Below, in pieces: positions 1-64,000 of a stretch of DNA of 64,000 nt. The DNA is from Bryobacteraceae bacterium. Lineage in GTDB: Bacteria; Acidobacteriota; Terriglobia; Bryobacterales; Bryobacteraceae. Numbering within the stretch: the first letter of the stretch is position 1; each line of letters opens with the position of its first letter. The notes under the pieces are model-generated. The model searched no databases and was not told the DNA's origin. It saw only the letters and a list, made by a program, of their open reading frames with translations. The DNA lies in contig JAHDVK010000013.1 in the NCBI GenBank assembly GCA_023384675.1, positions 62,001 through 126,000 of the forward strand, in the 5' to 3' direction. The translations under genes and the position numbers were made by a program.

Positions 1-1046
1 ACAAGGACCGCGCCCGCATCGAAGCGCTCGGCGAAGCCTTCCGCGAACATGCACGAAATTTGGGCCGAAATGAGGCCGAAATCGACGCAGTTTGGGCACT
101 TTTGCACGATTTTGCAGGCTATATGTTCAACAAGGCCCACTCGGCCGCCTATGCCGTGGAAGCCTTTCAGGGCGCCTGGCTGAAGACGCGCTACCCGGTG
201 GAATTCCTCGCCGCCGTGCTTACTTCGCGGCGCGGCTTCTACCGGCCCATGCTTTATGTGCTCGAGGCCCTGCGCGCGGGCGCGCGCTTCCTGCCGCCGT
301 GCCTGCATCTGTCTGATGCGCGGCGCTTTCTGGCCCGCGGCGGCGAAATCCGGCTGCCGCTCGATCAGGTGCGCGGGCTGACGCAGGCCACGCTCGACCG
401 CATTCTCGAACGCCGCCCGTTCGCCGAATTGGGCGATTTTTTCCGGCTCGCGCAGCCGTCGCGCGCCGAATGGCTGAATCTGCTGAAAGCGGGCGCGCTC
501 GATGTGTTCGGGGAAGCCCGCGGGCGGCTGTTCTGGCGGCTGCAGCGGCTCGAAGCGGTGGCCGAGCGGGGCCGCAGCGCGCCCGCCTTCGCCCCCGAAC
601 TGCCCGAGTCGTTCGCCGCCACGCCGGAAGCGTGCGCGCGCTGGGAAGCCGAGGTGCTGGGCTTCCCCGTGTCGCTCCATCCGCTGGCGGCGGCCGCGCC
701 GGGCATCGACTGGACCCGCTACGTCTCCACCGCGCAACTCGAACGCGAGCAGCGGCGCTGGTACGGACGCACGGTGCGCGTGTGCGGCCTGATCGTGGCC
801 GACCGCCATCACACCACCGCGTCGGGCCCGATGAAGTTTCTCACCCTCGCCGACTGGACCGGCTTCGTCGAGGTCTCGCTGTTCAACCGCGTCTATCAGG
901 ACTACGGCCACCTGACCGTACAGCCCGTGGTGGCGGTCGAAGCCGAAGTGGATCCTTTCGACAACCGGCGCGGCTTTTGCCTGAACGCCTCGCGCGTGCT
1001 GCCGGTGCGGCCGGCGGTCTCCCGCGCGGCCGGCGGGACCATATAG
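1..1046 (+). CDS. DNA polymerase III alpha subunit, C-terminal fragment (DnaE/DnaE2 type)
   Basis: The C-terminal ~348 residues of a C-family DNA polymerase catalytic subunit. The frame is open to the window edge, so the gene starts outside. The conserved alpha-subunit signature FAGYMFNKAHSAAYA is near the left end, followed by WLKTRYPVEFLAAVLTS, a helix-hairpin-helix-like stretch (LPLDQVRGLTQATLDRI) and a C-terminal OB-fold segment (VCGLIVADRHHT, then LADWTGFVEVSLF). These match the fingers, HhH and OB regions of DnaE. The GFYRPM segment and the compact tail resemble the error-prone DnaE2/ImuC branch, so whether it is the replicative or mutagenic paralogue is open; imuA/imuB neighbours would lie off the window. 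It ends 25 bases before the next gene on the same strand. Confidence 0.9.
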   Translation, partial: KDRARIEALGEAFREHARNLGRNEAEIDAVWALLHDFAGYMFNKAHSAAYAVEAFQGAWLKTRYPVEFLAAVLTSRRGFYRPMLYVLEALRAGARFLPPCLHLSDARRFLARGGEIRLPLDQVRGLTQATLDRILERRPFAELGDFFRLAQPSRAEWLNLLKAGALDVFGEARGRLFWRLQRLEAVAERGRSAPAFAPELPESFAATPEACARWEAEVLGFPVSLHPLAAAAPGIDWTRYVSTAQLEREQRRWYGRTVRVCGLIVADRHHTTASGPMKFLTLADWTGFVEVSLFNRVYQDYGHLTVQPVVAVEAEVDPFDNRRGFCLNASRVLPVRPAVSRAAGGTI

Positions 1047-1071
1047 AATGTGAAACGACTGAAGGAGACCT

Positions 1072-1737
1072 ATGCGCCTCGCGATCTTTCCCATTCTCGC
1101 CCTGGGCCTGCTGGCCGCCGGCATCCCCGAAGGGTTCACATCCATCTTCAATGGCCGCGACACCACCGGCTGGCACATCAGCGAAGTCAACCATCACGGC
1201 AACACGCGCGCCTGGAGCGTGAAGGACGGTGTGCTGATGGTGACGCAGGACAAGCCGGGCAACGGCGGCATCATGCTCACCGACAAGCAGTACAAGAACT
1301 TTGAAGTTTCCCTCGAAATCAACCCCGACTGGGGCTGCGACGGCGGCCTGTTTCTGCGCTCGAACGAGAAAGGCCAGGGCTATCAGGTGATGATCGACTA
1401 CCTGGAAGGCGGCTCGGTCGGCGGCATTTATGGCGAAGGCCTCAAGGGCGTAAAACCCGATAACGAAAAGGCCCGCGGCTGGCAGAAATACTGGAAAAAA
1501 GGCGAGTGGAACCACTTGCGCGCCCGCATCACCGGGGACGTGCCGCACATTCAGGTGTGGATGAACGGCGAACAACTAGTGGACTGGCAGTCGCCCGAGA
1601 ACCACCTGATCGACGGCGCCACATCGGGCATGATCGCCGTGCAGGCCCACCGCAGCGACCCGAATAACCCGAAGTCCCGCTGGACCCCCGGCGGCTATCA
1701 CCGCTTCCGCAACATCGCGGTGAAGGAGTTGCCGTAA
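1072..1737 (+). CDS. DUF1080 family secreted protein (3-keto-disaccharide hydrolase type)
   Basis: A 221-residue protein with an N-terminal signal peptide (MRLAIFPILALGLLAAG), then a single DUF1080 concanavalin-like beta-sandwich. Family landmarks are FTSIFNGRDTTGWH at the start, CDGGLFLRSNE in the middle, and EWNHLRARITG with HIQVWMNGEQLVDW near the end. Members of this family hydrolyse 3-keto-glycosides or bind carbohydrate; a periplasmic location is inferred. A clear ribosome-binding site (GGAGA) lies just before the ATG. The stop codon overlaps the ATG of the dehydrogenase by one base, so the two are almost certainly co-translated and may act on successive forms of the same sugar. Confidence 0.87.
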   Translation: MRLAIFPILALGLLAAGIPEGFTSIFNGRDTTGWHISEVNHHGNTRAWSVKDGVLMVTQDKPGNGGIMLTDKQYKNFEVSLEINPDWGCDGGLFLRSNEKGQGYQVMIDYLEGGSVGGIYGEGLKGVKPDNEKARGWQKYWKKGEWNHLRARITGDVPHIQVWMNGEQLVDWQSPENHLIDGATSGMIAVQAHRSDPNNPKSRWTPGGYHRFRNIAVKELP

Positions 1738-2912
1738 TGGTGACCCGGCGGGATGCCGCGCGCGCGGCCGCCGTCACCGCGCTCTCCTATTCACGCATTC
1801 TCGGCGCAAACGACCGCATCGGGCTGGGCGTGGTCGGCACGGGCGGCCGCGGCCAATATGTGATGACGCTCTTCCAGAAGAACAGCGAGGTGGATGTCCG
1901 CGCCGTCTGCGACGTCTATGCCGTGAAGACCGACGCCGCGCAGCAGAAGGCGCCCGGCGCGAAGGCTTTCGTCCACCACGAAAAGCTTCTGGAATTGAAG
2001 GAGGTGGACGCGGTGCTGGTGGGTTCGCCCGACCACTGGCACAAGGACCACGCCATCGACGCCATGGCCGCGGGCAAGGACGTCTTTGTCGAGAAGCCGC
2101 TCTGCCGGTTGCGCGAAGAGGCGTGGCAGATGGTGAAGGCGGCGCGGCAATACGAACGCGTCTGCCAGGTGGGGGTGCAGCAGCGCTCCGGCCCGATCTA
2201 TGAAGAGGCCCGCGAAAAGTATCTGAAGAGCGGGCGGCTCGGCAAAGTGGCCCATATCGACTGCGTATGGCACAGCGGCGCGCCGCGCCCGCTGCCCACG
2301 ACGCCTTCGGTGAAGCCCTCGAACCTCGATTGGCTCCGCTTTCTCGGTCCGGTGAAGTACCGCGACTGGACCCCCGGCCAATACGCGAATTTTCGCGCTT
2401 TTTTGGACTTCAATGGCGGGAAAATGACCGATTTTGGCCATCATTGGCTCGACACGGTGCACATGTACATGGGCGAGCGCGGACCGCGGTCGGCCATGAG
2501 CGCGGGGGGCGTTTATTACTACCAGGATGGCAGGACGGCGCCCGATACGATCTCGGCGCTGTTCGACTACGGCGAGTTTTCGGTGCATTTCGCCTCGCTC
2601 GCCTCGCCCGCGGGCGGAGATTACGGCATTACGTTCCACGGCGATAAGGGCCGGTTGTTCATCAACCGCACCCGCTACGAATTCGTTCCCGCGGAAAAGG
2701 GGGCGGAGATCGAAAGCAGAAAAATTCCCGGCGATATCACCGCCGATCATGTCCGCAATTTTCTCGATTGCTGCCGGACGCGCCAGCGTCCGAAGGGCGA
2801 TGTCGGCCTGGCGGCGATTTCGATCCAGCCGCCGCTACTGGCCGTGCAGTCTTACGTCGAAAAGCGGCTCATCAAGTACGATCCCAACCGCGAGGAGGCG
2901 CTGCCGCTGTGA
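1737..2912 (+). CDS. Gfo/Idh/MocA family oxidoreductase with Tat-like leader
   Basis: A 391-residue NAD(P)-dependent sugar dehydrogenase. The N-terminus MVTRRDAARAAAVTALS resembles a twin-arginine leader, which would place it in the periplasm as in many acidobacterial and planctomycete relatives. The Rossmann motif GVVGTGGRGQ follows at about residue 33, EKPL at about residue 121, and the substrate-side motif GGKMTDFGHHWLD carries the usual histidine/aspartate pair. It starts one base inside the preceding stop and its own stop overlaps the deoC start. Together with DUF1080 and the downstream isomerase it fits C3 oxidation and cleavage of glycosides; the actual substrate cannot be read from sequence. 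Confidence 0.9.
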   Translation: MVTRRDAARAAAVTALSYSRILGANDRIGLGVVGTGGRGQYVMTLFQKNSEVDVRAVCDVYAVKTDAAQQKAPGAKAFVHHEKLLELKEVDAVLVGSPDHWHKDHAIDAMAAGKDVFVEKPLCRLREEAWQMVKAARQYERVCQVGVQQRSGPIYEEAREKYLKSGRLGKVAHIDCVWHSGAPRPLPTTPSVKPSNLDWLRFLGPVKYRDWTPGQYANFRAFLDFNGGKMTDFGHHWLDTVHMYMGERGPRSAMSAGGVYYYQDGRTAPDTISALFDYGEFSVHFASLASPAGGDYGITFHGDKGRLFINRTRYEFVPAEKGAEIESRKIPGDITADHVRNFLDCCRTRQRPKGDVGLAAISIQPPLLAVQSYVEKRLIKYDPNREEALPL

Positions 2913-3646
2913 GCACGCTCGATTACACCTATCTCGACGTGGCGAAGATGATCGACCATTCGCTGCTAAACCCCACGCTGACCGCCGCCGATCTCGACGA
3001 GGGCATCGCGCTGGCTCTGCGCTACGACGTGGCGAGCGTCTGCATTCTGCCCTACGCGCTAAAGCGCTGCGCCGAGGCGCTGCGCGGCAGCGACGTGCGC
3101 GCGTCCACCACCATCGGCTTCCCGCACGGCGGGCACACCACCGCGATCAAGCTGGCCGAAACGAAACAGGCGCTGGCCGACGGCGGCGAGGAACTCGACA
3201 TGGTGGTGAACATCAGCCGCGTGCTCAGCGGCGAATGGGACGCGGTGCGCGAGGACATTCGCGCCGTGGTGGAGACCACGCACGAAGCCGGGCAGAAGGT
3301 GAAGGTGATCTTCGAGAACTGCTATCTCACGGACGAGCAGAAGATCCGGCTCTGCGAAATCTGCTCGGAATTGAACGCCGACTGGGTGAAGACTTCCACC
3401 GGTTACGGCACAGGCGGCGCCACCGATGCCGACCTCGCGCTGATGCGCAAACACGCCGCGCCGCACATCCGGGTGAAGGCGGCGGGCGGGGTGCGCGACC
3501 TGGATGCGCTGCTGCGCGTGCGCGCGCTGGGGGTGACGCGCTGCGGCGCCACGCGCACGGCTTCGATGCTCGATGAAGCGCGCCGGCGGCTGGGTCTGGA
3601 CCCCATCGCCGGAGTTGCCCCGGCTTCCGCTCCGGCGGGATACTGA
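2909..3646 (+). CDS. deoC: Deoxyribose-phosphate aldolase
   Basis: A 245-residue class I aldolase that interconverts 2-deoxyribose 5-phosphate with glyceraldehyde 3-phosphate and acetaldehyde. The Schiff-base lysine is K161 in WVKTSTGYG, and the second active-site lysine is K190 in [17 protein letters not shown] near the start and [10 protein letters not shown] are also typical. The start is a GTG that overlaps the stop of the dehydrogenase by four bases, with a GAGGAG ribosome-binding site 10-15 bases upstream. Its place inside a glycoside-oxidation cassette is unusual, since deoC normally sits with nucleoside genes; it may process a phosphorylated deoxy sugar or simply share the operon. Confidence 0.95.
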
Positions 3647-3651
3647 GGGCC

Positions 3652-4560
3652 ATGATCCAACTTGGAATTGTCACCGCCATCGTCCCCGAACTGTCGCTGG
3701 CCGAGACCGCCGCGCTGGCGAAGGAGTCCGGCTACGACTGCCTGGAAGTGATGTGCTGGCCTCCGGGCAAGAGCGAGCGCCGTTACGCGGGCGTCACCCA
3801 CATCGACGTCACCAGCTATGACGTGAATGAGGTGAAGGACACGGTGGCGGCCGCGGGGGTTTCGATCAGCGGGCTTGGCTATTATCCGAATCCGCTGGTG
3901 GCGGACCGCGCCGAGGCGCAGGTCTATATCGATCACTTCTACAAGGTGGTGGACGCTTCCGCGGCGCTCGGCATCGGCGTCGCCAACACGTTCGTGGGCC
4001 GCGACCCCGCGAAGACGATCGACGAAAACTGGCCCCGTTTTCTGGAGGTTTTCCGGCCGCTGGTGAAGTACGCGGGGGACAAGGGTGTGAAGATCGGCAT
4101 TGAAAACTGCCCGATGTCGTTCAGCCGCGACGAATGGCCCGGCGGCAAGAATCTGGCCGTGTCGCCGAAGGTATGGCGGCGGATGTTCGAGGATATTCCT
4201 GACGAAAATTTCGGCCTGAACTTCGACCCCTCTCACCTGGTGTGGCAGATGATGGACATTCCGAAGGCGATCCGCGAGTTCCACCCGCGCTTCCATCATG
4301 TGCATGCGAAGGATGCGCGGCTCGATCGCGAACGGCTCGACGACGTGGGTCTGCTGGCGTATCCGCTCGAATTCCACACGCCGAAGCTGCCGGGCCTCGG
4401 CGAAGTGAATTGGAGCGCGTTCTTCTCGGCGCTGAACCAGGCGGGCTACCGCGGCCCGGTGTGCGTGGAGATGGAGGACCGAGCCTATGAAGGCTCGGTC
4501 GACGACCGCAAGCGCGGCATGGCGCAATGCGCCCGCTACCTGCGGCAGTTTCTGGGCTAA
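3652..4560 (+). CDS. Sugar phosphate isomerase/epimerase (xylose isomerase-like TIM barrel)
   Basis: A 302-residue TIM-barrel protein of the AP-endonuclease-2/xylose isomerase-like superfamily, lacking a signal peptide. Metal-ligand positions are seen in GIENCPM (Glu), FDPSHLVWQ (Asp/His), [10 protein letters not shown] (His) and [10 protein letters not shown] (Glu), the expected divalent-metal set for a keto-sugar isomerase or epimerase. Relatives next to Gfo/Idh/MocA genes act as inositol, hydroxypyruvate or 3-keto-sugar isomerases; which one applies here is unknown. It begins five bases after deoC and closes the sugar operon, ending only six bases from the convergent recA stop. Confidence 0.88.
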
Positions 4561-4566
4561 ATCGTT

Positions 4567-4571
<5 letters not shown>
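4556..4571. terminator. Small palindrome spanning the convergent stops of the isomerase gene and recA
   Basis: GCTAAA and TTTAGC form a 6-bp stem with a 4-base loop, and the stop codons of both genes fall inside the stem. It could serve as a minimal bidirectional transcription stop, but the stem is weak and AT-rich. Confidence 0.3.
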
Positions 4572-5631
<1,060 letters not shown>

Positions 5632-5677
5632 ACAGGCACTCCTCTTTTTCTCGCGCGTTGCGGAAGTGAAAAGATTT

Positions 5678-5705
5678 ATAGTATCACAACTTCGCGCCAG
5701 CGCAA
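5678..5705 (-). promoter_or_regulatory. Candidate recA promoter
   Basis: On the minus strand TTGCGC (5705-5700) and TACTAT (5683-5678) are separated by 16 bases, matching a sigma70-type -35/-10 arrangement about 45 bases upstream of the recA ATG. Short GAAGT and ACTTC arms flank the -10 region and could be a repressor site, but no recognised LexA box was found. Confidence 0.4.
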
Positions 5706-5824
5706 CTTCCTCAGAATGACATAGTGGCGGGACGAGCGACAAATTCTCACGAAAACAGCGTGGAGGAGCGGCTTCGAAGGCGCGTCACCGGCCGGCACGC
5801 CGATCCGCATGCCTACCGCCAAGG

Positions 5825-6240
5825 CCAGAAAAATGAGAAAAATGGTGCCAACGACCATTGACAGAATTAGGATACATGGGCTAGTCGTTTTAAATCAGCA
5901 GGTTACGCCAAGATGGCGGCAGCGGAGTGGATGCGAGACCGTACGGGCGGCCCCCCCCGCCTGCGGATCGGCGCGTCGGCAGCCGCCTGATAAGAAAGGG
6001 CTTCAAGCAAGTCCGAGCGTGAAACAAATTCGCCCCTTCCTGTTTGCACAGGCCCGCTGAGCCCGGTTTCCAGTCATCACGAGCCGGGTAGCCAAACAGC
6101 TAAGTCATTGAAAAGAATGGCTCCCACAACGGGATGCAAACGGGGTGGAAATTCTCAAGCAAATGACAATAAAGGACTTAATGTCTAAAGAAATGGAAAA
6201 ATGGTCGTTGACACCATTTTTTCATTTTTTCGTTTTTCTG
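5825..6240. repeat. Imperfect inverted-repeat pair in the recA-pdxH spacer (MITE-like or REP-like)
   Basis: The ~625-base gap between recA and pdxH holds no convincing gene. Its ends carry an inverted repeat: the left copy at 5825-5858 and the right copy at 6198-6240 read on the opposite strand. Both contain CCAGAAAAA and a core of AATGGTGYCAACGACCATT; the right copy has about eight extra bases. The core is itself a palindrome (AATGGT/ACCATT, 7-base loop) followed by T-rich sequence. The ~340 bases between the copies contain only short frames with poor codon use. It may be a small non-autonomous element or two copies of a dispersed palindrome. Confidence 0.5.
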
Positions 6241-6256
6241 GGGTTGCTGGGAGGCG

Positions 6257-6901
6257 CTACGGCGCCAGGCGTTCGATCCGCCAGCCGCCATCGTCGCGCG
6301 TGTAGCGGATGCGGTCGTGGAGGCGGCTCCGGCGGCCCTGCCAGAATTCGATGGTCTCCGGCGTCAGGCAATATCCGCCCCAGTTCGCGGGCCGCGGCGC
6401 GCCCTCGGGGTAGCGCGCCTCGAACTCGCGCCAGCGCTCTTCAAGCCATTGCCGGCCAGGGATCGGCTCACTCTGCGGCGAGACGGCCGCGCCCAGGCGG
6501 CTGTCCGCCGGGCGGCTGCGGAAATAGGCCTCGGACTGCTCGTCGCTGGTGCGAGAGACGGTTCCCCGCACCCGGACCTGCCGCTCGAGTCCGGGCCAGT
6601 ACATCACAAGCGAGGCTTGGGGATGCGCCTCCAATTCGCGGCCCTTTTGGCTTTCGTAGTTGGTGTAGAACACGAACCCCCGTTCGTCAAAGCCCTTCAG
6701 CAGCACCATGCGCGCGTTGGGCCGGCCCTTCGCGTCGACAGTCGCAAGACACATGGCGTTCGGTTCGGTGAGATTCGAGCCGAGCGCCTGCCCGAACCAG
6801 GTCCGGAACAGGACGATCGGGTCCGCCGGAGCCTCGGATTCGTCCAATCCTTCAATGCGGGTATAGTCCATTCGCAGCGCTTCAATCTGTTCGGCTGTCA
6901 T
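6257..6901 (-). CDS. pdxH: Pyridoxamine 5'-phosphate oxidase
   Basis: A 214-residue FMN-dependent oxidase that converts pyridoxine or pyridoxamine 5'-phosphate to pyridoxal 5'-phosphate. Diagnostic stretches are NAMCLATVDAKGRPNARMVL, FYTNYESQKGREL, YWPGLERQVRVRG, the SRPADSRLGAAVSPQS FMN/substrate loop, and the C-terminal EFWQGRRSRLHDR ending in RLAP. Full length. The ATG lies 20 bases inside the end of the upstream Rsm22-like gene on the same strand, so the two are translationally coupled. Confidence 0.96.
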   Translation of the reverse strand: MTAEQIEALRMDYTRIEGLDESEAPADPIVLFRTWFGQALGSNLTEPNAMCLATVDAKGRPNARMVLLKGFDERGFVFYTNYESQKGRELEAHPQASLVMYWPGLERQVRVRGTVSRTSDEQSEAYFRSRPADSRLGAAVSPQSEPIPGRQWLEERWREFEARYPEGAPRPANWGGYCLTPETIEFWQGRRSRLHDRIRYTRDDGGWRIERLAP

Positions 6902-7844
6902 CGGGCGTTTCTTGCCACCTCAATCCCCAAGATGCCTTACGGGCAGCGCGGAACAGAGTTTTTTCGCGGCGGGTGACGGTGCGGGAGACGAGACCGGCAG
7001 GCGTACAGAGTTCCAGGCGGATCGCGCCCTTGTCCTGCCAGGGGTGACGCAAGATGCGAGCCCGCGGCCCGGCGGGCGTCTCGCGCGTGGCGATAATGTA
7101 GGCGAACTTCTCGTCTTCGTAACCCAGATCGCCGCCTTTCAGAAGGCGGTGCATGCGCGTGCGCTCCACGCGCACCGCGAAGTGGCACCAATCGGGCGTT
7201 TGCAGCGGACACGCGTCCTGATGGGGACAGGGTGAAGCGATCCGCGCGCCGAGATCGATCAGTTTTTGGCGCACCCTCAGGATAAACGCGCTGCCGCGCG
7301 GCGTGCCGGGTTCCACGACACACAGGACGCGCGCGGCCAGCGGCCAGGCCCGCTCCAGCACCTCCAGCGCTTCGCGTCCAGGCAGTTCGCCGAGAGAGTA
7401 GCTGAAACTGACCAATTCGTGCGGTGCGCAGCCGGCCAGATTGCGGAAATCGCCGCCCCGCCAGCGCGCGCCGGGGACGTCCAGGCGCTCGCCCAAGGCG
7501 CGCATAGCGGGGTTCGCCTCCAGCAGCGTCACCTCGGGGCGGAAATCCCCCCACAGAGCATCCGCGGCCCAGGCGGCGGCGCCGGTTCCGCTGCCCAGGT
7601 CCAGAACTGAGCGGACCGGCGCGGGAATCTCCCGCCAAGCGGCCATGAGGGCGCCGAGCGAGGCGGGCATCCGCGTGAGCGCATAGGCTGCCGTTGCAGC
7701 CGGAGTTGCAAGCGGCGGGAGCCGCCCATCGCGGTAGGCAGCCGACAGTTCGGCGGCGGCGGCAGCAAGTACCGGCCGTGCAAACCCCTCCGCCAGCGCT
7801 TCTAAAGCCTGTCGCAGCGTCGCGGGTAAACGGGCGGAAATCAT
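6882..7844 (-). CDS. Rsm22-like SAM-dependent methyltransferase
   Basis: A protein of about 320 residues that resembles the Rsm22 family, SAM-binding proteins related to mitochondrial small ribosomal subunit factors. The SAM motif VLDLGSGTGAAAWAA is at about residue 82, a motif-II acidic strand VTLLEANPAM follows, and a cysteine cluster CPHQDACPLQTPDWCHF at about residue 220 matches the iron-sulfur/zinc site of the family. The ATG at 7844 (MISARLPATL) is preferred over one at 7877, though neither has a strong ribosome-binding site. The gene ends inside pdxH. A role in ribosome assembly is a family inference. Confidence 0.8.
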   Translation of the reverse strand: MISARLPATLRQALEALAEGFARPVLAAAAAELSAAYRDGRLPPLATPAATAAYALTRMPASLGALMAAWREIPAPVRSVLDLGSGTGAAAWAADALWGDFRPEVTLLEANPAMRALGERLDVPGARWRGGDFRNLAGCAPHELVSFSYSLGELPGREALEVLERAWPLAARVLCVVEPGTPRGSAFILRVRQKLIDLGARIASPCPHQDACPLQTPDWCHFAVRVERTRMHRLLKGGDLGYEDEKFAYIIATRETPAGPRARILRHPWQDKGAIRLELCTPAGLVSRTVTRREKTLFRAARKASWGLRWQETPDDSRTD

Positions 7845-7913
7845 GCAGTTGGAGCGCTCGACAGGCGCGGGGCGCATCTGCTATTCTACTATTGTCGAGA
7901 GACATTCCCCACC

Positions 7914-8186
7914 ATGGCCACGAAACCCCCCTTCGCCACCGGAGCGCAAGTCGAGCATCCCAAGTATGGGCCGGGCTCGGTGGTCGGTTGCACCGATCAG
8001 CACATCCAGATCAAGTTCGACGAGCATGGCGAGCGCAAATTCCTGCTCGAGATCGCCGCGCCTTCGATCAAGAAGATCGACCGGCAGCCGCCGGCCGAAA
8101 AACGCGCCAGCCGTGTCCGTAAAAAGGCGGCAAAGAACGCCAAGACCAAAGGGGCCGCGGTGGAATCCGCCGCGGCGGCGGGTTAA
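7914..8186 (+). CDS. Small basic protein with DUF3553/UvrD-C-like Tudor domain
   Basis: A 90-residue protein. Residues 7-50 (FATGAQVEHPKYGPGSV, then IQIKFDEHGERKFLLE) have the pattern of the small SH3/Tudor-like module seen as DUF3553 and at the C-terminus of UvrD/PcrA helicases, where it contacts RNA polymerase. The rest is a Lys/Arg/Ala-rich tail that may bind nucleic acid or be disordered. It is divergent from the Rsm22-like gene, with only 69 bases between the start codons. No specific function can be assigned. Confidence 0.7.
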   Translation: MATKPPFATGAQVEHPKYGPGSVVGCTDQHIQIKFDEHGERKFLLEIAAPSIKKIDRQPPAEKRASRVRKKAAKNAKTKGAAVESAAAAG

Positions 8187-8232
8187 GTCTCGGGGCTTCC
8201 GGCCGCGAATGTTCCGCTGACACAGGCCGGGC

Positions 8233-8649
8233 ATGGCCGCGTATCAAACCATCATCCGCTTGGAGACTGAGGGGCACGGGTCCGTGCATGACATCACGGA
8301 TGAGGTGGCCCGGGCCGTGAGCAAGAGTGGTATCGAAACCGGAATGGTGAATGTGGCGGGGCTGGGCTCGACGCTCGGGGTAACCACAATCGAATACGAA
8401 CCCGGCGCGGTGGCGGACCTGAAGCGCGCGCTCGAACAAATCGCACCCGCGAACGACAACTACGCCCATAACGCCCGGTGGGGCGACCACAACGGGTACG
8501 CGCACCTTCGCAGCGCGCTGATCGGAACCTCTGAAACCTATCCGGTACGCGACGGGCGGCTGCGCCTGGGCACGTGGCAGCAGATCATTCTTTGCGATTT
8601 CGACGATTCGCCCCGCCGGCGGGAGATCACCGTCACCGTGACAGGCTGA
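8233..8649 (+). CDS. YjbQ family protein (UPF0047)
   Basis: A 138-residue single-domain protein of the YjbQ/UPF0047 family. The landmarks are SGIETGMVNVAGLGSTLGV near residue 40, the histidine segment NARWGDHNGYAHLRSALIGTS in the middle, and LGTWQQIILCDFDDSPRRRE at the end. The family is annotated as a secondary thiamine-phosphate synthase from weak complementation in E. coli; the true reaction is unsettled. The gene lies 46 bases after the Tudor-like gene on the same strand. Confidence 0.9.
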   Translation: MAAYQTIIRLETEGHGSVHDITDEVARAVSKSGIETGMVNVAGLGSTLGVTTIEYEPGAVADLKRALEQIAPANDNYAHNARWGDHNGYAHLRSALIGTSETYPVRDGRLRLGTWQQIILCDFDDSPRRREITVTVTG

Positions 8650-8678
8650 GCGGAGCGCGGACCGGCTGCGTCTGCTTG

Positions 8679-9599
8679 TCAAGTGAGCGAAACTTCGCTG
8701 CCGATGCGCGTAATGGCCACCCGCTCGCGCTGGTTTCCCGCGGCGGCGAGCAGGCGTTCGATTGGTTCGCCCACCGGCTCGCGGCTGAGCTGGAAAGTCG
8801 CGTGGTGGACTGGCAGGACAACCCCGGCGCGGGCGTGTTCGGCCATGCGCCAGGCTTCTTCCGGTGAGCAGTGATTGCGGATCCAAGGATCATAGGCGCC
8901 GATGGGCATGAGAGCGAGGTCCACGCCTTTGATGCCGCGGAAGGAGTCGGTCATGGCCGTGTCGCCGGCGTAGAGCACGCGCCGGCGGGCGGACTCAATC
9001 AGAAAGCCGTTATAGCCGCGCCAGGTGTCGGTGCGCATCCGCGCGCCCCAGTGGCGCACTTCGAGGCCGCGCAAGGTCAGCGGGCCGACGCGCACACGCT
9101 CGCCCCAGCCCACCTCTTGCACGCGGGCATAGCGGCCGGTGCGCAGCAGATCGGAGGTACCGCGGGCGGTGACGACTTCGACGCCGGGGCGCTCCATGGC
9201 GCGCAGGGTGGGCAGGTCGAAATGGTCCATGTGGGCGTGGGAGAGGACGATGGCATCCACGCGCGGGAGTTCGTCGAGGACAATTGCGGGTTCCACCATG
9301 CGCTTCAGCCCCAGGGTGAAGGGTCCGAGGTTCAGGCCAACACGCGTGGAGAAGACGGGATCGGTAATCAGCGTGTATCCATCGATCTTGAGCAGCACCG
9401 TCGCATGGCCGAGCCAGGCGGCGTGGAGACCCTGATCGGGCCAGCGGTTCGGCTGAGGCCGCTCGGGGGGCGGCAGAACCGGTTCGCCCAGCTCGCGCGC
9501 GTATTGCTGCCAGAACATGGGCGACTGCCGGTAAATGATGCCCGCGCCGATACCGGCCACACCGAGACCGACACCTGCGATCCAGGTGCGGCGACGCAT
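8679..9599 (-). CDS. Metallo-beta-lactamase-fold hydrolase (NAPE-PLD/UlaG-like)
   Basis: About 306 residues with an N-terminal basic and hydrophobic leader (MRRRTWIAGVGLGVAGIGAG), suggesting export or membrane anchoring. The metal motif LSHAHMDHFDLPT (HxHxDH) is at about residue 131, GLHAAWLGHATVLLKIDG precedes it, and YAGDTAMTDSF and PVHHATFQLS give the later aspartate and histidine ligands. This arrangement is typical of N-acyl-phosphatidylethanolamine phospholipase D-like and UlaG-like enzymes. The start at 9599 lies four bases after the stop of the molybdoenzyme; an alternative ATG at 9653 would overlap it and cannot be excluded. Confidence 0.85.
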   Translation of the reverse strand: MRRRTWIAGVGLGVAGIGAGIIYRQSPMFWQQYARELGEPVLPPPERPQPNRWPDQGLHAAWLGHATVLLKIDGYTLITDPVFSTRVGLNLGPFTLGLKRMVEPAIVLDELPRVDAIVLSHAHMDHFDLPTLRAMERPGVEVVTARGTSDLLRTGRYARVQEVGWGERVRVGPLTLRGLEVRHWGARMRTDTWRGYNGFLIESARRRVLYAGDTAMTDSFRGIKGVDLALMPIGAYDPWIRNHCSPEEAWRMAEHARAGVVLPVHHATFQLSREPVGEPIERLLAAAGNQRERVAITRIGSEVSLT

Positions 9600-9603
9600 C
9601 CGT

Positions 9604-10275
9604 TTATGTTGAATCCCAACCGCCAAACCGTTCCTCCCGCCAAGGGTCTCCATTCATATGGTAGCCGTTTCTTTCCCAGAAGCCGGGCTTGTCGCTTTCG
9701 ATGAGTTCGATGCCGCCGATCCATTTGGCGCTTTTCCAGGCGTACAGCCGGGGGATGATGAGGCGCGCGGGGGCGCCATGCTCCAGGGTGAGGGGGGCGC
9801 CGTCGTGGTGCGTGGCGACCAGCGCGTCCTCGGCCAGCAGGGAATCCAGAGGCAGGTTGGTGGTCCAGCCGAAATCGTAGGCGTGGATCAGGGCGAAGCG
9901 CGCGCGGGAATCGATCGGGCCGGCAAGTTCCAGTAAGGTTCGGATGGAAACGCCTTCCCAAAGGTTTCCCAGCCGGGACCAGCGCGTCACGCAATGGAAA
10001 TCGGCGAATACTTGAATGCGAGGCAGCTCATTGAGTTGCGCCCATGTCAGTGACACCTGGCGCTGCACGAGACCATCGATTTCGAGCCGCCAACGCTCCA
10101 GATCGATCTTGGGAGGACCGGCGGCGTCCAGCACAGGCCATTTCCGGGTTCGGCTCTGTCCGGGCGGAATGCGGTCCGGGCGGCGCGTATCAGAGCTAAT
10201 GATGACGCCGGCGGACTGCGATTCCGGAGCGGGGGGCTCGGCCTCCTGAAGTTTGTCTAAGCCGTTTGCGGACAT
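9604..10275 (-). CDS. Sulfite oxidase-like molybdopterin oxidoreductase
   Basis: A 223-residue protein consisting essentially of the molybdopterin domain of the sulfite oxidase/YedY superfamily. The molybdenum-ligand cysteine is in FHCVTRWS at about residue 94, and RLIIPRLYAWKSAKWIGGIE and FWERNGYHMNGDPW are family-typical. Unlike MsrP/YedY it lacks a clear Tat leader, so it may be a cytoplasmic or co-exported form; its substrate is unknown. It is followed four bases later by the metallo-hydrolase and preceded five bases upstream by a small exported protein, so the three form one transcription unit. Confidence 0.88.
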   Translation of the reverse strand: MSANGLDKLQEAEPPAPESQSAGVIISSDTRRPDRIPPGQSRTRKWPVLDAAGPPKIDLERWRLEIDGLVQRQVSLTWAQLNELPRIQVFADFHCVTRWSRLGNLWEGVSIRTLLELAGPIDSRARFALIHAYDFGWTTNLPLDSLLAEDALVATHHDGAPLTLEHGAPARLIIPRLYAWKSAKWIGGIELIESDKPGFWERNGYHMNGDPWREERFGGWDST

Positions 10276-10280
10276 GAAGT

Positions 10281-10619
10281 TCAGGCTTGGCGATCCCCTG
10301 CCGGGAGCGCCCCGAGCGTGTGGGCGGTCTCGGCCAGCAGCCAGGCGGAAAGCAGGCGCACCGTGGCCAGCGGGCCACGAGACCTCTCCTGCGAGGCATC
10401 CAGGCGAAGCAAGGCCAGGCCGCTGTCGCCCCGGACAATCAATTCCAGGGCTTCTTCAGCGGAACGGCGATCGGCCCCGGCGACCCAGGAGATCGTCTTC
10501 GCCCAGTCGGTTCGCGGCGCGGCGTACTCCATCGCACAGGGCGCCGAGGGAACAAAAGCCAGCAAAACCACCAAGATCACCAACCGGACAGACCAACGAT
10601 AGGGATTAGAAGCGCTCAT
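10281..10619 (-). CDS. Small exported protein of unknown function
   Basis: About 112 residues from the ATG at 10619. A signal peptide or single membrane anchor (RWSVRLVILVVLLAFVPSAPC) is followed by an Ala/Leu/Arg-rich segment. No family recognised. It is the first gene of the minus-strand trio with the sulfite oxidase-like enzyme, so it may be an exported partner or electron-transfer accessory, but it has no cysteine pair or haem motif. A longer start at 10673 exists but would run almost into the divergent gene. Confidence 0.55.
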   Translation of the reverse strand: MSASNPYRWSVRLVILVVLLAFVPSAPCAMEYAAPRTDWAKTISWVAGADRRSAEEALELIVRGDSGLALLRLDASQERSRGPLATVRLLSAWLLAETAHTLGALPAGDRQA

Positions 10620-10708
10620 AAGTTCGTTTTGGAGCGCCGCCGTGAGAATTTTGCCCCCCTGACGGCACTTCACTATTGAAGACGTGTGAACGCACGAAAG
10701 GATTTCAC

Positions 10709-11173
10709 ATGCCCACTCATCTTTTCCTCACCTGTTGGATGCTGCTTGTGGCTGCGCCGGTGCTGAATGCGGCGAATCCAGGCAAACCCGCCGAGTATCT
10801 GGGCGGCACGCTGCCCGGCATCGAGGCGCCGGCAGGGGGCCGGCTGGTGGTGAGCGAGCCGCACGAACTCGTCTTTCTGGTGCGAAAACAGCAATTGCGG
10901 ATTCCGTTTCATCGCATCAACCAGTTGGAGTACGGGCAGAAGGCCGGACGCCGTGTGGTGACGGCCATCGTGGTTTCGCCGCTGTTTCTGCTCACGAAGA
11001 AACGGACGCATTACCTCACGATCGGATACGAGGACGAGGCGGGGGGGCAGCAGGCGCTGGTTTTCCGGGTGCCGAAAAACGAAATCCGGACCCTTCTGGT
11101 CAGTCTGGAGGCGCGCACGGGGCGTAAGGTGGAATACCAGGACGAAGAGGCGCGCAAAGCGGGCAAAGGGTGA
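10709..11173 (+). CDS. Exported protein of unknown function
   Basis: About 154 residues with a signal peptide (MPTHLFLTCWMLLVAAPVLNA) and a GAAAGGA-type ribosome-binding site upstream of the ATG. The body is a single domain: LGGTLPGIEAPAGGRLVV, LVFLVRKQQLRIPFHRINQLE, then a short hydrophobic stretch VVTAIVVSPLFLL and a Lys-rich loop. The pattern suggests a small beta-rich domain like those predicted to sense or bind at the membrane. No named family recognised. The stop lies six bases before the ATG of the next gene, so the two form an operon. Confidence 0.6.
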   Translation: MPTHLFLTCWMLLVAAPVLNAANPGKPAEYLGGTLPGIEAPAGGRLVVSEPHELVFLVRKQQLRIPFHRINQLEYGQKAGRRVVTAIVVSPLFLLTKKRTHYLTIGYEDEAGGQQALVFRVPKNEIRTLLVSLEARTGRKVEYQDEEARKAGKG

Positions 11174-11178
11174 GGGCC

Positions 11179-11760
11179 ATGTTACGTATCCTATTGCTTC
11201 TGTTAGTCTTTGTTCCCTTAGCGACGGCCGCCGATCCGCGTGAAGTCCTGGCCGTCAAGCGCGTGTTCGTCGACCAGTTCAACGGCGAGAACGCACCCCA
11301 ATTGCGGGACATGATTATCTCCAGCCTCCAACGTTCCGGCCTCTTCGTGATCACCGAGAACCCGGATCGCGCCGACGCCGTCCTGCGTGGATCCGCCGAG
11401 GACCTGATCTTCACGGAAGTATTCCAGAGCGGCGAATCCCTGACGGCGCGAGTGGGGGTGGCGGCCGGCCGGGGTGCGGCAGCGGCGCGTTCGGGGCGTG
11501 AATTCGGCTCGCTGCAGGCGGCGGTCGGCGAGCAGGAAAACACGCGCATCCAGGAGCGCAAGCACGAGGCTTCGGCGGCGGTCCGGCTGGTGAACCGGGA
11601 TGGCGACGTCATCTGGTCAACGATTCAGGAGAGCCAGGGCGCGAAGTTCCGCTCCGCGAGCGCGGACGTGGCGGATAAGATCACGCGGCACCTTCTGGCC
11701 GACGTGGAGAAGCTCAAGAAAGCCGATCCCGGCGCGGCCAGCGGCGATGTTCCGCGGTAA
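11179..11760 (+). CDS. Exported protein with CsgG-like N-terminal fold
   Basis: About 193 residues with a signal peptide (MLRILLLLLVFVPLATA). The mature start VKRVFVDQFNGENAPQLRDM and SSLQRSGLFVITENPDRADA resembles the 'sum of small proteins become an oligomer' fold of CsgG/FlgO-type outer membrane proteins, where a nucleotide-sized cleft binds periplasmic ligands; this is a weak resemblance only. The middle is Ala/Gly/Arg-rich and the C-terminus has an amphipathic helix. The ATG at 11179 is chosen because AAAGGG lies eight bases upstream; a GTG at 11170 overlapping the previous stop is also possible. Confidence 0.55.
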   Translation: MLRILLLLLVFVPLATAADPREVLAVKRVFVDQFNGENAPQLRDMIISSLQRSGLFVITENPDRADAVLRGSAEDLIFTEVFQSGESLTARVGVAAGRGAAAARSGREFGSLQAAVGEQENTRIQERKHEASAAVRLVNRDGDVIWSTIQESQGAKFRSASADVADKITRHLLADVEKLKKADPGAASGDVPR

Positions 11761-11788
11761 ACCCCTGCGGAACCCGGCACGGGCAACT

Positions 11789-13258
11789 CTACCGGCCGGC
11801 GGGGGCCGAGCGCCTGAGCCGCACCTTCACCGGTTCACCCGGTGGAAACCGCAGCGCGAGGATCCCGCCGGAATCGGCGCGGAGTTCGTCCATCTCCTGG
11901 TTGTCGATCTCGACGTCGTAGAGCGCATCCGGCTCTAGCCCGACGACGAAGGCGTGCTCCTCGCCGGGCCGGGGGTCGTCGGGTTCCGGCGGCGGCAGCC
12001 AGCCGGTTTCAAACCGCATTCCGTCGAGCGCGAAGAAGACCCGCACCGGTCCGATGGTGAGCGGGGCCAGATTGACATTCAAGTTCACCGCGATTCGACG
12101 GCCGTTCTGGAAGGCCTGCGCCGCTCCGGGGCGGTAGCTGAACCAGGCCGCATCCTCCTCCCAGCTTGCGCGCGCGAGAATCTGGCCATGGGCGTGGAAC
12201 AGCTCGGGCATATAGGTGTAGCTCAATCCAGGCTGGTAGGGATTGGCCCAGAGAAGCTCGTAGGGCGCACCAAAGGGGCCGCGCATCAGGAAACGGTCCA
12301 TGAGCAGCCAGCCTTGCAGAAATTGATTCACCTGCGCGTTAGTATCGAAAGCGACCAGCGCGAACTCGGCGGCGCGGCTCAGGACGGCCTCGCGGAGGTC
12401 CGGATCTCCCGATCCCTCATAGGCTGGGATCCGGAATTCGTTCTCCGCGGCAGGCCAGGGCTGCGGATAGTAGCTCAACAGAAGGCGGGGCGGCAGCTCC
12501 TCGAACCACTTCTCGGCGCCTTCGCGCAGGTCGATACGCAGGTTATCGCGCATCACGTGCAGAAATTCGACCATGGCGAAAAGCTCCGCGCGGGACTTGA
12601 AAGGCTGTTCGCCTCGCGCCAGGCGGGGGAGGATCGCCGCCTTCCACCATTTCTCCGAAGCCCAGCTCAGCACCTGTTGTGAGGTCTTGGACTCCAGGTC
12701 CGCCAGCGCGATCGCGGCGAAGACCAACGAACGCACCTGCTCGGCGCCCTGCGGGCGTTCCGCGAGCAGCGGCGTGAGCCGGCGCGCCAGCGCGTTGGCC
12801 TCGGGACCATCCATGGCGTCCAGACACCAGTCATAGACCAGCGCCATCTGCCGGGAATCGGCGGGGCGCGACGGGTTCGCGTCGTTGGCTGCCCAGGCCG
12901 CGGCGGCGCGGCAGGGTTCGCGCCTGGCGGTGACGATGCCATACAGCGCCTTGGCGAAACCGGGTTCCGGCATAACGGCGTCGCCGGCCATGAGCGCCTC
13001 GAACTGCATCCAGCGCATGGATTCCCTCTCGCGTTCACGCTGCATCAGCCGCAGCCGTCTCTGGGTCAGCAGCAAGCGCGGCGTGTCCGTATAAATGATG
13101 TAATCGGTGTCATTGCCGGGAACCTGCTGGGCGGGAGCGGGAAAGGCCGGGGCCAGGAGTAAAATCCCCAAAGCAAGGGTGAAGATGGGGCGCGCCTGTG
13201 TCGCAGCGACACACCCAACGCTTTGAGGTCCTGTCATGCTGATTGAAAACAAAGGCAT
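11789..13258 (-). CDS. Secreted protein resembling polysaccharide-lyase toroid proteins
   Basis: About 489 residues starting at an ATG with a GGGAG ribosome-binding site five bases away. A signal peptide (hydrophobic core IFTLALGILLLAPAFPA) precedes TDTPRLLLTQRRLRLMQRER, the kind of opening seen in alginate-lyase/heparinase II-III proteins (PRLLLTPERL). A helical, Trp-rich middle (ALVYDWCLDAM, WASEKWWKAAILPRL, FLHVMRDNLRIDLR) fits an alpha/alpha-toroid, and the C-terminal ~150 residues look like a beta-rich module. No catalytic residues could be assigned, so it may be a lyase relative or a non-catalytic glycan protein. Confidence 0.6.
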   Translation of the reverse strand: MPLFSISMTGPQSVGCVAATQARPIFTLALGILLLAPAFPAPAQQVPGNDTDYIIYTDTPRLLLTQRRLRLMQRERERESMRWMQFEALMAGDAVMPEPGFAKALYGIVTARREPCRAAAAWAANDANPSRPADSRQMALVYDWCLDAMDGPEANALARRLTPLLAERPQGAEQVRSLVFAAIALADLESKTSQQVLSWASEKWWKAAILPRLARGEQPFKSRAELFAMVEFLHVMRDNLRIDLREGAEKWFEELPPRLLLSYYPQPWPAAENEFRIPAYEGSGDPDLREAVLSRAAEFALVAFDTNAQVNQFLQGWLLMDRFLMRGPFGAPYELLWANPYQPGLSYTYMPELFHAHGQILARASWEEDAAWFSYRPGAAQAFQNGRRIAVNLNVNLAPLTIGPVRVFFALDGMRFETGWLPPPEPDDPRPGEEHAFVVGLEPDALYDVEIDNQEMDELRADSGGILALRFPPGEPVKVRLRRSAPAGR

Positions 13259-13289
13259 TAGCGCTCCCACGGCATTGGTCCGGCGTTTG

Positions 13290-13555
13290 CTACACTTTTA
13301 AGCGAATTGATGAAACCTCTTTGAACCTGCCCTCTGCGACAACAGGCAGGCCAAAGGAGCGAATGGAGCCAGACACGCAGTGCTTGCGGGAGCCGGTGTT
13401 GAAGATTTCTTCCAGTCGTTCCAGATGTTTGCATGTTGCGCAGAGGGTCCTTTTTTTGTTCAGGAGGAACCGGCGTGGGCTGTTTCGGTCCGATCGCCGG
13501 TCCGCTCAGTTCGACGAGAAGTTCTCCCCCGGGGTTGCGGGTATCGGTCAGACAT
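13290..13555 (-). pseudogene. Possible degraded small gene with two homopolymer frameshifts
   Basis: Reading the minus strand from the ATG at 13555, the frame breaks at a GGGGG run (~13529) and again at an AAAAAAA run (13451-13457). Removing one base from each gives one 87-residue protein ending at the TAG at 13292. The last part reads TLCATCKHLERLEEIFNTG and KHCVSGSIRSFG, with protein-like composition and three or four cysteines. The length is exactly in frame after the two corrections (266-2 bases). No homologue recognised; it could be a decayed gene, two sequencing errors, or a chance open stretch. Confidence 0.35.
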
Positions 13556-13648
13556 TGTTCGCTTGGTGAAGGGTAGATGAACGCGGTCTTCACCAGAAGT
13601 GATAGGGAACACAGGCTTAGCCGGATGATGTTGGACTGTCGCCGCGCC

Positions 13649-13728
13649 CCTGCCCAACCCGGGCAGGCCGCATTGGATTGACTCCGTTTCGAGTCGCACC
13701 TCACAGAGGAGCCCGATCCAATGCGGCC
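13649..13728. repeat. Structured intergenic element: nested hairpins with a 13-bp outer stem
   Basis: Perfect 13-base arms GGCCGCATTGGAT (13666-13678) and ATCCAATGCGGCC (13716-13728) enclose two smaller hairpins, GACTC-CGTTTC-GAGTC (13680-13695) and CCTC-ACA-GAGG (13699-13709), giving a three-way-junction shape. A further 7-bp hairpin CCTGCCC/GGGCAGG (13649-13667) abuts it. It lies just downstream of the zinc-ribbon gene on the minus strand, without a T-run. The rest of the 13293-13779 gap shows nothing else beyond the degraded gene. Confidence 0.6.
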
Positions 13729-13779
13729 ATCTCATACAACCCACAAAGCGCGCCGGTCCGCGGCAGCCCCGCCGGAAAT

Positions 13780-14073
13780 TCAATAGCTCAATGTCCCGCT
13801 GCGGGGCGGCTCATCCGTGTTCGGTAAGTAGATCGTCAGGCATCGTTCGCAGCGATAGAGCTCCGCGTCCGCGCCGAACCGCTGCGCCACCTCGGGTGGG
13901 TAGAAGTACCAGCGCTTCAGGTGGCCCGCGCAGAGCTTGCCTTTTTCATTCTTCAGGCTGCATGCCCGCATCCGCGGGGCGCGCCGCCGGATCTTGGTTC
14001 CGTCACTCAGTTCGCCCACATCCTCTGCCTGAGGAATCTCCCGGATCGGTTCAGCATACTTCGGATCGGCCAT
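13780..14073 (-). CDS. Small zinc-ribbon-like protein
   Basis: A 97-residue protein starting at an ATG with GAGG eight bases upstream. Four cysteines are arranged as C..(about 10)..C (RACSLKNEKGKLCAGHL) and YRCERCLTIYLPN near the C-terminus, suggesting one zinc ribbon. The first 35 residues are acidic and probably flexible (REIPQAEDVGELSDG). No family recognised. It is divergent from the prolyl oligopeptidase gene with a 44-base gap, so a shared promoter region is likely. Confidence 0.65.
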   Translation of the reverse strand: MADPKYAEPIREIPQAEDVGELSDGTKIRRRAPRMRACSLKNEKGKLCAGHLKRWYFYPPEVAQRFGADAELYRCERCLTIYLPNTDEPPRSGTLSY

Positions 14074-14117
14074 TCCATTACCTCGAAGCCACATTATTTC
14101 ACACACTTCACGCTAAG

Positions 14118-16190
14118 ATGGCCACAGTAGCACCCATGCGACCCGTGATTCTCGCCTTCGCCTTTCCCTTACTCATGAATGCGCAAATCCGATACCCCGC
14201 GGCGCCGCCGCGCCCTGTGACAGAAACCCTGCACGGCGTGACGCTCACGGATCCCTACCGCTGGCTGGAAGAGGACCATGCGCCGGAGACGCGCGGCTAC
14301 GTCCAGGAACAGATGCGCCTCACGCGCTCCCTGCTGGACGCGCGCCCGGACCGCGCCGCTTTCCGGCAGCGCCTGACCGAGCTTCATCGCGCTGACAAGA
14401 CCGATGTCCCGATCGTCCGCAACGGCCGCTACTTCTACACGAAGCGGCCCGCGACGTCTACACGCGAAGCCATCTACTTCCGCGCCTCGGCCACGAGCGA
14501 AGAAGCGCTGCTGGTGGACCCGGCGCAGGTGACGTCCGGTCCGCTCAGCTCGGTTCAACTGATGTCTGTTTCCGCCGATGGCCGCTGGGTGGCCTTTGGC
14601 ATCCGCGAGGGCGGCGCCGATGAGCAGATCGTCCGTTTCCTGAACGCCGACTCGCGCCAGATCCGCCCAGCCACGCTGCCGCCCAGCCGTTACCTCGAAG
14701 TGGATCTCACGGCGGATGGCAGCACGGTGTACTTCTGCGACCTGCCCACGGGCGGTCCGCGCGTCTTCCGGCTCGATCTCACCAGGGACGAAGCAGCGCC
14801 GGAAAAGCTCTTCGGCGAGGGGCTCGGCGAACGCATGATTGCGCGGCACCGGCTCTCAGCGGACGAGCGTCATCTTGTGGTCGAGGTTTTCGAGGGATCT
14901 TCGGCGGACCGGGTGGATGTGCACATTCTTGAGATCGCCACCGGCCGCTGGATTTCTTTGATTCGCGGCCTCGAGGCCCGTTCCAGCGCCCTGGTCCACG
15001 AGGGCATCGCGTATGTGATGACCAACTGGAACGCGCCCCGGAACCGTGTCTACCGCATCGACCTGAAAAAGCCGCAGCGCCCCTTCTGGCGATTGATCAT
15101 CCCCGAAGGCCCGGACGCCATCGAGGAGTTCCACCTGGCGGGCGGCCATCTGCTGGTCCAAACCCTGCGCAACGCTACCGCCCGTCTGGAGCTGTTCAGC
15201 CTGGAGGGGCGCCCGGTTCGCCAACTGGAACTGCCGGGTCCCGGCACGGCCTCGGGCACCCGCGCCTCCGCCGATGCGCCTGAGATCTTTCTGCAATATA
15301 CGTCACTCAACACACCCGCGCGGATTCTCCGGTACGAAACCTCGGGATCTCAACCTTCAGAATGGGCGCGCACGGATGCACCGCTGGACGCCTCCTCCCT
15401 CGAGGTGAAGCAGGTCTGGTTTGAATCCAAGGACGGCGCCCGCGTGCCCATGTTCGTCATGACCCGCCGGGGCCTGCCGCTCGATTCGGCGCGCCCGGCG
15501 CTGCTCTACGCCTACGGCGGTTTCAACGTGAGTGTCACGCCCGCTTTCTCCCAAAACTTTGCAGCCTTCGCCGAGCGCGGCGGCGTCGTGGCCGTGGCCA
15601 ACCTGCGCGGCGGCGGCGAATTTGGCGAACAATGGCACAAAGCCGGGATGCTGGATAAGAAGCAAAACGTGTTCGACGATTTCATCGCGGCCGCCGAATG
15701 GCTGATCGCCAATCAGTACACCAACCGCGAAAAACTGGCGATCTATGGCGGCTCGAACGGCGGCCTGCTGGTCGGAGCGGCGCTGACGCAGCGGCCGGAG
15801 CTATACCGCGCCGTGGTCTGCAGCGTTCCGCTGCTCGATATGCTGCGGTACCACAAGTTCCTCATCGCCCCGCTCTGGGTGCCCGAATACGGCTCGGCGG
15901 ACGATGCACGGCAATTCGCCTATATTCGCAAGTATTCGCCTTATCACAACGTGAAAAAAGGCGAGAAATACCCGGCGGTGTTGTTCGTGACGGGCGATTC
16001 CGACACCCGAGTGGCGCCGCTGCACGCCCGCAAGATGGCGGCGCTGCTGCAAGCCTCCAGCGGCTCCGGCCATCCCATCCTGCTGCATTACGACACAGCC
16101 AGCGGGCATTCCGGCGGCCTGCCCGTAACCAAGCTGATCGACGACGGCGCGGACATGCTCACATTCCTCGCCTGGCAACTGGGGATGTAG
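14118..16190 (+). CDS. Prolyl oligopeptidase family serine peptidase (S9A)
   Basis: A 690-residue peptidase with a signal peptide ([17 protein letters not shown] after a short extension). The N-terminal S9A segment has [20 protein letters not shown], a seven-bladed propeller follows, and the C-terminal alpha/beta-hydrolase domain carries Ser546 (YGGSNGG), Asp629 (DSDTRV) and His664 (SGHSGG). It cleaves after proline in short peptides, probably in the periplasm. The frame is open upstream to 13791, but the signal peptide places the start at 14118 (or 14136). It converges with the lipoprotein gene, six bases apart. Confidence 0.93.
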
Positions 16191-16196
16191 CGACGG

Positions 16197-16781
16197 TTAA
16201 CGGACCGAATTCGCAAGATCGCGCGCCAGCAGGGCGGCCCGGCGCGCCAGCTCCGCCGCGCTGCGCGGATCCGTGGCAACCATCCCCTCGGCCTGCGCCA
16301 GGAACGCCCGGGCGCGGGCGGCGGATTGGGCCTGCCCCGCGTTCAGTTTCTGGCCGCTGATCCGGTCGAGATCCTGCCTCGCCTGGGCGGTGGCTGAATC
16401 GTACTGAGCCTGCAACGCCGCCCGTGTCTCCGGCTTCAGCACTTCTCCCAGTTGAGGCGCCGGAGCGGCAACCGCTTCCTCTTCCGGCTCGGGAGCGGGC
16501 GGCGCGGCCGGCGCGGGCGTCACCCGGCGGCGGGGAGCTGCCGGGGACTTGGGCGCGGGCGGCAACTCGGTCCGCTCGACGCTGGGCGCCGGCTCGACTG
16601 GCAGCTCCTCCTGCCTCGGTTCGATCCCTGGAGGAGGCATCGGCTCTGGCGGCTGCGGCTGCACCGGCGCGGGGAGCGGCGGCGGCGGCGGCGGGGGCGC
16701 GGGCGCCGGACGCTTCCGCCAGAAGCACCCCCCCAATGCCGCGGCGAGGACCACCATCGCAACTGCGTTTCGGAGACTCAT
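16197..16781 (-). CDS. Proline-rich lipoprotein
   Basis: A 194-residue protein with a lipobox (VLAAALGGC at residues 11-19). Residues 22-110 are an unusually Pro/Ala/Glu-rich, presumably extended stretch with a run of seven or more prolines, which could span the periplasm. Residues 110-194 are helical and Ala/Gln/Arg-rich (ALQAQYDSATAQARQDL), like TPR or coiled-coil helices. Its start overlaps the stop of the sensor kinase by four bases, so it is made with the two-component pair. Function unknown; a role as an envelope sensor partner is an inference. Confidence 0.7.
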   Translation of the reverse strand: MSLRNAVAMVVLAAALGGCFWRKRPAPAPPPPPPPLPAPVQPQPPEPMPPPGIEPRQEELPVEPAPSVERTELPPAPKSPAAPRRRVTPAPAAPPAPEPEEEAVAAPAPQLGEVLKPETRAALQAQYDSATAQARQDLDRISGQKLNAGQAQSAARARAFLAQAEGMVATDPRSAAELARRAALLARDLANSVR

Positions 16782-18259
16782 TGCGCCACCGGCAGCCTCA
16801 ACCGGAACAACGCCCCCTGCCCCGGCTCGCTCTCCACTTCAATCGAGCCGCCATGCAACTGCACGGCCCGGAACGTCATCGCCAGCCCGATTCCCGAGCC
16901 CTTCTTCTTGGTCGAGTAATAAAGTTGAAAGATCTTCTCCCGATGTTCGGCGGGGATTCCGGGACCGGTGTCGGCGATCGAGACCACTGCCTCCTGACCC
17001 GCCCGCAACAGCCCGACACGCAGGTGGCCGCCCCGCGGCATCACGTCCAGCGCATTCCGGCAAATGTTCATCAGCGCCTGCTTCAGCAGGTCCGCGTCGC
17101 CGCGCACGCGCACCGGCGCGGCGGGCGAGTTGAACTCCATCGCCACTTTGGTGCGCTTCGCCTCGGGTTCGATCAGTGTCAGGACATCCTGTACGACCGT
17201 ACGCAGGTCCAGGTCGGTCGTGGCCAGCTCCACCGGCCGCGTAAAGTCGAGAAAAGTGCGGACGACACGATCCAGGCGGGTGATTTCCTGCGAGATGATA
17301 TTGATCTCTTCCTCGGCTTCTGGCGCCTCGCTCAGATGATTCCGCAACAGTTCAAGCCGGATCGCGATCGAATTGAGCGGATTCTTGATCTCGTGGGCGA
17401 CGCCGCCCGTCAGGCGGCTGATCGCGGCCAGGCGCCGCTCCATGGACGACCGGAGTTGGGTCGCGCCCTCCTTCGCACCCCGGAATTGCTCGCCAAGCAG
17501 GCGCAGCTTTTGCTCTACGGCCTGAAACTCGGAAGCGGAGCTGTGATGGTGGGGCACAAGCGCCATCTCGCCGCTGGCGATACTGTCGATCGTGGCGCTG
17601 ATCCGCTCCAGCGGCTGCAGCGTGAGCTGGGCAACGAGGTAAGCCAGCAACCCGGCGATCACCACGAACAGCAGTGAAACCGCGCTGGTCCAAAGAATCT
17701 CCGGCGCTACCGCCGCCCGCAGCAGGGACGAACTCACCAATACCTGAATCACGAAGACGGGGACGGGCTCGCCTAGAATGCCGAGTTCCTTGCGTGTTTC
17801 GTAATCGACGCGGACGCTCAGAATGGCGATGAGCCGGTCCACTGGGCCAAGCCGTGTGAGCTGATCCAGCGTCAGCTTGGTCGGGAGCAAAGTACCCACC
17901 CGCTCGGGATTCGACGACGTCAAAACCCGGTTTTGGGGCCCGGCCACGGAGATTTCCACGATCGAGCCCGTCGGGACAAGCGTACCGGTCAGCACCCCAG
18001 GAAGTTCGGGGTCAGCCGCGATCCGCTCCACCCAGATCTTCCGGATCTCGGACTCGGGCATACCGGGAGGCGTGGGCGGCATTTCGTTCACCCGGTACGT
18101 CACCCAGCGGGTGACGAAGTCCGCGGTGGTCTTCGATTGCTCATGATTGTGCGCAAGCCACGTGGAGACGAGGGTATTCAGCTGCATGCCGGAAAGGATC
18201 AGCACAGTGAGCACCACCATGCCCACCATCGTCACCGTGAGCCGGACTTTGAGCGACAT
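16778..18259 (-). CDS. Membrane sensor histidine kinase (NtrB-like)
   Basis: A 493-residue kinase. TM1 (about 8-30) and TM2 (about 188-212) flank a periplasmic sensor region. A HAMP linker follows, then HisKA with His289 in GGVAHEIKNPLN and an HATPase domain with NICRNALDVM (N box), DTGPGIP (G1) and GSGIGLAM (G2). It autophosphorylates and donates to the response regulator encoded four bases upstream in the same operon. What it senses is unknown; the co-encoded lipoprotein is the obvious candidate partner. Confidence 0.95.
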   Translation of the reverse strand: MSLKVRLTVTMVGMVVLTVLILSGMQLNTLVSTWLAHNHEQSKTTADFVTRWVTYRVNEMPPTPPGMPESEIRKIWVERIAADPELPGVLTGTLVPTGSIVEISVAGPQNRVLTSSNPERVGTLLPTKLTLDQLTRLGPVDRLIAILSVRVDYETRKELGILGEPVPVFVIQVLVSSSLLRAAVAPEILWTSAVSLLFVVIAGLLAYLVAQLTLQPLERISATIDSIASGEMALVPHHHSSASEFQAVEQKLRLLGEQFRGAKEGATQLRSSMERRLAAISRLTGGVAHEIKNPLNSIAIRLELLRNHLSEAPEAEEEINIISQEITRLDRVVRTFLDFTRPVELATTDLDLRTVVQDVLTLIEPEAKRTKVAMEFNSPAAPVRVRGDADLLKQALMNICRNALDVMPRGGHLRVGLLRAGQEAVVSIADTGPGIPAEHREKIFQLYYSTKKKGSGIGLAMTFRAVQLHGGSIEVESEPGQGALFRLRLPVAQ

Positions 18260-18263
18260 TCGG

Positions 18264-19649
18264 CTAAGCGCCCTCCAATGGGCCGTAATCGCGCAGCTTG
18301 TTGAACAGCGTCTTTACGCTCACCCCAAGGATGGCCGCGGCGCGCGTACGGTTTCCCTTCGTGTGGCGCAGGGTGAGCTCGATCAGCGCCCGCTCGCCCT
18401 GTTCCACCCGCGTTCCTACCGGCAGCGTGACCGAGTCCAGTCCGCTCTGGATGCCCGCTTCCATGCCCGCCGCGCCAAAACGCGGCAGGTGCTCCGTGCG
18501 GATCGCCCCTTCGCCGGCCAGAATCACCGCCCGCTCCAGCGCGTTCCGCAGCTCGCGGGCATTACCCGGCCATCTATGCGCCAGAAGCGTGTTCATCGCT
18601 ACCGCTTCGAAGCCCGTCACCTTACAGCCGTGCCGCTGGTTCATCTGCGGAACCATGGCGTCGCAGAGCGCCTCGATATCCTCAGGCCGCTCGCGCAGCG
18701 GCGGCAGATCCACATGGAAAACATTGAGCCGGAAATATAAGTCCTCGCGAAATCGGTTCTCGCGAATCGACCCGCTCAGATCGCGATTCGTGGAAGCCAG
18801 CACGCGCACGTCGATCTGGATTTCCCTGGAACCGCCGAGCCGCCGCACGCGGTGGTCTTCCAGCACGCGCAACAGGGTGGCTTGCGTCGGTAGCGGCATG
18901 TCGCCAATTTCGTCCAGCAGCAGCGTGCCGCCGTCGGCGAGCTCGAAACAGCCGCGGCGGCGTTCGATCGCCCCGGTGAACGCGCCCTTCTCGTGCCCGA
19001 AAAGCTCGCTTTCGATGAGCGAATCCGGCAGCGCGGCGCAGTTTACGGCGATGAAGGGTCCGGAAGCGCGCGGGCTGAGCCGGTGGATTGCCCGCGCCAC
19101 CAGTTCCTTACCCGTCCCGCTCTCGCCGGTGATCAACACGGTCGCTGATGTGGGTCCCACCTGCCGGAGCAGAGAGAAGACCTCCTGCATCTGAGAGGAG
19201 ACGCCCACCAGATCCTCCAGGACGCCCTGCCCGGCCAGTTGCCGCGCCAGCCGTTCGTTGTCGGCGCGCAGCCGCCGGTGCTCGAAAGCCCGGGATAGAA
19301 GCAGTTTCAGCGCGCCCGGCTGCAGCGGTTTCTCCAGGAACCAATACGCGCCCAGTTCGTGCACCATCTGAATGGCGGTCTCGAGGCTGCCGAAGGCCGT
19401 GAGCATGATCGCGGGCGGCGCGTCGGGCAGTTCGCGCAGCCGCCGCAGCAGTTCGGCCCCGTCCATGCCCGGCATCATCAGGTCGGTGACAATCACGGCA
19501 GGCTCGTTCAACTGCATCTGGCGCAGCGCATCTTCGCCGTCCGAGGCCGTGCGGGCGTCGTAGCCCCAGCCGGCGATCATGCTTGCCAGAGCCGTGCGCT
19601 GGTTGGCCTCGTCATCGACCACGAGGATGGTTTTTCGTTGTCCCTCCAC
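18264..19649 (-). CDS. Sigma-54-dependent response regulator (NtrC family)
   Basis: About 461 residues: receiver domain (ILVVDDEANQR, phospho-acceptor Asp56 in VTDLMMPGMDG), AAA+ sigma-54 activator domain with Walker A GESGTGKE, the sigma-54 contact loop HEKGAFTGA and LLDEIGDMP, and a C-terminal Fis-type helix-turn-helix (RTRAAAILGVSVKTLFNKL). It activates sigma-54 promoters when phosphorylated. The GTG at 19649 (MEGQRKTILVVDDE) is chosen; the frame continues upstream but only as the antisense of truA. It is the first gene of a regulator-kinase-lipoprotein operon and divergent from truA. Confidence 0.94.
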   Translation of the reverse strand: MEGQRKTILVVDDEANQRTALASMIAGWGYDARTASDGEDALRQMQLNEPAVIVTDLMMPGMDGAELLRRLRELPDAPPAIMLTAFGSLETAIQMVHELGAYWFLEKPLQPGALKLLLSRAFEHRRLRADNERLARQLAGQGVLEDLVGVSSQMQEVFSLLRQVGPTSATVLITGESGTGKELVARAIHRLSPRASGPFIAVNCAALPDSLIESELFGHEKGAFTGAIERRRGCFELADGGTLLLDEIGDMPLPTQATLLRVLEDHRVRRLGGSREIQIDVRVLASTNRDLSGSIRENRFREDLYFRLNVFHVDLPPLRERPEDIEALCDAMVPQMNQRHGCKVTGFEAVAMNTLLAHRWPGNARELRNALERAVILAGEGAIRTEHLPRFGAAGMEAGIQSGLDSVTLPVGTRVEQGERALIELTLRHTKGNRTRAAAILGVSVKTLFNKLRDYGPLEGA

Positions 19650-19715
19650 CTCAACTATTTTCCGATACCATGAGGGGAAACGCACGCGGAAATTATTGTT
19701 TTTGGAGCGCTTACC

Positions 19716-20504
19716 CTGAAGGCCTGGAAGCTGACCCTCGAATACGACGGCTCGCGCTACTCGGGCTGGCAGGAACAGACCAACGCCCGCGCCGTTGCCA
19801 ACGAGCTCCGGCGCGCGGCCGAAGAGATCCTCGGGGTGCGAGTGGAACTCATGGGCGCGGGCCGCACCGACGCCGGTGTCCACGCCACCGGCCAGGTGGC
19901 GCATCTGAAGGCGCCCACACGGCGCCCGTTTGCCCCCGAGCAGCTTGCGCGCCTGCTGAACGAGAAGCTGCCCGCCGATATCGCCATCCTCTCCGCCGCC
20001 AATGCCTCGCCGCAATTCGACGCGCGCCGCGATGCCATTGCCAGGGTTTACGAGTACCGCTTCAGCACCCGCAAGACCGCCTTCAACAAGAAGTACGTGT
20101 GGTGGATCAAGGATCCGCTCAACCTCGCCTTGATGCAGGACGCGGCCGCCGCGCTGCCCGGACGCCACAACTTCTCACTGTTCCGCGCGGTGGACGCAAG
20201 CGGCCCGCGTGAATCGCCCCTCGTCCAGGTACACTCATCCGAGGTGCGGCGCGCCGGCGGGCTTGTCGTCTTCGAGATCGAGGCCTCCCACTTTCTCTGG
20301 CGCATGGTGCGCCGCCTTGCCGGTACGCTGGTGCGCGTGGGGCTCGGCCAACTCACGCCCGCCCAGTTCAGACTCCTCATCCAGGCCAAGCCGCAGCCCG
20401 GCTGCGATCCAGCCGAATGGACGGCCCCGGGTTCAGGCCTGTGTCTGACGCAGGTGAAATACCCCGGCGAAGAGCGTTCATCCGGGCCGCGGTCCACGGC
20501 ATAG
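19716..20504 (+). CDS. truA: tRNA pseudouridine synthase A
   Basis: About 262 residues; makes pseudouridine at positions 38-40 of tRNA anticodon stems. The catalytic aspartate is Asp52 in GAGRTDAGVHA, and LEYDGSRYSGWQEQ, FSTRKTAFNKKYVW and HFLWRMVRRLAGTL are TruA signatures. No ATG, GTG or TTG occurs in frame upstream of the conserved N-terminus; the frame is open only from base 19674. A CTG at 19716 with GGAG eight bases upstream is the best start, giving MKAWKLTLEYDG. A first in-frame ATG at 19836 would remove the N-terminal strand and is rejected. Confidence 0.92.
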   Translation: MKAWKLTLEYDGSRYSGWQEQTNARAVANELRRAAEEILGVRVELMGAGRTDAGVHATGQVAHLKAPTRRPFAPEQLARLLNEKLPADIAILSAANASPQFDARRDAIARVYEYRFSTRKTAFNKKYVWWIKDPLNLALMQDAAAALPGRHNFSLFRAVDASGPRESPLVQVHSSEVRRAGGLVVFEIEASHFLWRMVRRLAGTLVRVGLGQLTPAQFRLLIQAKPQPGCDPAEWTAPGSGLCLTQVKYPGEERSSGPRSTA

Positions 20505-20567
20505 ATTTTTCCCGTGGCCGCACCCGACAAGGGCGGGGCCCCCAGAGCGGATTCGCCGTGCCCCCCG

Positions 20568-21692
20568 CTACGCCAACTCCAGCTTCACCTTCCGCCCTGC
20601 TAGCGAAAGGTTCTCCCGCACATGGGTCTCATCCCAGAGGTTCGAGACCACGGCGGCGATATTCGGATTCTGAAGGGCCCACAGGTAGGCTTTCATCGCC
20701 GGTTTCATGTCGCCCGGGATCATCCGGTTGATCATGGCGACGCGCCATTCCGGCACCGGTTGCAGCGCCTTGTGCTGCGTGGCGGCGGCCATGGCCGCCT
20801 TCATTGCGACGATGCCCACGCCGCGCGCGGCGGCTTCGCGAATGGCCGGATCCATGGCCGCTCCGTTCACGAAATTGTAGGCGCACATCACCATGTCGTA
20901 GTGCCCGAGCGAGGCGGCCTTGCGCACCATGGCAGCGGGGTCGGAGTGCGTGGAAACGCCCATGAACCGGACCTTGCCCTGTTTCTTCAGGTCCTGAAAT
21001 GTGGCGAGAATTTCGGGGATATCCAATTCTTCGGGCGCCGCGCCGCCGTGCGGAATGTGGAATATGTCGAAATAATCAGTCCCGACACGCTTCAGGCTGC
21101 CCTCCAGGGCGTCGAGGATGAACTTCCGGAATTCCTTCGATCCATCGACGCGGTGCCCGAAGTCGGGCATCATCGCATTGGACAGGTAGGCGGCGGGCAA
21201 TTCCCTGGTAATGCCCGGCCAGTATTCAACAAAATAGCCCGGCTTCAGTCCGCCGGAGGCTTCCAGCAATTCGTCCGCCCGTTTGCGAATCTGTTGCTGC
21301 CGGGCTTCGGGCAGTTGCTTGAAGATCTCGAGGTAGAGCCGGTTGCGCAGGCCCGGCAGCCCGCTCACTTTGGTCGCCAGGAAGAACTTCTCGCGGCGCG
21401 CGGAGCCTCCGATGAACTTACCGTAGGATTCTTCGGCCTCGCCGCGGCCATAGGCGGGGGCCATGTCGAGGTAGTTCAGGCCCATCTCCTCGGCGAGGCG
21501 CAGGTGTTCCCAGTTGTTCAGCCGCACGGGGTCGCCGCCGCAGACGACTTCGGAGACCATCATGCCGGTGCGGCCCAACTGGCGGTAAGCCATGCCGGGC
21601 TGCCGGTTGCGCCATTCGGGTTTCGTCACCTGAGCCCGGGCCAATGCGCCCGCGGCAACAGTACCAGCCAGCATTCCACGCCGTGTGATCAT
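20568..21692 (-). CDS. Aldo/keto reductase with Tat leader
   Basis: About 374 residues from the ATG at 21692, which overlaps the NUDIX stop by four bases. The leader MITRRGMLAGTVAAGALARA is a twin-arginine signal, so a periplasmic location is inferred. The (beta/alpha)8 reductase follows: YRQLGRTGMMVSEVVCGG, the catalytic pair in LNYLDMAPAYGRGEAEES (Asp, Tyr), Lys in FLATKVSG and His in IFHIPHGG. The NADPH-site end IAAVVSNLWDETHVREN is present. Its partner or electron source in the periplasm and its substrate are unknown. Confidence 0.9.
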   Translation of the reverse strand: MITRRGMLAGTVAAGALARAQVTKPEWRNRQPGMAYRQLGRTGMMVSEVVCGGDPVRLNNWEHLRLAEEMGLNYLDMAPAYGRGEAEESYGKFIGGSARREKFFLATKVSGLPGLRNRLYLEIFKQLPEARQQQIRKRADELLEASGGLKPGYFVEYWPGITRELPAAYLSNAMMPDFGHRVDGSKEFRKFILDALEGSLKRVGTDYFDIFHIPHGGAAPEELDIPEILATFQDLKKQGKVRFMGVSTHSDPAAMVRKAASLGHYDMVMCAYNFVNGAAMDPAIREAAARGVGIVAMKAAMAAATQHKALQPVPEWRVAMINRMIPGDMKPAMKAYLWALQNPNIAAVVSNLWDETHVRENLSLAGRKVKLELA

Positions 21693-22237
21693 GCCTTTTT
21701 CCCTCTCTGTTTCCCGTTTCTCCGGCGCCACAGGCCGGCGGCGATGATGGTTTTCGCGTCGTTGATCTTGCCCGAGTCGATCAAGTCTTCAATCTCTTTG
21801 AGTGAAAACCAGCGGGTTTCGATGCGTTCATCTTCCATGGGCTGGGCCTGGCCCGCGGTGAGGTCTTCGGCGGCGTAGATGGTCATCTTTTCGGCGACAT
21901 AGCCGGGAGACGCCCAAAAACTCGCGATTTTGGTCCATTTCTTCGCCGAAAAGCCGGTTTCTTCGCGCAATTCGCGTTTGGCGGCGCGCAGCACGGTTTC
22001 GCCCGGGTCGACGCGGCCGGCGGGCAGTTCCCACAGGTAGGCCCGCGCCGGGAGCCGGTACTGCCGGACCAGCAGAATGCGCCCGCGCGCATCCACCGGC
22101 ATCATCACGGCCGATCCCTGATGCTGGACGATGGCGCGCTGGATTTCGAAGCCCCGCGGGTCCACGGCGCGGTCCATCGTGACCCGGAAGATGGGCGTCC
22201 GGCAAAGCTCTTCGGAAGAGATCAGGCGCATGGGCAT
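21689..22237 (-). CDS. NUDIX hydrolase (ADP-ribose pyrophosphatase-like)
   Basis: A 182-residue protein. The Nudix box is complete as GRVDPGETVLRAAKRELREE then TGF, and the preceding ILLVRQYRLPARAYLWELPAG is typical of the NudF/ADP-ribose pyrophosphatase branch, which cleaves ADP-ribose to AMP and ribose 5-phosphate. The C-terminus is basic (WRRRNGKQRGKKA). It starts 13 bases after polX and its end overlaps the aldo/keto reductase start. Confidence 0.92.
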   Translation of the reverse strand: MPMRLISSEELCRTPIFRVTMDRAVDPRGFEIQRAIVQHQGSAVMMPVDARGRILLVRQYRLPARAYLWELPAGRVDPGETVLRAAKRELREETGFSAKKWTKIASFWASPGYVAEKMTIYAAEDLTAGQAQPMEDERIETRWFSLKEIEDLIDSGKINDAKTIIAAGLWRRRNGKQRGKKA

Positions 22238-22250
22238 ACTGGAGATTGTC

Positions 22251-23978
22251 TCATCCCCGCGTGATCGCCTTCGAGAAGGCGGCCCGCGGCAGGGTGTTCA
22301 TCACATCGGCGGGGGTGAGCCAGCCGCGGCGGGCCATGGTGACGCCGTAGCGCATGTTGGCGAGGTGTTTCGGGTGGTGGGCGTCGGTCGAAATGGTGAA
22401 TTTGCAGCCCAACTCCTTTGCGCGCCGGATCAGCACGGCGTGCAGGTCCAGGCGCTCGGGGCTGGCGTTGATCTCCATCCAGACGTTGCGTTTGGCGGCT
22501 TCGCGGGCGATGGTGTCGAACTCGTAGGCATAGGCGTCGCGGTGCAGCAGGACGCGGCCCGTGGGATGGCCGAGCGCCTTGACGGAAGGGGATTCGAGGG
22601 CGCGCAGCAGGCGGTCGGTCATCGCGGCGGGTTCGAGGTTCATGTAGCTGTGGACGCTGGCGATGACGAAGTCGAGTTCGGCGAGGGCGTCTTCGCCGAG
22701 GTCCATGCGCCCGTCGCGCAAAATGTCGCATTCCAGGCCTGAAAACACGCGAAAGTGCGTGTTTTTGGCGTTGAATTCGCGTACTTCGGCGGCGAAGGCG
22801 ACGGCGCGGCGCTCATCGAGGCCGTTGGCCATGGCGAGAGCCTTCGAGTGGTCGGTGACGGCGATGTATTCGTAGCCGAGCGCCTGGGCGGCGGCGGCCA
22901 TTTCTTCGAGCGTGCCGCGGCCGTCGCTTTCGCGGGTGTGCATGTGCAGGTCGCCGCGCATCGCGGCGAGTTCGAGTAACCCAGGCAGCTGGCCTGTTTC
23001 TGCGGCCTCGATTTCGCCCTGGTTTTCGCGCATTTCCGGCGGAATCCAGGCCAGCCCGAGCGCCGCGTAGATCTCTTGCTCGGTGGCGCCGGCCACGCGC
23101 TCTTCGCTATCCACTTTGAAAAGGCCGTATTCGTTGAGGGTGAACCCCATTTTCTGGGCGCGCTGGCGCAGGGCGACGTTGTGCTCCTTGGAGCCGGTGA
23201 AATACTGCATGGCGGCGCCGAAGCTTTCGGCGGGCACGGCGCGGACGTCCACCTGGAGGCCTTCGAGACCCCAGCGGGCGCTGGCTTTGTTCGAGCCGTG
23301 GCCGAGGATGTCGTGGACGCGGGGATGGGCGACGAAGCGGTCGAGCGCGGCGGACGCATTTTCGCCGGTGACGACGATGTCGAGATCGCCCACGGTGTCC
23401 TTGCCGCGGCGGAGGCTGCCGGCGGGTGTGACGTGGTCCACACCAGGCGTTTCGGCGAGGTAGGCGGTGAGTTCACGGGCGGCGCTATCGGCGAAGTGCA
23501 GCAGGAACCGGCCCGCGCCCTGGCGGTAGTGGCTGATGCCCTTCAGGATCTTCTCTTCGAGCTTGGCGCCCATGCGCGGCAGATCGCGGAGCTTGCCTTC
23601 GCGGCAGAGGCGCTCGAGTTCTTCGAGCGTGGAGACGCGGAAGTGGTCCCAGAGCACGCGTATTGTCTTCGGACCCAGACCCTGTATCCGCAACATTTCG
23701 AGAGCCGTGGGCGGGTAGCGTTCGAGCAGTTCGTCGCGGCGGGAGAACGAACCGCGTTCGACAATCTCGGTTAGCACGGCGGCGAGTCCCTTGCCGATGC
23801 CGGGCACATCGGTGATCTTGCGGTGCGGGGCGGCGAGGATATCGGCGACGCGTTCGCCCAGACCTTCAATCGCTGATGCGCCGTTGCGGTAACTGCGGAT
23901 GCGGAAGCCGTCCTCCTCGGCGATTTCCATCAGGTCGGCGGTCTCGCTGAGCAGGCGGGCGATTTCGATGTTTTCCAT
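22251..23978 (-). CDS. polX: DNA polymerase/3'-5' exonuclease PolX
   Basis: A 575-residue family X polymerase with a C-terminal PHP nuclease. Helix-hairpin-helix motifs occur at about 57-72 (DVPGIGKGLA) and 95-110 (IQGLGPKTIRVLW). The nucleotidyltransferase core has AGSLRRGKDTVGDLDIVV, giving the metal aspartates, and the PHP domain opens with DLHMHTRESDGRG and later has AVTDHSKAL and STDAHHPKH. It fills gaps in base-excision repair and removes 3' blocked ends. Full length for the family. Confidence 0.96.
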   Translation of the reverse strand: MENIEIARLLSETADLMEIAEEDGFRIRSYRNGASAIEGLGERVADILAAPHRKITDVPGIGKGLAAVLTEIVERGSFSRRDELLERYPPTALEMLRIQGLGPKTIRVLWDHFRVSTLEELERLCREGKLRDLPRMGAKLEEKILKGISHYRQGAGRFLLHFADSAARELTAYLAETPGVDHVTPAGSLRRGKDTVGDLDIVVTGENASAALDRFVAHPRVHDILGHGSNKASARWGLEGLQVDVRAVPAESFGAAMQYFTGSKEHNVALRQRAQKMGFTLNEYGLFKVDSEERVAGATEQEIYAALGLAWIPPEMRENQGEIEAAETGQLPGLLELAAMRGDLHMHTRESDGRGTLEEMAAAAQALGYEYIAVTDHSKALAMANGLDERRAVAFAAEVREFNAKNTHFRVFSGLECDILRDGRMDLGEDALAELDFVIASVHSYMNLEPAAMTDRLLRALESPSVKALGHPTGRVLLHRDAYAYEFDTIAREAAKRNVWMEINASPERLDLHAVLIRRAKELGCKFTISTDAHHPKHLANMRYGVTMARRGWLTPADVMNTLPRAAFSKAITRG

Positions 23979-23983
23979 GGCCG

Positions 23984-25120
23984 TTAGAGCGGAACCACGT
24001 AGACCTGCGGGCTGCCGCCTTTGTTGGAGGTGTAGGCGACGAACTTGCCTGAAGGGCTGATCGAAGGGTGGACGTGCGCCTGCTGCGCGTGGCCTTCCTT
24101 CACGGTGGTATCGGGCCAGCAGAGGATCTTGGAGGTGCCGAAGCGCAGGTCGATATAAACGAGCGGATTATTGTCCGGCTCCTGCACGTCGGAGACGATG
24201 AAGCGGCCGTCGCGCGAGATCATGGAGTGGCCGAGCTTGAGCGTTTCGTGGGTGAAGTGGGTCTGTTCGCCAGTGCCGTTGCGGCGGACGGAGCAGATGC
24301 TGGTGGGCACCCAGCCGGGCACGCTCTTCTTGTGATAGTAGAAGCGAACGCCCTGCGCATCCCAGTATTCGTGGGTGGCGCGGAAGCCTGTGGGCATGGT
24401 GAGGAAAGGGCGAATCTCGCCGGTGCGGAAGTTGGCGAGCATGGTGCGCGCGCGGCGCTCGGGGGGCAGGTCCATCTGGTTCTGCTCGTCGGGCTGCTTG
24501 ACGAAGGTGACGAGGAGGGGATCGCCGGGGCAGATCAGCAGATGGCCGCCTGTGCCAGTGTTGTTCGCGATCGTGCCGTGGAGCTTGCCGTGGCCGAGGT
24601 CGACGAGGGCGATCCCGCCCTGACTGGCCGCGCCCGAGGATGGCAGGGAATAGCCGACGGCGGTGTAGCGGCCGTCGCTGGAGTAGGTGCGGCCCGTCCG
24701 GACCGATTCGGCTCCCGGGGGGAGAATGCTCGCCAGATCCAGCGCCCACGTGACCTGGCCGCTGGCGACTTCGGTTCGAACCAGCCGGGTGCCCTGCTGA
24801 TAAATCACTGTGCGCCCGTCCGGGTAGATGGAATACGACATGCTTAGCACGCCCTTGCCCTCGGTGATTTGGGCGTGTTCTTCCGTTTTCAGATCCACGC
24901 GATAAAGCTGCATTTCCCCGCTACGGCGGGAGGCATAGACGAGGTAGCGATCGTCGGACGTGAATGGCTGCGCTTCGAAGTAGCAGCAGTGGTTGAAGCC
25001 ATCGTCATTGGTGATCTGCCAGACCTCGCGCTTCGAGCGTTCGTCGTTGAAGCGGCGGATGCCCTTGGGCAGCGGCGCGAACGCGGCGGCGAAAAGCAGG
25101 TGACGTCGGGATATCGGCAT
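23984..25120 (-). CDS. Oligogalacturonate-lyase-like beta-propeller protein
   Basis: About 378 residues starting MPISRRHLLFAAAFAPLPKG, a twin-arginine-like leader, with AGGA just upstream. The body is a seven-bladed propeller: SDDRYLVYASRRSGEMQLYRVD, YPDGRTVIYQQG, and the end HPSISPSGKFVAYTSNKGGSPQVYVV. This matches oligogalacturonide lyase (PL22) and its many non-enzymatic relatives. The proposed PL22 active-site region (HATHEYWD-like, here FRATHEYWDAQGVRF) is present, so pectin-derived oligomer cleavage is plausible but not certain. It begins seven bases after the efflux gene. Confidence 0.75.
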   Translation of the reverse strand: MPISRRHLLFAAAFAPLPKGIRRFNDERSKREVWQITNDDGFNHCCYFEAQPFTSDDRYLVYASRRSGEMQLYRVDLKTEEHAQITEGKGVLSMSYSIYPDGRTVIYQQGTRLVRTEVASGQVTWALDLASILPPGAESVRTGRTYSSDGRYTAVGYSLPSSGAASQGGIALVDLGHGKLHGTIANNTGTGGHLLICPGDPLLVTFVKQPDEQNQMDLPPERRARTMLANFRTGEIRPFLTMPTGFRATHEYWDAQGVRFYYHKKSVPGWVPTSICSVRRNGTGEQTHFTHETLKLGHSMISRDGRFIVSDVQEPDNNPLVYIDLRFGTSKILCWPDTTVKEGHAQQAHVHPSISPSGKFVAYTSNKGGSPQVYVVPL

Positions 25121-25127
25121 GGGCTTC

Positions 25128-26018
25128 CTATCTGGATGCGGCGGGGCCTTCATGCGGCTCGACATGAACCAGCACGTCGGCGACCCAGGTCAGATCTTCC
25201 TTGATTTTATTGCGAACTTCCTCGGCGAGGGAATGGGACAGGCGCACGGTGAGTTCGGGATCCACCTCGAGGTGAAGATCGACGTGGTAGCGCAGGCCCG
25301 TTTTGCGGGCGAAGCATTTTTCGACCGCCAGGGCGCCGGGCACGGTGAGCGCGGAAGAGCGGATCAGGCTCATACGCTGATCCGAGGGCATGGTGTCCAT
25401 GAGGTAGATCGCGGCATCGCGCATCAGGCGCAGGCCCAACACAACCACGATCAACCCGATGGCGAACCCGCCCCAATGATCGGCCGTGATGAAACGCACG
25501 GGGTCGCGCAGCGTGAGGCCGACGGCGACGAGCGCGACGGTGCCGGAGAGAATATCGACCGTATCGTTCCAGGCATCTGCGAGCAGGGCGCTGGAGCCGA
25601 TGCGCGCGCCGGCGCGGAACTTGTAGATGGAAAGGCCCGTCTTGACGGCGATCGAGAAGATCAACGGGTAGATGGCCCAGAAGGCCGGAACTGCGTGCGG
25701 CCCCGCCAGCTCGCTGAGGGACCGCCAGCAGATCAAGACGCCCGTGAGGGCCAGCGCGATGCCGACGCCGAGGCCGGTAAGCGTTTCGAAGCGGCCATGG
25801 CCGTAGGGGTGGTTGTCGTCGGCGGGCCGCGCCGCCACCCAAAGCCCCAGCAGCACGACGCCGGAGACGAGCACATCGCCGGCGCTTTCCATGCCGTCGG
25901 CCATGACGGCCATCGAACCGGCCAGGTAGCCAGCCGCCAGTTTCGTCACTGCGAGCACGCCGCTCACCCCCATACTGACGAGCGCCACGCGCTGGCCCAG
26001 TTGTTCGGTGGTAAGCAC
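25128..26018 (-). CDS. Cation diffusion facilitator family transporter
   Basis: A 296-residue efflux protein. Six transmembrane segments span about residues 10-200; TM2 carries the metal site MADGMESAGDV (D..D) and HPYGHGRFE follows TM3. TM5 has ADAWNDTVDI with its metal-ligand aspartates. The C-terminal cytoplasmic domain (RYHVDLHLEVDPE) is the usual ferredoxin-like metal sensor. It exchanges Zn2+, Fe2+, Co2+ or Mn2+ for protons; the metal cannot be decided. It is divergent from hfq, with a 200-base regulatory gap. Confidence 0.94.
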   Translation of the reverse strand: MLTTEQLGQRVALVSMGVSGVLAVTKLAAGYLAGSMAVMADGMESAGDVLVSGVVLLGLWVAARPADDNHPYGHGRFETLTGLGVGIALALTGVLICWRSLSELAGPHAVPAFWAIYPLIFSIAVKTGLSIYKFRAGARIGSSALLADAWNDTVDILSGTVALVAVGLTLRDPVRFITADHWGGFAIGLIVVVLGLRLMRDAAIYLMDTMPSDQRMSLIRSSALTVPGALAVEKCFARKTGLRYHVDLHLEVDPELTVRLSHSLAEEVRNKIKEDLTWVADVLVHVEPHEGPAASR

Positions 26019-26054
26019 TTCAGCCGATTATCGCAAAGTTGACTTGATCGGCCT

Positions 26055-26099
26055 CGCTTACGGGATTACACTTTGGTAAGCGCCCCAGTCACTTACGGG
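26055..26099. promoter_or_regulatory. Inverted and direct repeat in the efflux gene-hfq divergent region
   Basis: CGCTTAC (26055-26061) and GTAAGCG (26076-26082) form a 7-bp inverted repeat, and CTTACGGG occurs twice (26057-26064, 26092-26099). A TTGACT hexamer at 26039-26044 is a possible -35 element without an obvious -10. The layout fits an operator controlling the cation efflux gene, hfq, or both. Confidence 0.4.
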
Positions 26100-26218
26100 T
26101 GAGGGGGGAGTTATGCCTTTGTCCGGGGCAGGGCCGGACCGCGGTACCGGCCAAACCGGAATTGCGTGTATTTGCAGGCGACAACAAAGAGAATCCGACA
26201 AGGAGGGGCACAACCAAA

Positions 26219-26548
26219 ATGGAAGACATCAGAAAAGCCCCAGGCGGGCCCAAGCGGCCCGGCGGAGAAAAGCTCGCGCAGAATATTCAGGAAGCTTTCC
26301 TGAACAACGCGCGCAAGGAGAAGATCTTCCTCACGATTTATCTGATGAGCGGAGTCAAACTATCGGGGCGGATCAAGAGCTTTGACAAATACTCCGTCAT
26401 TCTGGAGACGAACAACCAGGAGCAACTGATCTTCAAGCACGCCATCTCGACGGTGGTGGTGTCGCGCCCGGCGCACGGCGGCTACGGACAGGGAGGTCCG
26501 CCCGCTCCGCCATCGGCGCCCGGCGTACCGGACGCAAGCGAGGCCTAA
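26219..26548 (+). CDS. hfq: RNA chaperone Hfq
   Basis: A 109-residue Sm-like protein that forms hexamers and pairs small RNAs with mRNAs. Sm1 is [19 protein letters not shown] through [19 protein letters not shown], and Sm2 ends in [10 protein letters not shown]. It has an N-terminal extension of about 18 residues ([12 protein letters not shown]) and a disordered Gly/Pro-rich tail. The ATG at 26219 has a strong AGGAGGGG site ten bases upstream; the open frame before it is rejected as leader. hflX follows, as in proteobacteria. Confidence 0.95.
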
Positions 26549-26584
26549 GCAAGACCCGGTTTGCAGCAACCAGGCAGGGAACGC

Positions 26585-27844
26585 GTGATTCTGGTGGCGG
26601 TGGAGTTGACCCGGCGCCGCGGGGAGAGTCACGCCCCGCCAACGGACGCGGGTGAATCGCTCGAAGAGCTTGCCGTACTGGCCGAATCCGCGGGCGCGGA
26701 GGTCGCCGGCAAGGTGCTGCAGTCCCGCCCCGCCTTCGACCAGGCCACGCTGCTCGGGTCCGGCAAGGTGCAAGAGCTGAAAGAGATGACCGCCGCCCTC
26801 GAGGCAAGCGCGGTGATCTTCGATCACGAACTCGCGGGCACGCAACAGCGCAACCTCGAAAAGGCGCTCGACTGCAAGGTGCTCGACCGAACGCAGTTGA
26901 TCCTCGACATCTTCGCCAGCCGCGCGCGCACACGGGAAGGCCAACTGCAAGTGGAGCTGGCGCAGTTGAATTACCTGCTGCCCAGGCTGACCGGGCGCGG
27001 CGCGGCGATGTCGAGGCTCGGCGGCGGTATCGGCACGCGCGGACCCGGCGAAACGCAACTCGAGACCGACCGGCGGCGCATCCGGGCGCGGATCAAGAAA
27101 ATCTCGGGCGATTTGGACCATGTCCGCTCCTCGCGGGGCGTGCAGCGCCGCCAGCGGCAGGCAGTGCCGCTGTTGACGCTCGCCCTGGCGGGTTATACGA
27201 ACGCGGGCAAGTCCACGCTGTTCAACCGGCTGACCCAAGCGGGCGTGACGGCGGATGCGCGCATGTTCGCCACGCTCGACCCGACGGTGCGGCAACTGGT
27301 GCTGCCGTCCAGGCGGCGCGTGCTGTTGTCCGACACCGTGGGTTTCATCCGCCAGCTGCCAACCACCCTGGTGAAGGCATTCCGCGCGACGCTCGAGGAG
27401 GTAACCGAAGCGGCGCTGGTGCTGCATGTGGTGGACGCCTCTTCGGAACTAGCTCCAGAGCACATCGCGCACGTGGCCGGCGTGCTTGCCGAAATCGGCG
27501 CCGGCGGCACACCGCAACTGCTCGTGCTGAACAAAGTGGACCGGCTGGGCGGCCCGCCCGCGGCGGTGGTCCGGCGGCTCGCTGGAGAGCAAACGGCCGT
27601 GGCCGTATCCGCGCTCACCGGCGAGGGCGCCGGCGGGTTGCTCGAAGCGATTGACCGGGCGCTGCCGGCAGACCCGGTGAGCGAGGCGCTATTCCGATTC
27701 CCGCCCGGCGAGGCGCGGCAAGTCCACCTGCTCCACGAATTCGCGAAGGTCCTGGACGAGCAGTACGACGAGCAGGGGACGCTGGTACGCGCCGCGGCTC
27801 CGGAATCGGTCCAGCGCCGGCTGGCCGCGTTCCTGGTGCACTGA
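26585..27844 (+). CDS. hflX: Ribosome-associated GTPase HflX
   Basis: About 419 residues. The N-terminal HflX domain (ATLLGSGKVQEL, then GTQQRNLEKALDCKVLDRT) is followed by a linker ending GRGAAMSRLGGGIGTRGPGE and the G domain with Walker A AGYTNAGKST, DTVGFIRQLP (G3) and NKVD (G4). It splits stalled ribosomes after heat stress. The GTG at 26585 with AGGGA five bases upstream is preferred over a TTG at 26561. It is 36 bases after hfq. Confidence 0.95.
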   Translation: MILVAVELTRRRGESHAPPTDAGESLEELAVLAESAGAEVAGKVLQSRPAFDQATLLGSGKVQELKEMTAALEASAVIFDHELAGTQQRNLEKALDCKVLDRTQLILDIFASRARTREGQLQVELAQLNYLLPRLTGRGAAMSRLGGGIGTRGPGETQLETDRRRIRARIKKISGDLDHVRSSRGVQRRQRQAVPLLTLALAGYTNAGKSTLFNRLTQAGVTADARMFATLDPTVRQLVLPSRRRVLLSDTVGFIRQLPTTLVKAFRATLEEVTEAALVLHVVDASSELAPEHIAHVAGVLAEIGAGGTPQLLVLNKVDRLGGPPAAVVRRLAGEQTAVAVSALTGEGAGGLLEAIDRALPADPVSEALFRFPPGEARQVHLLHEFAKVLDEQYDEQGTLVRAAAPESVQRRLAAFLVH

Positions 27845-27850
27845 ATTGGG

Positions 27851-27935
27851 CTGTGAAAAAAGCTGTGAAAGAGTTGCGTCCTCTCTGTGAAAATCGTTTG
27901 CTTCGTTTGGTTTATGGATGTCCGGATTTTCACAG
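27851..27935. repeat. Cluster of CTGTGAAA repeats between hflX and pgsA
   Basis: CTGTGAAA occurs at 27851, 27863 and 27885, and its reverse complement TTTCACAG at 27928; the last pair extends to a 10-bp inverted repeat (CTGTGAAAAT/ATTTTCACAG, 31-base loop). The pgsA start itself reads ACTGTGAAC. The region is AT-richer than the flanks and could be a regulator-binding cluster or an mRNA structure upstream of pgsA. Confidence 0.5.
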
Positions 27936-27978
27936 GCTGCGGCGTTTGGGGCTCTGGTTTATGCTCGGAGTGTAGACT

Positions 27979-28647
27979 GTGAACGTCCCCAACGCACTCA
28001 CGCTTCTGCGCATCTTCTTCGTGCCGCTGCTGGTGGCGGCGCTGATGTCCGAAGACGTGCGTATTGAGGCGGGGCCGGTGTCGATCAGCAACCATCTGCT
28101 GGCGCTCCTCATTTTTCTGGCGGCGGCGTTCACCGATCTGCTGGACGGCTACCTGGCGCGGCGTTGGAACCAGATCACCACTGTGGGCATGCTGCTCGAC
28201 CCGGTGGCGGACAAGCTACTGGTGTCGGCGGCGCTCATTTCGCTGGTCTACATTCACAGCGTCCCCGCCTGGATGGCGGTGCTGATTATCGGCCGCGAAT
28301 TCGCCGTGTCGGGGCTGCGTTCGATCGCCGCGGCCGAAGGCTACACGATCGCCGCCTCGGACCTGGGCAAGACCAAGACGGCGACGCAGGTGCTCGCGAT
28401 CGCGCTGGTGATGGCGGCGCGCGATGCGCCGTGGCTCAACGCGTGGGCGCAGATTGCGCTCTGGGGAACGATGCTGTTCGCGCTGATTTCGGCAGCCGAC
28501 TACTTCCTCAAGTTCTGGTCGCGGCTGGATGAATCGATCAAGGCGCGCAGGCGCACCGAGCTTCTGCAACTCGAGCACGAGAGGCAGAAGGCCGCGATGC
28601 GCGCCGCTGTCGCCCCAAAAGGCAAGCCGCGTGGACGCGAAACGTAG
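27979..28647 (+). CDS. pgsA: CDP-diacylglycerol-glycerol-3-phosphate 3-phosphatidyltransferase
   Basis: A 222-residue integral membrane enzyme of the CDP-alcohol phosphatidyltransferase family, which makes phosphatidylglycerophosphate. The signature DG..AR..(8)..G...D...D is present as DLLDGYLARRWNQITTVGM followed by LLDPVADK. About five to six transmembrane segments are visible. The start is a GTG (MNVPNALTLLRIFFVPLL). The C-terminal ~30 residues are a charged, Arg/Lys-rich tail (EHERQKAAMRAAVAPKGK) longer than in E. coli. Confidence 0.93.
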   Translation: MNVPNALTLLRIFFVPLLVAALMSEDVRIEAGPVSISNHLLALLIFLAAAFTDLLDGYLARRWNQITTVGMLLDPVADKLLVSAALISLVYIHSVPAWMAVLIIGREFAVSGLRSIAAAEGYTIAASDLGKTKTATQVLAIALVMAARDAPWLNAWAQIALWGTMLFALISAADYFLKFWSRLDESIKARRRTELLQLEHERQKAAMRAAVAPKGKPRGRET

Positions 28648-28665
28648 AATCCACGCCGGTCAACA

Positions 28666-30267
28666 TTACCGGCGCTGCAGCAGCAACACCCAGTCCCCGG
28701 CGGCCAGCCCTTGCGCGCGCACCGGCGATTCCAGCCGTCGCGTCCCGGATGCCGTATTGGGTTCACCAATCCAGGTCCCGCTCTTCGGATCGAACCACCG
28801 CACTCGCCAATCGCCCTCCGCGAGAGTGAACTCCACCCACGCGGGCTTTTCGCCGGGATTTTCGGCAGCCGGGCTGGGGCCGTCGGGATTCGCAAGATAG
28901 ACGATGATGGTGCTCTCATCGCGAATGCACTTCCAGCGTTGCGGATCGCCGCCCGCGAAAGCGTCATCCGGAACCAGTCCCGCCAGGGTCAGGCGGGTGT
29001 CGCGGAAGAACTTGTGAATATGCACAAAGTCATGCGCGCCCTGATAGAGAATTCCCGCTCGATTCGCATCGTAATATCCGGAGACGCCGCGGATGCCGGT
29101 GTCGTCATACGCTTCGAACGTGCGGAGCCCGCCGTAGGTGGCGTGGCCGCCCGACAGTAATGACGCCCACATCAGCCGGCGGAAGAAATAGCGGTGGTTG
29201 CCGGGGTTTCTGTATAGCTCATAGCGGTCTTCGTCGTTCACGATGGGCTGCGCGCGGCGTGAGCGGTAGTCCAGAATCGCTTTGCCAGTGAGTTGATCGA
29301 GGTCTTCGATCGTGATGACGTCCGACCACTCGGCATCGGTGAAATCGTAGCCGGAGAAGCGCATCTGGTGGTTGGTGATCAGGGTGCCCCAGGGCTCGCG
29401 CGCGGCCATGTCGCGGCCCATCCGGTCGATGGTGGACCAGCGGACCTGGCGGCCAGTCAGCGCCGCATCGCCCCGCACGATTTCGCGGTCGTTGGTGATA
29501 GTCCAGTGAATGTTCGGAAACGCGGACCAGCGGGCCTGCGCGTGCCTGGCGATAAGTTGCGAAAAGGCGTCGCCATCGGCGTAGCGGCGGATCTCCCCGG
29601 TGTCCTCGGCGTAAGGGATCAATTGCAGGATGACATCCGGGTGGTGGTTCAACGCGTACACAATGCGGCGTTCGATCTCCTGCCAATAGGGCACCGCGAG
29701 CGCCGTGCGCTGCCCGTTGAAGAGCGCTTCCACATTGTTACGGGATTGGGCGAACCAGGTGCGGATCTTCGTTGCGCCCATGGCCGCGGCCTGGTCAATA
29801 TACGCACGCCAGTGCGGTTCGCTCGCGACCACGTAGCGATAGCCGGTATCGCCGATATGCAGGAACCAGTCGCCGTTATCGTATGCGAATTGACGGGGGT
29901 CGCCGGGATGCCGCCGCAGCTTGCCCTTCAGCGGCGAAGGCCCGGCGTGAAAACTGCCGGATTGGCCGTCCAGCGCCTCGATCGCCGAAGTTGAGCGCCA
30001 CCGCCAGAGGCCCTGCTCCGCGACATACGCCCTCGCTTTGAACAGCCCGTCGCCATCGTGGAAACCGTCCACGGTCGTCTGTGCGCCGGACGGCAGGGTG
30101 AAGGTCACGCGGAGGTCCAAGGCGGAATCTTCCACGGCGGGTGGCGGCTTGGCGTGCAGCCGAACCTCATACACGCCGCGGTGGGGCGCTTCATCGGAGC
30201 CGGAAACCAGATACTGCTGGGCGCACGCGGCGGCGGCGCAACAAAACATCACGGCAACGCGCAACAT
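28666..30267 (-). CDS. Secreted DUF5060/DUF4038 glycosidase
   Basis: A 533-residue protein with a signal peptide (MLRVAVMFCCAAAACA). Residues ~25-110 form a DUF5060 immunoglobulin-like domain (YEVRLHAKPPP, LFKARAYVAEQGLWRWR). The DUF4038 (beta/alpha)8 domain follows with FAYDNGDWFLHIGDTGYRYV, WTITNDREI and the C-terminal module typical of putative collagen-binding or glycoside hydrolases. Family members act on plant or host polysaccharides; the catalytic residues are not assigned here. It is 42 bases downstream of the GH10 gene on the same strand, so the two are likely co-expressed. Confidence 0.82.
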   Translation of the reverse strand: MLRVAVMFCCAAAACAQQYLVSGSDEAPHRGVYEVRLHAKPPPAVEDSALDLRVTFTLPSGAQTTVDGFHDGDGLFKARAYVAEQGLWRWRSTSAIEALDGQSGSFHAGPSPLKGKLRRHPGDPRQFAYDNGDWFLHIGDTGYRYVVASEPHWRAYIDQAAAMGATKIRTWFAQSRNNVEALFNGQRTALAVPYWQEIERRIVYALNHHPDVILQLIPYAEDTGEIRRYADGDAFSQLIARHAQARWSAFPNIHWTITNDREIVRGDAALTGRQVRWSTIDRMGRDMAAREPWGTLITNHQMRFSGYDFTDAEWSDVITIEDLDQLTGKAILDYRSRRAQPIVNDEDRYELYRNPGNHRYFFRRLMWASLLSGGHATYGGLRTFEAYDDTGIRGVSGYYDANRAGILYQGAHDFVHIHKFFRDTRLTLAGLVPDDAFAGGDPQRWKCIRDESTIIVYLANPDGPSPAAENPGEKPAWVEFTLAEGDWRVRWFDPKSGTWIGEPNTASGTRRLESPVRAQGLAAGDWVLLLQRR

Positions 30268-30309
30268 GGGGCCATTATGCCGCAGCGCGGCCGCTCGGGT
30301 TCGGCGCCG

Positions 30310-31533
30310 TCAGGGCAACCGCAGCGCGACTACCGTGCCGCCCTCACCGAGCGTGGCGGGCGCCGACGCACGCGTCTTCTCGCCGAACGCTGTGATCCCG
30401 TACCGGCCGCGAAAACCGCGGATTTTCGCCGTACCCGTTGCGTCGGTCACAGCTTCGGCGCGGGTCCACCATTGGTTTTTCACCAGCTCGCGCCACACCT
30501 CGTAGGATTGCTTGGGCGACCAGTCGCGGCGTACCATCGCGCCATCGGGCCGCCAGTGCCGGCCTTCCCAAAAGCCCCACATCAGAAACCAGCGCACGCG
30601 GGGATGGCTGAAGCAGAGCGTAAGGAAGTCCTTGAAGAAGGCGGCTTGCCCGGCCTCGTCCTTGATCTGGTAATCGTACTCGGTGATGGCGATCGGCAGG
30701 CCGAATTCGCCGAAACGGTCGAGGATTTCGAGCATCCGCTCCGGCGTGGTGGCTTGCGTGAAGTGGCCCTGCATGCCGATGCCGCCCAGCGGCGCGCCCT
30801 GGTCAAGCAGGAAGCGAATCGTGCGGGAGTAGTGGTCCTGATGGTCCACCTTTTCGCCGCGTGAAGAGAGGATGTTGTAGTCGTTAATGAATAGCATCGC
30901 ATCGGGGTCGTGGCGGCGCGCTTCACGGAACCATTCGGCCATCACGGGATCGCCGAGAATCGTCATCAGGTCCTTGTTGGTGAATGGTTCGTTGATGACG
31001 TCCCAATGCGCGAGCGTGCCTCGATTCGCGCTGACGATGTCCTCGATATGGGCGCGCACGCGCTCACGCAAGGCGGGCAGGTCGGACTCGAGTGACTTCA
31101 GTTTCGGCGGCAGCCAGCGCCAGCCGGGCCACACAAGGGTGTGGCCGCGAACCCGGCTGATGCCATTCGCGCGCAGCCACGCGACGGCTTCGAGAGCCGG
31201 CTGGCGGTCCCGGTCCCATTGCGGCCACTTCAGGTCGTTCTCGAGCACAACCATGTTGAAGTTGTCGCGGATGAAGGCGCGGTAGCGTTCGCTATCCTCG
31301 CCTCCGCCCAGAAGCTCTCGCGCCGCGACCGCGGTACCGAAGCCGAATTCGTGTTCGATCAGCGTAGCTTTCACCAAGACGCCGGCGGCGGGCTTGCCTT
31401 CGCGATCCGCGACGCGGACCGTCAGGGTGTCCTTACGGATCTCTTCAATGCGCTCGAGCGCGGCCTGCCGCCAGGCGCCGGTTTGCGCGGCGGCCGGGAT
31501 CGCGATGGCGATGAGAAGGAGTGGAAGGATCAT
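30310..31533 (-). CDS. Secreted endo-1,4-beta-xylanase (GH10)
   Basis: About 407 residues from the ATG at 31533, with a signal peptide (MILPLLLIAIAIPAAA). A short beta domain (residues ~35-60) precedes the GH10 barrel: acid/base Glu182 in HWDVINEPF and nucleophile Glu285 in IAITEYDYQ, with VRGHTLVWPGW and FINDYNIL as further landmarks. It hydrolyses xylan internally. The frame runs further upstream, but that part has no leader. It is divergent from the OPT transporter, with 103 bases between the start codons. Confidence 0.94.
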   Translation of the reverse strand: MILPLLLIAIAIPAAAQTGAWRQAALERIEEIRKDTLTVRVADREGKPAAGVLVKATLIEHEFGFGTAVAARELLGGGEDSERYRAFIRDNFNMVVLENDLKWPQWDRDRQPALEAVAWLRANGISRVRGHTLVWPGWRWLPPKLKSLESDLPALRERVRAHIEDIVSANRGTLAHWDVINEPFTNKDLMTILGDPVMAEWFREARRHDPDAMLFINDYNILSSRGEKVDHQDHYSRTIRFLLDQGAPLGGIGMQGHFTQATTPERMLEILDRFGEFGLPIAITEYDYQIKDEAGQAAFFKDFLTLCFSHPRVRWFLMWGFWEGRHWRPDGAMVRRDWSPKQSYEVWRELVKNQWWTRAEAVTDATGTAKIRGFRGRYGITAFGEKTRASAPATLGEGGTVVALRLP

Positions 31534-31636
31534 ATATGGATTCAGTGTAACGCCGGAACGCGGGTTGTTCCAGAGTTTCCGGTGGGTTTTTCCTGGGCCA
31601 GCCGATCCGGCCGGCCGCCGCGATATCCTAAGGCCC

Positions 31637-33595
31637 ATGACTCCGCCGAATCATGAGCGCGAGCTTTCTCTGAAAGCCATTGCGCTGGGCCTGTTTCTCG
31701 CCTTCGTCTTTGGCTCGGCCAACGCCTGGCTGGGCTTGAAAGCGGGCCAAACGGTGGCGGCGACCATCCCGGCGGCGGTGATCGCCATGGCGCTGTTCCG
31801 TCTGCCGGCGATGCGCGGCGGCATCCTCGAGCAAAACATCGCGCGCACCGCGGCGAGTGTCGGCGAAGCGCTCGTTGCGGGGGCGATCTTCACCCTGCCC
31901 GCGTTCCTGCTGCTCGATGTCGGCGGGGAGCGCCTCTGGTCCAGCCTCCGCGGCCACTATTGGGAGGCCACGTTCATCCTGCTTGCGGGCGGACTGCTCG
32001 GCGTGTTCTTCATCATCCTGTTGCGCCGGGCGCTGTGTGTGGACGCGGGCCTGCCGTGGCCCGAGAGCGTCGCCTCCTACGAAATCGTCCGCGCCGGGCA
32101 GGACTCCGGTTCGGCGCCGCGCCTGATTTTCGGCGGCATGGGCTTTGGAGCGCTGATTCAGATTCTGAAAAGCGAGCGCGGCATCCCCATTTTCAAAGAA
32201 TATCTGGAAGGATTTCTCGCCTTTCCGCAAGGCGTGGTGAAGCATTTTAACTTCTCGCGGGAAACCATCGCGGCCGTCACGCACCGGGGCGGCATTCCCT
32301 GGTCCACGCCCGCGCTATCGCCCGCGTTGATCGGCATCGGCTTCATAATCGGACCGAAATACGCGTCGGTGAGCGTGGCGGGCGGCATTTTGGCGTGGTG
32401 GGTGCTCATTCCCCTCCTGCTGTTCTTCGACCCCGACCTGCCCGCGCGCCTGGGTTCGGAGCAACACGACTTGGCGGCCTTCACCGTGTGGTACAACGTC
32501 GTCCGCCCCATTGCCGTCGGCATGATGCTGGTGGGCGCGGCGAACACGATGTATTCGATGCGCACCTCGATCGCGCAATCGCTCGGCGGGGCGCTGCGCA
32601 GTTCGCGCGCCGCCGCGGCTGGGGCCACCGAACGGACCGAACGCGATATCCCGATGCGCTGGATCCTCGGCGCGCTCGCCGTGCTGCTGATCCCGGTGAC
32701 CATGATTTATTACAGCTTCACAGGCGCCTTTTTCCCGGCCCTGCTGACGGCGCTGCTGATGGGCGGCGCGGGCTTCCTGCTGTGCGCGGTGGGCGGCTAC
32801 CTCGCGGGTCTGGTGGGCGTGTCCAACCAGCCGCTATCCGGACTCACGCTCACGGCGCTGGTGCTGACGGCGCTGCTGTTGCTGGCCCTCGGCGTCACCG
32901 GCGCGGCCGGCGCGGCGGCGGTGCTGGGCGTGGCGGCGGTGGTCGCGGTGGCGATCTCCGTATCGGGTTCGCTGATTCAGGACTTGAAGGCGGGCCATCT
33001 GTTGGGCGGAACGCCGTGGAAGATGCAGGTGGTGGAGATTCTCGCAGTGATTCTGCTTTCTTTGTTCTTATTTCTGCCGATTGTGGCGCTGCACGAAGCG
33101 AATTTGGACACGGGCGGCTTGGGCGGCCGCGCGTTGCCCGCGCCGCAGGCGGGCCTGATGGCGCAGTTGTCGCAAGGCATCATGAGCGGCGAAATGCCAT
33201 GGGGGCTGCTGGCTATCGGCGCGGCGGGCGGGCTGGCGCTGATCCTGATGGGCGCTCGCGCCCTGATGCTGGTGGCCGTCGGGATGTATTTGCCTTTCGA
33301 CACGTCGTCGGCGATCTTCTGCGGCGGCGCGCTCCAATGGGTCTTCGGGAAACTGGCGAAGGGGCGCGCCGAAGCGGCCGACCGCGGCACGCTGCTGGCC
33401 TCGGGACTCATTGCCGGCGAAGCCATTCTCGGCATCCTGCTCGCGGTTCTGTTCATCGCCAAACTGCCTTCGGTGCCCGAATTGCTCACCGGACAGCCGC
33501 ATTTCGCCTGGTATGAAGCCACGGCGGGCTGGCTCTCGCTGGCGGGCTTCGCCGCAATCGCCTGGGTATTGCTGCGGGTGCCGCTGCGGCGCTGA
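31637..33595 (+). CDS. OPT family oligopeptide transporter
   Basis: About 652 residues with some 14-16 transmembrane helices. The start MTPPNHERELSLKAIALGLF and FGSANAWLGLKAGQTVAATIPAAV match the opening of the bacterial OPT superfamily, which imports oligopeptides or metal chelates by proton symport. NQPLSGLTLTALV in the middle is a family hallmark. The ATG at 31637 follows AAGG; the upstream open frame is rejected because it overlaps the xylanase leader. Its substrate is not evident from context. Confidence 0.93.
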   Translation: MTPPNHERELSLKAIALGLFLAFVFGSANAWLGLKAGQTVAATIPAAVIAMALFRLPAMRGGILEQNIARTAASVGEALVAGAIFTLPAFLLLDVGGERLWSSLRGHYWEATFILLAGGLLGVFFIILLRRALCVDAGLPWPESVASYEIVRAGQDSGSAPRLIFGGMGFGALIQILKSERGIPIFKEYLEGFLAFPQGVVKHFNFSRETIAAVTHRGGIPWSTPALSPALIGIGFIIGPKYASVSVAGGILAWWVLIPLLLFFDPDLPARLGSEQHDLAAFTVWYNVVRPIAVGMMLVGAANTMYSMRTSIAQSLGGALRSSRAAAAGATERTERDIPMRWILGALAVLLIPVTMIYYSFTGAFFPALLTALLMGGAGFLLCAVGGYLAGLVGVSNQPLSGLTLTALVLTALLLLALGVTGAAGAAAVLGVAAVVAVAISVSGSLIQDLKAGHLLGGTPWKMQVVEILAVILLSLFLFLPIVALHEANLDTGGLGGRALPAPQAGLMAQLSQGIMSGEMPWGLLAIGAAGGLALILMGARALMLVAVGMYLPFDTSSAIFCGGALQWVFGKLAKGRAEAADRGTLLASGLIAGEAILGILLAVLFIAKLPSVPELLTGQPHFAWYEATAGWLSLAGFAAIAWVLLRVPLRR

Positions 33596-33610
33596 GACGG
33601 AGGAAAGTAG

Positions 33611-33646
33611 GGCGGGTTTCAACCGGCGCGGGACTTCAGCCCCGCC
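33611..33646. repeat. REP-like GC palindrome
   Basis: GCGGG (33628) and CCCGC form a short hairpin around ACTTCAGC, and an outer GGCGGG (33611) can pair with CCCGCC at the right end. It lies directly after the OPT gene. Palindromes of this ACTTCAG/CTGAAGT-centred type are common intergenic repeats in acidobacterial and similar genomes; copy number cannot be checked here. Confidence 0.4.
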
Positions 33647-33652
33647 TCAAAA

Positions 33653-33977
33653 AATCGCCTGCATCGCGAAGCCATGGAAGAAGCCATGGATGCCCTTGGT
33701 TCGGAACTCTCCATCCGCCTGTCCCACCGGGTGGAAATTCCGGCGCCCTCGCGGGCACGGCGCGGCCAACGTCTGGTGCCCGTGCCGCTCTGGCTGTCGC
33801 CGAAACTCGCGCTCTTACCTGGCCCTGCGCGATCAGCAGATCAGCAACTCCGAGCTGGCCCGCCGCCTGGGAGTGCATGAACGGGTGATCGGCCGCATGC
33901 TTGATCCCGAACACGCCACGAGGACCGAGACCCTCTCAACCCTTAAGGCTGACTTCGGAATCTACTGCTGGCGATAG
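33653..33977 (+). pseudogene. Frameshifted HicB-type antitoxin remnant
   Basis: In one frame it reads EEAMDALGSELSIRLS, then EIPAPSRARRGQRLVPVPLW and LSPKLAL. After removing one T near 33813 the next frame continues YLALRDQQISNSELARRLG, then VHERVIGRMLDPEHATR. Joined, this matches the long-form HicB pattern (EIPxPSxxxRGQxxVPVPL, PKLALYLALR, SNSELARRLGV, RRMLDPxHxT). The N-terminal RNase-H-like strand region is missing, the C-terminus diverges, and no hicA toxin is nearby, so this is a broken relic. Confidence 0.72.
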
Positions 33978-34133
33978 CGCTTCTTCTTACCACTGAGGGG
34001 CCATCGGATTCGATCGGCGGCATTCGCCCGAAAACTGCCGCAACTGGCCGATATCGAGCGGTGCTCCCATGCCATGTCGCCTGACGGCGTACAGTGGATG
34101 AGTCATGGAGTCACCGAAGCCCACGGGAACCTG

Positions 34134-34164
34134 CCGGTGTCACAACGCCACCGGTGTCACAACG
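34134..34164. repeat. Short direct repeat in the decayed spacer
   Basis: CCGGTGTCACAACG occurs at 34134-34147 and again at 34151-34164. A second word, GTGGATGAGT, is repeated at 34095 and 34165, so a local duplication of about 70 bases may have occurred. Apart from this, 33978-34214 shows nothing recognisable. Confidence 0.5.
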
Positions 34165-34214
34165 GTGGATGAGTGTGCGCCGTTGCCGCCGGGGTCGTGT
34201 CCCGGCTTGTCCCG

Positions 34215-34574
34215 GTCCGTCCACCCCCATCGCTCGACACCGGTCTGGCAAGGCTCCCGAGTCCGCCAATCTTTGCAGGAAATCGCGTGAGCTCAGTGCG
34301 GCTGATCCACCACGTTCAGCCCGAATACCCGCTGGAACTGCGTCATCCCGGCTATCAGGAGGTCCGCAGCCGGTGTATGGTTTTGAAGGACCTTACCGTT
34401 GCCGGGATCACTCACGGCGGCGGCGCGGCAGCGCTGTTCCCCTCCGCCAAGGCCGCGGTGGAGCGCTGGCGATACGAGCCGCCGCGCCTCTCTTCTCCAT
34501 ACACGGGCAGGGCCGAAAGCATCGGGAATATCAACATTGTCCTGGTCTCGTTCAATGCGCCCACAGCGCCATAG
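34215..34574 (+). pseudogene. TonB C-terminal domain remnant
   Basis: The frame reads PSPPIFAGNRVSSVRLIHHV, QPEYPLELRHPGYQEVRSRC, and FPSAKAAVERWRYEPPRL. This aligns with the end of TonB-family proteins (xxVGGxVxxxxLIxxVxPxYP, then AxxAVxxWxYxP). Expected conserved residues are altered: the QGxVxL strand is QEVRSRC and the KDGT turn is KDLT. No membrane anchor or proline spacer precedes it. A GTG at 34287 with AGGA six bases upstream could start a 95-residue product, but decay is more likely. Confidence 0.5.
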
Positions 34575-34647
34575 CGGTTTGATGACGGGGCGCTCGCTGC
34601 ATGTTCTTCCAATCCGACTCCTTCCCGGACGCGGGGATGGAACAAAA

Positions 34648-35736
34648 TTACTTCAGCCCCCGCACGCGCGCATCCCGGATCTCCACCCGTGTATCGTCCA
34701 TGTGGATCTGCAAGCCGATCCGCCCCTGCTCGGGAAAGCCCGCGGGTAATTCGTCCACTTCCGCGACGGCCTGGCCGTCCACCAAGACGCGCACGCGGCG
34801 GCCCTCGACGCGCACCTGCAGCAGGAACCACCGCCCTTCGAGATCCGCCTGCAGGCGGCTGCGGGCGATGCCGTACACCGAACCGGTGGGATATACCGAA
34901 TCGACGGGCGAATAGATCTGTACCTCGAAACCGCGCTCCAAACCGCTTCGAAATGGCACTTTTCCGCGGAAAAACACGCCGGAATTCGTCCTTTGATGGC
35001 TTCGGACCACGGCCGTGAACTCGAAATCGCGCCATTCTCCCGGCGCATAGAGGATGCCGTGGCCATTCGAGCCTTCCAGCACATCGCCTCGGACGGTCCA
35101 GTTGCCGCCGCCCGTGCGGGTCCAGCCTTCGAGGCCGTTGGCGAGCAGGCCGGTGAGCCGCGTGGGCGCGCCCAGATCTTCAATCACGAGGTTGCGAAGC
35201 GCGTAGGCGTGGCCCATGTCCGGAAAGCCGATAAACCCGCGGCGCAGGCGGTGGCGCAGCTCCGGCACGGTATCCAGATCCAGATCCTGCACCACGATGC
35301 CATCGACCTGCGCCTTCAACCGCGAGCCGCGCAGCTCGATCTCGACGCGCCGCCATGCGCCGAAGCCCGGCGGCACGGCCTGCAGGGGGGCGCGAACGCC
35401 CGCGAGGGCCCCGGTCACCCAGGGCGTCGTCTGTTTGTGAAAATCGTGGGCGAGGATGAGGGCGAGGCCGGTGTGATGGGGGCGGTCCGACCGGGCGGCG
35501 CGTAGCAGGACGGCGCTTTCGGCCCATTGCGCGGGGTTGATCTCGAAGCGCAGACGAAAGTCTTCGTATTCGGATTCGGTACGCAGCCAGTTGCCCGCAT
35601 GGCCGCGCCCGGAGGTATGAATTTCGCCTTTTTGGACGAAGAAACTCGGCCGCTCGCCCTCTTGCCGCCAGCCGGTGAGGTCGGTTCCATTGAACAACGC
35701 CACCGGAGCCAGCAGGAGGGCGAGCGGAAGAATCAT
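34648..35736 (-). CDS. Secreted tandem DUF1080 protein
   Basis: A 362-residue protein with a short signal peptide (MILPLALLLAPVA). Two DUF1080 beta-sandwiches are arranged in tandem: residues ~14-180 (FNGTDLTGWRQEG, then AESAVLLRAARSD) and ~195-362 (LANGLEGWTRTGGGNWTV, NSGVFFRGKVPF, GRIGLQIHMDDTRVEIRD). It probably cleaves or binds 3-keto-glycosides or other glycans outside the cytoplasm. The ATG overlaps the ahpD stop by four bases, tying it to the peroxide-defence genes, an unexpected pairing. Confidence 0.82.
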   Translation of the reverse strand: MILPLALLLAPVALFNGTDLTGWRQEGERPSFFVQKGEIHTSGRGHAGNWLRTESEYEDFRLRFEINPAQWAESAVLLRAARSDRPHHTGLALILAHDFHKQTTPWVTGALAGVRAPLQAVPPGFGAWRRVEIELRGSRLKAQVDGIVVQDLDLDTVPELRHRLRRGFIGFPDMGHAYALRNLVIEDLGAPTRLTGLLANGLEGWTRTGGGNWTVRGDVLEGSNGHGILYAPGEWRDFEFTAVVRSHQRTNSGVFFRGKVPFRSGLERGFEVQIYSPVDSVYPTGSVYGIARSRLQADLEGRWFLLQVRVEGRRVRVLVDGQAVAEVDELPAGFPEQGRIGLQIHMDDTRVEIRDARVRGLK

Positions 35737-36257
35737 ATGGATTCAGCTTCGATCACAGCGGCCACGGCGTGCAACGTCGAGGCGATGCGCACGCTCGCCA
35801 CCACGGCTTCGGCGGAGAGGCCTTTTTCGCGGACCACCTTGTCGTGCGACTTCACGCACGCTTCGCAGCCCTTGATGGCCGACGCCGCAAGGCAGGCGAG
35901 TTCGAAGTCCACCGGATCGCCGCCATGCGAACGGATCAGTTGCATGCGCAGGCGCGCCGGAATGGGATCGTACTCCTCATTCGCCACCATGTGCTTGAAG
36001 CGGTAATAGACGTTGTTCATGCCCATCAGGGCGAAGGCGGCTTTGGCGGAGCTGAGCTGCTCGGGGCTGAGTTTGTTCGCGGCTTCTTCGAGGATGGCGC
36101 TACTGAGCATGCCGTTGCGGGCGGTGAGCGCGCAGGCCACGGCGACCGTCCAGGTCTGCTGCTCGGTGAGTTCGGTTTGCGCCAGGACATTCTGCAGGTT
36201 CAGCTTCAGGTCCCGGGCATAATCGGGCATGGATTCGATAATTGCGGCAAGGTTCAT
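35733..36257 (-). CDS. ahpD: Alkylhydroperoxidase AhpD
   Basis: A 174-residue all-helical protein of the AhpD/carboxymuconolactone decarboxylase family. The active pair is Cys131 and Cys134 in KGCEACVKSHDKVV, with His138 and the proton-relay Glu119 in DFEL, as in mycobacterial AhpD. It reduces peroxides and recycles AhpC, typically through lipoamide-linked adaptors. It follows ahpC by 81 bases on the same strand. Confidence 0.95.
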   Translation of the reverse strand: MNLAAIIESMPDYARDLKLNLQNVLAQTELTEQQTWTVAVACALTARNGMLSSAILEEAANKLSPEQLSSAKAAFALMGMNNVYYRFKHMVANEEYDPIPARLRMQLIRSHGGDPVDFELACLAASAIKGCEACVKSHDKVVREKGLSAEAVVASVRIASTLHAVAAVIEAESI

Positions 36258-36338
36258 GGAAATTCCTATGGTTTTTTGCGATAAACCGGGGTCCGCATGG
36301 TCAGCAAACCCCGGAGTTAAAAAACAGTCGCAGAGAGC

Positions 36339-36875
36339 TTAAACGTGGATGGTCTCTTCGCCCTTGTTCCAGTTGCAGGGGCAGAGTTCGTCGGTCTGCA
36401 GGGCATCGAGCACGCGCAGCACTTCCTGCGTGTTGCGGCCGACGGACAGGTCGGTGACCATCACGAAGCGGATGATGTTGTCGGGGTCGACGATATACAC
36501 GGCGCGCTGCGAAACGCCGGCCGCGGGGTCGAGGATGCCGAGCGCGGCGCTGAGTTCACGCTTGATGTCGGCCAGCATCGGGAAAGGCAGGTCCTTCAGT
36601 TCGGCGTGGTTTTCGCGCCAGGCGAGGTGAACGAACTCGCTGTCGACGCTGGCGCCGAGCACGACGGCGTCGCGGTCGGCAAAGTCCTTGTTCAGCTTGC
36701 CGAAAGCGGCGATCTCGGTGGGGCACACGAAGGTGAAGTCCTTGGGCCAGAAAAAGACCACTTTCCACTTGCCCTTGTAGCTGTCGAGCGACAGATCCTG
36801 GAAAGCTTTCTTGCGGTCGAGGCTGACGGTGGCCGTCAGGTTGAATTCAGGGAATTTCTGTCCAACACCAAGCAT
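36339..36875 (-). CDS. ahpC: Peroxiredoxin AhpC
   Basis: A 178-residue 2-Cys peroxiredoxin. The peroxidatic cysteine is Cys51 in FTFVCPTE, and resolving cysteines occur as Cys165/Cys167 in ELCPCNW near the end. The AhpC/Prx scaffold is complete (FFWPKDFTF, DSEFVHLAWRE, RAVYIVDPDN). It reduces hydrogen peroxide and alkyl hydroperoxides and is probably re-reduced by AhpD next door. The ATG at 36875 has AAAGGAG about 12 bases upstream; a TTG at 36902 is a less likely start. It lies 27 bases after the Fur-family gene. Confidence 0.94.
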   Translation of the reverse strand: MLGVGQKFPEFNLTATVSLDRKKAFQDLSLDSYKGKWKVVFFWPKDFTFVCPTEIAAFGKLNKDFADRDAVVLGASVDSEFVHLAWRENHAELKDLPFPMLADIKRELSAALGILDPAAGVSQRAVYIVDPDNIIRFVMVTDLSVGRNTQEVLRVLDALQTDELCPCNWNKGEETIHV

Positions 36876-36902
36876 GGGTTTGAGTTTCTCCTTTAAGATC
36901 AA

Positions 36903-37358
36903 TCAGTCAGAATGATTCGAACGTTCGGCGCACGCGGCGCACAGCCCGCGGAACTCCACGCTGTAGCGGTCCACGCGGAATCCACCGGGCAATTGGCGTT
37001 TGAGCCGGACCGGTTCCAGGTCCGACTCCTCCAAATCCACAATCGTCTTGCAGCGGGTACACACCAGATGATGATGCTCGTCGAGATTCGATTCGAGGCG
37101 CAGCGACCCGTGATGGGGGCTGACTTCGCGCACCAGTCCCGCGTCCATAAATGCCCGGATGTTCTTGTAAACAGTACCCAAAGAGATCGAAGGGATCTCA
37201 TTGCGGACGCGGTCGTAAATGGCTTCGGGGCTCGGATGGCTACGCATCGCGAACACCGCGCGGTACAGCACCATGCGCTGGTGGGTAAACGAAAGGCCCG
37301 CCTCGCGGAAGATCCTCCGGAGTTCGTCCATCGGGGGAGTAACGGGCGCGGTCTGCAT
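36903..37358 (-). CDS. Fur-family peroxide regulator (PerR-like)
   Basis: About 151 residues from the ATG at 37358; a TTG six bases earlier is possible. The winged helix is at the N-terminus (GLSFTHQRMVLYRAV, SLGTVYKNIRAFMDAGLV). The dimerisation/metal domain has the DEHHHLVCTRCKTIVD segment, and a C-terminal CAAC pair completes the Cys4 zinc site. Fur, PerR and Zur cannot be separated with certainty by eye, but ahpC and ahpD immediately downstream make a PerR role most likely. Confidence 0.88.
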   Translation of the reverse strand: MQTAPVTPPMDELRRIFREAGLSFTHQRMVLYRAVFAMRSHPSPEAIYDRVRNEIPSISLGTVYKNIRAFMDAGLVREVSPHHGSLRLESNLDEHHHLVCTRCKTIVDLEESDLEPVRLKRQLPGGFRVDRYSVEFRGLCAACAERSNHSD

Positions 37359-37367
37359 CGACAACTT

Positions 37368-37384
37368 CTATTAAACGAGAATAG
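37368..37384. promoter_or_regulatory. Candidate PerR/Fur operator
   Basis: CTATT (37368-37372) and AATAG (37380-37384) form an inverted repeat with a 7-base spacer, embedded in AT-rich sequence just upstream of the regulator start. The spacing and position fit an autoregulatory Fur-type box. It sits in the 92-base gap that also serves the divergent peptidase gene. Confidence 0.4.
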
Positions 37385-37450
37385 TTCTCCAAAAGTCAAG
37401 CACGAGGCGCTAAAGGACAGACGGCGGGCTGCCGAAGGAATGGATAGGGC

Positions 37451-38926
37451 ATGCGGAGAGTGCTCCTACGCTTGAGTTTTCTGGCGTTCGCGGCGCAGAT
37501 GGGATGGGCGGCGACCGCGGTGGGCGAATTGCGTCTTGGCGCGGCGGTGAACGAAGCGCGATGCGCGATTCCGCAGCAAAAAGCCATCTTTGACGCGAAA
37601 AATGCCCAAATCTTTGTGCAATTCGTGGCGCGCGGCGTGCCCGCGGGCGACACGCTGAGAATCGACTGGCTGACGCCCGCGGGCGAAATCCACGATTCGG
37701 CAATCTACGAACAGCTGCCCGCTTCGCCGTCGTTCTGTTTCATTGCGGCGCTGCCGGTGGGCGGTGCGCCGGCGCTGGCGCATCCGGGGCAGTGGCGTGT
37801 GCGGGTGAGTGTGAACGGCGCGGTGGCGGCGGAGAAGCCGTTCACGATCGATGGTCCACCGGACGATGGGTCGCCGCGGGTTCTGGATTTGCAGCACCGG
37901 GTGACGGGCGACGGGCGTTCGCGGCTGGAGATTGTGGCCTGGCGGGCGGACGCGGAAACGTCGGTCAACCTGGCGCGGTTCAAACAGGGCGGAGGTTGGG
38001 AATATATTGCGCATTTGCTGCCGGATTCGCTTCGGGAAGGGCGCATGGAGGTGGAGTTGCCGGTGCTTGAACCGGCGCGGTATCTGGTGCTGTTACGAGG
38101 CCGCGACGGGCGGATGAGCGCGCCCGCGCCGCTTGAGCTGTTCGGCGCGACCGGCTATTTTCTGCCGGGTCTGGAGGGCGAGGCGTGGCGCATTACGCAG
38201 CGGCCTTATGGGACCTTCTCGCATTGGGGCCGCTCGATTCACGCCTGGGATCTGGCGCCGGTCCGCAGCCGGATCATCACGGCGATGCGCGGGGGGCTGG
38301 TGCATGCCTACGACCGGCGCGAGGGGCAGAACACGCGTTCACGCTCGTTCGGGAATTACATCACCATCAATCACGGCGACGGCGAGTATTCGCATTATGC
38401 GCACCTGAAGACCGGCACATTTTTCGTGAAAACCGGCGACCGGGTGGAGGCCGGACAACCGCTGGCCGAAGTGGGCAACAGCGGCTATTCATTCGGGACG
38501 CACATTCATGTCCACGTGACGCGGGCGTTTCCGATCGCCTCGCAGAGCATCCCGTTTCAATTCGTGGACATGCCCGGGGGCAGGCCCGCGGTGGTGGTGT
38601 CTCGGAATCACTTTCAGGGCGGGCCGGCGGTGGGTGGGCGTCCGCCGCGCTGGCAGGGCGAGGTGGCATTCGCCGAATGGTGGAGCGAAGCGCTGACGGT
38701 GCCGCGCGGGACGAGGGAGATCGAACTGCGGCACGGAGCCCGGGAGGGCTCGGCGGGCTTCGACCTGCACGCGGTGTCGCCATCGGGAAGACGTTTTACT
38801 CATCCGGCAGGGCAAGCCGAGCAGGCGTTGCGGATCGAGTCGCCCGAATCCGGCGGCTGGCGCGTCTGGGTGCAGGCGGTGCAGGGGGAAGGCCGGTTCT
38901 GGGTGGACGCGGAGTTGCGGCGGTAG
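37451..38926 (+). CDS. Secreted M23 family metallopeptidase
   Basis: A 491-residue protein with a signal peptide (MRRVLLRLSFLAFAAQMGWA). Residues ~25-235 are beta-rich domains without a named family. The LytM/M23 peptidase follows with its zinc pattern: SIHAWDLAP (His/Asp), HYAHLKTG and GTHIHVHVTR (HxH). A C-terminal pre-peptidase-like beta domain (EIELRHGAREGSAGFD) covers the last ~100 residues. It probably cleaves peptidoglycan cross-bridges or activates amidases. No immediate operon partner. Confidence 0.88.
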   Translation: MRRVLLRLSFLAFAAQMGWAATAVGELRLGAAVNEARCAIPQQKAIFDAKNAQIFVQFVARGVPAGDTLRIDWLTPAGEIHDSAIYEQLPASPSFCFIAALPVGGAPALAHPGQWRVRVSVNGAVAAEKPFTIDGPPDDGSPRVLDLQHRVTGDGRSRLEIVAWRADAETSVNLARFKQGGGWEYIAHLLPDSLREGRMEVELPVLEPARYLVLLRGRDGRMSAPAPLELFGATGYFLPGLEGEAWRITQRPYGTFSHWGRSIHAWDLAPVRSRIITAMRGGLVHAYDRREGQNTRSRSFGNYITINHGDGEYSHYAHLKTGTFFVKTGDRVEAGQPLAEVGNSGYSFGTHIHVHVTRAFPIASQSIPFQFVDMPGGRPAVVVSRNHFQGGPAVGGRPPRWQGEVAFAEWWSEALTVPRGTREIELRHGAREGSAGFDLHAVSPSGRRFTHPAGQAEQALRIESPESGGWRVWVQAVQGEGRFWVDAELRR

Positions 38927-39010
38927 GTCGACCCTGAAACTTTCTACAGCGCCTTCCATTTCCGCGAAAAACCCGGAACATTCAAGCCGCTCCGCGCATC
39001 TAAAGCTGCA

Positions 39011-41101
39011 ATGCGAATCCTCGTTGCGCTGCTCTTTTCGGCGGCCGCGTGCGCGGCGGGCGCCGAACTGCAGCTTTCCACCGACGATGGCCGCACCCGG
39101 TTCTACATTGGGGAGGCGATTCGGCTACACCTCCGTTTCGTGATCGATGCGCAACCCGGATTGCATTTGAACACCACCACCGGAGCCCGGACCTCGGGTT
39201 CTCACATGGCCAGTCTGGACGAGTTCACAGTCGAACCGGCTGATGGAGTGGTTGATCCGCTCGTCTCCAGGATCCACATGGGTTCCGCAGGTTCGCTGGC
39301 GTTCTTTGGAACCGGCAGCTCCGATATTCCCATTACTGTGAAGCTTTATCTGAACGAGTGGTTCAGCTTTCGGAAGCCTGGCCAATACACAGTCCGCTTG
39401 AAGTCCAACCGGCTGCAGCGCAATCTTGAGAGTAAGACGCCTGAGCCGATCCCGCTCGAAGCGAACCCCATCGAGATCGAAATCGCCGAACCGCCTCAGG
39501 CTTGGGCCGCTCAGGTTGTGGTGGACGCGCGCGCAGTGCTGGGATCAGCCTCTGACGAGCACTCGATCGAGAGGAAAGAGACCCTGGCCCGTCTGCAGTA
39601 CCTGGAAACCCCGGAGGCGGCAATGGCGCTCGTCGCATTTTCCGCAAATTCAGGAGACGTGGAAGCGACCCGGGCCCTTTGGCCGTCCCCGCACCGGAAG
39701 CTGGTGCTGGAAGAGATGGAACGGCTGCTGGAGGCGCCCGGCGTGCCCGTGCATAGTTACTGGCTCCACACGCTGGCCGAGTTGGCGGCGAGCGCGGAGA
39801 TGCCCGAGGGCAGGCGCGCAGACGTACGCGACTGGAACCGGCTGGTGAGCACCCACAAGGGACGCTACACTGAGCGTCTCCTCGCCGCGCTCCCGCGCAA
39901 GCAGGGCGAGGCGCGAGCGATTTCGGTATTGACGCTCCACGGCGCCGGTGTACCTATTCCGCCGGAAGAACTGCGCGAGATCTTGTTATCGGGACCGCCC
40001 GAGAAGGCGATTACCCGGCCCTGGTTCTTTTCCGGGATGTGGCCGGTGCTCGCTTCTCCCGAGATGGGTCCCTTCCTGGAGCAGGCGGCCTTTCCCGGTG
40101 GGGAACTGGCCGCGAAACACGAGCGCGTCGAGGCGATCCACCGGTTCTACGAAATCGACGCGGCGCGGGCGCGGCGGCGCATTCTGGAGGAGATCCGCAC
40201 CGCGCCCCCGCAGTCTCTCGTGTTCCGGTATTTCTTTCTGCCGGACCGCGAACTCCCCGAACTCGACGAGTTTTTCGTTGAAAGACTGAAGCAGCCGAAT
40301 CCCCTGTGGCTGCACATCGCCAGGTACGGGACGAGAACGCTGCTGCCGGCGGTGCTCTCCGCGCTCGATTCCGGCCGGGGCGCCTGCCTCGTGGAGCCGA
40401 TTCTCTACCTGCTGAGAGTGGCGCCGGAGGAGGGCAGGCGTCGTTATGAAGCCTATTCAGAACCCGGAGCCAACGGTCCGCAGTGCGGGCGCTTTGAAAT
40501 TCCAGGCGATCCGCGCAATTACATGAACGATGCGCTCGAGGACATTCTGATTTCTCGCCTCGAAAGCGACGACATGGAGGTCAGAAACCAGGCGGCGTTC
40601 GTGCTCGGCAACGCCGGAACGGCGCGCGCGGAAGCGCCGCTGTGGCGCGCCATGGAGCGCTGGCGGGAATCCGTGGAGGACGGGGCGGAAAAGCTCTCTC
40701 CCGCCCAGCAATCCGAAGAGGGCTCTCTATCTCAGGCTCTCGCGACCCCTCGGAGTTGGGTGGTGTCACCGGACCGCGCCGAACGGCTTGAACGGCTCTG
40801 CGTGAGCGAGCGCTGCCGGGCGACTGTGCGCGCCTTCGCGCACCAGCCGGGCCAGCCGGTCCACCTGAATCTCATTGCTGGCGCCGGTCCGCGGCGGCTC
40901 CATATCGGCCGCCATGCATACCGCTTCCCCGAAGATCTGAGGGCGCGGATCCCGCATTACCCGCGAGCAACCGTATTTTCCATTCACCTTGCGCAACGCG
41001 ACACTTGGTATATTTCGACTTTCGAGCGTGAATTACAGTCTATCTTCGATGAATTGGGTTACGAACTTCAAGTGATAGACATGCACAATCGGCCGATTTA
41101 A
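39011..41101 (+). CDS. Large secreted protein, HEAT-like, unknown function
   Basis: A 696-residue protein with a signal peptide (MRILVALLFSAAACAAGA). The first ~150 residues form an immunoglobulin-like domain (YIGEAIRLHLRFVIDAQPG, KPGQYTVRLKSNRL). The middle is helical and irregularly repeated (ARLQYLETPEAAMALVAF, DMEVRNQAAFVLGNAG), as in HEAT/Armadillo proteins. No enzyme motif seen. Related proteins are common beside peptidases in this lineage, but no function is established. The gene stands 84 bases after the M23 gene on the same strand. Confidence 0.65.
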   Translation: MRILVALLFSAAACAAGAELQLSTDDGRTRFYIGEAIRLHLRFVIDAQPGLHLNTTTGARTSGSHMASLDEFTVEPADGVVDPLVSRIHMGSAGSLAFFGTGSSDIPITVKLYLNEWFSFRKPGQYTVRLKSNRLQRNLESKTPEPIPLEANPIEIEIAEPPQAWAAQVVVDARAVLGSASDEHSIERKETLARLQYLETPEAAMALVAFSANSGDVEATRALWPSPHRKLVLEEMERLLEAPGVPVHSYWLHTLAELAASAEMPEGRRADVRDWNRLVSTHKGRYTERLLAALPRKQGEARAISVLTLHGAGVPIPPEELREILLSGPPEKAITRPWFFSGMWPVLASPEMGPFLEQAAFPGGELAAKHERVEAIHRFYEIDAARARRRILEEIRTAPPQSLVFRYFFLPDRELPELDEFFVERLKQPNPLWLHIARYGTRTLLPAVLSALDSGRGACLVEPILYLLRVAPEEGRRRYEAYSEPGANGPQCGRFEIPGDPRNYMNDALEDILISRLESDDMEVRNQAAFVLGNAGTARAEAPLWRAMERWRESVEDGAEKLSPAQQSEEGSLSQALATPRSWVVSPDRAERLERLCVSERCRATVRAFAHQPGQPVHLNLIAGAGPRRLHIGRHAYRFPEDLRARIPHYPRATVFSIHLAQRDTWYISTFERELQSIFDELGYELQVIDMHNRPI

Positions 41102-41125
41102 TCTAGAAAGAAAACTCCTCCAACC

Positions 41126-44100
41126 TTACTGCGTCCCCTTGCTCAATCGCCGGTAATAATCCGCCACAGCCTTTTCATAGCCCGGCGGCACGCGCGCCGG
41201 GCCGGTGGAGCGGATGTCCTGCGCGCCGCTCGAAGCTTGCCGGCGCAGCCGCAATTCGAGCTGCTCCAGTTCGGGCAGAATCCCCCGCCGCAGAGACTCC
41301 AGCAGTTCCGGATTGCCGGGGAAGCGCGCGGGATCCAGCCGCTTCATGCGGGCAAGCAGGGCCTCGATTTCGGCGCGGGTCTCATCGCTGGCGGCGCCTG
41401 AGGACCGGATTTCTTCAAGCTGGCGAACCGCGTTCTGATAGGCCTGCTCGATGCCGCGGCGATTGCCTTCACCTGAGGGGCCGCGCAGAGTGCCGTCGTT
41501 GAGGGCTGAGTATTCGCCGGTCTGGCGCCCCCCGATACCCTGCTGCTGGTTGCGGCCCGTGCCAGTCTGGCCTTCCTGGCCGCGTTGACCCTCCTGGCCA
41601 CGCTGGCCACCCTGACCACCTTGTCCCTGCTGGCCTTGCTGGCCTTGCTGACCCTGCTGGCCTTGCTGCCCGCGCTGGCCCTGCTGAGCCCCGCCCATCT
41701 GGCGGGCCAGCTCGGAGCGCGCCTGTTCGAGTTGTTCGAGGGCGCGGGCGGCCCGTTCCTGCTCTTCCCCGCCCCGGTTGCTGCCCATGGCCTGCTGCGC
41801 CTGTTGGACCTGGCGCTCCAATTGATCGAGCGCCTGAGTGACGACGCGCTCGCGGGGCGCCATGTAGTTGCCCATGCCGCGGCGGATCCAATCGGCGCTG
41901 TACTTCATGCGCAGGCCGAGTTCGTTTTGCTGGGCTTCGCCGAGCGCGTCACGCAGTTTGGAGGCGGCTTCGCGCTCGCTCGTAGCCATCGAGCGGGTGG
42001 CCTCGCGCATCTCGCGTTCGAGCTTCTGGTAATCCTCGAGCATTTGCTGCTTTTCATCGGCGAACTGGCCGGCCTCGGCCTTGTCCTGGGTGGCGGTCCG
42101 GCCGGGTTGCTGGCGGGGGCGTCCGTCGGGACCCGCGCCGTACGCCTGCTTCAGGCGCTCTTCGAAATCGCGCTGGCGGCGGGCGAGGTCCTGCGCGCGC
42201 GAGGCGATTGAATCCATTTTGCCGCCGGTTTCCTGACGGCGCATGCCGCCCAGATTGCTTTGGGCTTCGCCCAGACGCTCAGCCGCGCGGCGGGCGCTGT
42301 CGGGGTCACTCGCCTGGCTGCCGCCCTGCTGGGCGCGGCGCATGTCTTCAAGAGCGCGTTCAACTTCCTTCAGCGCCCGCTCAAGCCGGGGATCGGCGTT
42401 TTGGCCGGAGGCCATCTGACTCAGGGAGCGCTGTTGCGGCTGGGATCCCCGGCCCTGCTGGGCCGACTGCCGCCCTTGCTGGCCCTGCTGCCCACCGGAG
42501 GACGATGTACTTTCGCCGCTCTGGCCCTGCTGCTGGCCTTGCGCCTGTTGCTGCGAGCCCTGCATTCCGCGCGTCATCTCTTCCATCCGCCGTTTCAATT
42601 CTTCGGCCTCGCGGCGCAGCATTTCCTGCGCCCAGCGCTGCTGGAAGCTCTGCTGGCGCTGTTGGCGCTGTTGTTCGGCGAGTTGCTGCTGTCGCTTGGC
42701 CAATTCTTCAAGGCGCTTCACGGCCTCGTCCACTTCGCGTTCGCGCGGGCTGCCCGCGCCGCCGAGCGGGCTTTGCGCGGTTTCGTACTGGTTTTTCTCG
42801 GTGTCGAGTTCGAGATCGAACAGGCTCTCGAGATCGCGCTGCTGGTTGCCGCCTCCACCACCGCCCGCACCCTGCTGGCCGAAGGCGACCTGGATTTGCC
42901 GGAACACGGCTTCGGCGCGCAACAGATGCTGCAGGGCTTTCTGTTCGGGCGCGAGGGATTCGCGCCAGCGCTGATTGCGCAACGGATCCGTGGCTTCCAG
43001 CATGGCCTTGGAAGCGAGTTCCATCTCCTTGCCGAAGGTCTGGAATTCCTGGTTTGTGCCTGCAAGGTCGCGGCTCATCATGCGTTTGGCGAGCGACAGC
43101 GCCTGGTCGCTGAGCTTGCGCTGGACACCGGAGAGGAATTCGGCATCTTCCCGCATCGCCGCGGGCGTTTTCTTTGACCGGATCTGATTCCAGGTGGCGT
43201 TGATGATTTCTTTTTGGCGTTGCGAAATCTGGGCCTGCTGCTCGCCACCCGCGCCCTGGCCGCCGCCGGCCGTCTGGGACTGGCTGAACTCTTTTTCAAA
43301 GGGCTGGGCTTCGATGAAGAACATGTCGGAGCGCGTGGTGGCGCGCGCATCGCGCGCCGAGGCGTAGAGGGCGACGAGGTCGCCGGGTTCGAGCTTGTAG
43401 TCTTCAAGCGCGATCAAGGCGGAGCCGCGTCCTTCGCGGGCGCCCGCGCGCGGAAGCAGGGAGACTGTCTTCTCCTCGCCGCCATTCACCGAGTAATGCA
43501 GCTCGAGCGAGCGAAGGCCGTAATCGTCCGCCGCCTCGACTTCAACCAGAACTTCTTCAATGGGACTGACGCGCGCATCGCGTCCGGGCCTGAGGACCTT
43601 CACCACGGGGGGCGTCTCTGGGCGGGCTTCGATGAAGTAGTCGTCGCTGATGCGGACAGGTTCGCCTTCGTCGATGGCGGCGATGGAATAGAGGCCGTCT
43701 TTGCGGATCGTGATCTTCCCGGAGGAAAGATTGCCGCCTCGGGCTTGCAGCGGGATGCGGGTGCCGTCGTCAAGCAGCAGCAGCCCCTGCGGCATGGGCC
43801 GGTCGGTTTCGATCATCAGTTCGGCTTCGGTGCCCTCGACGGCGCGCAGGTCGCCGCCGGGATCTTCGACTTCCGCGGACGCATTCATCCACGAAGGAAA
43901 CTTGTAGGTGACCCGGATATTGCGGACCGAAGGCAAATCGATCACCGCAATGCGATGCAACGACGAACGCACCCGGCCTGCTTCCACCATGTATTCGAGC
44001 GGTTCAGCGAGGCCGGCGAGCAGAAAACCGTAAGCGCCGGTGACGCCTTCCTTCGGCTCCATCACAAGGGCTTCCCACTTGGATGCGCCTGCGGTGCGCG

Positions 44101-44758
44101 CAAGCAGGCGCACCTCGGGCGCATCGAAGCCCATGAGCTGCGCTTCCACGACCAGGTCGGCGCCCTTGCGGACCTTGCTATCGCCGGGCTGGACAAGGAT
44201 GCGGTAGTAGGTTTGGCCGGAATCCTTCGGAGTCCCGGCCCAGAGCAGGCCGGCGCCGTAACCGAGCGGGCCGGGTCCGGCGAGGGTCAGCCAGACGAGG
44301 GCGGCGGCGCCGAGTGCGCCGGCGAGAGAGAGGCCAACGAGAGTCTGGCTGGGGACCAACCGATGGGGCGGAAAATCCCCGGCGCGGTCCAGCGCCTCCT
44401 CGGCAAGCAGGGCGCGGAAGGGGTTGCCTTCGTCCTCGCCGCCGGCGAGCGTGGCGAGGCGCTGATCAAAAGCGGGGTGGCGGCGTTCGGCTTCGCTCGC
44501 GGTACGGCGGCGGCTCACGCGCAGCCAGGGGAGAACCAGCCCGAAGATGAGGGCCAGGCCGATGGCGATAAAGAGCGAGAAACGCGCCCAGAAGAGGCTG
44601 GCTTCGGAAAAAGCGTAGCGGTTCGCGACCCAGGCGCCGGCCACGGTGCCCAACAGTGCAGCAAGCGCGATGGCCGCGGCGCCCAGGGCCCAGGCTTTCC
44701 AGCGCAGACGCTGCTCGAGGCTCGCGAGATACTCGTGGAATCTCTCGATCGGATTCAT
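41126..44758 (-). CDS. DUF4175 family protein, large coiled-coil membrane protein
   Basis: A 1210-residue protein, last gene of the eight-gene operon. Two transmembrane helices lie near residues 22-47 and 58-82, a third near 150-170, followed by a ~350-residue periplasmic beta region and a very long Gln/Glu/Arg/Ala coiled coil (residues ~520-1050). A low-complexity run of GQQ/GQ repeats sits at about 1020-1060. The match is to DUF4175, found after MoxR-DUF58-BatA genes. Its start overlaps the BatA-like stop by four bases. The role is unknown; a scaffold is a fair guess. Confidence 0.85.
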   Translation of the reverse strand: MNPIERFHEYLASLEQRLRWKAWALGAAAIALAALLGTVAGAWVANRYAFSEASLFWARFSLFIAIGLALIFGLVLPWLRVSRRRTASEAERRHPAFDQRLATLAGGEDEGNPFRALLAEEALDRAGDFPPHRLVPSQTLVGLSLAGALGAAALVWLTLAGPGPLGYGAGLLWAGTPKDSGQTYYRILVQPGDSKVRKGADLVVEAQLMGFDAPEVRLLARTAGASKWEALVMEPKEGVTGAYGFLLAGLAEPLEYMVEAGRVRSSLHRIAVIDLPSVRNIRVTYKFPSWMNASAEVEDPGGDLRAVEGTEAELMIETDRPMPQGLLLLDDGTRIPLQARGGNLSSGKITIRKDGLYSIAAIDEGEPVRISDDYFIEARPETPPVVKVLRPGRDARVSPIEEVLVEVEAADDYGLRSLELHYSVNGGEEKTVSLLPRAGAREGRGSALIALEDYKLEPGDLVALYASARDARATTRSDMFFIEAQPFEKEFSQSQTAGGGQGAGGEQQAQISQRQKEIINATWNQIRSKKTPAAMREDAEFLSGVQRKLSDQALSLAKRMMSRDLAGTNQEFQTFGKEMELASKAMLEATDPLRNQRWRESLAPEQKALQHLLRAEAVFRQIQVAFGQQGAGGGGGGNQQRDLESLFDLELDTEKNQYETAQSPLGGAGSPREREVDEAVKRLEELAKRQQQLAEQQRQQRQQSFQQRWAQEMLRREAEELKRRMEEMTRGMQGSQQQAQGQQQGQSGESTSSSGGQQGQQGRQSAQQGRGSQPQQRSLSQMASGQNADPRLERALKEVERALEDMRRAQQGGSQASDPDSARRAAERLGEAQSNLGGMRRQETGGKMDSIASRAQDLARRQRDFEERLKQAYGAGPDGRPRQQPGRTATQDKAEAGQFADEKQQMLEDYQKLEREMREATRSMATSEREAASKLRDALGEAQQNELGLRMKYSADWIRRGMGNYMAPRERVVTQALDQLERQVQQAQQAMGSNRGGEEQERAARALEQLEQARSELARQMGGAQQGQRGQQGQQGQQGQQGQQGQGGQGGQRGQEGQRGQEGQTGTGRNQQQGIGGRQTGEYSALNDGTLRGPSGEGNRRGIEQAYQNAVRQLEEIRSSGAASDETRAEIEALLARMKRLDPARFPGNPELLESLRRGILPELEQLELRLRRQASSGAQDIRSTGPARVPPGYEKAVADYYRRLSKGTQ
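41609..41690 (-). repeat. Tandem 9-base repeat coding for Gly-Gln runs
   Basis: On the plus strand the unit is near GCTGGCCTT, repeated imperfectly about eight times; on the coding strand it encodes alternating Gly and Gln. The repeat is in frame with DUF4175 and may vary in copy number between strains. Confidence 0.7.
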
Positions 44759-46758
44759 ATGGCCTCCCTACTGTAATGATGACTGGCGACCCAGGCTTCC
44801 ATCAGCCCCGCAAGCAGGGCGAAGGCCAGAATCCAGGGCCATAACTGCCAGCGCCGGGGTTCGGTCACAGCGCCCGCCGAGGTCGAAGCGCCGCGGTCCA
44901 GCGGAGCGCCCTGCCAGAGTTCAGCCGAATCCTCGGGCATGAGGGTGAGATCGGATTCGCGGCGGTCGATGTTGACGGAGACCAGTTCGCGGCGTCCGCC
45001 CGCGCGGCGGATCTCCCAGAAACCGGGCCGGTCGAGCGCGAGCGTGGCCTGGCGGGCGGATTCGGCCAGAGACAGCGCGCGGCTGCCATCAGGCCCGATC
45101 ACTTCCACCGAGGCCCCGCCGCTTTCGGTTTGCAGGTCCAGCGCGGCATCGACGCTGAGCCTGGCGGCGCGTTCCTCGATACCGGCCAGCCAGCGGAGGG
45201 ATTGCTCGATGAAGGGAACAAAGGCGGGGCGAAGGGGGAAGTCGTTCGCATCGTTGTCGAGCGTGGAAGCGAGAATGAGCACGCGTCCTTCGCCTTTGCG
45301 CCATTCCAGCAGCAAAGGTGCTCCCGTTGTGGCGCGGGCGACAACGGCGGCGTTTCCTGGCTGGATCTCGAACAACTGGAAGAAGCGGACTCCGTCCCAG
45401 CGGTCTGTTCGCGCGATGGCGGGGTGAGCGAGATCGGCCTCGCCGAGCGTGGAGAAGCGGTCGCCCGCGCGGGATTCGTACTGGCTGCCGCCGATCGCGA
45501 GGCCCGCAACGGGGACCTGGCCCACCGCGCTGGTGGCGGTCCCGACCGCGGAAAACAGGCCCTTACCGCGCTCGACATGCTGCTGGAGAGCGCTTTCAAG
45601 CGCGGGAGGCAGACGGCCGGGATCGGAAAGCATCACGGCGACGTATCGATCGAGATTTAGTGCTCCGGCGGAGGAGGCGGGCAGCACATCCAATGTGAAA
45701 AGGCCCGGGGCGGCCGTTTCGAGGGCAGCGCGAACGAAGACAGCCGATCCCGCCGATCGGGGTCCGTGCAAAAACAGGATGCGTTCTGGGTCGGCCCGCT
45801 CCACCGAGAATAAGTAATTGTCGTCCGCTGGCAGTCCATCCGGCTCGACGAAAGCGACCTCACAGCGGCTGAAACCGTAGGGCACATCCAAGCCCGTGAA
45901 GGCGGCGATGGCGCGCCCGTTAGCGGGGATGAGGACGGACTCGCGCGCGACGGCGCGCCCGTTGACACGCAATTCCAAGGTGCGCTTGGATTCGGGCGTG
46001 TTGTGGCCGGCCAGGGTTACCTCAACGCGCGACTGCTTCGGGTCCACAACGCGCGCGGGGGCGTTTACGCTCTCCACGGTCCAATTCGGTTCGTCGCGCT
46101 CGGCCGCGCGATGCAGAACGAGCGTGGTCCCGGGCTCGAGACGCAGTTCAGCGAAGCCGGGCGGCATGGAACTGCGTTGCAGGTCGCTGAATAGATGCAC
46201 CTCGACAGGGACATTTGCGGTGCGGGCCAGGTTGCGAAGCGCGCCGGCCAGGTCGCCAAGAGAACTGCGCGAACCAGTGGTTTCGATCGACTCCAGCGCG
46301 GCGCGGAGGATGGCGGGGTCGGCTGTAGGCTCGTTCAAAAGGCGGGTGGTGGAAGCGAACGCGATGACCTGCGCGCGGGTGGCGCCGCGCACCTGTTCAA
46401 GAATCCCGCGAGCGGCTGACTTGGCGCGCGGCAGGCGGTCGCCGAAGCCCATGCTGGCGGACTCGTCCACGGCCAGCAGCAGGAGTTTGTCGCCGCCAAA
46501 GCCGGGCGGCACCGCGCTGGTGATAAATGGCCGTGTGAAGGCGAAAACGATCAGCGCGAGCAGAGCGAGCCGCATGGCGAGCAGGAGCAAGTAGTCCAGA
46601 CGGCGCTGCCGGACCGAGGCGGACGTTGATCGCTCAAAAAACATGAGCGAGCTGAAATGTTGCGGCGTGGATTTGTGGCGCTTGAGCAGATGCAGGTACA
46701 CCGGCAGCGCCAGCAGCCCGAGTCCGGCGAGAAACCATGGTGTGAGGAATCCCATCAC
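44755..46758 (-). CDS. BatA-like membrane protein with VWA domain
   Basis: A 667-residue protein. The N-terminal aerotolerance-type segment FLTPWFLAGLGLLALPVYLH and KRHKSTPQHFSSLMFFE is followed by a second helix (LLLLAMRLALLALIVFAF). A VWA domain has the MIDAS loop AVDESASMGFGD at about residue 92. A ~400-residue region with a class I glutamine-amidotransferase-like fold follows, and a C-terminal helix (WPWILAFALLAGLMEAW) anchors the end. In other bacteria BatA partners MoxR in envelope integrity and stress. It overlaps the DUF58 gene by four bases. Confidence 0.9.
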   Translation of the reverse strand: MMGFLTPWFLAGLGLLALPVYLHLLKRHKSTPQHFSSLMFFERSTSASVRQRRLDYLLLLAMRLALLALIVFAFTRPFITSAVPPGFGGDKLLLLAVDESASMGFGDRLPRAKSAARGILEQVRGATRAQVIAFASTTRLLNEPTADPAILRAALESIETTGSRSSLGDLAGALRNLARTANVPVEVHLFSDLQRSSMPPGFAELRLEPGTTLVLHRAAERDEPNWTVESVNAPARVVDPKQSRVEVTLAGHNTPESKRTLELRVNGRAVARESVLIPANGRAIAAFTGLDVPYGFSRCEVAFVEPDGLPADDNYLFSVERADPERILFLHGPRSAGSAVFVRAALETAAPGLFTLDVLPASSAGALNLDRYVAVMLSDPGRLPPALESALQQHVERGKGLFSAVGTATSAVGQVPVAGLAIGGSQYESRAGDRFSTLGEADLAHPAIARTDRWDGVRFFQLFEIQPGNAAVVARATTGAPLLLEWRKGEGRVLILASTLDNDANDFPLRPAFVPFIEQSLRWLAGIEERAARLSVDAALDLQTESGGASVEVIGPDGSRALSLAESARQATLALDRPGFWEIRRAGGRRELVSVNIDRRESDLTLMPEDSAELWQGAPLDRGASTSAGAVTEPRRWQLWPWILAFALLAGLMEAWVASHHYSREAI

Positions 46759-47642
46759 AGTCTCCCCTGGCGAACAGTGAGATACTCGCGCAGTGCATCA
46801 TCGAGCGGGCGGCCGGTTTCCAGCAGATGGTAACTGATGCCGGCGCCCTGGGCCTGAGACCGCATCGCTTCCAGGTGGGCGTCGATCCTGGCCGGGTAGG
46901 CTCCTGCGGCGTATTCGGGCGACACCTCAAGCTCCTGCCCGGTTTCTAGGTCGATCAGGATGCGGGGGCCTTCAAGCGAGGGACGTACCTCGGCGGGGTC
47001 GAGGATATGGAAAAGGATCACATCATTGCCCCGGTGGCGCAGGGGCGCGACGGTGCGGATGATCTCCTCGGGCGGCGCAAAGAAATCGGAAAGGACAAGC
47101 ACAATGCCGCGCCGCCGGAGCATCTCCTGGAACAGAAAGAACGGCTTGGCGAAGTCGGTGCGGTGGCCGGGCTCGGCATGGTCGATGCCGTAAAGCACCT
47201 TCAGCCAGGTGCCTTGGCGCGAGGAAGGCTCCACGTAATCGCGTACTTCGTCGTCGAAGCCGATGAAGCCGATGGCGTCGCGCTGCTTATGGGCGAGGTA
47301 CGCCAGCGAGGCGGCCAGAAACCGCGCGTAGTCGATCTTGCTCACGCCGGTGGACTGAAAGCGCATGGAGGCGCTGCGGTCGAGCAAGATGGTGACGCGC
47401 GTGTTGGTCTCGCCGCGATACCGCTTGAGATAGAGGCGGTCGGCGCGGGCGAAGACGTTCCAGTCCACGTAACGAAGATCGTCGCCGGGCACGTAAGGGC
47501 GGTACTCAGCAAACTCCTGGCTGAAGCCGAAGTCGGGCGAGCGGTGCAACCCGGAGATGAAGCCGTCGACGACAGTCTTGGCGGTCAACTCCAGGTTGGC
47601 AATGCCGGCGAGGATCTTCGGATCGAGGAATCGCTGGAACAT
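46755..47642 (-). CDS. DUF58 protein with VWA-like fold
   Basis: A 295-residue cytoplasmic protein. The DUF58 block YRPYVPGDDLRYVDWNVFAR is at about residues 48-67, and a VWA-type MIDAS ILLDRSASMRF follows at about 85. The remainder (GIVLVLSDFFAPPEEI) completes the VWA fold. DUF58 proteins pair with MoxR ATPases and are thought to carry or present metal- or substrate-bound VWA partners. Its ATG is nine bases after the MoxR stop. Confidence 0.94.
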   Translation of the reverse strand: MFQRFLDPKILAGIANLELTAKTVVDGFISGLHRSPDFGFSQEFAEYRPYVPGDDLRYVDWNVFARADRLYLKRYRGETNTRVTILLDRSASMRFQSTGVSKIDYARFLAASLAYLAHKQRDAIGFIGFDDEVRDYVEPSSRQGTWLKVLYGIDHAEPGHRTDFAKPFFLFQEMLRRRGIVLVLSDFFAPPEEIIRTVAPLRHRGNDVILFHILDPAEVRPSLEGPRILIDLETGQELEVSPEYAAGAYPARIDAHLEAMRSQAQGAGISYHLLETGRPLDDALREYLTVRQGRL

Positions 47643-47651
47643 GCGTGTTTC

Positions 47652-48665
47652 CTAACTAGTGGGCACGGGCCGGGCCTCGAGCAGGCGGGTGAGGATGTCG
47701 TCGGGAGTGAGGCGGTCGCTCTCAGCCTGGAAATTGAGCAGGATGCGGTGGCGAAGGACAGCGCGCATCAGGGTCGTCACATCCTGGTAGGTCACGTGGT
47801 GGCGGCCATGCATGAGCGCACGCGCCTTCGAAGCGAGCACGATATTCTGAATGCCGCGCACGCTCGCACCGAAGTTCACATATTTCTTAACGAAATCCGG
47901 CGAGGAAGGATCCGTGACGCGCGTCGCTCGCACCAGAGCTACCGCGTAACGCGCGATGTCCTCCGATATCGGCACCATCCGCACAAGCTGTTGGAACTCG
48001 AGAATCTCTTCGGCGCTCGTCACTGGCTGCGGAGTGGCTTTCGCCGTAGTCGTCGTCAGGCCGATCACCCTGAGTTCGTCCTCGGGTCCAAGGTAGTCGA
48101 GAAGGGTATTAAAGATGAAGCGGTCGAGCTGCGCCTCGGGCAGCGGGTAGGTGCCCTCCAGCTCGATCGGGTTTTGCGTCGCAAGCACGAAGAATGGCGC
48201 GGGCAGGTTGTAGTGGTTGCCGCGCACGGTGCAGCTCAGCTCCTGCATGGCTTCGAGCAGCGCGGATTGAGTCTTCGGCGGAGTCCGGTTGATTTCGTCC
48301 GCGAGCACTATGTTGCCGAAGATGGGCCCAGGGACAAAGGTCCAGATGCGGCGGTTGGTCCCGGGTTCCTCTTCGAGGATGTCGGTGCCCGTGATATCGG
48401 AGGGCATCAGGTCGGGCGTAAACTGAATCCGCTTGAACGCCAGGCCGAGCGTCTGCGCCATGGTACGCACGAGCAGCGTTTTGGCGGTGCCCGGCAGGCC
48501 GGTGATCAGGCAATGGCCGCCCACGAACAGCGCGATCATGAGCTGTTCCAGCACTTCCTCCTGTCCGACAATCACCTTGCGGACTTCGCGCACGATGGCC
48601 TCTTTCACCTGCTGGAAGCGTTCGACGCGGGCTTTCAATGTGGTCAGATCGATTTCGCTGGTCAT
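47652..48665 (-). CDS. MoxR family AAA+ ATPase
   Basis: A 337-residue AAA+ chaperone. Walker A is GLPGTAKT at about 55-62, Walker B is VLADEINRTPPKTQSALLEA, sensor 1 is FFVLATQNPIELEGTYPLPE, and sensor 2 lies in the C-terminal helical lid. MoxR proteins mature or insert cofactors into VWA proteins; here the obvious clients are the DUF58, BatA-like and large VWA proteins of the same operon. Its ATG overlaps the metallopeptidase stop by four bases. Confidence 0.95.
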   Translation of the reverse strand: MTSEIDLTTLKARVERFQQVKEAIVREVRKVIVGQEEVLEQLMIALFVGGHCLITGLPGTAKTLLVRTMAQTLGLAFKRIQFTPDLMPSDITGTDILEEEPGTNRRIWTFVPGPIFGNIVLADEINRTPPKTQSALLEAMQELSCTVRGNHYNLPAPFFVLATQNPIELEGTYPLPEAQLDRFIFNTLLDYLGPEDELRVIGLTTTTAKATPQPVTSAEEILEFQQLVRMVPISEDIARYAVALVRATRVTDPSSPDFVKKYVNFGASVRGIQNIVLASKARALMHGRHHVTYQDVTTLMRAVLRHRILLNFQAESDRLTPDDILTRLLEARPVPTS

Positions 48666-50854
48666 GGTTTATTGCTTCGTTCCTTATTAATCTCCAGCAG
48701 GAGTTTCTGCGCCGGGCGGAATCCGGGCGCGTGCTCGAGCGAGTGAAGTATGTGCTCTTCCGCTTCCGGGACGCGTTTCAACGCAAAGTGCACGCGGGCC
48801 AAATCATAATGCGCGGTGGCCGGATCGGTGGGTGTGAGAGCGACGACGGCGGCGTACTCTTCGGCGGCGCCCGCCCAGTCGCCCGCCTCCGCGCGCAGGT
48901 CGCCGAGCTTCTTATGCAGCGGCTCATCCTTTACCGGATAGATCCACAGCAGGCGTTCGAGAGCCGCGCGGGCTTCGGCGGGATGGCCAAGTTCTTCTTC
49001 GAGTTCGGCGAGTTTTTTCAGCGATTCCGGATTGCGCCCGCCATGCTGCACGTAATCCCGAAGCTCCTTCGCGGCCGAAGCCTTGTCCTCGAGCGCCAGG
49101 AAAGAGAGGGCCCTCGCTTCATAGACGTTGCCCTTGTCCACATAGTCGGGATAAAGCGGCTTGAGCTCTGCCGCGATCTTCAGCGCATCCTCGTGGCGCT
49201 TCTCCATCCGCGCCTTGGTGACCTCGGGAGCGCGCTTCAGATACTCCTTATAGCCTCGGACGGAGGTTCCATGCTGCTCTTCGAGCCAGGCGAAAAACTG
49301 TTCGTCGAACTCCTCCGGCTTCAGACCCAGCACGCGCTCAATGACCGCGACGGTCGGCTCCGCCTTCGTGTACGCCTCGAGCATCTCCATCAGCTTGCCC
49401 CAGCCCCAGCGTTCATTCACGTAGTCGCAGAAGCGGCCGGCCTGGAAGTAGCTCACTACGACCTGGCCGGGGTACTCGGGACGGATAAAGCCGCGGTCGA
49501 GCTTCGCCACCGGCAGCAGTTTCTTCTCGGCCATCGCCCAGAGGATCTGCGGTGTGACTCGCTCGCCCCATTCCGGATTGACGGCCGTTTCTTCATGGAC
49601 CGCGAGGCCCTCGGTGAACCAGCGCGACACGCGGTGATTCGTACGGTGGAGCGTGAACACGTGGCTGAGTTCGTGCCACAGAGTGCTGGCCCAATGGTAG
49701 GAGCCCGGTTCGCGGCCTGAGGGGCTGTCCATGGCGATGGACATGACAAAGGTCACGCCCAGCGCGCCCAGGCCCGGCATCCCCATCGTGCGTACGGCGA
49801 AGTCCTCATGCAGCGGGTAGAACTCGATTTGCACGGGGCCGGGCAGCTTCACGTTGTATTTCTTCTCGAACACGGCGATCGCGCGCTCGGTCTCGCGCTC
49901 GACGTACGGCCGCAACAGAGCCGCCTCGCTCTTATGGAGGCGGAGAATGGCGTTCTTCGTACGAATCGTTTCGTAATTGCGCAGGCTGTCGAGGAGTTTG
50001 AGACTGTTGGCGGTCGCGGCATTCCGGAAGCCATTCTCGTAGCACTGCTCCAGCAGTTCCTGGGCTTCGCGGTCCTTGCCGACGCGCATCAGGTTGATGC
50101 CGAGTTCCGAGCGCGCAGCCCAGTTGTCGGGTTCGATTGCGATGGCCCTCTGGTACAGCTCGATCGCCTCTTCATAGCGGCGGTTGAGCACGTGCCAGTG
50201 GGCGATGCGGGCGTAACCCCGGCCATAGGCGGGGCTGGCGTCGTGCATCTTCTTGAGCCAGGGCGACTCGGGCTTGTCCGCCAGCAGGTCGATGGTGGCG
50301 TGCACGGCCATGGCGTCGAGGGCATGCGAATCCAGCGCCAGCGCCTTGTCCGCCTCCTCTCGCGCGCGCTCAAAGTCGCCATCTTCCAGGACCAGGCCGG
50401 CAATCAGTTCTTGCGCTTCAACCAGCTTCGGATCACTCTCGATGGCTTGCCGGGCGAGGTCGATCGCGCGGCGGTCGAATCCTTCGCTGAGGGAAACGGC
50501 CAGGCCCAACAGCGCGCCCGCATGGTCCTTCTTGAGTTCCAGTGCTTCCTGGAAGAGCTGGCCCGATTCCGTCACGTTGAAGCGCTCGAGCAACAGCCTC
50601 CCCCAGCGGACGCGTACTTCCGGGTCTTTCGGCTGTACCTTCACCGCCGACCGGAACACCGCGCCGGCCTCTTCATAGCGTCCCAAGCCCCAAAGACCTT
50701 CGGCCATCCCGGCCGGATTGAAGGAATCGAGGAGCTTCGTGAAGCAGGCCGTGGCCTCTGCGCCGCGGCTGAGCTTGCGCAGCTTCCAGCACTCGTCCGC
50801 GGGAGCGGCGAACGCAGTGAACGCCAATAAAACCAGGGGCAGCAGGCGCATCAT
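48662..50854 (-). CDS. TPR protein with a gluzincin metallopeptidase domain
   Basis: About 730 residues with a signal peptide (MMRLLPLVLLAFTAFA). N-terminal TPR repeats cover ~20-290, a peptidase_MA-like zinc domain covers ~300-510, and C-terminal TPRs run to the end. The HExxH site is His394-Glu395-His398 in LWHELSHVFTLH, with the distal glutamate in FTEGLAVHEE. Such domains are known from bacterial secreted proteases; here the TPR arms may hold partners. The start overlaps the caspase-fold gene stop by four bases. Confidence 0.88.
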   Translation of the reverse strand: MMRLLPLVLLAFTAFAAPADECWKLRKLSRGAEATACFTKLLDSFNPAGMAEGLWGLGRYEEAGAVFRSAVKVQPKDPEVRVRWGRLLLERFNVTESGQLFQEALELKKDHAGALLGLAVSLSEGFDRRAIDLARQAIESDPKLVEAQELIAGLVLEDGDFERAREEADKALALDSHALDAMAVHATIDLLADKPESPWLKKMHDASPAYGRGYARIAHWHVLNRRYEEAIELYQRAIAIEPDNWAARSELGINLMRVGKDREAQELLEQCYENGFRNAATANSLKLLDSLRNYETIRTKNAILRLHKSEAALLRPYVERETERAIAVFEKKYNVKLPGPVQIEFYPLHEDFAVRTMGMPGLGALGVTFVMSIAMDSPSGREPGSYHWASTLWHELSHVFTLHRTNHRVSRWFTEGLAVHEETAVNPEWGERVTPQILWAMAEKKLLPVAKLDRGFIRPEYPGQVVVSYFQAGRFCDYVNERWGWGKLMEMLEAYTKAEPTVAVIERVLGLKPEEFDEQFFAWLEEQHGTSVRGYKEYLKRAPEVTKARMEKRHEDALKIAAELKPLYPDYVDKGNVYEARALSFLALEDKASAAKELRDYVQHGGRNPESLKKLAELEEELGHPAEARAALERLLWIYPVKDEPLHKKLGDLRAEAGDWAGAAEEYAAVVALTPTDPATAHYDLARVHFALKRVPEAEEHILHSLEHAPGFRPAQKLLLEINKERSNKP

Positions 50855-51768
50855 TGCTCGAGCTCCTCTTGCAGTTGCGCAAGCTCGATCAACAGCGCGC
50901 TGAGCTGTTTGCGGTATTCCGGCTCCGGCATCGCCGCCTTTTCGTACTTCAGCTTGTCGATCGCCTGTTCGATCTCTTCCTTGCGCACCAGCAGTTTCTG
51001 CTTCGCCGGATCTCGCAGCGCCTCCTGAATCTTGCCGAACCGGACCACCTGGAAGCCCGCCGCCAGCAGTCCCTGCCCGTTCTCGGGCGAAGGGGCGCGC
51101 ACGGCCTCGCGCACGCCGGTGTCCTCCAGCATCGCGTGTTCCGTGGCGAGCCGCTGCTGCGTCTTGTAGAAGTCCGTTGTCTTTCGGTCGGCGTAGCGGT
51201 AGGCCTCCAGCGCACTCACCGTGCCGCTCTTGTCGGTGTCGGCGTTCGCGTCGCGGAACGCTTCCACCCAATACCGCGGAAACACCACCGCATTCTTCTC
51301 CATGCCCGAGCGTGTCGCGCTGACGAGCACCCGGTTCTCGCGCTTCAACGCCTCAATCGCCCCGCCGCTCGCGCTCGTGGCCAGCACCACAAGCTGACGT
51401 GCGGGTATGCGGTCCAGCCACGCGCCCAGTTCGGTCCCCGTCACATCCGGACCGGGGATGTTGAACTTGTATTCGAGTTGATCCCACGTGCCATGGCCGA
51501 TCAGCGTGAGGACGAAGGCATCGTCCCGCCTGGCGCCAGCGGCAACCTGGTCCAGCGCGGCCTTGATCGCGGTCTTCGTGGCCTGCGCTCCGGAAAGAGT
51601 TTGAACCTGCACGTCCTCGCCCGCCGCCAGCTTCTGCATATCGGCAACCAGCGCAGCGAACCGCGATTCATATTCCGGCTGGCCGCCCAGCCCGCCCACG
51701 ACCACATGCCAGGTCGCTCCTGGAAGCGCAGCCGCAAGCAACAACCCAAAGATCACAGCCCTCTTCAC
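50851..51768 (-). CDS. Caspase/legumain-fold protein with non-standard catalytic site
   Basis: About 305 residues with a signal peptide after a GTG start (MKRAVIFGLLLAAALPGA). The fold of peptidase C13/caspases is suggested by LTLIGHGTWDQLEYK (histidine) and VVLATSASGGAIEAL where the Cys of DACxSG would lie; here that place is Ser, so the canonical nucleophile is absent. A calcium-loop-like DANADTDKSGTVSALEAYRY follows, then a coiled-coil tail. The GTG overlaps the VWA gene stop. It may be a pseudoprotease or serine variant; related sequences lacking the cysteine seem common in this family. Confidence 0.65.
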   Translation of the reverse strand: MKRAVIFGLLLAAALPGATWHVVVGGLGGQPEYESRFAALVADMQKLAAGEDVQVQTLSGAQATKTAIKAALDQVAAGARRDDAFVLTLIGHGTWDQLEYKFNIPGPDVTGTELGAWLDRIPARQLVVLATSASGGAIEALKRENRVLVSATRSGMEKNAVVFPRYWVEAFRDANADTDKSGTVSALEAYRYADRKTTDFYKTQQRLATEHAMLEDTGVREAVRAPSPENGQGLLAAGFQVVRFGKIQEALRDPAKQKLLVRKEEIEQAIDKLKYEKAAMPEPEYRKQLSALLIELAQLQEELEQ

Positions 51769-54017
51769 ACCGCCCCCCAGCGCCGCCGCAGCAGCCACTC
51801 CGCGGCCTTCAATCCCGCCAGCAGCAGGAACATGAGCGGTACATCCCACAAATCGTGCGTCTCGCGGACCGATAAGCCCGCCTCACTGAAGTCGATCTCA
51901 TCCACCAGATCGCCTGCGTTCTTCACCGTGAAATACCGCCCGCCCGTCTGTGTGGCGAGCCGTTCCAATAGCTCACGATTCTGCTCGGTGCGGAAGTTTT
52001 CCGCCACTCCGTCCTCTCGCCGGAACGTCGCCACATCGCGCCCAATCTCGCGTTCGCCGCGGTGCGCAACCATTTCCACCAGGTACGATCCCGGCTCGCC
52101 CGCCTGCCATTCGGCCGCGTACTGGCCGGGCGTCTGTGGATCAGGCAACAGGGCCACGCTGTCTGCGAGCCCACCCGGCCCCAGCAGACGCGCTTCCGCC
52201 GTTGCATCGGCGAGCGGCAGATAGTTATTGTCCCGGATATCGGCGCGCAGCTGAATCCGGGCGGCATCGCTGATCACTGTGCTGCTGGTGAGCGCGGTGA
52301 CACGCCCGCGCGTGTCGGCCGCAAGCCAGCGCAGCATCTGCTGCCAGAAACGTTCGTGCGAGGTGTCCTTCGAATCCTGGAGCATCTGCCATTTCCAGGT
52401 CCCTCCCGTGGCCAGAACCGCCACGCGCCCACGCCCGTAATTCTGCGTCACCAGCAGCGGCGAACGGCGGCCCGTTCCCGGGTTGTACTGCGCCAGCACC
52501 ATGGCGCCGGGTTTTGGCGAACCCACCTCGTGATAGTCGCCCAACGGAGGCAACGACTTCCAGCGCGCCGCGTTCTGCGCCAGGTTGTCTTCGAGCCGCG
52601 TGATCAGGCTGTCCATGCCGCGGTCGGTCAGTTCCGCCTTCGCCGGTTCACGATGAAACGTCGTCTTCCGCGCTGGCAGGTTGACCGGCAGCATTTCCGA
52701 CACCGGCGTCGCCTGCCACCCGCCTTCGCCAAACGAAGCGCGCCCGCCGAGAAACAGCACGCCGCCTCCGCGCCGGTCGGCGAATTCGCGAATCAATGCC
52801 TGTTGCGGCCCGCTGAAATAGGCGGCTTCCACCGTGCCGATGATCAGCGCTTCATAGGCGAATAGTTCATCCACGCTGCCGGGGAAACCATCCGCCAATT
52901 CACCTGGCTCCGCGATCCCCTGGCGGTAAACTTTGTTCTGCGTCGTGCGGAGGATGCTGACCAGTTCGAGATTCTTGTCTTCCTCCACGGCGCGCCGAAT
53001 GAACTTCATCTCCCACCGCGGTTCGCCTTCGATGTAGAGAATCCGCGGGCGCCGGTCCTCCACGTTTACCAGCCGGGTCGCGGTGTTGTTGGCGCGATTT
53101 GTTTCGGCCTCCTGTGGCTCCACCGTGAATTGAAACGCCCGCGCACCGGGTTCGCCGCTCTGAAAGGAGATCGTCTCGATGGTCTGTTTTCCGTCGGCAT
53201 CCAGCCGGATCTGGCGCGAAGCCAGCACCTTCTGCCCGTCGCGCACGGTCAGCGTCGCCGCCCCGCCCGCGAACCCATGCTGGCGGATCGTGACATACGC
53301 GTTCAGCTTCGTACCCGGCAGCGAACGCGCCGGCACCTGCACCGCGAACACCTCGATGTCATTCACGGGCTTCTCGCGCCCCACGCCAATCGTATGTACC
53401 GGCAGCCGCGCGGCGCGCAGTGACGCAATGGTTTCCTGATCCAGCCCGCCATCGTTGTCCGCGCCGTCGGACACCAGTACGACCGCCCCAATCGGCAATG
53501 TCGAAGCCTCGCCGGCGGCCGCCTTCAGCGAGTCCCCCAGCCGCGTGGCCGGCTCCACCGCATCCACCGCGCCCAGATCCTCCACGCGCTTCAGGCCCGA
53601 ACCCGCGGCATAGAATCGCACCGGGTACTTCTCGCGCAGCTTCTCGACAAGCCCGCCATCCAGCGCCGCTTTCGCCACATCCAGACGCCGGCGCCCGTCC
53701 TCTTCCAGCGCCATGCTCAGCGAGTTATCCACCACCACCGCAACCACGTTTTGTTGCGAACGCAACGTGGCGACGCTCAACGCCGGCTGCCACAACATCA
53801 GCAGCAGCAGCGCCACAACGGCGCACTGCAGACCGGCCAAAGCGGAGGCGCGCAGTGTCCCTTGCCACTTTTCCCGCCGCCGCAGGAACAGCCATAACAG
53901 GTAGCCCGCCGCTCCGGCTGTCAGCAGCGCCAGCAGCCACACAGGCCACCCGCTGAGAAACACGAACGTCCCCTTGCGGTACATCGCCCAAGGGTATTTG
54001 AGAAGGAATTCGAACAT
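51765..54017 (-). CDS. Large membrane VWA protein
   Basis: A 750-residue protein with two N-terminal helices (VWLLALLTAGAAGYLLWLFL and ALAGLQCAVVALLLLMLW). A VWA domain with MIDAS VVDNSLSMALE follows at about 93-105, then beta domains, and a class I glutamine-amidotransferase-like fold around residues 360-560 (ALIIGTVEAAYFSG, RRGGGVLFLGG). The family is annotated as a putative glutamine amidotransferase, but a catalytic triad is not evident. It begins 21 bases after the DUF4159 gene and is probably a MoxR client. Confidence 0.86.
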   Translation of the reverse strand: MFEFLLKYPWAMYRKGTFVFLSGWPVWLLALLTAGAAGYLLWLFLRRREKWQGTLRASALAGLQCAVVALLLLMLWQPALSVATLRSQQNVVAVVVDNSLSMALEEDGRRRLDVAKAALDGGLVEKLREKYPVRFYAAGSGLKRVEDLGAVDAVEPATRLGDSLKAAAGEASTLPIGAVVLVSDGADNDGGLDQETIASLRAARLPVHTIGVGREKPVNDIEVFAVQVPARSLPGTKLNAYVTIRQHGFAGGAATLTVRDGQKVLASRQIRLDADGKQTIETISFQSGEPGARAFQFTVEPQEAETNRANNTATRLVNVEDRRPRILYIEGEPRWEMKFIRRAVEEDKNLELVSILRTTQNKVYRQGIAEPGELADGFPGSVDELFAYEALIIGTVEAAYFSGPQQALIREFADRRGGGVLFLGGRASFGEGGWQATPVSEMLPVNLPARKTTFHREPAKAELTDRGMDSLITRLEDNLAQNAARWKSLPPLGDYHEVGSPKPGAMVLAQYNPGTGRRSPLLVTQNYGRGRVAVLATGGTWKWQMLQDSKDTSHERFWQQMLRWLAADTRGRVTALTSSTVISDAARIQLRADIRDNNYLPLADATAEARLLGPGGLADSVALLPDPQTPGQYAAEWQAGEPGSYLVEMVAHRGEREIGRDVATFRREDGVAENFRTEQNRELLERLATQTGGRYFTVKNAGDLVDEIDFSEAGLSVRETHDLWDVPLMFLLLAGLKAAEWLLRRRWGAV

Positions 54018-54038
54018 GGAAGGGTGGCGGGTGCTCTC

Positions 54039-54842
54039 CTAGTGGGTCATCGCGTAGATGATGTTGTTGATGGCCACGCGATAGGCCAGCGACGCATATT
54101 TTTCGGGGTAGCGCGGATGATCCGCCCATTCCCAGGCGTCACCCAGGTCCATATTGTGGCAAATGGCCATCACGACACGGCCCCGCTCGTCGCGCATGGC
54201 ACGCCAGCGCGCTTCAAAACCGTCGTACTCGTGGGTCTTGTCGAAGGGGAAATTCACAATGCCCGGGACCTGAAAGCGCTCGCTCAGGTCGTACAGCACG
54301 TGAAAGATCGGGTCGTCGTCGGCCAGGTCTTCGATGGTACGGTCCGGGAATCCCCGCTGAATACTGTTCATGAAAACGCTCCACTCGAACGTGCCATGAA
54401 AGTCATCGGACATCAGAAAGCCGCCCCGGTCGGTGTACTCCCGCAGTTTCTTCGCCTGAGCTTCGGGCAGATCCCAGTGGCCCGGTTCGACGACGTACAC
54501 GAACGGGTAGTTGTAGATATCGTCACTGACCAGATCCACCACATGCTCCACCGCTTTTGTGTGAATCCGCGTCAACCGGCGCAGGCCTTGCAGGAATGTG
54601 CGGTCCGCCTTGGGATAATCCACGCTCCACGAACCCCGCATCGCCCACATCCCGCTGGCCCTCAACGACGGATACCGCAGCCTCGCCCAAACGAACTCCG
54701 TCTTCTCCGCCGCATCCGAGGGCAGCACAATCATGTCATCGTCGTCCTCGCGGAAGATCTCGCGGATCCGCCGCTGGCCATACAGCGCGGCCGCAAGCAT
54801 TGTCAACAGGATCACAGCGGCCAGGATGGACCGGTGGCGCAT
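54039..54842 (-). CDS. DUF4159 domain protein
   Basis: About 267 residues from the ATG at 54842 (GGGGAGGG upstream; another ATG 21 bases earlier is possible). A signal peptide/anchor (HRSILAAVILLTMLAAAL) precedes the DUF4159 domain: FVWARLRYPSLRASGMW, NYPFVYVVEPGHWDLPE, TDRGGFLMSDDFHGTFEW, and the end AYRVAINNIIYAMTH. DUF4159 is regularly found with MoxR/VWA clusters and has a class I GATase-like core. It is the first gene of the eight-gene operon. Confidence 0.88.
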   Translation of the reverse strand: MRHRSILAAVILLTMLAAALYGQRRIREIFREDDDDMIVLPSDAAEKTEFVWARLRYPSLRASGMWAMRGSWSVDYPKADRTFLQGLRRLTRIHTKAVEHVVDLVSDDIYNYPFVYVVEPGHWDLPEAQAKKLREYTDRGGFLMSDDFHGTFEWSVFMNSIQRGFPDRTIEDLADDDPIFHVLYDLSERFQVPGIVNFPFDKTHEYDGFEARWRAMRDERGRVVMAICHNMDLGDAWEWADHPRYPEKYASLAYRVAINNIIYAMTH

Positions 54843-54902
54843 TAGCCCTCCCCTCGTTGGCACAAGGATATCATTTCGCCCTTCCCTGTTGGATGTAAGG
54901 TC

Positions 54903-54921
54903 TGATGCCTAAGACGCATCA
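54903..54921. promoter_or_regulatory. Palindrome upstream of the DUF4159 operon
   Basis: TGATGC and GCATCA form a 6-bp inverted repeat with a 7-base spacer, 61 bases upstream of the DUF4159 start and just after the terminator of the preceding operon. It is a candidate operator for the eight-gene operon. No convincing -35/-10 pair could be fixed. Confidence 0.35.
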
Positions 54922-54951
54922 ACTGGGCCTGGGGTTATGGAGAAAACGAAA

Positions 54952-54976
54952 GCGGCGCCCCTTGCCAGGACGCCGC
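54952..54976 (-). terminator. Terminator of the cytochrome operon
   Basis: GCGGCG and CGCCGC pair around an inner CC/GG, and on the minus strand the hairpin is followed by TTTCGTTTTC. This is a good intrinsic terminator placed 27 bases after the isomerase stop. Confidence 0.75.
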
Positions 54977-55002
54977 ATCGCAGGCGTACCGCCCAGGCGG
55001 GA

Positions 55003-55863
55003 TTATGCCGCCAGTAGACCGCGTAGATTCCAGCCGCAGATCACACTAGCCTCGAACTTGTTGTTGTTCGGCCCCTGCCAGTGCGTCTCCAGGCTCACCG
55101 CGCCCTTGTACCCGTCGCGCATGAGCGCGGCAATCTGGCCCTTCCAGTCCACCCGGCGGGTGCCCACCGGCCCCCACACCGGAGTATGGCCTTCCATGTG
55201 GCAATCTTTCGCATGAACATGCACGATGCGGTTCTTTGGCAGCAGATCGTAGCCCGCCGGGAATGGATCCTCGCCGGCCACCAGCATGTTCGCCGGGTCC
55301 CACACCAGTTGCAGGTTCGGGTGTTGCACAGCGTCCAGAATCACTTTCGCCTCGGCGGCGGTGCCCACGTTGCACGCATGTTCGTTTTCCAGGCCGATGA
55401 TCACGCCGTGCGGCTTCGCCTGGTCCGCGAGCTTCGTCACCGCTTCGCACACGGCATCCACGCACTTCTCCGGCTCCACCGTGCGCCAGTAACTGAACAC
55501 GCGGATGATCTTCGCCCCGGTCATCTCCGTCAGTTTGAGCGCACGCTCCATCAGCGCGGGCTGCGTTTCGAAGGTGTGTTTCGAGGCGAACACGTCCTGC
55601 TGAAAGCGCGTATCCACCTCCGGTCCGCCCGGCAGCACGCACTTCAGCAGCGGCGAGGCGATCGAAAGCACCTTCATGTTGCGCGCGTTGATCAACTCCA
55701 TCGCGCGCTTCACCTCACCGTCGCTGAGGTCCATGATGTTCTTGCCCCACACGACCCGCAGTTCGGCTCCCGTCATGCCGATGGCGGCCATGGCGTCGAG
55801 CGCGGGCTCCAGGTCGGGAGTGAATTCGTCGGTGATTGCGGCTAGTTCGAGTTTCGGTTGCAT
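55003..55863 (-). CDS. Sugar phosphate isomerase/epimerase (TIM barrel)
   Basis: About 286 residues of the xylose isomerase-like TIM-barrel superfamily, without a signal peptide. The metal-ligand positions appear in IIGLENEHAC (Glu), LVWDPANML (Asp), IVHVHAKDCHM (His) and GAVSLETHW (Glu). Hydroxypyruvate, inososose or 3-keto-sugar isomerases all share this pattern. It is a distant relative of the protein at 3652-4560. The ATG at 55863 is five bases after the CRTAC1 stop, making it the last gene of the operon. Confidence 0.88.
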   Translation of the reverse strand: MQPKLELAAITDEFTPDLEPALDAMAAIGMTGAELRVVWGKNIMDLSDGEVKRAMELINARNMKVLSIASPLLKCVLPGGPEVDTRFQQDVFASKHTFETQPALMERALKLTEMTGAKIIRVFSYWRTVEPEKCVDAVCEAVTKLADQAKPHGVIIGLENEHACNVGTAAEAKVILDAVQHPNLQLVWDPANMLVAGEDPFPAGYDLLPKNRIVHVHAKDCHMEGHTPVWGPVGTRRVDWKGQIAALMRDGYKGAVSLETHWQGPNNNKFEASVICGWNLRGLLAA

Positions 55864-55868
55864 GGAAC

Positions 55869-57527
55869 TTACTTCTTGACTATACCCAAAGGCTCGGCCC
55901 CCTTGCCTTCGGTCACCAGCAGGCGCCGGTTCACGGGCGGATTCGCGATGCGCTGCTTCGCGCCGCTGGGCCACTCAATCTCGAGTGCCGCAATGCGAGA
56001 ATCCCTACCGAGCCCGAAGGTTACGGCCAGATCGCTCTGGCTCAAATACGAAGAACCCGAATGCACCATGCGCCATTGTCTGCCCGACGCGCTATCCACC
56101 CGCACCACCGCCCCGATGCCGTTCCGGTTCGACTTCGCCCCCCGCAGCCGTACCGAAATCCAATTGTGCTTCGCCGTGTTAGCGTCGTTGCGCAGTAGAT
56201 AAGCCGGCCCGTGGTTCGTGGTGATCAGTACATCCAAATCGCCGTCGTTGTCGAAGTCGCCGTACGCCGCCCCGCGCGCCACGATCGCCCTCCCCAGGTC
56301 CGGCCCCAGCTTCGCCGTCACCTCCTCGAACTTGCCCTTACCCAGATTCCTGAACAAGTGCGGCGGCTGTGCGAAGCTCACCTTCGGCTGCACCCGGCTG
56401 ATCTCTTCGTCGATATGCCCATTGGCCGCGAACAGATCGATCCAGCCGTCCAGGTCGTAGTCGAAGAAAAAGACCCCGAACGCCAGCGTCAACAGCGACG
56501 CGCGCCCCACCGTCGATCTCGGCGCCTCATCCACGAACAGCCCGTTGCCTTCGTTGTGATACAGCCCCACCATCTGATTCGAGAAATTGCCCACGGCCAG
56601 ATGCGGGCGCCCGGAACGGTCGTAGTCCGCCGCGTCCACGCCCATCGCGCCTCGCGCCACGCCGTCCTCGCCAAATGCGACCCCCGCCGACACGCCCTCC
56701 TCCTTGAACATCCCGTTCTTCTGGTTCATGTAGAGCTTGTTCGGCTGCGTGTCGTTGGCTACAAACAGGTCCGGCCAGCCGTCCTGGTTCACATCCAGCA
56801 CCGCCACACCCAGGCTCTTGCTTGTCGCGTCGCCCACGCCCGCCTTCTGGCTCACATCCTCGAACTTGCCGTTGCCCAGGTTGCGGTAGAGCTTCGAAGA
56901 GGCGCCCCGGTAGCTCTCCGGCGTGCAATAGGACTTCGTGGAGCCATCCAGCGAACACCACAAATCGCCCTTCTGCGACCATTGCACGTAGTTCGCGACA
57001 AACAGATCCAGCCGGCCATCGCGGTCGAAGTCCAACCACGCCGCGCTCGTGCCGAAGTTCGCGTTCGCGATCCCCGCTGCCTTCGTCACGTCCTGGAACT
57101 TGAACCCGCCCATATTCTTCAGCAGCCGGTCGCCTTCCAGCGCCGTGATATACAAATCGTCGCGCCCGTCGTTATCGAAATCGCCCACCGCCACACCCAG
57201 CCCGTAGATCTCCACATCAAGGCCGCTGCCCTTCGTCACATCCGTGAACGTTCCATCGCGGTTATTGCGGTAGAGCGCCGACGTGGACCTGCGCCCCGCG
57301 CGCGGCGTCCAGTCCCGGCTGTTGATCAGCACAATATCAAGCCACCCGTCGCCATCCGCGTCCACAAACGCGCACCCCGAACCCATCGTCTCCGGCAGCC
57401 ACTTCTTGCCGGCCTTCCCCGCATTGTGCCGGAACGCGATGCCCGCCGCCTTGGTGACATCCGTGAAGCGCGGAGCGGTTTGCGCCGCCGCCACGGCGGC
57501 CGTGATCAGAATCAGAAGAAGTCTCAT
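55869..57527 (-). CDS. CRTAC1 family FG-GAP/ASPIC-UnbV protein
   Basis: A 552-residue secreted protein (signal MRLLLILITAAVAAAQ). A beta propeller built of FG-GAP/VCBS repeats shows repeated calcium loops such as DADGDGWLD, DFDNDGRDD, DFDRDGRLD and DVNQDGWPD. The C-terminal ASPIC/UnbV domain is marked by NDANTAKHNWISVRLRG, NRNGIGAVVRV and IEWPSGAKQRI. Such proteins bind integrins or surfaces in eukaryotes; the bacterial role is not established. It overlaps the cytochrome gene by four bases. Confidence 0.93.
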   Translation of the reverse strand: MRLLLILITAAVAAAQTAPRFTDVTKAAGIAFRHNAGKAGKKWLPETMGSGCAFVDADGDGWLDIVLINSRDWTPRAGRRSTSALYRNNRDGTFTDVTKGSGLDVEIYGLGVAVGDFDNDGRDDLYITALEGDRLLKNMGGFKFQDVTKAAGIANANFGTSAAWLDFDRDGRLDLFVANYVQWSQKGDLWCSLDGSTKSYCTPESYRGASSKLYRNLGNGKFEDVSQKAGVGDATSKSLGVAVLDVNQDGWPDLFVANDTQPNKLYMNQKNGMFKEEGVSAGVAFGEDGVARGAMGVDAADYDRSGRPHLAVGNFSNQMVGLYHNEGNGLFVDEAPRSTVGRASLLTLAFGVFFFDYDLDGWIDLFAANGHIDEEISRVQPKVSFAQPPHLFRNLGKGKFEEVTAKLGPDLGRAIVARGAAYGDFDNDGDLDVLITTNHGPAYLLRNDANTAKHNWISVRLRGAKSNRNGIGAVVRVDSASGRQWRMVHSGSSYLSQSDLAVTFGLGRDSRIAALEIEWPSGAKQRIANPPVNRRLLVTEGKGAEPLGIVKK

Positions 57528-60274
57528 GGCAGGGGAATGCTCTCGTGTTCGTGAATCGCCTGGCGTTCGTTGTTGTCCTCGGGACTCACCATCCGCCGCT
57601 TCGCCGTGATCGCCTGCGCCGACTCATCCGCCTTGAACCTCCGGAAGAGACGCTCGTGCTTGCGCATCCTCTCCATATCGCCCAATCCGCGGTACGCCAG
57701 CATCAGGCTGTAATGCGCCTGCACATCCTCCGGGTCCACCGCCAGCACCGCCCGGAACGCCCGCGCCGATTGGGCGTAGTCCCTCTGTAAGAACAAAAGC
57801 CGGCCCAATTGATTTTGCACCACACGGTCGCGCGGATACTGCCCCGTCACCTGACGCAGCAGCGCGATCGACGCCTCGTATTCGCCCGCCGCCTTCTCCA
57901 CCAGCGCTAGAAAGTACTGTGCCCGCGCCAGTCCCGGGCTTAGCTTCAGCGCGCGCTCCAGCAGCGGCCGCGCCTCTTCCGTCTCGCCTTCCTGGATCAA
58001 GGCCCGCGCGATGTTTACCCAGCCATCGGGATAGTCGGGGTCCGCCTCCGTCACCTTGCGGAACGCGTATTCGGCCCCTTTCAGATCGCCCTGCAGCAGC
58101 AGCCCGATTCCCCAGTCGTTCCAGCGTTCGCGGTCCAGCGTGCGCACCAACGGAAGCCATTCTGGCTCCGCGCCGCGCGGCCCCAATTCCAGCTTCGTCT
58201 CCGCCTGCGCCAGCGTAACGATCGGCAGTGCCGGAATCCGCCCCTTCACGCCGCCCGCCACGTTCGCCGGAATGTTCTCCGGCGAATAATCGTACTCCCG
58301 GCTGTCGTAATGCAGGCTCACCAGCCGCGGATCCTGCCCCGGCGCCGCGTGCCCCGCGTAGGCGAATCGTGTGTACTGCCACGAGAACTTGCGGTGGTGG
58401 AGCTTCGCCGTCAGTGTAATCGGCCCCTCAGCATCCTGCGGGATCTTCATCCGGTACCGCACTACGTCCGCCGCCCCCGGCGGTATCAACCGCACATACA
58501 GCAGGCTGCGCGCCTGCCACGCATTGCGTTTGTCAATCGGATTCCCGTCGCCATCCAGCATCAAGGACCGGTAAAAATGCGCCCCCGGATCCACCGGTCC
58601 CCGCCCCTCGTCCTCCACCCGGCCGCTCCAGAAAACCGTCCGCCCCTTCGCGTCCCTTCCCACCAGTTCCAGCCAGACGTCGAACGCATCCACCGTGCCG
58701 CCGGGGAAAAAGTGTCCGATCTTGCGCGTGCGCACCACCACATCCACCCGCACCGTGTCGCCGGGCCGGAACCGAGTCCCCGCTTGATCCAACGGCGCAG
58801 CTACCTTACCCACCTCGCGCAGGAAGACCGGCGCGGCCGTGTCCGCCTCCTCGCCGACAGCGAACGTCGTCATCGCCTCCTGCGGCCGGTCGCCTGCCCG
58901 TCGCACCATCTGCAGGCCGCCGCCTTCCTCGGCCGGGGAGGCCGCGAAAATATCCACGGTTATAAACCCCGATTTCAAAAAGCCCTCGGCGGCCTTCAGT
59001 TGCGTCTCGTCTCCATTGACAAACGGAACCGCCGTGTTCGCCGTCGCAAACCGGTGCGAATGCACCATCCCGTTCCGGTGACCGGGGTCTCGCGAAGGAA
59101 CCAGCGGCATATGGCAGTCCGCGCACGTTTGCGGTTTCGCCGGGTAATAGAACGAGCGCGCTCCCTGCCCCGAAACCCCGCTCGCCTGCCAGTTATCGTA
59201 ATCGTTAAATCCCCGCAGCCAGCGGTAATGATTGACGGGCTGATCCAAATGCACTTTGTGGCAAGCCGCGCAGAATTCGGCGGAATCTTCGCGCATAAAC
59301 GGCTTAATAAACGTTCGCCGGTGCGGCTCGGGATCCAGGTGTGTCAACAGCCGGTCCAGCGCCCGCATATACGGGTTCCGGCTCGCCGCCAGTTCGTGCA
59401 GCTTCGGGTACTCCAACGTGAACCCGCCATTGCCCATACTGCTGTCCACATGCACGATCGAGTGGCACGACACGCAGCCCAGCCCCGTATGCGCCTCCGC
59501 CGTTTCGAGTTGCTCCCTAACCGGCTGCTCCCACTTGCCGGAAAAAAGCATCGCGTGGTCGTGACATCCCGCGCACCATTTACTACTCTGAGTGCCGGAA
59601 ATATCCTGCATGTGTTCAATTGATTTCCTGTAAAACTGGTTATTAAACGACGACAAATGATGCATCGAAGAGCGCCACTGCTCGTAAATAGTTTTATGAC
59701 ATTCGCCGCATAATTGCGAGTCCATGAAGAACTCCGCCGGCACCGTCCCCTTCACATTCGTTCGCGCCGCCGAAGGCCAGAACGGCGACTGCGGCCCCCC
59801 GCCCTCCTCCTCCATCGACTCTGGCGCTTCCTCCGGATTCCGGATTCGCTCTGAAGGGTCCGGCCACATCGCGCCCACGCTCATCGCCACCACCGCGAAC
59901 GCCGCCCCCGCCCCAAACGCCCACTTCAAACCCGGCCACCGCACCGCCGGGATCAACAAAGCCACTCCCGCAAAACTCACCAGCACATGCGCCCATAGCA
60001 GCCACCGGAACTCGAGCAACGCCCCCGTCCACGCCAGCGCGCCCCCCAGCGCCGCCCCCGCAAACAGCACCGCCGCCGCGAGCTTCGCCCGCTGCCGCAG
60101 CTCCACTGACCGCCACAGCAGCCACGCGAACGCCCCCGCCGCAGCCGCGCCCAGCGCCAGATGCGCCAGCACGTTCGCCATGTAAAAGATCGTTGGCGAG
60201 GCGAACGCCAGCAGGTAAAACGAATTCAGCAACAGCGCCAGCCCCAGTGCTGCCGCCACGCGCTTTGCCGTCAT
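57524..60274 (-). CDS. Membrane-anchored five-haem cytochrome c with TPR domain
   Basis: About 916 residues. About five transmembrane helices occupy the first ~130 residues. The periplasmic part carries five CxxCH haem sites: CGECH, CAGCH, CVSCH, CAACH and CADCH between about residues 190 and 390. A beta-rich domain (~430-640) and five or more TPRs (~720-890) follow. Additional histidines near the haems could be axial ligands. This is a multihaem electron carrier, with an unknown partner. The ATG at 60274 overlaps the previous gene stop; the open frame upstream is antisense-like and rejected. Confidence 0.86.
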   Translation of the reverse strand: MTAKRVAAALGLALLLNSFYLLAFASPTIFYMANVLAHLALGAAAAGAFAWLLWRSVELRQRAKLAAAVLFAGAALGGALAWTGALLEFRWLLWAHVLVSFAGVALLIPAVRWPGLKWAFGAGAAFAVVAMSVGAMWPDPSERIRNPEEAPESMEEEGGGPQSPFWPSAARTNVKGTVPAEFFMDSQLCGECHKTIYEQWRSSMHHLSSFNNQFYRKSIEHMQDISGTQSSKWCAGCHDHAMLFSGKWEQPVREQLETAEAHTGLGCVSCHSIVHVDSSMGNGGFTLEYPKLHELAASRNPYMRALDRLLTHLDPEPHRRTFIKPFMREDSAEFCAACHKVHLDQPVNHYRWLRGFNDYDNWQASGVSGQGARSFYYPAKPQTCADCHMPLVPSRDPGHRNGMVHSHRFATANTAVPFVNGDETQLKAAEGFLKSGFITVDIFAASPAEEGGGLQMVRRAGDRPQEAMTTFAVGEEADTAAPVFLREVGKVAAPLDQAGTRFRPGDTVRVDVVVRTRKIGHFFPGGTVDAFDVWLELVGRDAKGRTVFWSGRVEDEGRGPVDPGAHFYRSLMLDGDGNPIDKRNAWQARSLLYVRLIPPGAADVVRYRMKIPQDAEGPITLTAKLHHRKFSWQYTRFAYAGHAAPGQDPRLVSLHYDSREYDYSPENIPANVAGGVKGRIPALPIVTLAQAETKLELGPRGAEPEWLPLVRTLDRERWNDWGIGLLLQGDLKGAEYAFRKVTEADPDYPDGWVNIARALIQEGETEEARPLLERALKLSPGLARAQYFLALVEKAAGEYEASIALLRQVTGQYPRDRVVQNQLGRLLFLQRDYAQSARAFRAVLAVDPEDVQAHYSLMLAYRGLGDMERMRKHERLFRRFKADESAQAITAKRRMVSPEDNNERQAIHEHESIPLP

Positions 60275-63200
60275 CGCCCCCCTCCCCGCTGCGTCCCGTC
60301 CGACGCCAGCGGCCGCAACAGCCGCAGCGCCCGTCGTGTATTCCACTTCGCCCGGTACTCGCGCAATTCCTCGCTCTCCGGGTACCGCTGATGCGCCGGA
60401 TACGGATAGCTCTCCATCCCATGGAACGGCAGCGGCTCCACGGTCTGAGAGAAGGCTGTATTCGCGTCCCGGTCCTTCGCCCAACCCACGACCTTCAACA
60501 GAAAATCGCGCTTCCACCCGGTGGGCAGCGGCGGCAGCGTCCCGGCCTCATACTCCAGCCGCAACTCGTCGCCCGACCCGAACACCACCAGTTTGTTATC
60601 CGAAGCCCGCAGCAACTCCGCCACCGGCCCGTAGCGCGTGTACATGCCCGGCGTCGGATTCCACAAAGAAGCCATCAGCGGCTGGCCGTAAAAAAACATT
60701 TCCGGCTGTTTTCGTTGTGGATGAATCAGCGTCCGCGCAAAACCCCGGAACCGCAGGCCCGCCCGCGCCGGCTTCAGCGCCGTCAGCCGCGCCTCCGGCT
60801 CGCCCGCGTCTTCACTCAGGAAGATCTCGTCCCAGAACACGCACAAATTCGTCACAATCCGCAGTTCCCGCCGCTCCCCGATGAACTTGCCCGTCAAATC
60901 CACCGCGATCGTCTTCGGCTTACCCGCCGGCATGCCCATGTCTTCGATCACCGTCACCCATTCTCCGCGTTCGTCCTTTGCCTGCAAATACGGAGGAACC
61001 AGCCCTGCGCGCGTTTCCTGCGCCTGCGCCAGGAAGGTGCTGCCATCGGCCCAATCCACCCACCCATGCAGAATCAGCACCGCGCGGTTCGCCTGCGCCG
61101 CGCCCCTGAAATCCAATTCCAGCGTGTGCATCGCCGCCACGCCTTGCAGGTTGTGTTCGAACCCATCGGGGTACCGGCGGTCACGCCGCCGCACCCGGTC
61201 CGTCACGTCGCGCCGCCCATCCTCCAGCGCCTGCCGCGGATACACCTTCTCGCGCGCCCCAAACAGCCGGAACTCCGGAAACGGCGGCGCCTTCCACTTA
61301 TCGTTCGTGAACACCTCCATCCCGGCCGGATGGTCCACCGCGATCAGCTCTACCTCATCCACATAGCTGACCTCGCTCAACTCCTCCGTCACGCGCACCT
61401 CATACCCCCCGCCGCGCGGCTTCAGCCGCGAACCGTCGATCCAGATGTACTCATCATGGTCCACCGGAAAGTAGGTGCCATCGCCCGCCGCCGCGCCCAG
61501 CGGAGCCACGCCCAGCACGTCCGTGATGTATTCGAACTCGCGCCCGTTCCACGTCCAGATCAATGGACAAGAGCCCGACAGCCGCTGCGCCTCCTCATAA
61601 CGGTATGCCGCGCCCGCCTTCTGCCGCATTTCGTTTTGGATCAGCCCGTTCGGCCAGGTGATGCGCACCGTCTCCGCCAGCGGCTCGCCGCGCATACCGA
61701 ACAGCAGCGGCACGCCGCGGTACGTCTGCTTCTGATACAGAAGCCCCGCCTTCACCTCCACTTCCGCCCCCGGCGCCAGTTTCAGGTTCTTGATACCGGC
61801 CAGTTGCACGTTGAGCCAGTTGCCCATTCCTTCGGTCTGGTTCAACGCCCGCTGCACGCGCCCCTGCTCCGTCACCCACGCCACATCGACGCGGCCATCG
61901 CCGTCGAAGTCGGCGGCGGCATACACCGTGCCCGGCAAAAGCCCGTCCACCTGCACCGCGCCGCCCCACCGGCCTTCGCCCAGGCCGCGCGCCACGCCCC
62001 GTGCCGTCACCACATCCAACAGCCCTCGGTTCGCGAAGTCGCCCAGCGCCCCGGGCCGCCCCGGCCATCCGGTCTGCCGGAAACCGGCAGCCTCATTCAG
62101 CGCCGCGCCCTCGGCCCACAAAAGATCCGGACGTCCGTCGTTGTTGACATCCGCCGCCTTCAACTGCGCCGCCCCCGCCGGCAGGGCCTCGATCGTCACC
62201 GCCTCATACTGCGCCCCCAGCCGGTCGCGATACCAGACGCCGGCCCGGTCCTTGTAGGAAACGATCACGTCGTGCGCCTTCGTGTCCGGCGTCACCCGCG
62301 TCACGACACCCGACACCGCCTCGCCCGGCCCGAAGGGAAAATCCCCGGACCGGTCCGCGAATCCCGCCTGGCCCTGGTTTCGCAAAAGCACGCTTTTCTG
62401 CCCCAGAAGCAGCAAATCGAGGTCATAATCGTGGTCAAAATCCACCCAAACCGCCGCGTTGAAGCCCGCGTCGGGCATTTTCGCGCCGTGCCTTCTGAAC
62501 GTGCCGCGCTCGTTCCGGAACAACAGCGGCCCTTTGTGCGTCACCACGCACAAATCCGCCCAACCATCGTTGTCGAAGTCCCCCGCAGCCACGCTGACCA
62601 CGTATTCCAGGCCCTCCAGGGCCGGCTGCCGGGACGGGGTCATCCCCTTCAAATACACCGCCACGCCCCGCGAACTCGCCACCACCAGATCTGCCAGCCC
62701 GTCGCCGTCCACATCCATCACTTCGAGTTGCGCCGACGCCGGATCGGTCTCCCCCGCCGCCGGTTCCGCCGCCGCAAACCGCGGCGCCGCAGCCACGCCC
62801 GCATCCTTCGACCGCCCCGACTCGATCGCCTCCACCAGTTCCGAGTACATGCTCCATTCCACGTCCTCGTTGCCCGCCCCGGCGGCCTCCTGCCGCTTGC
62901 GCAGATCCTGGAACCGGGCAAACTCGCGCTTGGCTCCCTCCGCCTTGCCCGACTGCCGGTAAGCGTTGAATAATTGAAAATGGGGCGCGGCGAAATATGG
63001 ATCTAATCTCGCCGCCAATTCGAATTTCTTTAGCGCCTCGTCCCCGCGATCAGCCAATTTATACAAAACGCCCAGGTTGTATTGCGTGATCGGCTCCGCC
63101 GGGTCCAACTGCGCCATCCGCTCCAACTGCGCGATCGCCCGCTCCGTCTCACCCAGTTTCTTCAGCTCGATTCCAAGGTTGAACCAGGTGTGCGGCAGCG

Positions 63201-63501
63201 ACGGATCCGCCTTCTGCACCGCCTCCAGTTCCCGCATCCCCTCTTCCGTACGCCCCGCCCGCAATAGCGCCAACCCATAATTCAGACGGTCCGGCAGCGA
63301 CTCCGGACGCAGCGCCCACGCCGCCCGCAACTGCTCCGCCGCCTCTGCCTGCGTCGTGGGGTTCTCGTAAAATGCCTTGCCCAGCGTCCTCGCCCGCACC
63401 AGACGCTCGTCCAATGCTCCTTCACCGCTGCCCTGCCCGAGTACGACAAACGCCAGCGCCACCGTCCCTGCCAGCGCCGGGAACCAGCCCCAGTTCTTCA
63501 T
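60271..63501 (-). CDS. Large TPR/FG-GAP/ASPIC protein
   Basis: About 1076 residues from the ATG at 63501 (MKNWGWFPALAGTVALAF), a signal peptide or anchor. TPRs occur at about 40-190 (LPHTWFNLGIELKKLGETER, ITQYNLGVLYKLADRGDEA). FG-GAP-type repeats with DVDGDGLAD, DFDNDGWAD, DFDHDYDLD and DFDGDGRVD cover ~240-500, then an ASPIC/UnbV-like end (EGMGNWLNVQLAG, VRITWPNGLIQNE). The last ~500 residues have no recognised domain; RLSGSCPLIWTWNGREFEY opens that part. It is the first gene of the cytochrome operon. Confidence 0.82.
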   Translation of the reverse strand: MKNWGWFPALAGTVALAFVVLGQGSGEGALDERLVRARTLGKAFYENPTTQAEAAEQLRAAWALRPESLPDRLNYGLALLRAGRTEEGMRELEAVQKADPSLPHTWFNLGIELKKLGETERAIAQLERMAQLDPAEPITQYNLGVLYKLADRGDEALKKFELAARLDPYFAAPHFQLFNAYRQSGKAEGAKREFARFQDLRKRQEAAGAGNEDVEWSMYSELVEAIESGRSKDAGVAAAPRFAAAEPAAGETDPASAQLEVMDVDGDGLADLVVASSRGVAVYLKGMTPSRQPALEGLEYVVSVAAGDFDNDGWADLCVVTHKGPLLFRNERGTFRRHGAKMPDAGFNAAVWVDFDHDYDLDLLLLGQKSVLLRNQGQAGFADRSGDFPFGPGEAVSGVVTRVTPDTKAHDVIVSYKDRAGVWYRDRLGAQYEAVTIEALPAGAAQLKAADVNNDGRPDLLWAEGAALNEAAGFRQTGWPGRPGALGDFANRGLLDVVTARGVARGLGEGRWGGAVQVDGLLPGTVYAAADFDGDGRVDVAWVTEQGRVQRALNQTEGMGNWLNVQLAGIKNLKLAPGAEVEVKAGLLYQKQTYRGVPLLFGMRGEPLAETVRITWPNGLIQNEMRQKAGAAYRYEEAQRLSGSCPLIWTWNGREFEYITDVLGVAPLGAAAGDGTYFPVDHDEYIWIDGSRLKPRGGGYEVRVTEELSEVSYVDEVELIAVDHPAGMEVFTNDKWKAPPFPEFRLFGAREKVYPRQALEDGRRDVTDRVRRRDRRYPDGFEHNLQGVAAMHTLELDFRGAAQANRAVLILHGWVDWADGSTFLAQAQETRAGLVPPYLQAKDERGEWVTVIEDMGMPAGKPKTIAVDLTGKFIGERRELRIVTNLCVFWDEIFLSEDAGEPEARLTALKPARAGLRFRGFARTLIHPQRKQPEMFFYGQPLMASLWNPTPGMYTRYGPVAELLRASDNKLVVFGSGDELRLEYEAGTLPPLPTGWKRDFLLKVVGWAKDRDANTAFSQTVEPLPFHGMESYPYPAHQRYPESEELREYRAKWNTRRALRLLRPLASDGTQRGGGR

Positions 63502-63571
63502 TCTGACAATTGAGCCACAGCGGCCACTTTGGCGCAATAGCATCAATACACTAGCGGTAAGAATGAAGACA

Positions 63572-63609
63572 GGAAGGGGCGAAACCGGCGCCCCGGCTTC
63601 GCCCCTTCC
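63572..63609 (-). terminator. Strong hairpin downstream of the TIGR03437-type gene
   Basis: GGAAGGGGCGAA (63572-63583) and TTCGCCCCTTCC (63598-63609) pair perfectly, and an inner CCGG/CCGG extends the stem. It starts nine bases after the stop of the minus-strand gene. The following minus-strand sequence is only moderately T-rich. It may also insulate the cytochrome operon, whose promoter should lie in 63502-63571. Confidence 0.7.
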
Positions 63610-63617
63610 CGGTGGAC

Positions 63618-64000
63618 TTACTGCACCAGGATTGTCGCCCGGTTCGACAACACGGGCTGAGGCGTCACACCCGCGGGCGGTATCTGCGACACCACCACTT
63701 CCGCCGTCCCGGCGACTCCGGCCGGCACGGTCAGCACCACCCGGTTCAGACCCGCAACCCCCGGCCAGGCTGTCGCCCGAACGCCGGTCGCGGCCCTGCC
63801 TCCAATGCTCACTTGCAACGGTCCGGCCACCATCGCCTCGGGATCCGACGGCGCGTATTCGCCCGTCGTCAACCCCGGCAGCACCTGGCCCAGACCGGTC
63901 ATCAGCAGCGCGATCGAGTCCCCGGCCTGCGCCGGATTGCCCGGCCCGATCAGCGACATGTCGCTGACCCGAAACGCAATCGCCCCCACTTCGTCGAAGT
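63618..64000 (-). CDS. C-terminal fragment of a secreted protein with a TIGR03437-like domain
   Basis: About 126 residues to a TAA at 63618; the frame is open to the window edge, so the gene continues outside. The pattern GDSIALLMTGLGQVLPGLTT, VSIGGRAATGVRATAWPG, VAGLNRVVLTVPAGVAGTAE and a final SNRATILVQ fits TIGR03437, the C-terminal domain first noted in Solibacter, an Ig/IPT-like module on many secreted proteins. The N-terminal function is not visible. Confidence 0.78.
   Translation of the reverse strand, partial: FDEVGAIAFRVSDMSLIGPGNPAQAGDSIALLMTGLGQVLPGLTTGEYAPSDPEAMVAGPLQVSIGGRAATGVRATAWPGVAGLNRVVLTVPAGVAGTAEVVVSQIPPAGVTPQPVLSNRATILVQ

Follow-up and report, generated by a model that had tools for sequence, protein, structure and literature searches.

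The window analysed here, a 64,000 bp stretch of the Bryobacteraceae bacterium contig JAHDVK010000013.1, contains an operon of four minus strand genes that runs from 63501 to 55003. There is a 4 bp ATGA overlap at each of the O1/O2 and O2/O3 junctions and a 5 bp gap between O3 and O4, which bears out the four overlapping or closely spaced genes described in an earlier note on this DNA. The core of the operon is O1, O2, and O3. O1 (60271..63501) encodes a probably exported protein of 1076 aa, in which a TPR region (62902..63384, about aa 40–200) is followed by FG-GAP repeats (61837..62715, about aa 263–555), a divergent ASPIC domain (61582..61824, about aa 560–640) that is Ig/CnaB-like in the model, and an all-beta C-terminus, for the conserved part of which (60304..61581, aa 641–1066) the window's own O1 has no Pfam match. 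O2 (57524..60274, 916 aa) is the five-haem membrane cytochrome of the earlier note, its sequence having five CxxCH motifs and five predicted transmembrane (TM) helices. The helices make up the membrane domain (59855..60274), for which a single b-haem is proposed, and the motifs (59696–59710, 59561–59575, 59462–59476, 59258–59272, and 59111–59125) lie in the pentahaem domain (58985..59734). A beta-sandwich region (58175..58984, about aa 431–700), a C-terminal TPR region (57635..58132, about aa 715–880), and the conserved tail EDNNERQxIHxHES (57539..57580) follow. O3 (55869..57527, 552 aa) is an FG-GAP/ASPIC protein of the CRTAC1 family with a signal-peptide-like N-terminus. The TPR, FG-GAP, and Cytochrome_C554 domains are above Pfam cut-offs in the operon proteins, the TPRs being as previously read, and cytochrome c assembly genes were found in the source genome. 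Upstream of O1 is the 3' end of a CHRD/TIG protein gene (63618..64000, minus strand) that runs on beyond the window; a relative of it is present at 9 of 80 O2 loci, these being the best 80 of at least 582 confirmed O2 relatives (hereafter the best 80).

Among 149 other genomes of the order, strong matches were found to O1 in at least 117, to O2 in at least 116, and to both in at least 108, and the two genes are adjacent on one strand in at least 74. An O3-type gene lies within 800 bp behind O2 at 72 of the 77 loci with room in the best 80, of which 71 are inside a 700 bp limit and one, L236, is at 763 bp. O1 is upstream of O2 at 41 of 72 of the best 80 loci and downstream at 9 more, giving the orders O1-O2-O3 or O2-O3-O1, and was not found by the script at 22 of these 72 with upstream room, including L228, where O1 is present below the script's score limit. 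Of 35 O2 orthologues in genomes of other orders, 11 have an O1-type gene close by and 24 do not. Gene order is therefore conserved in many relatives rather than scattered, with the exceptions of L077 and L094, which have no O3, L091, which has no O2, and L090 and L095, where O1 is apart from O2; in L073 the called O2 starts without the membrane domain. The recurrence of the trio means that the operon arrangement is not due to chance. Strong hits for the operon proteins were not found in two congeners, so the system is dispensable. Acidobacterial names are carried by 78 of the best 80 relatives, the other two (L161 and L231) having other submitter labels. No further neighbour is conserved, since the families that rank after O1, O2, and O3 are each present at no more than 8 of the 48 loci of at least 15 kb; this clustering undercounts, recovering O2 itself at only 38 of the 48, and O4 is the only one of the smaller families that was identified. 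The available portions of the literature on UnbV/ASPIC proteins and cytochromes hold no description of the trio.

O4 (55003..55863) is, as the earlier note had it, a sugar isomerase, with a PF01261 xylose-isomerase-like TIM barrel of sugar isomerase/epimerase type, for which no NCBIfam cut-off was reached. It is an optional passenger, found behind the trio at only 12 of the 66 best-80 loci with room, nine times directly after O3 and three times 0.9–2.3 kb away. A simple measure of hydrophobicity shows no obvious export segment in O4, which is therefore probably in another compartment than O1–O3. It has been suggested that the isomerase hints at sugar oxidation, in which case a sugar would be processed by O4 together with the carbohydrate-binding-like part of O1, and its oxidation would supply O2. 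The spacing between O3 and O4 is tight in some genera, sugar genes are found near a distant locus in Granulicella, and aa 728–900 of O1 resemble a galactose-binding/CBM32-like jelly roll. The VIA Z of the O1 domains is a middling 7–9, however, so that calling them CBM-like or Ig-like gives no more than a lead; the C-terminal region of O1 had no match in a profile search of the PDB and only low TM-scores with Foldseek. The link to sugar through O4 was rejected for the rarity of O4 behind the trio. With the missing export segment and the middling Z values added, a sugar-oxidation pathway is very improbable.

Two histidines stand out in the membrane domain of O2. His38 (60161–60163) and His96 (59987–59989) are kept in 74/74 and 75/75 of the best 80 relatives where covered, and are the sole two fully conserved membrane residues, at 66/66, in alignment A5 (the window and 65 of the 73 locus sequences of nearly full length), where Gly77 is kept in 55 of 66 rows. 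In alignment A6, which brings together 12 selected sequences (O2, paralogues, and stand-alone DUF4405-type proteins) whose mutual similarity is weak, His38, Gly77, and His96 are the only columns invariant in 12/12 rows. Because the two histidines line up with the ones in DUF4405-type b cytochromes, a single membrane b-haem held by this pair is likely on sequence grounds. Binding of haem b in vitro is described for a DUF4405 protein in the available part of one report (PMC11334425). The DUF4405 profile (PF14358) is absent from O2 among the matches listed (25 of 67 families), and it matches a paralogue (E 0.03) and stand-alone relatives (E 7e-5, 2e-7, and 0.014) weakly.

Some of the more distant relatives of O2 (24–25% identity) occur in gene sets with imelysin, DUF4405-type, and FTR1 genes in Shinella and Nitratiruptor, and one in Aeromonas adjoins DUF4405-like and FTR1 genes. 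O2 might by analogy reduce or oxidise iron for uptake, as the relatives in such imelysin-DUF4405-cytochrome-FTR1 operons probably do. Against this, relatives of FTR1 and imelysin were found by tblastn at none of the best 80 O2 loci, so that iron genes beside the trio were rejected, and the relatives inspected in Sulfurovum, Leptospira, and Granulicella lie outside such gene sets. An iron-redox module is accordingly an unlikely explanation for the operon.

All ten cysteines of O2 sit in the five CxxCH motifs, which are intact in 78 of the best 80 sequences; of the two exceptions, L227 is cut before the first motif and L223 has CxxCR at the fifth. The model of the extracytoplasmic part of O2 matches the structure 5ze8 with Z 15.6 over 337 aligned residues (rmsd 4.4), the next match having Z 6.9, and with E 4.4e-8 in Foldseek; the beta-sandwich region is within this match. 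Judging from the model, this part of O2 would have the pentahaem fold of Thermochromatium tepidum c552. The window O2 is below the cut-offs of the NrfA, NrfB, MtrC/F, and NapC profiles. The profiles of MccSep (E 0.0023) and of MccA (E 0.58) match weakly, and NapC/NirT scores are weak, at E 0.32 for the window O2 and 0.0005 for the best member.

In hydrazine synthase, a beta-propeller subunit is thought to shape the substrate channel. O2 could similarly be a catalytic multihaem enzyme with a reactive haem, exchanging electrons with the quinone pool, in either direction, via the b-haem, in which the O3 propeller shapes the channel. The MccSep and MccA matches are consistent with this, and CRTAC1 genes adjoin hydrazine-synthase-like multihaem genes both in genome G104 and in the available part of a published account (PMC12758564). 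Seven spare histidines (H205, H293, H318, H342, H407, H521, and H566), kept in 80/80 of the best 80 sequences, could nevertheless saturate all five c-haems, and a recurrent substrate gene was not found nearby at the 48 loci of at least 15 kb. Catalysis by O2 is thus rather doubtful. A similarity of the O1 ASPIC region to chain 6hif_Y of the hydrazine dehydrogenase complex (Z 9.1, 75 aligned) was rejected, as unrelated Ig-like proteins score within 1 of it.

The earlier note suggested a place for the assembly at the cell surface, in electron transfer or in sensing. In the respiratory form of that view, it would be a conduit for electrons at the surface or outside the cell, serving Fe(III) or other solids. 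In print, the pentahaem family has been tied to ExtKL and to the AvECN nanowire, in the available part of PMC11976967, and the whole operon is present in G104 (locus L080), a cultured Fe(III) reducer that is probably Paludibaculum fermentans (PMC8407742). O2 is, however, anchored by its five predicted TM helices, the operon carries no porin, and the MtrB_PioB profile found a barrel in 0/6 genomes, though no control genome was above the cut-off either. On the same search, limited to that profile, an Mtr-type porin conduit was rejected. A surface location is therefore not upheld and such a conduit is improbable; sensing fares no better, as Pfam gave no sensing domain for any of the four.

CRTAC1/ASPIC proteins are bacterial relatives of a human cartilage protein. 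Both O1 and O3 had been called FG-GAP/ASPIC proteins, which is clear for O3, where FG-GAP and then ASPIC are above Pfam cut-offs. In the window O1 the ASPIC match is below cut-off (E 0.013), and the assignment is backed by its family, in which 46 of 47 aligned members (alignment A4, 46 of 48 sequences plus the window) match ASPIC at E ≤ 1, the best at 4.6e-16. The association with cytochromes extends beyond the trio. Two further pentahaem families have an FG-GAP/ASPIC gene alongside in all 14 of the 15 regions that could be tested, and in five genomes an ASPIC gene is within 5 kb of 14 of 24 cytochrome c554 loci, where 1.04 would be expected; with the five trio loci left out, 9 of 19 have one at this distance, where at most 0.94 would be expected. 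There are between 5 and 56 ASPIC matches per genome in six genomes. No assigned role for ASPIC proteins was found in the available parts of the literature surveyed, and this statistical tie gives these numerous proteins one that can be tested.

The conserved three-gene set thus appears, in many Acidobacteriota, to encode an electron-transfer complex of the inner membrane. That O1, O2, and O3 form a quinone-linked complex of this kind, with CRTAC1 partners, is given a probability of about 0.58. O2 would be its redox core, in which a five-helix domain related to DUF4405/b561, where His38 and His96 probably hold one b-haem between them towards the periplasm, is fused to a TPR platform and to a c-type pentahaem module folded like T. 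tepidum c552. The CRTAC1 propeller O3, and O1 with its TPR, propeller, ASPIC, and carbohydrate-binding-like beta domains, would be exported, as their export-like N-termini suggest, and may dock on O2 and there place the electron acceptor or donor. The likeliest direction would be from menaquinol to the b-haem, through the five c-haems, and on to a periplasmic or extracellular acceptor. Of the electron-transfer assembly first suggested, what stands is a multihaem cytochrome in the membrane accompanied by two partners of propeller type, without the surface location and the sugar oxidation. It is possible, more tentatively, that the trio belongs to an unnamed class of quinone-linked multihaem complexes in Acidobacteriota, defined by the pairing of a b/c-type pentahaem cytochrome of the membrane with CRTAC1 propellers and with TPR arms that can be exchanged, in which CRTAC1/ASPIC proteins are partner subunits of multihaem enzymes and not adhesins. 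For bacteria of soils and wetlands the trio is a candidate electron outlet, and there is a cultured host that probably has it.

Several known systems share parts of this arrangement. NapC, NrfH, and CymA are quinol dehydrogenases, passing electrons from quinol to periplasmic haems, the same role as is proposed for O2; they are a different family, and O2 has five TM helices and a probable b-haem. The DUF4405 membrane b cytochromes share the aligned His38, Gly77, and His96, but O2 differs from DUF4405/b561-type cytochromes in the c-haem module fused onto it and in having one histidine pair, not two. Like O2, T. tepidum c552 (5ze8) has five CxxCH motifs, Met-Pro after the last, and a C-terminal beta domain, with motif spacings of 54/28/98/31 against 45/33/68/49 in O2. 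From the PHC family (ExtKL, Gsu2801, and the cable-bacteria PHCs), compared through this protein, O2 differs by its additional TPR and membrane domain of five helices, by an operon that has no ExtI-type porin, and by its pairing with CRTAC1 genes. In the hydrazine-synthase-like clusters, as far as the available part of PMC12758564 describes them, a CRTAC1 gene is likewise beside a c554-domain haem protein, but in O2 itself Pfam shows neither a beta-propeller nor a CCP/MauG domain. Human CRTAC1 (9etn) shares the FG-GAP and ASPIC domains of O3 (E 6e-23), whereas O3 is, at 72 of 77 loci in the best 80, the near-constant neighbour of a multihaem cytochrome.

The four genes of the operon lie on the minus strand of the window, from 63501 to 55003, with ATGA overlaps at the O1/O2 and O2/O3 junctions and a 5 bp gap between O3 and O4. 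O1 (1076 aa) carries TPR and FG-GAP domains, O2 (916 aa) TPR and Cytochrome_C554 domains, O3 (552 aa) FG-GAP and ASPIC domains, and O4 (286 aa) PF01261. The ASPIC match of O1 is below the cut-off in the window protein (E 0.013), while E ≤ 1 is reached by 46 of 47 relatives. All 10 cysteines of O2 are within its five CxxCH motifs, and cytochrome c assembly genes are present in the 5.73-Mb draft genome, of which the window is a part (contig C32). This genome has a second cytochrome/FG-GAP-ASPIC-TPR pair at L002:3906-8506, with a first haem motif of CX4CH. Just downstream of the operon, at 41129-54863, there is a MoxR AAA, DUF58, BatA, VWA-like and DUF4159 gene set; the DUF4159 gene and its 750-aa neighbour are also downstream of the operon in L070, L078, L080, and L092.

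O1 and O2 were searched in each of 150 genomes of the order, including the window's own. Strong O1 is present in at least 117 of the other 149 and strong O2 in at least 116, with both in at least 108 and the two side by side in the same orientation, no more than 400 bp apart, in at least 74. These are lower bounds because fragmented O1 hits were left out, for example in G108, G114, and G133, whose loci (L088, L085, L084) do show the O1/O2 pair. Strong hits are absent from two genomes of the window's own genus. The operon described in the earlier note is retained in relatives, in that O1-O2-O3 is the gene order in many regions fetched from the order, with exceptions: L091 is without O2, L077 and L094 are without O3, O1 is separated from O2 in L090, L095, and L086/L087, and in G038 (L071, L072) O1 is on a different contig. 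O4 follows the trio in L066, L070, L073, L076, L078, L080, L083, L088, and L092, the order in L080 (genome G104) being CHRD, O1 to O4, DUF4159. Further O3-like CRTAC1 genes (~30% identity) occur in runs near trio genes in L067, L079, and L086.

Across the phylum (297 genomes, the window's own included), an O1-type protein is found in 100 genomes (E ≤ 1e-60) and an O2-type protein in 89 (E ≤ 1e-40). Among 35 O2 orthologues outside the window's genome, 11 are accompanied within 7 kb by a same-strand O1-type gene and the other 24 are not. In L134 and L153, from other classes and with O1 co-located, the order is O2-O3-O1. L128 (G265, another class) has an O1-O2 pair with O2 at 61%, as near to the window as many members of the order, and may reflect operon transfer between classes.

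In the best 80 of at least 582 confirmed O2 relatives from named genomes, O3 was scored to 700 bp behind O2 where at least 400 bp remained (n = 77). Of these, 72 have an O3-type gene behind O2, 71 within the limit and L236 at 763 bp; none was found behind O2 in L182, L208, L215, and L217, despite room, nor in L237 (743 bp). Where there was room upstream (72 loci), O1 is immediately upstream of O2 in 41 and downstream in 9 more, with O2-O3-O1 the order in 9/80; the remaining 22, among them some short loci, gave no scored O1, although one of them, L228, has an O1-type gene under the scoring limit. O4 is behind the trio in 12/66 loci, which does not support the link to sugar oxidation that had been read from it. 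A CHRD relative is present in 9/80, and neither FTR1 nor imelysin in any of the 80. Among loci of at least 15 kb, each other clustered family is in at most 8 of 48, a clustering that undercounts neighbours, as O2 itself was recovered in 38/48.

The AlphaFold model of O2, from an alignment of 66 sequences, has five TM helices (aa 2-23, 29-55, 64-83, 87-111, and 114-136, pLDDT mostly ≥ 90) and an extracytoplasmic part. With five predicted TM helices in O2, the surface location proposed earlier for the assembly is not supported. The best PDB match, at a Foldseek E of 4.4e-8, is 5ze8, the T. tepidum pentahaem cytochrome c552; by VIA, model residues 181-695 align with it at Z 15.6 (337 aligned, rmsd 4.4), the next entry having Z 6.9. 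A cable-bacteria paper groups c552 with ExtKL, Gsu2801, and nanowire AvECN (PMC11976967). The five haem motifs are intact in 78/80 O2 sequences, L227 being cut before the first and L223 having CxxCR as its fifth.

Within residues 1-140, His38 and His96 are the only positions conserved throughout the 66 aligned O2 sequences, and among the 80 loci they are kept in 74/74 and 75/75 covering sequences. Each is nine residues past a helix start, and the two helices concerned begin on the periplasmic side because the c-haem part is outside and five helices place the N-terminus inside, a topology with which the loop charges agree mildly. In 12 chosen rows of O2, paralogues, and stand-alone DUF4405-type proteins that neighbour related cytochromes, His38, Gly77, and His96 are the sole invariant columns, although Gly77 is kept in only 55/66 O2 rows. 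Haem b binding has been demonstrated for a DUF4405 protein (PMC11334425), and the O2 membrane domain probably holds one b-haem.

O3 matches human CRTAC1 (9etn, E 6e-23) and its N-terminus resembles a signal peptide; by a simple hydrophobicity scale, a hydrophobic stretch lies at the N-terminus of most O1 and O3 orthologues. The model of O1 aa 540-1076 is all-beta (pLDDT 84), with an Ig-like ASPIC part and a galactose-binding-like jelly roll, at middling Z.

Pairing of cytochrome and ASPIC genes extends beyond the trio. Fifteen regions with O2 homologues (~30-40% identity) form two further families, and an FG-GAP/ASPIC gene adjoins the cytochrome in each of the 14 regions that could be tested (the L246 sequence stops within the cytochrome; the L249 partner is a fragment). 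In the first family the cytochrome has a membrane domain without TPR, which is usually on the partner (in L243 the partner is without it and in L244 is cut off); in the second, TPR is on the cytochrome, and L239-L241 leave no room for a membrane domain. In five complete or near-complete genomes, the draft G000 being left out, 14 of the 24 C554 loci have an ASPIC gene no more than 5 kb away, against 1.04 under random placement (0 of 20,000 trials reached 14), though the genomes are related and the loci therefore not independent. The figures are 8/16 against 0.37 without ASPIC-rich G005, 9/19 against at most 0.94 without the five trio loci, and 4/12 against 0.31 without either. The 6.2-Mb genome of G005 has 56 matches to the ASPIC domain.

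CRTAC1 genes are described as flanking hydrazine-synthase-subunit homologues in another study (PMC12758564), and G104 carries such a cluster at L260:6585-13740, a hydrazine-synthase-like cluster in an acidobacterium. The haem protein encoded there, of 932 aa, has two C554 domains, a beta-propeller and a CCP/MauG-like region, and matches both the beta (E 3e-37) and the gamma (E 4e-15) subunit of hydrazine synthase. The order is CRTAC1 gene, 932-aa protein, propeller gene, ABC binding protein; the same C554/ASPIC spacing is seen in G039 and G049. L253, on Granulicella tundricola pACIX901, has CRTAC1, a TPR-pentahaem protein, cytochrome c, two further CRTAC1, TPR, and a TonB receptor, adjoining sugar genes.

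Our preferred reading is that the trio encodes an inner-membrane complex that transfers electrons, is linked to quinones and has CRTAC1 proteins as partners; for this complex we infer electron direction, substrate, and subunit contacts. Of 18 plasmid records matching the O2 cytochrome part, 7 contexts were viewed, that of Shinella PSBB067 being unannotated. Relatives in Shinella HZN7 and Nitratiruptor (24-25%) occur with imelysin, DUF4405-type, and FTR1 genes, and that in Aeromonas (24%) with DUF4405-like and FTR1 genes; none of the three gene types is in the Sulfurovum and Leptospira contexts. At L254, L255, and L257 an FTR1 iron permease gene thus shares its set with genes for a pentahaem cytochrome and a DUF4405-type membrane protein, joined by imelysin in Shinella and Nitratiruptor. 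These iron gene-set relatives hint at a possible iron substrate. In Shinella HZN7, Nitratiruptor, and Aeromonas the membrane b-type and pentahaem proteins are separate neighbours, which supports b/c pairing in O2, where, unlike in these systems, the two are fused.
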